DNA from: a virus
IMG/VR virus record: IMGVR_UViG_3300032268_000691
Location: 1-21,449 of that record
Direction: 5' to 3' (one strand)
Length of the DNA stretch: 21,449 nt
How positions within the stretch are numbered: position 1 is the stretch's first letter; each line of letters opens with the position of its first letter. Shown piece after piece: positions 1 through 21,449 of this stretch. The notes beneath the pieces are model-generated. The model searched no databases, was not told the DNA's origin, and saw only the letters and a list, made by a program, of their open reading frames with translations. The position numbers were made by a program, and so were the translations under genes.

Positions 1-2
1 CT

Positions 3-455
3 TTACCATATTATTTAGATTTGTTCTTTGAAACTAAAAATCCAAAAGAATTATTATTTTTGGATAATATGAATAAAACCATTGAGGAAACATTAATTAA
101 ATTATATGTTCTTGATGGTGCGCCAGTTATATCTGATTTTAAAGTTAATGTTAAATCTGCTGAAACTTATACAATATTAGTTAATATTAAAATAGATAAG
201 GAAAGTAATAAGGTGCCTTATACTGGGATAAAGTTTATTGCTGAATCTGCAACAACTAGCGACAATAAATATAAACTAACAGAAGATGATATTAAGTTAA
301 AAATAAAAAGTGATAGTAATTTCATTAAAAATGATGAAAATTCAAATAATAATGATATTATTGGTGATGTTTTTTCTATTGATGTTCCTTTATTAAAAAT
401 AAAATATTGGAGAGTTAATTATACAAAATTAATTTTATATCCTAAATTAAATTAA
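3..455 (+). CDS. Hypothetical protein, 5' end outside the window
   Basis: The frame is open to the left edge, so this is the C-terminal part of a longer protein. A TTG at position 21 could be read as a start but has no start-like context, and the codons before it (L-P-Y-Y-L-D) continue without a stop. About 150 residues are visible. They are Lys/Asn/Asp rich, with alternating hydrophobic stretches such as TYTILVNIKI and FSIDVPLLKIKYW that suggest beta strands. There is no cysteine and no membrane segment. The gene ends in TAA 53 bases before the next start. I do not recognise the family. Its place before two small genes and the terminator at 1464 suggests it is the downstream part of a structural or accessory operon, but that is inference. 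Confidence 0.6.
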   Translation, partial: LPYYLDLFFETKNPKELLFLDNMNKTIEETLIKLYVLDGAPVISDFKVNVKSAETYTILVNIKIDKESNKVPYTGIKFIAESATTSDNKYKLTEDDIKLKIKSDSNFIKNDENSNNNDIIGDVFSIDVPLLKIKYWRVNYTKLILYPKLN

Positions 456-508
456 AATTATTTGAATAATTGGTTTAATTGATATATTTATATGTAAAAT
501 AAAATAAT

Positions 509-724
509 ATGATTGAGAATTTAAATAGTTATTTAAGGCATTCATCATCAAAAAAAGAACAAATATTAGATGATGGTTCAAAAGAAGTTTGTGATTTAAT
601 CACAGGTGAATGTTTTGTTGTTAAAGAAAAAGATGGTTTAATTGAACGTACTGAAACTAAAACAATTAACAGACAAGTTAAAGTTAAAACTCATGGTGGG
701 ATAAAAGAATTATTAAACGATTAA
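509..724 (+). CDS. Small hypothetical protein (71 aa)
   Basis: A short ORF starting at an ATG with the leader AAATAATATG, the start context used by many genes here. It ends in TAA, 4 bases before the next ATG, so it is probably translated with the downstream gene. The product is charged and mostly hydrophilic. An N-terminal half with a polar SSSKKEQ stretch is followed by a short segment with two cysteines (residues 28 and 35, in CDLITGEC), then a basic C-terminal region ending in KELLND. No signal peptide or membrane helix is visible. The family is not recognised. It is called real because of its start context, tight spacing and lack of a competing frame. Confidence 0.6.
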   Translation: MIENLNSYLRHSSSKKEQILDDGSKEVCDLITGECFVVKEKDGLIERTETKTINRQVKVKTHGGIKELLND

Positions 725-728
725 TAAA

Positions 729-1445
729 ATGAAAATAGATCAGAAAATTTTAAATGAAATTAGTAGATATCATAATATCAACAGATATATTAGTGAGCAA
801 GATGCTACTTTACCTCCACCACCACCGCCTATGGGCGACCCAAATGCTGCACCAATGCCAAATGCACCATTAACCCCACCAGGAGAAGTTTCGCCAATCC
901 CACCAGGGGGTGCTGAAGATGCTTTAAGCACAGCAAATCCACAACCAATTGATGTTGAGACTGATGAAGATGTTACAGTTATTGATGATGAAGGGGATAG
1001 TGAAGAAAAGGGTGATGAGGGTGATTCAGAAGAATTAGATATTACTGATTTGGTTACCAGCCAAAAAAATATAGAATCAAAACAGACTGAATATTTTGAT
1101 AATTTATTTTCACAAATTACCAAGTTGGAGGAGAAATTAGCCAAAATGGATAGTATATTTGAAAAGTTAAATGCAATTGATTCAAAGGTTGAAAAATATC
1201 GTGAAAAAACTCCAGAGGAGAAACTTGAGTTAAGAACTTACGATTCTTATCCATTCAATCAAAAATTATCTCAATTTTTTGATGATAAACAAGTTGAAAT
1301 GGAAAAGAGTGGAAAAAATGATTATGTTTTAACATCGGATGATGTTGTAAATATTAATCCAAATGAGATAAAGAACTCATTTGGTTCTATGGATGATGAA
1401 GAGGATGATTTTATGAATGATAATAATTATAATTTCAGAAGATAA
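729..1445 (+). CDS. Pro-rich, acidic, coiled-coil protein; possible virion/prohead protein
   Basis: A 238-residue protein in three parts. Residues 1-26 form a polar N-terminal helix with two (L/I)-x-E tripeptides, L8-N-E10 and I21-S-E23. Residues about 29-80 are Pro-rich with a run of seven prolines, and residues about 77-105 are very acidic. Residues about 110-165 have heptad-like spacing typical of a coiled coil (FSQITKLEEKLAKMDSIFEK). The C-terminus is again acidic, ending in a DDEEDDF stretch and an Asn-rich tail. This disordered linker plus coiled coil layout suits a scaffold, internal head or tail-associated protein, but I cannot assign a family. It is the last gene before a strong terminator. 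The (L/I)-x-E motifs match the consensus cut by T4 prohead protease gp21, which leaves open a role as a packaged internal protein (inference). Confidence 0.65.
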   Translation: MKIDQKILNEISRYHNINRYISEQDATLPPPPPPMGDPNAAPMPNAPLTPPGEVSPIPPGGAEDALSTANPQPIDVETDEDVTVIDDEGDSEEKGDEGDSEELDITDLVTSQKNIESKQTEYFDNLFSQITKLEEKLAKMDSIFEKLNAIDSKVEKYREKTPEEKLELRTYDSYPFNQKLSQFFDDKQVEMEKSGKNDYVLTSDDVVNINPNEIKNSFGSMDDEEDDFMNDNNYNFRR

Positions 1446-1463
1446 TTTATTTTAATATTTTAT

Positions 1464-1492
1464 AAAAAAGGGGGTAACACCCCTTTTTTTTT
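1464..1492 (+). terminator. Rho-independent terminator
   Basis: Six A, then a G-run (1470-1474), a five-base loop TAACA, CCCC (1480-1483) and nine T. The A/G arm pairs with the C/T arm, and the U-tract is part of the 3' side. It lies 19 bases after the stop of the Pro-rich gene and 58 bases before the SSB gene, so it separates the upstream operon from the replication operon. Confidence 0.9.
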
Positions 1493-1549
1493 CTGATAAA
1501 GTTACCTATCATTGTTATGTAATATTGTTGTAAACAAAAACTATATAAT

Positions 1550-2407
1550 ATGTCGAATTTAGATGCCATAATGGCGCAGTATGAAAAAAACCAAAAAGGG
1601 GATTCCCAAAAATTATCGCAAGAGGACAGAATGAAACGTTATTTTACGTTATTACTTTCTGACAAAGAAAACACAGGACAAAGGAGAATTAGGATTTTGC
1701 CTACAACTGATGGCTCATCTGTATTTAAGGAGACGTGGTTTCATGAATTACAAGTTGGGGGGTATTACCAAAAGATTTATGACCCAGCAGGTAATGACAA
1801 TGAGGCATCCCCATTGAATGATGTTTACCATACATTGAAAGCAACCAAACGCAAAGATGATGATGAATTAGCCAAAGATTATAAGGCTAAACTATTTTAT
1901 GTTGTTAAGGTTATTGATAGAGACAAGGAAGAAGAAGGGCCAAAGTATTGGAGATTTAAGCACAATTATAAGAAGGATGGTATTTTAGATAAGATGATAC
2001 CAATCTTTAGAAACAAGGGGGATATTTCTGATATTGATAATGGAAGAGATTTGATTATCGAGTTAGTGAAATCAAAAAGTCCAAAAGGAAAGGAATATAC
2101 AAGTGTTTCCACAATTATGTATGATGATCCAGCACCTCTATCTACGGATGCTAATTTAGTAAAAAAATGGGTAGACGATGAATCTACTTGGAGAGATGTT
2201 TATAGTAGAAAACCAGTAGAATATCTTGAAGCAATTTCAAGAGGGGAATCCCCAAGATGGGATGAATCCCAAGGTAAGTATGTTTATTTGAACACATCAA
2301 ATTCTGAAGCATCCTTTGGTGGGGCAACTATTGCAAAAAACGCAACAGTTAAAGAAACGAATGTGGTTGTTGAGGATGACTACAATGATGATGAATTACC
2401 ATTCTAA
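1550..2407 (+). CDS. Single-stranded DNA-binding protein, T4 gp32-like
   Basis: A 285-residue protein close to T4 gp32 in size (about 301). It coats ssDNA at the replication fork and during recombination and recruits partners through its acidic tail. Visible support: an N-terminal basic region, an R-R-I-R-I-L-P strand near residue 45, a GPKYWRFKH segment around 130 that resembles the gp32 OB-fold core, and a strongly acidic C-terminus, DDYNDDELPF, the classical SSB protein-interaction tip. The whole protein lacks cysteine, so the zinc knuckle of T4 gp32 (three Cys, one His) cannot form. It starts at an ATG after ACTATATAAT and is the first gene of an operon continuing into UvsX, a 5' nuclease and the helicase, its expected functional partners. 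Confidence 0.88.
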   Translation: MSNLDAIMAQYEKNQKGDSQKLSQEDRMKRYFTLLLSDKENTGQRRIRILPTTDGSSVFKETWFHELQVGGYYQKIYDPAGNDNEASPLNDVYHTLKATKRKDDDELAKDYKAKLFYVVKVIDRDKEEEGPKYWRFKHNYKKDGILDKMIPIFRNKGDISDIDNGRDLIIELVKSKSPKGKEYTSVSTIMYDDPAPLSTDANLVKKWVDDESTWRDVYSRKPVEYLEAISRGESPRWDESQGKYVYLNTSNSEASFGGATIAKNATVKETNVVVEDDYNDDELPF

Positions 2408-2422
2408 TTAAACTAAAATAGA

Positions 2423-2465
2423 TTTTTTGCGCAAAGTATTGTTTTATGGTACTTTGTGCAAAAAA
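2423..2465 (+). promoter_or_regulatory. Long stem-loop between SSB and UvsX genes
   Basis: Arms 2423-2438 (TTTTTTGCGCAAAGTA) and 2450-2465 (TACTTTGTGCAAAAAA) pair over 16 bp with a single G.U wobble and enclose an 11-base loop (2439-2449). The T-tract is on the 5' side and the A-tract on the 3' side, the reverse of an intrinsic terminator on either strand. It is therefore more likely an RNA processing site, a mRNA stabiliser, an attenuator of SSB-to-UvsX readthrough, or a binding site. It starts 15 bases after the SSB stop and ends 25 bases before the uvsX ATG. Confidence 0.7.
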
Positions 2466-2490
2466 TATCTTTTCTTAAAAAAAATATAAT

Positions 2491-3492
2491 ATGGCTATAA
2501 AGAAAAAGGCATCAGTGAGTAGTATTGATGCTATTAAGGATAAGTTTTCTACAAAAACAAAGTATAAGCCTGAAGATTAGTATTCTTGTGGTGATGCTTT
2601 TTATAATGCTTGTGGTGTACCTGGTCCTGTTATGGGGGGTATAAGTATGTTTTTGGGACATTCCAATACAAGTAAGACAACTGCTATGATATTGGCTGCG
2701 GCTGACGCCCAGAAGAAGGGTCATTTACCTATTTTTATTATCACAGAAAAGAAATGGAATTGGGCACATGCTGTTGAATTGGGGTTGAATGCTGAAATTA
2801 ATGAAGATGGTGAGTGGGATGGTGATTTCATTTTTAATGATTCATTTGATTACATTGAGCAGATGACAGAATTTATAAATGAAATTTTGGATGCACAAGA
2901 GAAAGGAGATTTACCTTATTCTGTTTTATTTTTGATTGATAGTATTGGTTCAATACCTTGTAAGATGACCTTTGATGGAAAGGGGGGTAAGATGCACAAT
3001 GCTGCTGTTCTTGCTGATAAGGTTGGAATGGGTTTACATTCAAGGATTTCAAAATCAAAGAAAGAAGATTACCCCTACCATAATACCTTGGTTGTTATCA
3101 ATCAACCTTGGGTTGAATTACCAGATTCTCCATTTGGTCAGCCAACAATTAAAGCAAAAGGTGGTGAGGCTCTTTGGTTGGCATCTTCTTTAATATTCTT
3201 ATTTGGTAATCAGAAGAATTCAGGCATTAACCATATAACAGCAACAAAGAACGGCAGAACAGTTTCTTATGCTATTAGAACAAAGGTTTCAATATTGAAA
3301 AACCACGTTACTGGTATTGCGTATAAAGATGGTAAGATATTAGCTGTACCTCAAGGATATTTGCCAGACACAAAAGAGGCAATTGAAAAGTATAAAAAAG
3401 AATATTCCCAATATTGGAATGGTATTTTGTCTGGTGATGGTGATATTACCTTTTCAGAAAAAGATGAAGAAGACGCTATAATTTTTGAATAA
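2491..3492 (+). CDS. uvsX: UvsX/RecA-like recombinase with in-frame TAG at codon 30
   Basis: A strand-exchange ATPase that forms filaments on ssDNA for recombination-dependent replication. The ATG at 2491 has the local start context (AAATATAATATG) and opens a 333-codon frame interrupted only by TAG at 2578-2580. Downstream, residues 31-55 (YSCGDAFYNACGVPGPVMGG and on) fit the RecA-core strand before the nucleotide loop. Walker A is G56-H-S-N-T-S-K62-T63, with the non-glycine residue before Lys seen in phage UvsX proteins. Walker B is VLFLID ending at D150. Loop segments such as ITEKKW and INQPW follow. A restart at the ATG at 2632 would drop the strand before Walker A and probably not fold well. 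Amber readthrough, recoding, or a point mutation or error are the options. The next gene follows its TAA after one base. Confidence 0.82.
2578..2580 (+). other. In-frame amber codon inside uvsX
   Basis: The reading frame from ATG 2491 reads ...K-P-E-D-[TAG]-Y-S-C-G-D..., with uvsX-like coding sequence continuing to 3492 and no frameshift. A tryptophan (TGG), glutamine (CAG), lysine (AAG) or tyrosine codon is one base change away. Every other long gene in the window is free of in-frame TAG. Confidence 0.9.
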
Positions 3493-3493
3493 G

Positions 3494-4483
3494 ATGAAGA
3501 AAACCCTACTAATTGATGGCAACAACCTATTTACAATAGGTTTCCACGGAGTAAGAGAATTCTATGCCGATGGTAAGCACATTGGTGGGGTTTTCCATTT
3601 TTTAAATACAATTAGGTTATTTCTTGAAAAACATAATCATGATAAGGTTGTTGTATTCTGGGATGGAAATGAGAATTCCTTAATAAGAAAACAAATATAT
3701 CCAAAATATAAGGAGAATCGCAAGATTTCAATGGATGGGCATAAGTATGAATCTTATTTATATCAGAGGGAACGAGTTAAGGATTATCTTGAAGAAGTTT
3801 TTGTTAGACAATGCCAGGTGAATCAGAATGAGGCTGATGATTTGATTGCTTATTATACACAGATAGCCAAAGGTGAAAGTATGATTATTTTTTCAGCAGA
3901 TAAAGATTTAACTCAATTGATTGGGGAAAATGTAACAGTATATTCACCAAGTTCAAAGACATATAGTAAGAATGGGGATTTGATTCATTTCAAGGATATT
4001 GACATACCCCATAATAATGTCTATATTTATAAAGTAATTGTGGGGGATACTTCTGATAATATTGATGGGATATCTAATTTTGGTGAGAAGAAATTAAAAG
4101 CATTTTTCCCAAACTTTGAGAAGAGAGATTACCAGTTGGATGAAATATTAAATGAAGCAAAAGTTTTGCTTGAAGAAAAAAAGAATAAATCTCTGGATAA
4201 TTTGGTGTCAGGTATTAGCAAATCTGGTTTTGTTGGAGAAGAGTTTTTTGATAAAATTGGTAGAATAATTGATTTAAAAAATCCATTAATAACTGATAAC
4301 GGAAAGGAAATGGTTAATGAGATTTGCAACGATAAACTTGACCCAACAGATAGGAGTTATAAGAATTTAATGAAATTAATGAACGAGGATGGGTTCTTTA
4401 ATTTCCTTCCAAAGAGGGATGATGCGTGGGTTGATTTTGTTAGACCATTTATGAAATTGAGTAGAAAAGAAAGAAAAAATTAA
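3494..4483 (+). CDS. 5'-3' exonuclease / flap endonuclease (T4 RNase H-like)
   Basis: A 329-residue FEN-family nuclease that would remove RNA primers and 5' flaps on the lagging strand. The metal-binding acidic residues are visible in order: LLIDGN (D8), NEADD (E113, D115, D116), SADKD (D136, D138) and GDTSDN (D185, D188). The last leads into a helix-hairpin-helix-like segment, GISNFGEKKL. I chose the ATG at 3494, one base after the uvsX stop. A TTG three codons upstream (3485) would overlap uvsX by 8 bases and is less likely. T4 RNase H (rnh) is 305 residues, so the size fits. The neighbours are recombinase and helicase, consistent with a replication operon. Confidence 0.88.
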   Translation: MKKTLLIDGNNLFTIGFHGVREFYADGKHIGGVFHFLNTIRLFLEKHNHDKVVVFWDGNENSLIRKQIYPKYKENRKISMDGHKYESYLYQRERVKDYLEEVFVRQCQVNQNEADDLIAYYTQIAKGESMIIFSADKDLTQLIGENVTVYSPSSKTYSKNGDLIHFKDIDIPHNNVYIYKVIVGDTSDNIDGISNFGEKKLKAFFPNFEKRDYQLDEILNEAKVLLEEKKNKSLDNLVSGISKSGFVGEEFFDKIGRIIDLKNPLITDNGKEMVNEICNDKLDPTDRSYKNLMKLMNEDGFFNFLPKRDDAWVDFVRPFMKLSRKERKN

Positions 4484-4500
4484 TAATTAAACAACATTTT

Positions 4501-4959
4501 ATGAAACAGAATGAAACAACAAAGGTGGAATTTTTATTGACATTGAACAACAACATTATTGTTCAGAGGTTTTTAAACATTAAAAATATTAATCCAGACG
4601 CAAAAGATTCGGTAGAATTGTATGATTTTGTTAAGTATTTTTCAGAAGATTTGGAGAAATATTTAAAGATGAAATCAATTGGTTATTTGGTGGACAACAA
4701 AGATAATATTTTGTATGACCCCACAATAATGGAAACATCATCAACAGAGGAGGCTGAATTTTTTAATATTTATGTTAAAATTTCTGACCAAGTTATTTCT
4801 CACAGGATAATTGATGGTAAACTTTATCCACCAAAGGTAAGATACACAGTTGATATTCGTAATTTTATTAAGGAAACATTAAAAGAATTAACAAACATTT
4901 TAATTAGTCAAAATTTAACACACGAGTATTTAGAAAAGAATTTATTGTCTAACTATTAA
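4501..4959 (+). CDS. Hypothetical protein in the replication operon (152 aa)
   Basis: A soluble, mixed alpha/beta-looking protein between the 5' nuclease (17 bases upstream) and the helicase (10 bases downstream). It has no cysteine, no membrane segment and no motif I recognise. The N-terminal half has strand-like VEFLLTLNNNIIVQRFLNI followed by a helical YDFVKYFSEDLEKYLKM. The C-terminal half ends in a helix-rich stretch (IRNFIKETLKELTNILI). The position invites comparison with small replication accessory proteins such as a helicase loader (T4 gp59) or a late-transcription co-factor, but nothing in the sequence proves either. Start: ATG after ACAACATTTT, the first in the frame. Confidence 0.7.
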   Translation: MKQNETTKVEFLLTLNNNIIVQRFLNIKNINPDAKDSVELYDFVKYFSEDLEKYLKMKSIGYLVDNKDNILYDPTIMETSSTEEAEFFNIYVKISDQVISHRIIDGKLYPPKVRYTVDIRNFIKETLKELTNILISQNLTHEYLEKNLLSNY

Positions 4960-4969
4960 TAATTTTTTT

Positions 4970-6337
4970 ATGTCAAAGAATTTTGATTATTTGGGGCAGA
5001 CGTTCCAACTACAATTAATCAATCAGATTATATTAGATAAGGAATTTGCTAGGGCAATATTGGACTTTATTAAGATATCTTATTTTGAGAATAAGTATTT
5101 CAAATTAATCATTCAAATGATTAAGGAGTATCATAAGAAATATGATGCAGCCCCCAACTTTCAAACATTGGAAGTTGTTGCAAAGTCTGAAATAACACAA
5201 GAATTGGCTTTAAAAATTGTCATTGATACTATAAGTAAGATTAGTTCAGCACCACTTGATGGTGTTGAACTTGTCCAAGAAAAGGCACTTAAATTCTGCA
5301 AACAAGAAGAGGTTAAGATTGTATTGGAAAAAGCACAAAAAGTTATCAATGAGGGTGATTTTGAATCTTATGATCAACTTGAAGAATTATTAAGATATGC
5401 CCTTCAAGTTGGGGTTAAAGAAACAAATGGTTTTGAAGTTTTCAATGATTTGATTGGTGTATTAGATGAGGATTATAGACACCCCATACCAATGGGCGTG
5501 AAGGGCATAGACGTTCTCTTAAAGGGGGGTTTAGCCAAGGGTGAGGTTGGTATTATATTTGCAGGCCCAGGTATTGGCAAATCAACTCTATTGACCTTGG
5601 TTGCAAACACAGCTTTCAATAACAATTATAATGTGTTGCATATCTTTTTTGAAGATAACCCCAAGATTATACAAAGAAAGCATTTGACTCTTTGGACTAA
5701 AATATCCCCAGATGAACTGCCTAATAACAAAGAAATAGTATTAGAAACTGTTAATAATATAAAAGAAACCCACACAAATAAATTAATATTAAAGAAATTG
5801 CCATCTGATACTTTAACAATGAATCAGATTAAGAATCAAATTAGAAAGGTAATTGCTGATGGGATAAAACTTGACTTGGTTGTCTTGGATTATATTGATT
5901 GTGTTGTACCTGATAGACAAGGTAATGATGAGTGGAAAAATGAGGGATCAGTTATACGTCATTTTGAGGCAATGTGCCATGAGTTAAATATTGCTGGATG
6001 GCTTGGTACACAAGGGAATCGGTCTTCAATTTCTTCAAATGTGGTAACAAACGACCAGATGGGGGGTTCAATAAAGAAAGCACAAGTAGGTCATGTTATC
6101 ATTAGTATAGCAAAGAGTTTACAACAAAAAGAGATGAACCTAGCAACTGTTGCGATAACTAAATCAAGAATTGGTAAAGATGGTATTGTATTTGAGAATT
6201 GCAAATTTGATAATGAGATGCTTGAAATTGATACGGATACCACGGCAACATTCTTAGGTTTTGAAGAACAGCAAGTTGAGAAAAAGAAAGAAAGGATTAA
6301 AGAATTATTAGCAAAGAAAACAGATAATTTTTTATGA
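4970..6337 (+). CDS. Replicative DNA helicase, DnaB/T4 gp41-like
   Basis: A hexameric 5'-3' helicase that unwinds the replication fork and works with primase. At 455 residues it matches T4 gp41 (475). Residues 1-150 form the helical N-terminal domain. The RecA-type ATPase core carries Walker A G199-P-G-I-G-K204-S-T, Walker B VVLD ending at D307, and a GTQGNR motif near residue 345 in the position of the DnaB-family sensor/H3 motif. DQMGGSIKKAQ and the late ITKSRIGKDG segment match DnaB motif 4 and its basic finger region. The C-terminus (from about 430) is Lys/Glu-rich and probably flexible. This is the only gene in the window that clearly ends in TGA. It closes the replication block. Confidence 0.9.
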   Translation: MSKNFDYLGQTFQLQLINQIILDKEFARAILDFIKISYFENKYFKLIIQMIKEYHKKYDAAPNFQTLEVVAKSEITQELALKIVIDTISKISSAPLDGVELVQEKALKFCKQEEVKIVLEKAQKVINEGDFESYDQLEELLRYALQVGVKETNGFEVFNDLIGVLDEDYRHPIPMGVKGIDVLLKGGLAKGEVGIIFAGPGIGKSTLLTLVANTAFNNNYNVLHIFFEDNPKIIQRKHLTLWTKISPDELPNNKEIVLETVNNIKETHTNKLILKKLPSDTLTMNQIKNQIRKVIADGIKLDLVVLDYIDCVVPDRQGNDEWKNEGSVIRHFEAMCHELNIAGWLGTQGNRSSISSNVVTNDQMGGSIKKAQVGHVIISIAKSLQQKEMNLATVAITKSRIGKDGIVFENCKFDNEMLEIDTDTTATFLGFEEQQVEKKKERIKELLAKKTDNFL

Positions 6338-6356
6338 TAAAGATATTTTATACTCA

Positions 6357-6377
6357 AAAAGTGATACTTTTATTTTT
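6357..6377 (+). terminator. Weak candidate terminator after helicase gene
   Basis: AAAAGT (6357-6362) pairs with ACTTTT (6366-6371) around a three-base loop, and a T-rich tract follows (TATTTTTTG). The stem is short and has one G-C pair, so termination would be weak. It lies between the helicase stop and nrdB. Confidence 0.25.
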
Positions 6378-6384
6378 TGTTTTT

Positions 6385-6392
6385 ATATTTAT
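6385..6392 (+). promoter_or_regulatory. ATATTTAT box before nrdB (candidate promoter element)
   Basis: ATATTTAT ends 21 bases before the nrdB ATG. The same octamer occurs at 484-491, 10398-10405 and 12786-12793, each 17-18 bases before the ATG of the first gene of a putative transcription unit. In an AT-rich genome such octamers also occur by chance, so this is suggestive only. Confidence 0.3.
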
Positions 6393-6412
6393 CTTAACCT
6401 AATAATAGAAAA

Positions 6413-8374
6413 ATGAAAAAGAATATTTTTGAAAAAAGAGTGAATATTTTGCCTTATGAATATCCATCCTTATTGGCTTATAAGGATGCGATAAGGCACT
6501 CGTACTGGATACATTCGGAGTTTAACTTTACAACTGATATTGATGATTATAAGACAAAAATATCAAATGAAGAGAGGGAAGTTATTAAGAGGTCAATGTT
6601 GGCTATTGCTCAAATCGAGGTTAATGTGAAAACATTCTGGGCTGACCTTTATAAAAGAATGCCCATAACTGAAATTGGTGACGTTGGTATGACATTTGCA
6701 GAATGCCATGGTGAGGGAACTGAAATACTAACACCAAAAGGCTGGGTTAACTTTAAAGATATTGATATTAACACAGAAGTTATTCAATATGATTTAGAAA
6801 CCAATACAATGACATCTGTTTTACCAAGTAATGTTATCAATGAACCTTACAAGGGAAAAATGCACAGGATTGAGAACCAAACTTATAGTGCATTGCTTAC
6901 CCCCAACCATAACATTTACTACAAAACTAGGAGTGGTAATATTATAAAAAGGGCTATTAAAGATATTAATGCTTTTAGTAGTGATATGAAACTACCTTTT
7001 TCTGGTAAATTTGTTAATGAGGGGGTTGATGAGTTAACAACCATTGAAAGATTGAGAATTGCCATTCAAGCTGATGGATCTGCTAGATTCTGGGATAAAA
7101 ATGGTGAGAAAGTAAGAAGGGGTTCAGATTCAAATACTAATACATATGAAATTGGGGTTAAAAAAGAAAGGAAAAAAAATAGGCTTAAAAACCTTATTTT
7201 AGAGTCTGGATTAACTTATAGAGAGTATAATACATCAAGACCTGAATATGTTAAATATGAGATAGACTTTCCTATTGATTATGATCTTAAACAATTTGAT
7301 TGGGTTGATTTATCTGATAAGTCTGAAAAGTGGTGTAATTCCTTTATTGAAGAATTGATTGAATGGGATGGGACTAGATTAGAAGGTAAGGGTAATGCCA
7401 AGAATTGTCTTATTAGATATTCAACCACTAATAAATCATGTGCTGATAAGGTTCAGGCAATAGGATTTCTAGCAGGATATAGGGCTAATATGGGGACTTC
7501 AGTAGATAATAGGAAAGATTCTTATAAAGATGTTTATGCTATTAATTTTGTAAATGTAGAACCTTATTCCTCAATAACATACAGACCAACTATTGAGGAT
7601 TATGATGGTAATATTTATTGTGTCACAGTTCCAACTGGATGTATTGTAACTAGATATAATGATAAAGTTTTAATTTCAGGAAATTCGGAAGTAAGACATA
7701 AAGATGCTTATGCGCAATTATTAAGAATTCTTGGGTTGGAAAATGAGTTTCAGACAGTTATTGAAATTCCTGCCATAAAGAATAGAATTAGTTATCTATC
7801 AAAATATTTGGATGGGACAAGGAGCAAAGAGAATAAAATGTACACAAAGTCTGTATTATTATTTTCATTGTTTATTGAACATGTGAGTTTATTTAGCCAG
7901 TTCTTGATTATGATGTCCTTTAATAAGGAGAAAAATCTATTCAAGGGTATTTCAAATGTGGTTGAAGCCACATCAAAGGAAGAAGAAATTCATGGTAATT
8001 TTGGATCAGAACTTATTAATATTATTAAGGAAGAAAATCCAGAATGGTTTGATGATGAATTTGAGCAACTGATTGTTTCTGCTTGCCATAAAGCATATGC
8101 TGCTGAATGTGGAATACTAGATTGGATATTTGAGCATGGTGAATTAAGTTTCTTATCAAAAGATACAATTAAACATTTCATTCAAAATAGATTTAACAAT
8201 TCATTAAATAGAATTGGAATGAAGCCAGTATTTGAGGTTGATTTTACAGAGATTGAGAAGACGTTATGGTTTGATGTGGAGATTTTATCAACAAAGGAGG
8301 GGGATTTTTTCTATAAAAAATCGGTGGATTACAATAAAAAGAGCAAGAGCATAACAGAAGATGATTTATTTTAA
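6413..8374 (+). CDS. nrdB: Ribonucleotide reductase class I beta subunit, intein-containing
   Basis: The 653-residue precursor makes the radical-generating R2 subunit after splicing out a 327-residue intein (residues 98-424), leaving a 326-residue mature protein, normal for NrdB. Before the intein: metal ligand E69 in AQIEVNV. After it: S425-E426-V-R-H429-K-D-A-Y433, giving the E-x-x-H ligand pair and the tyrosine four residues after the His, the position of the radical Tyr (E. coli Y122). The second ligand set is in FIEHVSLF and KEEEIHG. No ATP-cone precedes the core. It starts at an ATG after AATAGAAAA, and nrdA follows 12 bases after its TAA. With NrdA it supplies deoxynucleotides for phage replication. 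Confidence 0.93.
   Translation: MKKNIFEKRVNILPYEYPSLLAYKDAIRHSYWIHSEFNFTTDIDDYKTKISNEEREVIKRSMLAIAQIEVNVKTFWADLYKRMPITEIGDVGMTFAECHGEGTEILTPKGWVNFKDIDINTEVIQYDLETNTMTSVLPSNVINEPYKGKMHRIENQTYSALLTPNHNIYYKTRSGNIIKRAIKDINAFSSDMKLPFSGKFVNEGVDELTTIERLRIAIQADGSARFWDKNGEKVRRGSDSNTNTYEIGVKKERKKNRLKNLILESGLTYREYNTSRPEYVKYEIDFPIDYDLKQFDWVDLSDKSEKWCNSFIEELIEWDGTRLEGKGNAKNCLIRYSTTNKSCADKVQAIGFLAGYRANMGTSVDNRKDSYKDVYAINFVNVEPYSSITYRPTIEDYDGNIYCVTVPTGCIVTRYNDKVLISGNSEVRHKDAYAQLLRILGLENEFQTVIEIPAIKNRISYLSKYLDGTRSKENKMYTKSVLLFSLFIEHVSLFSQFLIMMSFNKEKNLFKGISNVVEATSKEEEIHGNFGSELINIIKEENPEWFDDEFEQLIVSACHKAYAAECGILDWIFEHGELSFLSKDTIKHFIQNRFNNSLNRIGMKPVFEVDFTEIEKTLWFDVEILSTKEGDFFYKKSVDYNKKSKSITEDDLF
6704..7684 (+). 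other. Intein with LAGLIDADG-type endonuclease domain in NrdB
   Basis: The intein starts at C98 (C-H-G-E-G-T-E-I-L-T-P, block A) and ends at ...L-I-S-G-N424, with S425 as the +1 nucleophile. Block B is T163-P-N-H166 (TxxH). The C-terminal splicing block is YCVTVPTG followed by the V-L-I-S-G-N end. The usual penultimate His is replaced by Gly. A homing endonuclease domain lies between: LRIAIQADG (residues 214-222, D221) and IEELIEWDG (312-320, D319) look like the two LAGLIDADG helices with both acidic residues kept. The insertion lies one residue before the E-x-x-H iron-ligand motif, a highly conserved and hard-to-lose target. Confidence 0.9.
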
Positions 8375-8386
8375 AAAACAAATATA

Positions 8387-10012
8387 ATGAATAAAGAAAA
8401 ATATTATTGGTTAAATGATGAGAGTAGGCTTTTCTTATCAAGGGGGTATATAAATGAAACCCCCGAGCAAAGGATTAAAGATATTGCAAATAAAGCAGAG
8501 GGGTATTTAAAAATTGATGGTTTTGCTGTTAAGTTTGAGGAATATATGGCAAAAGGTTTTTACAGCCTTTCTACACCTGTATGGATTAATTTTGGTAAAG
8601 AAAAGGGATTGCCCATATCCTGCTATGGATCCAATATTGATGACACATTAGATAGCATTTTAAATGCTGGAAGAGAGATTGGTATGATGTCAAAATATGG
8701 TGGTGGAACTAGTGCTTATTTAGGTAATATTAGAGCAAGGGGAACTAAAATATCAACAGGTGGTACAGCAGATGGGCCAGTTCATTATGCAAGGGTGTAT
8801 GACACAGTAGTTGACGTTTGTAAACAATCAGAGGCAAGAAGGGGGGCATGTGCAGTCTGGTTACCAGCTGAACATGAGGATATTATGGAGTTTCTTGATA
8901 TTGGAACAGAAGGTAATCCAATCCAGAATTTACAATATGGTGTTACTGTTACAGATAATTGGATTAATGATATGAAGGGGGGAGACCCAAGCAAGAGAAA
9001 GATATGGGCAAAGATTATTCAAAGGCGTAATGAGTTTGGTTTCCCATATATTATGTTTAAGGATAACTCAAATAACAATTCCCCCTACAAAGAGTTGGGT
9101 ATGGAGATAACTGCTTCAAATTTATGCAGTGAAATTCAATTACCAACAGATTCATTAAACTCATTTGTTTGTTGTTTGGGTTCATTGAATTTACTTCATT
9201 GGGATGAGATAATTGAGACTGATGCAATTGAGGTTTATACAATGTTCTTAAATGCAGTTATGGATGAATTTATATTGAAGTCAGGTAAAATGGCTGGCAT
9301 GAAAAGAGCTAATAGATTTGCATCACAACATAGAGCAATTGGCTTGGGGGTTTTGGGTTATCATTCATTATTTCAATCAAAATTAATTCAATTTGAATCT
9401 TTGATGGCGAAGCAATTAAATCATCAAATATTTAAAACAATTAAAGAAAAATCTGAATTAGCTTCAAAATATTTATATGAAGAGAAGGGGTATGAATGTT
9501 TAAGAGAGGGTTATGCCAACACAACATTAATTGCTATTGCCCCAACCAAGTCAAGTTCTTTTATTTTAGGACAAGTAAGCATGGGTATTGAGCCAATCAA
9601 ATCAAATTATTTTATTAAAGATTTGGCAAAATCAAAAACAATTTATAAGAATCCATTTTTGGAAATTGAATTGGATAAGTATGGTTTAAATACACCAGAA
9701 ACCTGGGAAAGCATTTTAAAGAAAGATGGATCGGTTCAGCATTTGGATTTTCCCACAAAAGAGGTGTTTAAATCATTTATTGAAATATCACCAAAAGAAT
9801 TGATATTACAAGCAGCACAGAGGCAAAAATTTATTGACCAATCACAGTCATTAAATTTGATGATACACCCATCAGTTCCAGCAAAGGATATAAATCAATT
9901 ATATCTATATGCACATGAAGAGGGGGTTAAGACGCTTTACTATCAGTTTAGCCAGAGTTCAGCACAATCATTTGCAAGAAATATTAATGAGTGTGTGAGT
10001 TGTGAATCGTAG
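8387..10012 (+). CDS. nrdA: Ribonucleotide reductase class I alpha subunit, short form
   Basis: The catalytic R1 subunit that reduces ribonucleotides using the radical from NrdB. At 541 residues it is much shorter than E. coli NrdA (761) because it lacks the N-terminal ATP-cone and most of the N-terminal helical domain. Catalytic residues are all visible: C79 (ISCY), N245-L-C247-S-E249, C262 (VCCLGSLNL), the radical-relay pair Y518-Y519 (TLYYQ) and a C-terminal thiol pair C536-V-S-C539. It starts at an ATG after ACAAATATA, 12 bases behind nrdB. It ends in TAG at 10010-10012. If that TAG were read through, only two codons follow (a residue plus Ile) before TGA at 10016-10018. A bidirectional terminator follows. 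Confidence 0.93.
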   Translation: MNKEKYYWLNDESRLFLSRGYINETPEQRIKDIANKAEGYLKIDGFAVKFEEYMAKGFYSLSTPVWINFGKEKGLPISCYGSNIDDTLDSILNAGREIGMMSKYGGGTSAYLGNIRARGTKISTGGTADGPVHYARVYDTVVDVCKQSEARRGACAVWLPAEHEDIMEFLDIGTEGNPIQNLQYGVTVTDNWINDMKGGDPSKRKIWAKIIQRRNEFGFPYIMFKDNSNNNSPYKELGMEITASNLCSEIQLPTDSLNSFVCCLGSLNLLHWDEIIETDAIEVYTMFLNAVMDEFILKSGKMAGMKRANRFASQHRAIGLGVLGYHSLFQSKLIQFESLMAKQLNHQIFKTIKEKSELASKYLYEEKGYECLREGYANTTLIAIAPTKSSSFILGQVSMGIEPIKSNYFIKDLAKSKTIYKNPFLEIELDKYGLNTPETWESILKKDGSVQHLDFPTKEVFKSFIEISPKELILQAAQRQKFIDQSQSLNLMIHPSVPAKDINQLYLYAHEEGVKTLYYQFSQSSAQSFARNINECVSCES

Positions 10013-10033
10013 ATTTGATGCAATTTGTTAAAT

Positions 10034-10074
10034 AAAAAACCCCCAACCTATTAATTTAGAATTGGGGTTTTTTT
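10034..10074. terminator. Bidirectional terminator between convergent genes
   Basis: The A-tract plus CCCCCAA arm (10034-10046) pairs with the TTGGGG plus T-tract arm (10062-10074) around a 15-base A/T-rich loop. The T-tract follows on the + strand and, by symmetry, on the - strand. It sits 15 bases after the nrdA readthrough stop and 3 bases beyond the end of the minus-strand gene, so it can stop transcription from both sides. Confidence 0.9.
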
Positions 10075-10077
10075 ATT

Positions 10078-10338
10078 TTATTTTCCACTCAATGTGTCAT
10101 AAATACGTTCAAGTTTTTTTACATCAGCTTCACTAAATGCAAAATTACTATTATCAAATTTATCTTTCATTGTTGAAAGTTTATCTGTGATTTTTTTAAT
10201 CATAGATAGTGCTTTTTTGCCAGTTTTTGCTTTACCTTCTTTATGGTAGTCCATAAAGTGACCTTCACTTCCTTTATCTTCAACAATTCTTTTAACTAGT
10301 TTATTTAAACCAGCTTCTGTTAATCTTACTGTTCTCAT
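10078..10338 (-). CDS. Small basic protein with N-terminal RLTEAGLNKLVKRIVE-type motif (86 aa)
   Basis: The only minus-strand gene I accept. The start is the ATG at 10336-10338; a TTG eight codons upstream is possible but unlikely. The N-terminus, R-L-T-E-A-G-L-N-K-L-V-K-R-I-V-E, is an amphipathic basic helix with two (L/I)-x-E tripeptides (residues 6-8 and 18-20). As far as I recall, similar leaders head many small proteins of large marine and environmental myoviruses. The rest is Lys-rich and helical (MIKKITDKLSTMKDKF, DVKKLERIYDTLSG), with no cysteine and no membrane segment. It sits between convergent nrdA and divergent gp25, with its own candidate late promoter and a shared terminator, like a self-contained cassette. 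Function unknown; a packaged internal or head-associated protein is one possibility. Confidence 0.75.
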   Translation of the reverse strand: MRTVRLTEAGLNKLVKRIVEDKGSEGHFMDYHKEGKAKTGKKALSMIKKITDKLSTMKDKFDNSNFAFSEADVKKLERIYDTLSGK

Positions 10339-10349
10339 AATTTTTTTTA

Positions 10350-10357
10350 TATAAATA
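10350..10357 (+). promoter_or_regulatory. Candidate late promoter for the gp25-gp6 operon
   Basis: An exact TATAAATA octamer, the T4 late-promoter consensus, in the intergenic region 65 bases before the gp25 ATG and in the right orientation. In T4 this box is read by the gp55 sigma factor. Its presence before structural genes but not before the replication operon supports the call. Chance occurrence in AT-rich DNA remains possible. Confidence 0.45.
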
Positions 10358-10398
10358 TACAATAAATTAAAATAGTTTACAAATTTGTGAAAAAGATA

Positions 10399-10406
10399 TA
10401 TTTATA
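10399..10406 (-). promoter_or_regulatory. Candidate late promoter for the minus-strand gene
   Basis: TATTTATA on the + strand reads TATAAATA on the minus strand, 61 bases before the small gene's ATG. Together with the plus-strand box at 10350-10357, the two promoters face each other, so their transcripts would overlap at the 5' ends. The same bases also form the + strand ATATTTAT box 17 bases before gp25, so the assignment is ambiguous. Confidence 0.4.
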
Positions 10407-10421
10407 TTTAAATGAGTTATA

Positions 10422-10898
10422 ATGGCTGAAGGTTTTACATATGGTGTTGATTTCCCCTTTGATACATCACTTAGGGGTGATGCCTTAAAGATGACAGAAA
10501 CAGCTTCAGATGAGATTAGAGCATCTTTATTGCATTTGTTATTAACAAGAAAAGGTAGCAGATATTATTTACCAGATTTTGGGACAAGATTATATGAATT
10601 TCTATTTGAACCATTGGATGTTGTTTCATTTGATGTGATTGAAAATGATATTAGGGATTCTGTTGCAAAGTATATACCAAATTTGGTTATCAACAAGATA
10701 ATCATTGAGCCTTTGGATCAGAATGAGGAGGTTCAAGGAAACAGATTGAGTGTGGATGATGTGGGGTTATCATCAAGGGATAAGGTTTATCGTTCGCCTG
10801 GTAATGGCACATATCAAAATACAGCAAAAATAAAAATAGAATACACTACAAATAACAATAGTTTTTCAGGTAGTGAATTTGTCGTAATAAATATATAA
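10422..10898 (+). CDS. Baseplate wedge protein, T4 gp25-like
   Basis: A 158-residue member of the gp25/GPW family, which starts sheath assembly from the inner baseplate. The family core is clear: an N-terminal VDFPFDTS segment, the helix KMTETASDEIRASLLHLLLT (residues 23-42), RKGSRYYL and P51-D-F-G-T55, followed by LYEFLFEPLD. The C-terminal third (PLDQNEEVQ to INI) includes a polar insertion before the last strand and makes it slightly longer than T4 gp25 (132). It is the first gene of the tail operon, and the gp6-like gene starts 2 bases after its stop, the same adjacency seen in many contractile tail systems. Confidence 0.88.
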   Translation: MAEGFTYGVDFPFDTSLRGDALKMTETASDEIRASLLHLLLTRKGSRYYLPDFGTRLYEFLFEPLDVVSFDVIENDIRDSVAKYIPNLVINKIIIEPLDQNEEVQGNRLSVDDVGLSSRDKVYRSPGNGTYQNTAKIKIEYTTNNNSFSGSEFVVINI

Positions 10899-10899
10899 T

Positions 10900-12732
10900 A
10901 TGTCAGATAGAAAAATATCATATGGTGTTAGGGATTTTCAAAGTATAAGAACAGAATTATTAAATTATGTTAAGGCTTATTATCCTGATTTAATAAATGA
11001 TTTTAATGATGCTTCAATATTTTCTGTATTTCTTGATTTGAATGCTGCGGTGGCAGATAATTTGCATTACCATATTGATAGAAGTTTGCAAGAAACTGTT
11101 TTACAATATGCACAACAAAAGTCATCAATATATAATATTGCAAGGACATATGGGTTAAAAATACCTGGACAACGACCATCTTTAACTTTATGTGATTTTT
11201 CAATAACTGTTCCAGTATTTGGTGATAAAGCTGATGCAACATACGCTGGTGTTCTTGAAAGGGGTGCGCAAGTTTTGGGTAATGGAATTATTTTTGAAAC
11301 AATAAATGACATTGACTTTTCATCTGATTATGATGGGCAAGGAATACCAAATAGAACGGTTATACCAAATAAATTAAATAATATTATTATTAATTATACA
11401 TTAACAAAACGTGAGCCAGTTATCAATGGTGTTACAAAAGTATTTAAAAGAGTTATAACCTCATCTGATGTTAGACCATTTTTTGAATTATTTTTACCAG
11501 ATAAGAATGTTTTGGGTATAACAAGTGTATTGCTTAAAGATGGCCAAATAAATACAATACCCCCATATTCTGACTTTATAAGTGATACCAATAAATGGTA
11601 CGAGGTTGATTCTTTGGCAGAGGATAGGGTTTTCATCATTGACCCATCAAAAGATACGGGAAATGCTAGTATAAAGGTTGGTAAATATATTCAGACAGAT
11701 AATAGATTTGTGAGCGAATTTACCCCAGAGGGATTTAAAAAAATAACATTTGGTAATGGGGTTAATACAGCATTGGAACAATTAAACCAATTTACTACAA
11801 CAGGTCAATTACCGACATTGCAAAATTATTTGAATAACTTTTCATTGGGTCGAACATTAAAACCTAATAGCACCTTATTTGTTCAATATAGAGTTGGGGG
11901 TGGTTTGAATACAAATTTAGGACCAAATACTATTAATCAAATTGGAGTTAATTCTTTTAGAATAAATGCTGGAAATCCAGCACAAGAATCTTCTGTTATT
12001 AATTCATTAAGGGTTAATAATTTATTTCCCGCCATTGGTGGCGCTGGATTACCTACAACAGAAGAGGTTAGAAATTTTGTATCTTTTAATTTTGCTGCAC
12101 AAAAAAGAGCGGTAACAATTAATGATTATGAGGCAATTATTAGAAATATGCCTTCCCAATTTGGATCGCCAGCAAAGGTTGCAGTTCAAGAGGTGGATAA
12201 TAAGATACAGATTCTTGTATTATCTTATGATTCAAAGGGAAAATTAATTTCAGATAATTCAAAATTTTTAACGGATAATATTGCAAATTATTTATCAAAT
12301 TATAGAATGATAAATGATTATATTGTTGTATCATCAGCAAAAGTGATTGATGTTAGTGTTGAGGCGTCAATTACAATTTCCCCAGGTTTCACATCAAAAG
12401 ATATTATAAATAATGTAATTTCAACAATTAATGGGTATTTTATCCCACAAAGCATTCAGTTGGGTAATGACATTAACGTATCTGAAATAAAGAGTAGTAT
12501 TCAAAAATTAAATGGGGTAATTTCAATATCTGATTTGGTTTTCACCAATCAAGTTGGTGGAAATTATTCTGGGGGTGAAACATCTATGCCTTATTCAAAT
12601 ACATCGAGTAGAACTATTGCTGCTATTGATGAAACTATTTTTGCTGAACCAAATGAAATATATCACATAAGATATCCAGAAAAAGACATTAGAGTTAAAG
12701 TGAAAACAAATAATGGTTTAACAATCGGTTAA
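10900..12732 (+). CDS. Baseplate wedge protein, T4 gp6 / baseplate J-like
   Basis: A 610-residue protein comparable to T4 gp6 (660), which forms the continuous inner ring of the baseplate by linking wedges. The N-terminal region has the conserved pattern of gp6 homologues: YGVRDFQSIRTELLNYVKAY, an NDASIFSVFLDLNAAVADNL helix, and HIDRSLQETVLQYAQ leading to ARTYGLKIPGQRPS. The middle is beta-rich with Gly/Asn turns. The C-terminal part (from about residue 390) has EEVRNFVSFNFAAQKRAVT and an NDYEAIIRNMP segment, hallmarks of the J/gp6 family. It follows gp25 directly and has the same ATAATATG start context. It ends 78 bases before the 1641-residue gene. Confidence 0.88.
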   Translation: MSDRKISYGVRDFQSIRTELLNYVKAYYPDLINDFNDASIFSVFLDLNAAVADNLHYHIDRSLQETVLQYAQQKSSIYNIARTYGLKIPGQRPSLTLCDFSITVPVFGDKADATYAGVLERGAQVLGNGIIFETINDIDFSSDYDGQGIPNRTVIPNKLNNIIINYTLTKREPVINGVTKVFKRVITSSDVRPFFELFLPDKNVLGITSVLLKDGQINTIPPYSDFISDTNKWYEVDSLAEDRVFIIDPSKDTGNASIKVGKYIQTDNRFVSEFTPEGFKKITFGNGVNTALEQLNQFTTTGQLPTLQNYLNNFSLGRTLKPNSTLFVQYRVGGGLNTNLGPNTINQIGVNSFRINAGNPAQESSVINSLRVNNLFPAIGGAGLPTTEEVRNFVSFNFAAQKRAVTINDYEAIIRNMPSQFGSPAKVAVQEVDNKIQILVLSYDSKGKLISDNSKFLTDNIANYLSNYRMINDYIVVSSAKVIDVSVEASITISPGFTSKDIINNVISTINGYFIPQSIQLGNDINVSEIKSSIQKLNGVISISDLVFTNQVGGNYSGGETSMPYSNTSSRTIAAIDETIFAEPNEIYHIRYPEKDIRVKVKTNNGLTIG

Positions 12733-12765
12733 TTTATTTATTTTACCGCAATATTCTTTATAAGT

Positions 12766-12773
12766 TATAAATA
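12766..12773 (+). promoter_or_regulatory. Candidate late promoter before the giant baseplate gene
   Basis: An exact TATAAATA, 38 bases before the ATG at 12811, in a 78-base gap holding no gene. It would let the downstream tail genes be expressed separately from gp25-gp6. An ATATTTAT box (12786-12793) lies between it and the start. Confidence 0.42.
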
Positions 12774-12810
12774 ATGTATACTAAAATATTTATAATCAAT
12801 AAAGAATATA

Positions 12811-15800
12811 ATGCAAAATAATTTTAGAATTAGGACTGAAATTGGTAAAGATAAAATTGTCAATTTTCAGTTGGATCAAAATATTGAATTCCTTGAGATT
12901 TTATCTTTTAAAATAAGGCAATCTGATGTTTACACATTAGACTGCGCTAATTATGGTGTTGTTGTTGGGAGGGTTACGGCAAACAACGGTTTTGGTATTC
13001 CAAATGCTAGGGTATCAATTTTTATTCCATTAAGTGATGAAGATTCTGATAATGAGTTAATCACATCAATATACCCATATAAGACAATAACAGAAAAGAA
13101 TGAAGATGGTTATAGGTATAATTTATTACCGTATAAACCATCATATCCTGGTCACGTTGCAACTGGAACATTCCCCACAATAGACGATGTTATGTTTGAT
13201 GGTCAAGCCATAGAAGTTTATGAAAAGTATTACAAATATACTGTAAAGACAAATTCAAGTGGGGATTATATGATGTTTGGTGTACCAATCGGTAGTTATA
13301 GTATTTTAATGGATTTGGATTTATCAGATATGGGGGAATATTCATTAACGCCCCAAGATTTGATAAGGATGGGTATGGCAACTGAAGGACAATTTGATAA
13401 TAATCAATATCAACAATCAACAGATTTAAGTTCTTTGCCCCAAATTGTGTCAATATCAAAAGGTATTAATATTTCTCCATTGTGGGGGGATCCTGAAACT
13501 TGTGATTCTTCGATTAATAGGTCTGATTTTGATTTAAGGGATGATGTAAATATTGACATACAACCAACTGCAATATTTATTGGGTCAATATTTAGTACAG
13601 CCTCAAATAAAAGAATACGTTCAAATTGTAAGCCAAAAGATGATTTTGGTAATTTATGTGGATTGGAAACGGGTCCAGGTAGTATATTAGCAATAAGGCA
13701 AACATTAAATAAAGATGAAAAAGGGTTACCTATATTAGAAACATATAGAGTAGGTAATGTTATTGATTCAGATGGTTCTTGGGTTGTTGAATTACCTATG
13801 AATTTAGAATATGTTATTACAAATGAGAATGGAGATAAGATAATAACAAATGACCCAAGCATAGGAATACCAACAAAAGGTAAATATAGATTTAAGATTA
13901 AATGGGAGCAATCCACAAAGATAAGTGAACAAACAAAAAGAGCATATTTTCTTGTTCCAAATATTAAAGAATATGGATGGAATAATCTTGGCACTATTGA
14001 CCCAATGAATTCCAATAATGATAATAAAAATCAACTTGCTGGTTCATATTATTTTGGATTGGATTGGTCTGGTTATACAAATAGTGATGCAGCAATAAGG
14101 TGTGAGGATACTTTTTATGAATTTAAATCAAATAAAGTTTATACGGTATCAAGTTTAATTGACCAATATAGGGGCGGTAGTAGTAAGGGTAATTTTATTG
14201 GGATTAAAGAAATTGCAGATACATCATGTGATGCTACAATTAATAAATACCCAGTTAACGATGGGGTTAGGAATTTTGATTTTTTATTTTTTCTATTTTC
14301 AATATTATTTCTTTTATTTTCAACACCAGGTAGAGTTCTTTTAATTGTATTCCATTTTGTTAAATTTTTATGGAATTTATTTGCTGTACCTTTAACTTAT
14401 GCTACTGCTGTTGCATTACCTATTTTATCGGCATTTTTATTTGTTCAAGCAGCAACATCATTCCCAGCGGTTGGTTTGATATTAGGGTTTGCTACATTAG
14501 GTGGAATAGTTGTGGCAGCAACAGTTAGATTTTTTAAAGCATTTAAAGAGGTTAAAAATTTTAAATTCCAAAAATTAAATTTACCTATGATAACATATCC
14601 AGATTGCGAACTTTGTGATTGTGGAGATAATGATATGGAGTTATCAGATAGTGGAATACCAACTGGGGGTTTAATTGCACAATTGGCAAATCCTATGTTA
14701 TATAGGGATGCAGTAACATCTAAAGTCGAGACAATAATAAAAAGTAAGACAACATTTGGGGTAAATTTAAAAGAAGAACTATTGATTGATTTGGATAATA
14801 TTGTTTCATTATCAACTGAAGCGTATATTGGTCAAACTTATGATATTAATAAACCATATAGATTTAGAGCCTTATTTTCAAATATTTATTTGATGCCATC
14901 AACCAGAACACAAGTTGCGGCAGTTGCAGTTGGGTTACCCCCTGCTGAAAGGATTAATAAATTTAATAGTAGGGAGAATTATTTTAAAGGTAATACAAGA
15001 ATTGACGTTACATTCGCTAGTAAAAATAATAAAGAACAACATAGTGATAATGTTTTAGTTATAGTTGCTAGTGAAAATAGAGAATCTGGTACATTATTAA
15101 CGTTTTTGAATTTTGATAAATCAAAAGATATTAATTTCATATCTGGTTATACTGCAACAACAAAAATATCAGCAGAAACAAATAATAGTGAGGTGGTTGT
15201 TAAATACGCTAACCCATCAAATCCAAAAAGTTTATTAGAGAAAAAATATATGTTACCATACGGTGTTGATATTAATAAATATTTGTTTCCAGCAGATATT
15301 GAGTTTTATCAAGTTGTAACTGGTATGACAGTAAGTGAGTTTAAAAGTAAATCAAATCAAAATTCAACCTTGGCTGATGGGTCATTTAATTGGCAATGTC
15401 TAAGGCCAAGGTCAACAGAATTAATTTTTGACTTTGCAGAAGGTAAAAATCCAAATTTAAGTCGATGGCAAGATGAAATTTTTTCAGAGATTTCAAAAAA
15501 TGATGGTATTATAAATTATTTTAATGATATTGATAATCAGTATGTTTTAATATTACAAAGGGGGGTTGATCCATATTCACCACTTTACGAAAATACATAT
15601 AATTTAGGTAAAATATTTGGATTTGCCAATACTAATCAAATAAGTATAAAAACAAACACAAGATTAAATATACCAATTCAACCACTAGAAACATATTCAG
15701 TCCAACAAACAAATGTTTCAAATGAAATAATGTTTGATTCATATTTTTTAAGACCCATAAATTCTAGTATAGGATTTGGGGCAAATCAAGCATATCCATT

Positions 15801-17736
15801 TAGGACAAATGCGAATGGTTACTATTCTGGCAATCTAATTGGTGAGGCGTCAAAACCAAAAGGATTTACTTTTTCAAATTCTTTTTCTGGAAATTTACAA
15901 GGATTACAAGTTAATGATAGTAATTTATTAAAGAGAGTAACAACATTTAAAATTGACTCGCGCAGTATTCGGTCAACAAATGGGTATGATTTATCTGATA
16001 ATTTATCAAATATGTCAACTTATTATCTTGGTTTAGATATGGTTGCAAATAATAAAAGGAGTAATTTTATAAAAAGACTATTGAGAGGGGAAGAACCATA
16101 TAATAACACATATACAACACAAGCTTCATTTGGGGATAATAATTATTTTAGTGAATTATTTGTTAATAATAAAACAATATTTAGGACAGATAGACTACCA
16201 ACATCAGATTATTTGGATGGTTCATCTTGGTCGTCAAGTACGGTTAATACATATTATATTAATAATGGTCAAGCAGCAGCCTTACAACAGAATTTAGGAT
16301 TTGCAACTTATGAAATTGTTGGGTCAGAACAATTTGCAGATAATCCAATACCAGCAAGTGACACAGGGTATTCCCCCCAAGATTTCTCTGGATTTACTAT
16401 GACTGAAAATTTATTAACAACACTTAATACTTGTAATAATATGGTTAGTTTAGGTTGTTATACAGGCAGGGGTACAAGTTTTCAGGTTGATTCTAAATGC
16501 GCTGAAAATGACCCGGTGACAAATGGTTGTTATAGTTTTGTAGATAGAGCAATATTAGATATTCCAAAAGATTTAAGGACTTATAATGAATGGGTAAATA
16601 GATTCAGATATTTTTATGCTTTATGTAGGGGTGTTGTATCAGAAGTTTTTGTTAATAACTGGGTAAATGGATCATTATTTGCATTTCCAATACAAACCAA
16701 AATTAAATATAATAATAAAAACCAAGCAATCATTGATGATGAATCATATTGTAATGACTTGATATATTTTGATGCCAAAACAACTAATTTTTATTATCGT
16801 AGTTCACCTTTCTCTAAAAGTAATAGTACTTTTGTTGGTAGGACTATGAATAAAGAAAATGTTAAAAATCTAATGTTCCCAACAACAATAATGGATTTGG
16901 GTTATAAAAATTCATTATATGGATATAATAGTGATAATTTCGAATATTATTCTTTTGTATTAGATAAAATAGAGCCAACAAGTTACGGGGATAATTCAGA
17001 TATTCTTAATTTATTTGCAATTAGTAGAATAACTAATGGTAATTTCATTAGGAATTTAAAAAATATTAATGATTTATTTTCAAGGGAATACAAGAAAACG
17101 GATGGGGATTATAGTCAATTATTATCAATAAATTCTGAATTTGGTGTTGATAAGTTTTCATCTGAATTTTATACAATGACTAATAGTGCTGATTCAGAAA
17201 TATCAATTCAATATGATAAGAAAGACAATCCAGTTATTGGAATATTTTATTCATCATCTCAAGATGATTTACAATTAAAAGATTATTTAACACCAGGTCG
17301 AGTTAATTTTAGAGCATTAAACAATGAGTTGAAGCCAAAATATTTTGGTATTAAATCGCAAATAGTACCATTTTATCAATGGGAATTAAAGGGTGGTAAC
17401 GGGGGTGACCTTTTCTTTGGTAATCAAGATAACAGTTGGTATACTAGTACTATAATTACAGATAATTATCAAAATTTAGATAGGATTAAACCAGATTTGG
17501 CGTCACTTAAAAATAGATTAAATCCCTATAATAAAGAAAGATATTTTTATAATAATGAAAATGTTTTAACATATAATAATGATAGGGGTTATTTATATAA
17601 TGACAAAAACCAAGCAACTAAATATGGCAATAAAAAGAATAGGTTTTTAGTTGGTGCGCCATTTTATTTTTATTTTGGTATAAAGAAGGGGGCATCTGCT
17701 TTGGATAAGTTTAAAACAAAATATTTAAATGAATAA
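12811..17736 (+). CDS. Giant baseplate/tail protein with embedded hydrophobic block (1641 aa)
   Basis: By order (gp25, gp6, this gene) it occupies the place of T4 gp7, the wedge initiator of about 1032 residues, but I see no direct sequence proof. Residues about 45-165 look like a beta-sandwich of the carboxypeptidase-regulatory type (GVVVGRVTANN...NARVSIFIPL, then SSGDYMMFGVPIGSYSI) with a long insertion. A second similar unit follows about residues 250-370. Residues 489-575 are an unbroken run of three or four very hydrophobic helices, followed by a basic stretch and a C-x-x-C-x-C motif at 599-604. The remaining 1000 residues are Asn/Ser/Tyr-rich and beta-like. The stop overlaps the next gene by 8 bases (ATGAATAA), implying coupled translation. 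Confidence 0.75.
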   Translation: MQNNFRIRTEIGKDKIVNFQLDQNIEFLEILSFKIRQSDVYTLDCANYGVVVGRVTANNGFGIPNARVSIFIPLSDEDSDNELITSIYPYKTITEKNEDGYRYNLLPYKPSYPGHVATGTFPTIDDVMFDGQAIEVYEKYYKYTVKTNSSGDYMMFGVPIGSYSILMDLDLSDMGEYSLTPQDLIRMGMATEGQFDNNQYQQSTDLSSLPQIVSISKGINISPLWGDPETCDSSINRSDFDLRDDVNIDIQPTAIFIGSIFSTASNKRIRSNCKPKDDFGNLCGLETGPGSILAIRQTLNKDEKGLPILETYRVGNVIDSDGSWVVELPMNLEYVITNENGDKIITNDPSIGIPTKGKYRFKIKWEQSTKISEQTKRAYFLVPNIKEYGWNNLGTIDPMNSNNDNKNQLAGSYYFGLDWSGYTNSDAAIRCEDTFYEFKSNKVYTVSSLIDQYRGGSSKGNFIGIKEIADTSCDATINKYPVNDGVRNFDFLFFLFSILFLLFSTPGRVLLIVFHFVKFLWNLFAVPLTYATAVALPILSAFLFVQAATSFPAVGLILGFATLGGIVVAATVRFFKAFKEVKNFKFQKLNLPMITYPDCELCDCGDNDMELSDSGIPTGGLIAQLANPMLYRDAVTSKVETIIKSKTTFGVNLKEELLIDLDNIVSLSTEAYIGQTYDINKPYRFRALFSNIYLMPSTRTQVAAVAVGLPPAERINKFNSRENYFKGNTRIDVTFASKNNKEQHSDNVLVIVASENRESGTLLTFLNFDKSKDINFISGYTATTKISAETNNSEVVVKYANPSNPKSLLEKKYMLPYGVDINKYLFPADIEFYQVVTGMTVSEFKSKSNQNSTLADGSFNWQCLRPRSTELIFDFAEGKNPNLSRWQDEIFSEISKNDGIINYFNDIDNQYVLILQRGVDPYSPLYENTYNLGKIFGFANTNQISIKTNTRLNIPIQPLETYSVQQTNVSNEIMFDSYFLRPINSSIGFGANQAYPFRTNANGYYSGNLIGEASKPKGFTFSNSFSGNLQGLQVNDSNLLKRVTTFKIDSRSIRSTNGYDLSDNLSNMSTYYLGLDMVANNKRSNFIKRLLRGEEPYNNTYTTQASFGDNNYFSELFVNNKTIFRTDRLPTSDYLDGSSWSSSTVNTYYINNGQAAALQQNLGFATYEIVGSEQFADNPIPASDTGYSPQDFSGFTMTENLLTTLNTCNNMVSLGCYTGRGTSFQVDSKCAENDPVTNGCYSFVDRAILDIPKDLRTYNEWVNRFRYFYALCRGVVSEVFVNNWVNGSLFAFPIQTKIKYNNKNQAIIDDESYCNDLIYFDAKTTNFYYRSSPFSKSNSTFVGRTMNKENVKNLMFPTTIMDLGYKNSLYGYNSDNFEYYSFVLDKIEPTSYGDNSDILNLFAISRITNGNFIRNLKNINDLFSREYKKTDGDYSQLLSINSEFGVDKFSSEFYTMTNSADSEISIQYDKKDNPVIGIFYSSSQDDLQLKDYLTPGRVNFRALNNELKPKYFGIKSQIVPFYQWELKGGNGGDLFFGNQDNSWYTSTIITDNYQNLDRIKPDLASLKNRLNPYNKERYFYNNENVLTYNNDRGYLYNDKNQATKYGNKKNRFLVGAPFYFYFGIKKGASALDKFKTKYLNE
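14275..14535 (+). other. Membrane-like hydrophobic block within the 1641-aa protein
   Basis: Residues 489-575 contain FLFFLFSILFLLF, VLLIVFHFVKFLWNLF, a long Ala/Leu/Val-rich stretch ending in LFVQAA, and GLILGFATLGGIVVAA, separated by short Pro/Gly turns. Each is long enough for a membrane helix. Such a block is unusual in a baseplate wedge component. Confidence 0.8.
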
Positions 17737-19393
17737 ATTTAATATTGTTCCTAGTGTATATAAGAATAAAGTTGGTGATGAAACTAACTCACAATTGGCT
17801 ATTAACTTGGATAATACCCAGAAAGAACTTATTCAGTTTGATAGAGATATTACCGTTGATTTAAAAGAATTATATAATAAAGAAAAAACACAATCATATA
17901 ATATTAGACCAACATTTAAAATTAGTTATTTATATGATAATTTTTATTCTGGTACAACTGATAGTAAATATAAATCACAATTAATATATAATATTAACAA
18001 TAAAGATACCTCTTCAATATCAAATGTTGACAAAGGGTTCTTACCTGGATATGAATTTGATTTCTTTAGACCAAACGTCCCAAATTCTTTTGGTTATGAA
18101 TCAGTTAATGCTTTTAAATATAATTGGGATTATTACATAACTTATCCATTTAGTGGTGATAGTAAGCAAAATTTAAATATAAAGATAGATAATAGATTTT
18201 ACGATTGGGTGGCAGAAGAAGGAATACCATTTGTTACTGATGTTATTATTGAAGATGGGTTTAATTTAACTAGAATTAGATGTTCATTACCCCACAATTT
18301 AACTGCTACAGATGGGGTTGCAATTAAAATTGATTCAATTGTTAGATTGTATGAAATATTTTCATTTGGTGATGGGTCATACGGTTCAGATGAATATGTT
18401 TTAAATATATTAAGAGTTAATAATAATATTTCTGATAATAAGTTAGGTACATTAAGGAGGGTTATTTCTATTGGAAATAGTGGAGAAACTACATCCGAAT
18501 ATTATGTTAGAAAACATAAAGTTATTAAAAATTCAAATGATATTGTACCAACAAAGGCTGGTTTTGAAACTGGTGCATTTGATGAACCAAAAGTTTTAAG
18601 TTTTATTGGAGATGAGTTTTCTTTCTTAAAAAAGACATCAAATATTTCATATAATTTTATATCAAATAATGATCTAAATATTGAAACACTTGTTGATAAC
18701 CAAAACAGACCATTAACTGAAATATACTTAACAATGGTATATAAAGGTTATTCTGGGTTTTTTGATGTAATTAAAAAAGGTTGGTTATTCAATATAACAG
18801 AACCAGTTAATCCTTGGTGGGATGATTCAACATCAAGTTCAAATACCAATATTAATGTTGAGAGTTATTTTGATGATAAAAGAAATCAATTTAAGTATTT
18901 TAAATTAAGTGATGATAATCTTGATGGTGATTTTTGTGAATATAATGAATATACCCAAGAGGAAATAGTTATTGCTGATTTATATCATAAAATAAAACAT
19001 TCTGATGAAGTTTTTAGAGTTTCAAACTATGATAATAATAAATCTGGATATTATTATAAGCCACATAACAAATTGGTGTTGAAAGTTTTTTCAGATTATG
19101 TTGAAACTGTTGATTTTAAATTTGCTTATGATGTTCCAAATTATGCTTTCTATTCAAAAGTTGATGGGCAATTTAGGTGGAGGGATATATATGATGTTGG
19201 GTTTTTTGATGAAAATAATAATGGGGTTAATTATCCTTTTATAAATAATTCTTTCTATCCATTTGTTAATAATGTTTTTAAGTTGTTTCCAGAGGGGTAT
19301 GATTATTATACTCAAAAAGTGAATAAATCAACAAATGTTGGGGATAGTTCTTCTTCATTAATTGTAAAACCATTGGTAGATGAGTGTGAATAA
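17729..19393 (+). CDS. Putative baseplate/tail structural protein (554 aa)
   Basis: Its ATG lies inside the end of the giant gene (8-base overlap), and its own end overlaps the next gene by 14 bases, so the three are probably translated as a coupled set. It is rich in Asn, Asp, Tyr and Phe with regular strand-like patterns ([30 protein letters not shown]), typical of viral structural beta proteins. It has very few cysteines, with no membrane segment and no catalytic motif. Its position after the putative gp7 analogue would match T4 gp8, a wedge protein of 334 residues, but this is longer and the link is positional only. The middle has a [16 protein letters not shown] segment and a [12 protein letters not shown] linker. 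Confidence 0.7.
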
Positions 19394-19937
19394 ATATAGA
19401 TTACTACAACCTAGACTTAATGATATAACAATAAGTTTACCCATTAAGATGGATTTTGATAATGTTGGTCAACAAGATACTATAAATAGTTACGGTGAGG
19501 ATATATTAAGTAACTCTATCAACGCAGTAATTGATTATGAAGTAGTTAGGTTTTCTCATAGCGGATTAATAGAAGGCTTCCCCCTACCATCAAAAACTAG
19601 TACCCCAACCCCTACACCAACCAAGACTGTTACCCCAACTCCAACTAGAACTAATGCACCTACGGTTACCCCAACTAGTACGGTTACACCAACTATAACA
19701 CCAACTAAAACAACCACACCGACAATAACCTCAAGTAATACGCCAACTCCATCTATAACTTCATCTATGACACCAACAGCTTCTATAACACCATCTATAA
19801 CTGTAACTACAACACCAACAAGAACAGTTACGCCTACCAATAGTGTAACACCAACTCCGACACCAACACCATCAGCAACAGAGTTAAGGTATTATTCATC
19901 TAATAACTTAATAGTATTTAATCAAAATTGTACATAA
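19380..19937 (+). CDS. Thr/Pro-repeat tail-associated protein (185 aa)
   Basis: The start ATG overlaps the end of the previous gene (ATGAGTGTGAATAA). Residues 1-70 form an ordinary folded-looking domain ([20 protein letters not shown]...[17 protein letters not shown]), perhaps the attachment part. Residues about 71-168 are a low-complexity stalk built of TPT, TPTPT, SITPS and VTPT units. The last 17 residues ([17 protein letters not shown] and a Thr) form a short cap with one Cys. This head-stalk-tip layout suits an extended spike or linker, and the Thr/Ser density would allow glycosylation if a suitable enzyme is present. The FISUMP protein begins 1 base after its stop, so the two may act together. 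Function unproven. Confidence 0.75.
19594..19880 (+). repeat. Imperfect short tandem repeats encoding a Thr/Pro/Ser stalk
   Basis: About 290 bases made of variants of ACACCAACT, ACCCCAACT and TCTATAACA, nearly free of G on the + strand. The units are imperfect and interspersed, so the array probably changes length by slippage or recombination. It codes for residues about 72-168 of the Thr/Pro protein. Confidence 0.85.
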
Positions 19938-19938
19938 C

Positions 19939-20844
19939 ATGAGTGAATTTAATATATATGCACCATCACCTTCTTGTTCAAGTTGGTTTAATCATGCTAC
20001 TAGTGGAGATGCTTGTTCATCAATATTTTGTGTAACAACTCCAACAACTTGTGTGGGTGATTGCGATAAGTTATATGTGTCAACACAAAGAACGCCCCAG
20101 ACCATAGAGATTGGTGACATTTTGTATGATACTAATAGGGTTAAATTGGCGGCAGGTTGGTATGTTAGTAGCACAAATGGAGTTGTATTTAATGTTAATT
20201 CTGGAGGTACATTAACAAGTGTTAATGTTTGTTCTGGTACTACATATGTTAGGGATTATGATGGTAATTTTTATGGCACGGCTACTATTGGTACACAAAC
20301 TTGGTTTACAGAAAATCTAAGAACAACAAGATATGATAATGGTACACCTATACCTAATGTGACAAATGATAATAGTTGGAAGATATTAAGAAGTGGCGCT
20401 TATTGTGCGTATAATAATAATAGTATAGATAGTTGTTTTGGTTATTTGTATAATTTTTATTCAGTAAGTAATGCGATTAGTTTATGCCCAACAGGTTATA
20501 GAGTACCGACACTAACTGATTTTGAAACGTTATCTAATTATTTAGGGGGTAATGGTGTTTCTGGTGGGAAGATGAAAACAAGCGGATCTGTTTGGTGGCA
20601 ATTACCAAATGATGGAGCGACGAATAGTAGTGGGTTTAATGCTTATCCTGCTGGTAGAAGAGAATTTGCATATGGTAGTGATTTTATTTATTTTGGGGAG
20701 ACCACTACATATTGGACAAGTACTACTAATGGTTGCGGGAGTAATTTTGCTAAAATAGTTCAATTAAAATATAACAATGATAATTTGGATTTCCAATGTG
20801 ATGATAGGAATAATGGATATTCTATTAGATGTATAAAAAATTAA
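19939..20844 (+). CDS. FISUMP-domain protein, probable host-recognition/tail-tip protein
   Basis: A 301-residue protein. Residues 1-100 form a Cys-rich N-terminal part (eight Cys, with CVTTPTTCVGDC) and a short beta domain. Residues about 107-301 match the FISUMP family, a C-type-lectin-like fold found in Bacteroidota and Fibrobacterota surface proteins. Landmarks are DGNFYGTATIGTQTWFTENL, YGYLYNFYSV-like GYLYNFYSV, LCPTGYRVPT, WWQLPNDGATNSSGFNAYPA, YWTST and the terminal GYSIRCIKN. The gene follows the Thr/Pro-stalk gene after 1 base and lies at the end of the tail operon, where receptor-binding proteins are common. It lacks a signal peptide, as expected for a virion part. A role in host binding is inference. 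No reverse transcriptase or template repeat is seen in this window. Confidence 0.85.
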   Translation: MSEFNIYAPSPSCSSWFNHATSGDACSSIFCVTTPTTCVGDCDKLYVSTQRTPQTIEIGDILYDTNRVKLAAGWYVSSTNGVVFNVNSGGTLTSVNVCSGTTYVRDYDGNFYGTATIGTQTWFTENLRTTRYDNGTPIPNVTNDNSWKILRSGAYCAYNNNSIDSCFGYLYNFYSVSNAISLCPTGYRVPTLTDFETLSNYLGGNGVSGGKMKTSGSVWWQLPNDGATNSSGFNAYPAGRREFAYGSDFIYFGETTTYWTSTTNGCGSNFAKIVQLKYNNDNLDFQCDDRNNGYSIRCIKN

Positions 20845-20848
20845 TATA

Positions 20849-21439
20849 ATGGCGATAGATTATAGTTTAAATATAAATTTTAATTTTTACAATGGGGTTG
20901 ATTTGTCTTCCAAATTAAATTGGAATTCAACGTATTTAACCCCAAGCAATGATTTTTTGGCAGATAATATAAAATTTAATAATAATAATTTCAATAATTC
21001 TTTTTTCAAATTGGATTATTATGATTCGCCTTTTAGTAAATCTCAAAAACTATATTTGACAACAATTTTACAAGCAAGCAATGGTGTTAAATCTGGCGAT
21101 ATAATTATTCCAACATATCTTTTAGATTATACAGAGAATACAGAGGGGTTTTTTATTTATTGGCTGAAGGATGTTAATATATTAAATATTGATACATTTT
21201 ATGTTAGTGCGACATTTTTTAATGGGCAAACAGGGTCAATTAAAAGAATGTCAAATAGATGCCAAGCGGAATTACCTACAAATGATAAGTATAATTTAAA
21301 TGAAGTTTTTGATTTTTATTATAAATTAAATCTAAATTATGGTACGCATACTTATGAGTATTATGATATTAATAATGGTAGCCAAATTGGGGTGAAGAAG
21401 AATCCAATGAATTGGTTTGAGTACATAACTAAAAAGTAA
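20849..21439 (+). CDS. Hypothetical tail protein (196 aa)
   Basis: It starts at an ATG 4 bases after the FISUMP gene stop, with the usual TTAATATAATG context. The product is Asn/Tyr/Phe-rich and strand-like (YSLNINFNFYNGVDLSS, FYVSATFFNGQTGSI), with one Cys, a polar Asn-rich patch around residues 44-51 and no membrane segment. I do not recognise the family. Composition and operon position match the other tail proteins, so a structural or adaptor role is likely. The window ends 10 bases after its stop in TATATAA, which resembles the leader just before the starts of other genes, so another gene probably begins immediately beyond the edge. Confidence 0.7.
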   Translation: MAIDYSLNINFNFYNGVDLSSKLNWNSTYLTPSNDFLADNIKFNNNNFNNSFFKLDYYDSPFSKSQKLYLTTILQASNGVKSGDIIIPTYLLDYTENTEGFFIYWLKDVNILNIDTFYVSATFFNGQTGSIKRMSNRCQAELPTNDKYNLNEVFDFYYKLNLNYGTHTYEYYDINNGSQIGVKKNPMNWFEYITKK

Positions 21440-21449
21440 TGATATATAA

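Follow-up and report, generated by a model that had tools for sequence, protein, structure and literature searches.

The stem-loop between the genes for the single-strand DNA-binding protein (ssb) and the recombinase UvsX in the window, i.e., the whole 21,449-nucleotide stretch of viral DNA analyzed here, is probably the single-stranded view of a DNA dyad, which would represent an AbiEi-type operator carried without its operon. AbiE is a type IV toxin-antitoxin system directed against phages, and dyads of this kind serve as the switch of its operons in Bacteroidota. Judging from its sequence, the motif itself is quite likely to be an AbiEi-type operator, and its binding by AbiEi in nature is slightly favored. 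The underlying observations were obtained by computation, namely the dyad with its fixed geometry, its conservation and inversion among relatives, and the match to sites just upstream of AbiEi genes. A site in double-stranded DNA is indicated because the gap between the arms is fixed at 11 nt, the core is found inverted, and the dyad matches AbiEi operators.

The stem-loop (TTTTTTGCGCAAAGTA-TTGTTTTATGG-TACTTTGTGCAAAAAA) contains 16 pairs, including one G.U (2431/2457), and an RNA fold of the region reaches 21 pairs over 2422-2466, with -22.2 kcal/mol and z of -5.7. None of 200 dinucleotide shuffles was as good, which agrees with the initial annotation that the stem is too long for chance; its placement between the SSB and UvsX genes was likewise borne out by protein family matches (Table 1). 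The hairpin ranked second among 48 inverted repeats of the window. The initial annotation also ascribed to it the wrong polarity for an intrinsic terminator; this is correct for the inner T6 and A6 tracts, which pair with each other, and incorrect for the bases outside them, where the A-rich AAAATAGA lies on the 5' side and the T-rich TATCTTTTCTT on the 3' side. A simple terminator scan of positions 1-13000 lists the structure as terminator-like, with four GC pairs counted in the stem and the tail ATCTTTTCTT; this evidence is weak, since the scan returned seven sites, two of them being this hairpin, compared to 4.9 +/- 2.0 in shuffles. An ordinary terminator-like hairpin with a T run is found at 1464-1489, between the upstream gene and ssb.

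Table 1. Coordinates of the dyad, its parts and the surrounding genes in the window.
Feature	Position	Strand	Basis or remark
43-bp dyad/stem-loop, putative AbiEi-type operator by sequence	2423..2465		two 16-nt arms, 11 nt between; top site of the matrix
Outer TTTGC, left half-site	2426..2430		TTTGC-N27-GCAAA found upstream of AbiEi genes
Outer GCAAA, right half-site	2458..2462		TTTGC-N27-GCAAA found upstream of AbiEi genes
Core GTATTGTTTTATGGTAC	2436..2452		reverse complement (few changes allowed) in 28/53 element-keeping loci
5-nt dyad center	2442..2446		alignments
Outward CT, 6-7 nt after GCAAAA	2469..2470	+	enriched at that offset, 19/32 half-site flanks
T-rich stretch after stem, possible terminator tail	2468..2476	+	sequence, terminator scan
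ssb, gp32-like single-strand DNA-binding protein gene	1550..2407	+	PHROG 1192 (E 1.7e-7), PHROG 224 (E 6.1e-6); Pfam gp32 (E 1.4e-6)
ssb-uvsX spacer holding the element	2408..2490	+	sequence
uvsX reading frame	2491..3492	+	2632-3489 matches UvsX-like recombinase; in-frame TAG at 2578-2580

The in-frame TAG of uvsX corresponds to a Tyr codon in 57/57 relatives read there, so that it is either a nonsense mutation private to the window or an error of sequencing. Elsewhere in the window, the small subunit of ribonucleotide reductase (6413-8374) was matched in two stretches, its frame being apparently interrupted by an intein as judged by eye, and the frame at 19380-19937 has a long TPT-rich repeat and no Pfam match. 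UvsX matched Flavobacterium phages in 4/4 records, all from one phage group, and a baseplate protein did so in four of the seven records matched, which suggests a Bacteroidota host for this phage. This assignment is not certain, and the host phylum is left in doubt because the sole isolate match of the SSB is a Microcystis phage.

Relatives of the SSB are encoded at 62 loci; five of these (L055, L057, L060, L061 and L063) were dropped, and the remaining 57 together with the window gave 58 ssb-uvsX spacers. The dyad is kept nearly unchanged in 53 of the 58, and the other five (L015, L018, L041, L042 and L044) have a different, GC hairpin in the same spacer. The dyad is dispensable, because L015 and L018, with SSB identities of 97% and 93%, bear such an ordinary GC hairpin instead. 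The core GTATTGTTTTATGGTAC is oriented as in the window in 25 of the 53 spacers, the others having its reverse complement. On the ssb tree (37 distinct rows), both orientations occur on either side of the best-supported deep split, so that a minimum of two changes is required; the parsimony counts are three changes for B, four for A and three for the GC hairpin. Template switching between the arms of a quasi-palindrome is a known type of mutation that gives inversion, and a DNA site with two-fold symmetry would be unaffected by such a core inversion. The near-identity of the element extends to high divergence. For example, the window and L046 share an element that is 43/43 identical, with 49% identity at 63 fourfold sites of ssb and 64/106 identical fourfold sites in uvsX. 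Recombination of the spacer as the source of this identity was rejected because fourfold sites have diverged in both genes, and a very local conversion is possible.

The initial annotation had taken the G.U wobble as a hint of selection on the RNA and had proposed a comparison of related genomes for compensatory changes. Neither line led to RNA pairing: among 11 distinct ssb-family elements, 0/19 pairs had changed at both positions, and six of these 11 elements do not form the pair adjacent to the G.U. Across 16 independent elements there are compensatory changes at five pairs, which is not in excess of shuffles. An RNA element with covariation was rejected, since pairing is supported by neither the 11 ssb-family nor the 16 independent elements. 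The proposal that the hairpin acts as RNA, either as a target of the phage SSB or through processing that sets the ratio of ssb to uvsX, draws on the strong fold, the strategic place and the gp32-like nature of the SSB; given the absence of two-sided changes in the 11 elements, Rfam matches that were all far below gathering scores, and the recurrence of the dyad away from ssb genes, we regard it as very improbable. Relatives conserve the sequence and the dyad, the orientation being free and base pairing not being what is kept; this distinction between constrained sequence and unpreserved pairing follows from the near-identity at high divergence, the core inversions and the absence of two-sided changes.

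The dyad also occurs in other phages, with the same spacing. A scan of viral contigs that allowed 6-16 nt between the arms gave 11 nt in 51/51 stretches, 34 of which are the ssb site and 17 of which are spread over four other lineages; a looser scan (9-13 nt allowed) gave 11 nt in 58/58 and five further lineages. The dyad of L180, from an earlier scan, represents the tenth other lineage. These ten lineages were told apart by gene neighbors, and L128 was left out as too weak. It should be noted that conserved letters in the non-ssb members are partly imposed by the search patterns, and only the 11-nt gap, the CT, the loop and the proximity to AbiEi are unaffected by this. The CT enrichment (Table 1) was counted beyond the bases fixed by the patterns, and 0/5000 shuffles match it at any of 16 offsets. 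A spacer query against phage isolates (50,697 records) returned four weak Listeria phage matches that were judged unrelated.

The locations of these dyads fall into several types: (i) 0-30 nt past a stop codon (L162, L180, L324, L341 and L345); (ii) overlapping the end of an ORF (L343); (iii) farther behind a gene, at 49 nt in L339 and 121 nt in L340; and (iv) between tRNA genes, 8 nt behind tRNA-Gln (L154 and L333). Convergent gene pairs flank the dyad in three lineages (L162, L324 and L340), and inspection by eye shows that the element of L162 is also traversed by a small ORF. L332 and L177, similarly to L154 and L333, have orphan dyads within phage tRNA clusters, behind tRNA-Gln genes.

The sporadic spread across phages and chromosomes would be compatible with the insertion behind ssb of a mobile hairpin, either of the REP/RAYT kind or a small element with inverted repeats, and a longer repeat with a similar palindromic core does exist in one Bacteroidetes MAG. 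REP/RAYT palindromes, like the phage dyad, are short and lie near gene 3' ends. The phage dyad differs from them in being present as a single copy: a search for a dispersed repeat in this phage and related ones found one strong copy per phage record searched, as opposed to the high copy number of REP/RAYT. A Y1 transposase was detected in 0/12 phage records and in 1/5 cellular genomes (a partial match); REP/RAYT was rejected because this cognate transposase was not found in the 12 phage records, and an inserted mobile hairpin of any kind has very little to recommend it. In the Bacteroidetes MAG (L224, L225, L227-L229, L231-L233), the repeated element is ~100-140 bp long with a palindromic core, e.g., GATTTTTGCGTAAAGTAGGGGTTGCAACCCCTACTTTACGCAAAAATC; there are eight exact pattern matches in that genome and more by covariance model.

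Among the scans of cellular genomes, the signal came from the covariance model and the AbiEi neighborhood only; when 395 Bacteroidota genomes were scanned with a plain pattern (<=3 mismatches), there were matches in four genomes versus five for the reversed control, i.e., no excess. The covariance model, seeded with 16 elements (11 phage lineages and five cellular) and given a short calibration, matched 10/295 Bacteroidia genomes, one of which (G021) is a seed, and 1/299 Pseudomonadota genomes, at the L230 site already found by pattern. Each of the nine new Bacteroidia genomes has one site, and eight of the nine sites lie beside abiE genes: seven adjoin the 5' end of an AbiEi antitoxin gene (PF09407), with start codons at dyad loci being estimated, and one directly follows a gene for the AbiEii toxin (PF08843). 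The ninth site (L365) is behind a 452-aa ORF, with AbiEi elsewhere in the genome, and AbiEi is encoded in all nine genomes.

Conversely, AbiEi picked by protein alone yielded 17 loci in 15/198 genomes, and TTTGC-N27-GCAAA with at most two mismatches was found at -38 to -58 in 12 of the 17, compared to an expectation of ~0.09 per 100 nt; it is mildly circular that the gap used to find these sites came from the phage element. Three further loci have the motif with three mismatches at -38 to -58, and seven of the 12 sites are not covariance-model matches. This tally counts each repeated upstream region once; L365, L396 and L397 had no match to AbiEi. A wider count of 16/24 mixes model-selected and protein-selected loci and includes one site at -90 and one locus short of upstream sequence; a Fisher value of 2.3e-8 assumes that the 198 genomes are within the 295 and counts one seed genome, and is not relied on.

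A matrix built from the 12 AbiEi operators ranked position 2423 first in the window, with 36.0 bits versus 6.4 for the next site and 19.8 for the best of 20 block-shuffled windows; this score is within the 18.6-43.7 range of the abiE dyads, which were scored without being left out. Related phage loci totaling 0.97 Mb, with the five best sites of each considered, contained 60 sites of at least 15 bits, and all of these have TTTTTTG, as the ssb element does. The operators covary with the N-terminal domain of AbiEi (Mantel r 0.55, 0/2000 permutations) and nearly as strongly with its C-terminal part (r 0.45, 3/2000); the N-terminal r falls to 0.28 (46/2000) without two near-duplicates. In the window, inverted TTTGC/GCAAA half-sites are thus present at 2426-2462 with the N27 spacing of Bacteroidota, and the gene next to the dyad is uvsX, not abiEi. 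AbiEi_1 was not found in 19 element-bearing virus records (most may be fragments), AbiEi_4 was not found in 20 virus records, and neither was found in 10 window frames, so that any binder would come from the host. AbiEi_1 was also not found in the genomes of four cellular seeds (L222, L223, L226 and L337), and another regulator may therefore use the same dyad; the cellular seed L336 adjoins AbiEi, as found after seeding. The N27 dyad is absent from L398 and L399, two viral contigs that encode AbiEi. In L222, at 6647-6985, there is a cellular orphan dyad and, 58 nt downstream of it, a gene that matches the PADLOC candidate defence model PDC-M44A. The abiE operon of G518 has AbiEi-type dyads at both ends (L383, 1230-1280 and 2905-2955), an arrangement that could permit repression by looping.

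The phage dyad might be a promoter-operator that drives uvsX under repression by an AbiEi-like protein, in the manner of abiE promoters. The abiE dyads start ~48 nt upstream of abiEi, and the phage dyad ends 25 nt before uvsX; moreover, TTTTTTG and TACTTT are ~20 nt apart in the window, a spacing of such elements that is typical of Bacteroidota promoters, where TAnnTTT is the -7 consensus. However, TAnnTTT is present at -7 in the gene direction in only 1/11 phage elements versus 9/14 abiE dyads (p 0.012), the contrast being weaker when either strand is allowed (4/11 versus 9/14), and the sites flanked by convergent genes have no evident gene to drive. A promoter alone was rejected because few phage elements retain the -7 motif and convergent genes flank some sites, and a promoter-operator for uvsX is improbable. 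A pure binding site (decoy or roadblock) fits better than a promoter, given the positions behind genes and the poorly kept -7 motif.

A role at the ssb 3' end, which the initial annotation had raised, is plausible, as the element sits in a real 3'-end slot. Wider relatives with 60-69% SSB identity, encoded at no fewer than 69 loci, gave 52 distinct segments after repeated and short ones were dropped; among the matches listed, 50 of the 52 ssb 3' ends fold strongly (MFE <= -12 within 60 nt after the stop codon), compared to 47/202 other ORF ends of the same loci. At least five T in the eight bases after the stem were counted in 36 of the 50 scored stems among these listed matches, two segments having no scored stem. 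These hairpins are similar to the window element in slot and stem strength and differ from it in that their stems are varied, often GC-rich with T tails, whereas the sequence of the window element is nearly fixed. The window dyad thus appears to occupy a slot where relatives carry another, mostly terminator-like, hairpin, and termination or a 3'-end role is plausible because the ssb ends of wider relatives fold, many with a T tail. We give even chances to the dyad being also a partial terminator of ssb.

It is a different and rather unlikely proposition that the hairpin is solely a terminator or 3'-end stabilizer of ssb, partly read through into uvsX, with its AbiEi resemblance lacking function. 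The folding ssb ends of wider relatives, the GC hairpins that replace the dyad in the same spacer, and the strong stem followed by TATCTTTTCTT would all be expected on this explanation. A plain terminator, however, would not require that 43 bases stay nearly identical between such diverged genomes, or that arms and gap recur unchanged in other phages, and several members of the dyad family have no T tract. The recombinase of Flavobacterium phage immuto shares 40% identity with UvsX, and in that phage 2 nt separate ssb from the recombinase gene, the spacer being absent; this also speaks against the proposition.

If the dyad is an orphan AbiEi-type operator, an AbiEi-family winged-helix protein from the host, a resident plasmid or a prophage would bind both half-sites on phage DNA. 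With many phage genomes per cell, the dyad might then act as a decoy or sink for the regulator, although we are less sure of this step and doubt that the decoy effect is the main benefit. Alternatively, the bound protein may block or set transcription between ssb and uvsX. As RNA, the hairpin fills the terminator slot of ssb and may in addition end or trim part of the ssb transcripts. What a phage would gain from derepressing abiE is not obvious. Only tentatively, we suggest that diverse phages, probably of Bacteroidota, keep single orphan AbiEi operators as a DNA decoy or regulatory foothold for the abortive-infection antitoxin-repressor of the host, blunting or retuning AbiE or placing phage genes under it. 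If this is true, a phage would engage a toxin-antitoxin system via operator DNA, not via an inhibitor protein; if the host reads the titration, the orphan operator would instead be a phage-sensing cue. A conserved operator copy on phage DNA offers a concrete and cheap way to ask how AbiE systems sense phages and how phages counter them. More generally, the case would show that a strong stem-loop between genes need not be an RNA element and may instead be a dyad that binds a protein. The papers listed from the literature searched, with subscription journals largely outside it, included no report of orphan abiE operators in phages.

The AbiEi protein of Streptococcus agalactiae is a repressor of its operon, whose promoter contains two 23-bp inverted repeats to which the protein binds (PMC3985639). 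These repeats, TGTTGCTTTTATACCACAAATAT-N3-AAAATTGTAGTGTAAAAGCAACA, are 3 bp apart and have TTGC/GCAA near their ends (PMC3985639). Repeat spacing differs within the AbiEi family, since 13 bp are described between the repeats of Rv2827c (PMC7319586). For the AbiE toxins, an activity as tRNA nucleotidyltransferases is predicted, and a decoy role has been suggested for phage tRNAs (PMC7725324); two orphan sites in phage tRNA clusters may or may not be related to this idea. The S. agalactiae abiE operator of Dy et al. 2014 (PMC3985639) resembles the phage dyad in its TTGC/GCAA outer ends and AT-rich arms. It differs in having, by our own count, 37 nt between the two GC, versus 27 in the Bacteroidota and phage dyads, i.e., one helical turn, and in its location in the abiE promoter, whereas the phage dyad lies behind ssb, without abiE. 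The phage dyad also resembles the abiE promoter dyads of Bacteroidia (L366, L368-L373 and most of L375-L390), which have TTTGC-N27-GCAAA and a length of ~43 bp, as the phage dyad does, and several of which share its GTA..TAC inner arms; these dyads lie upstream of AbiEi, whereas those of phages stand alone, most of them directly after genes or tRNAs.
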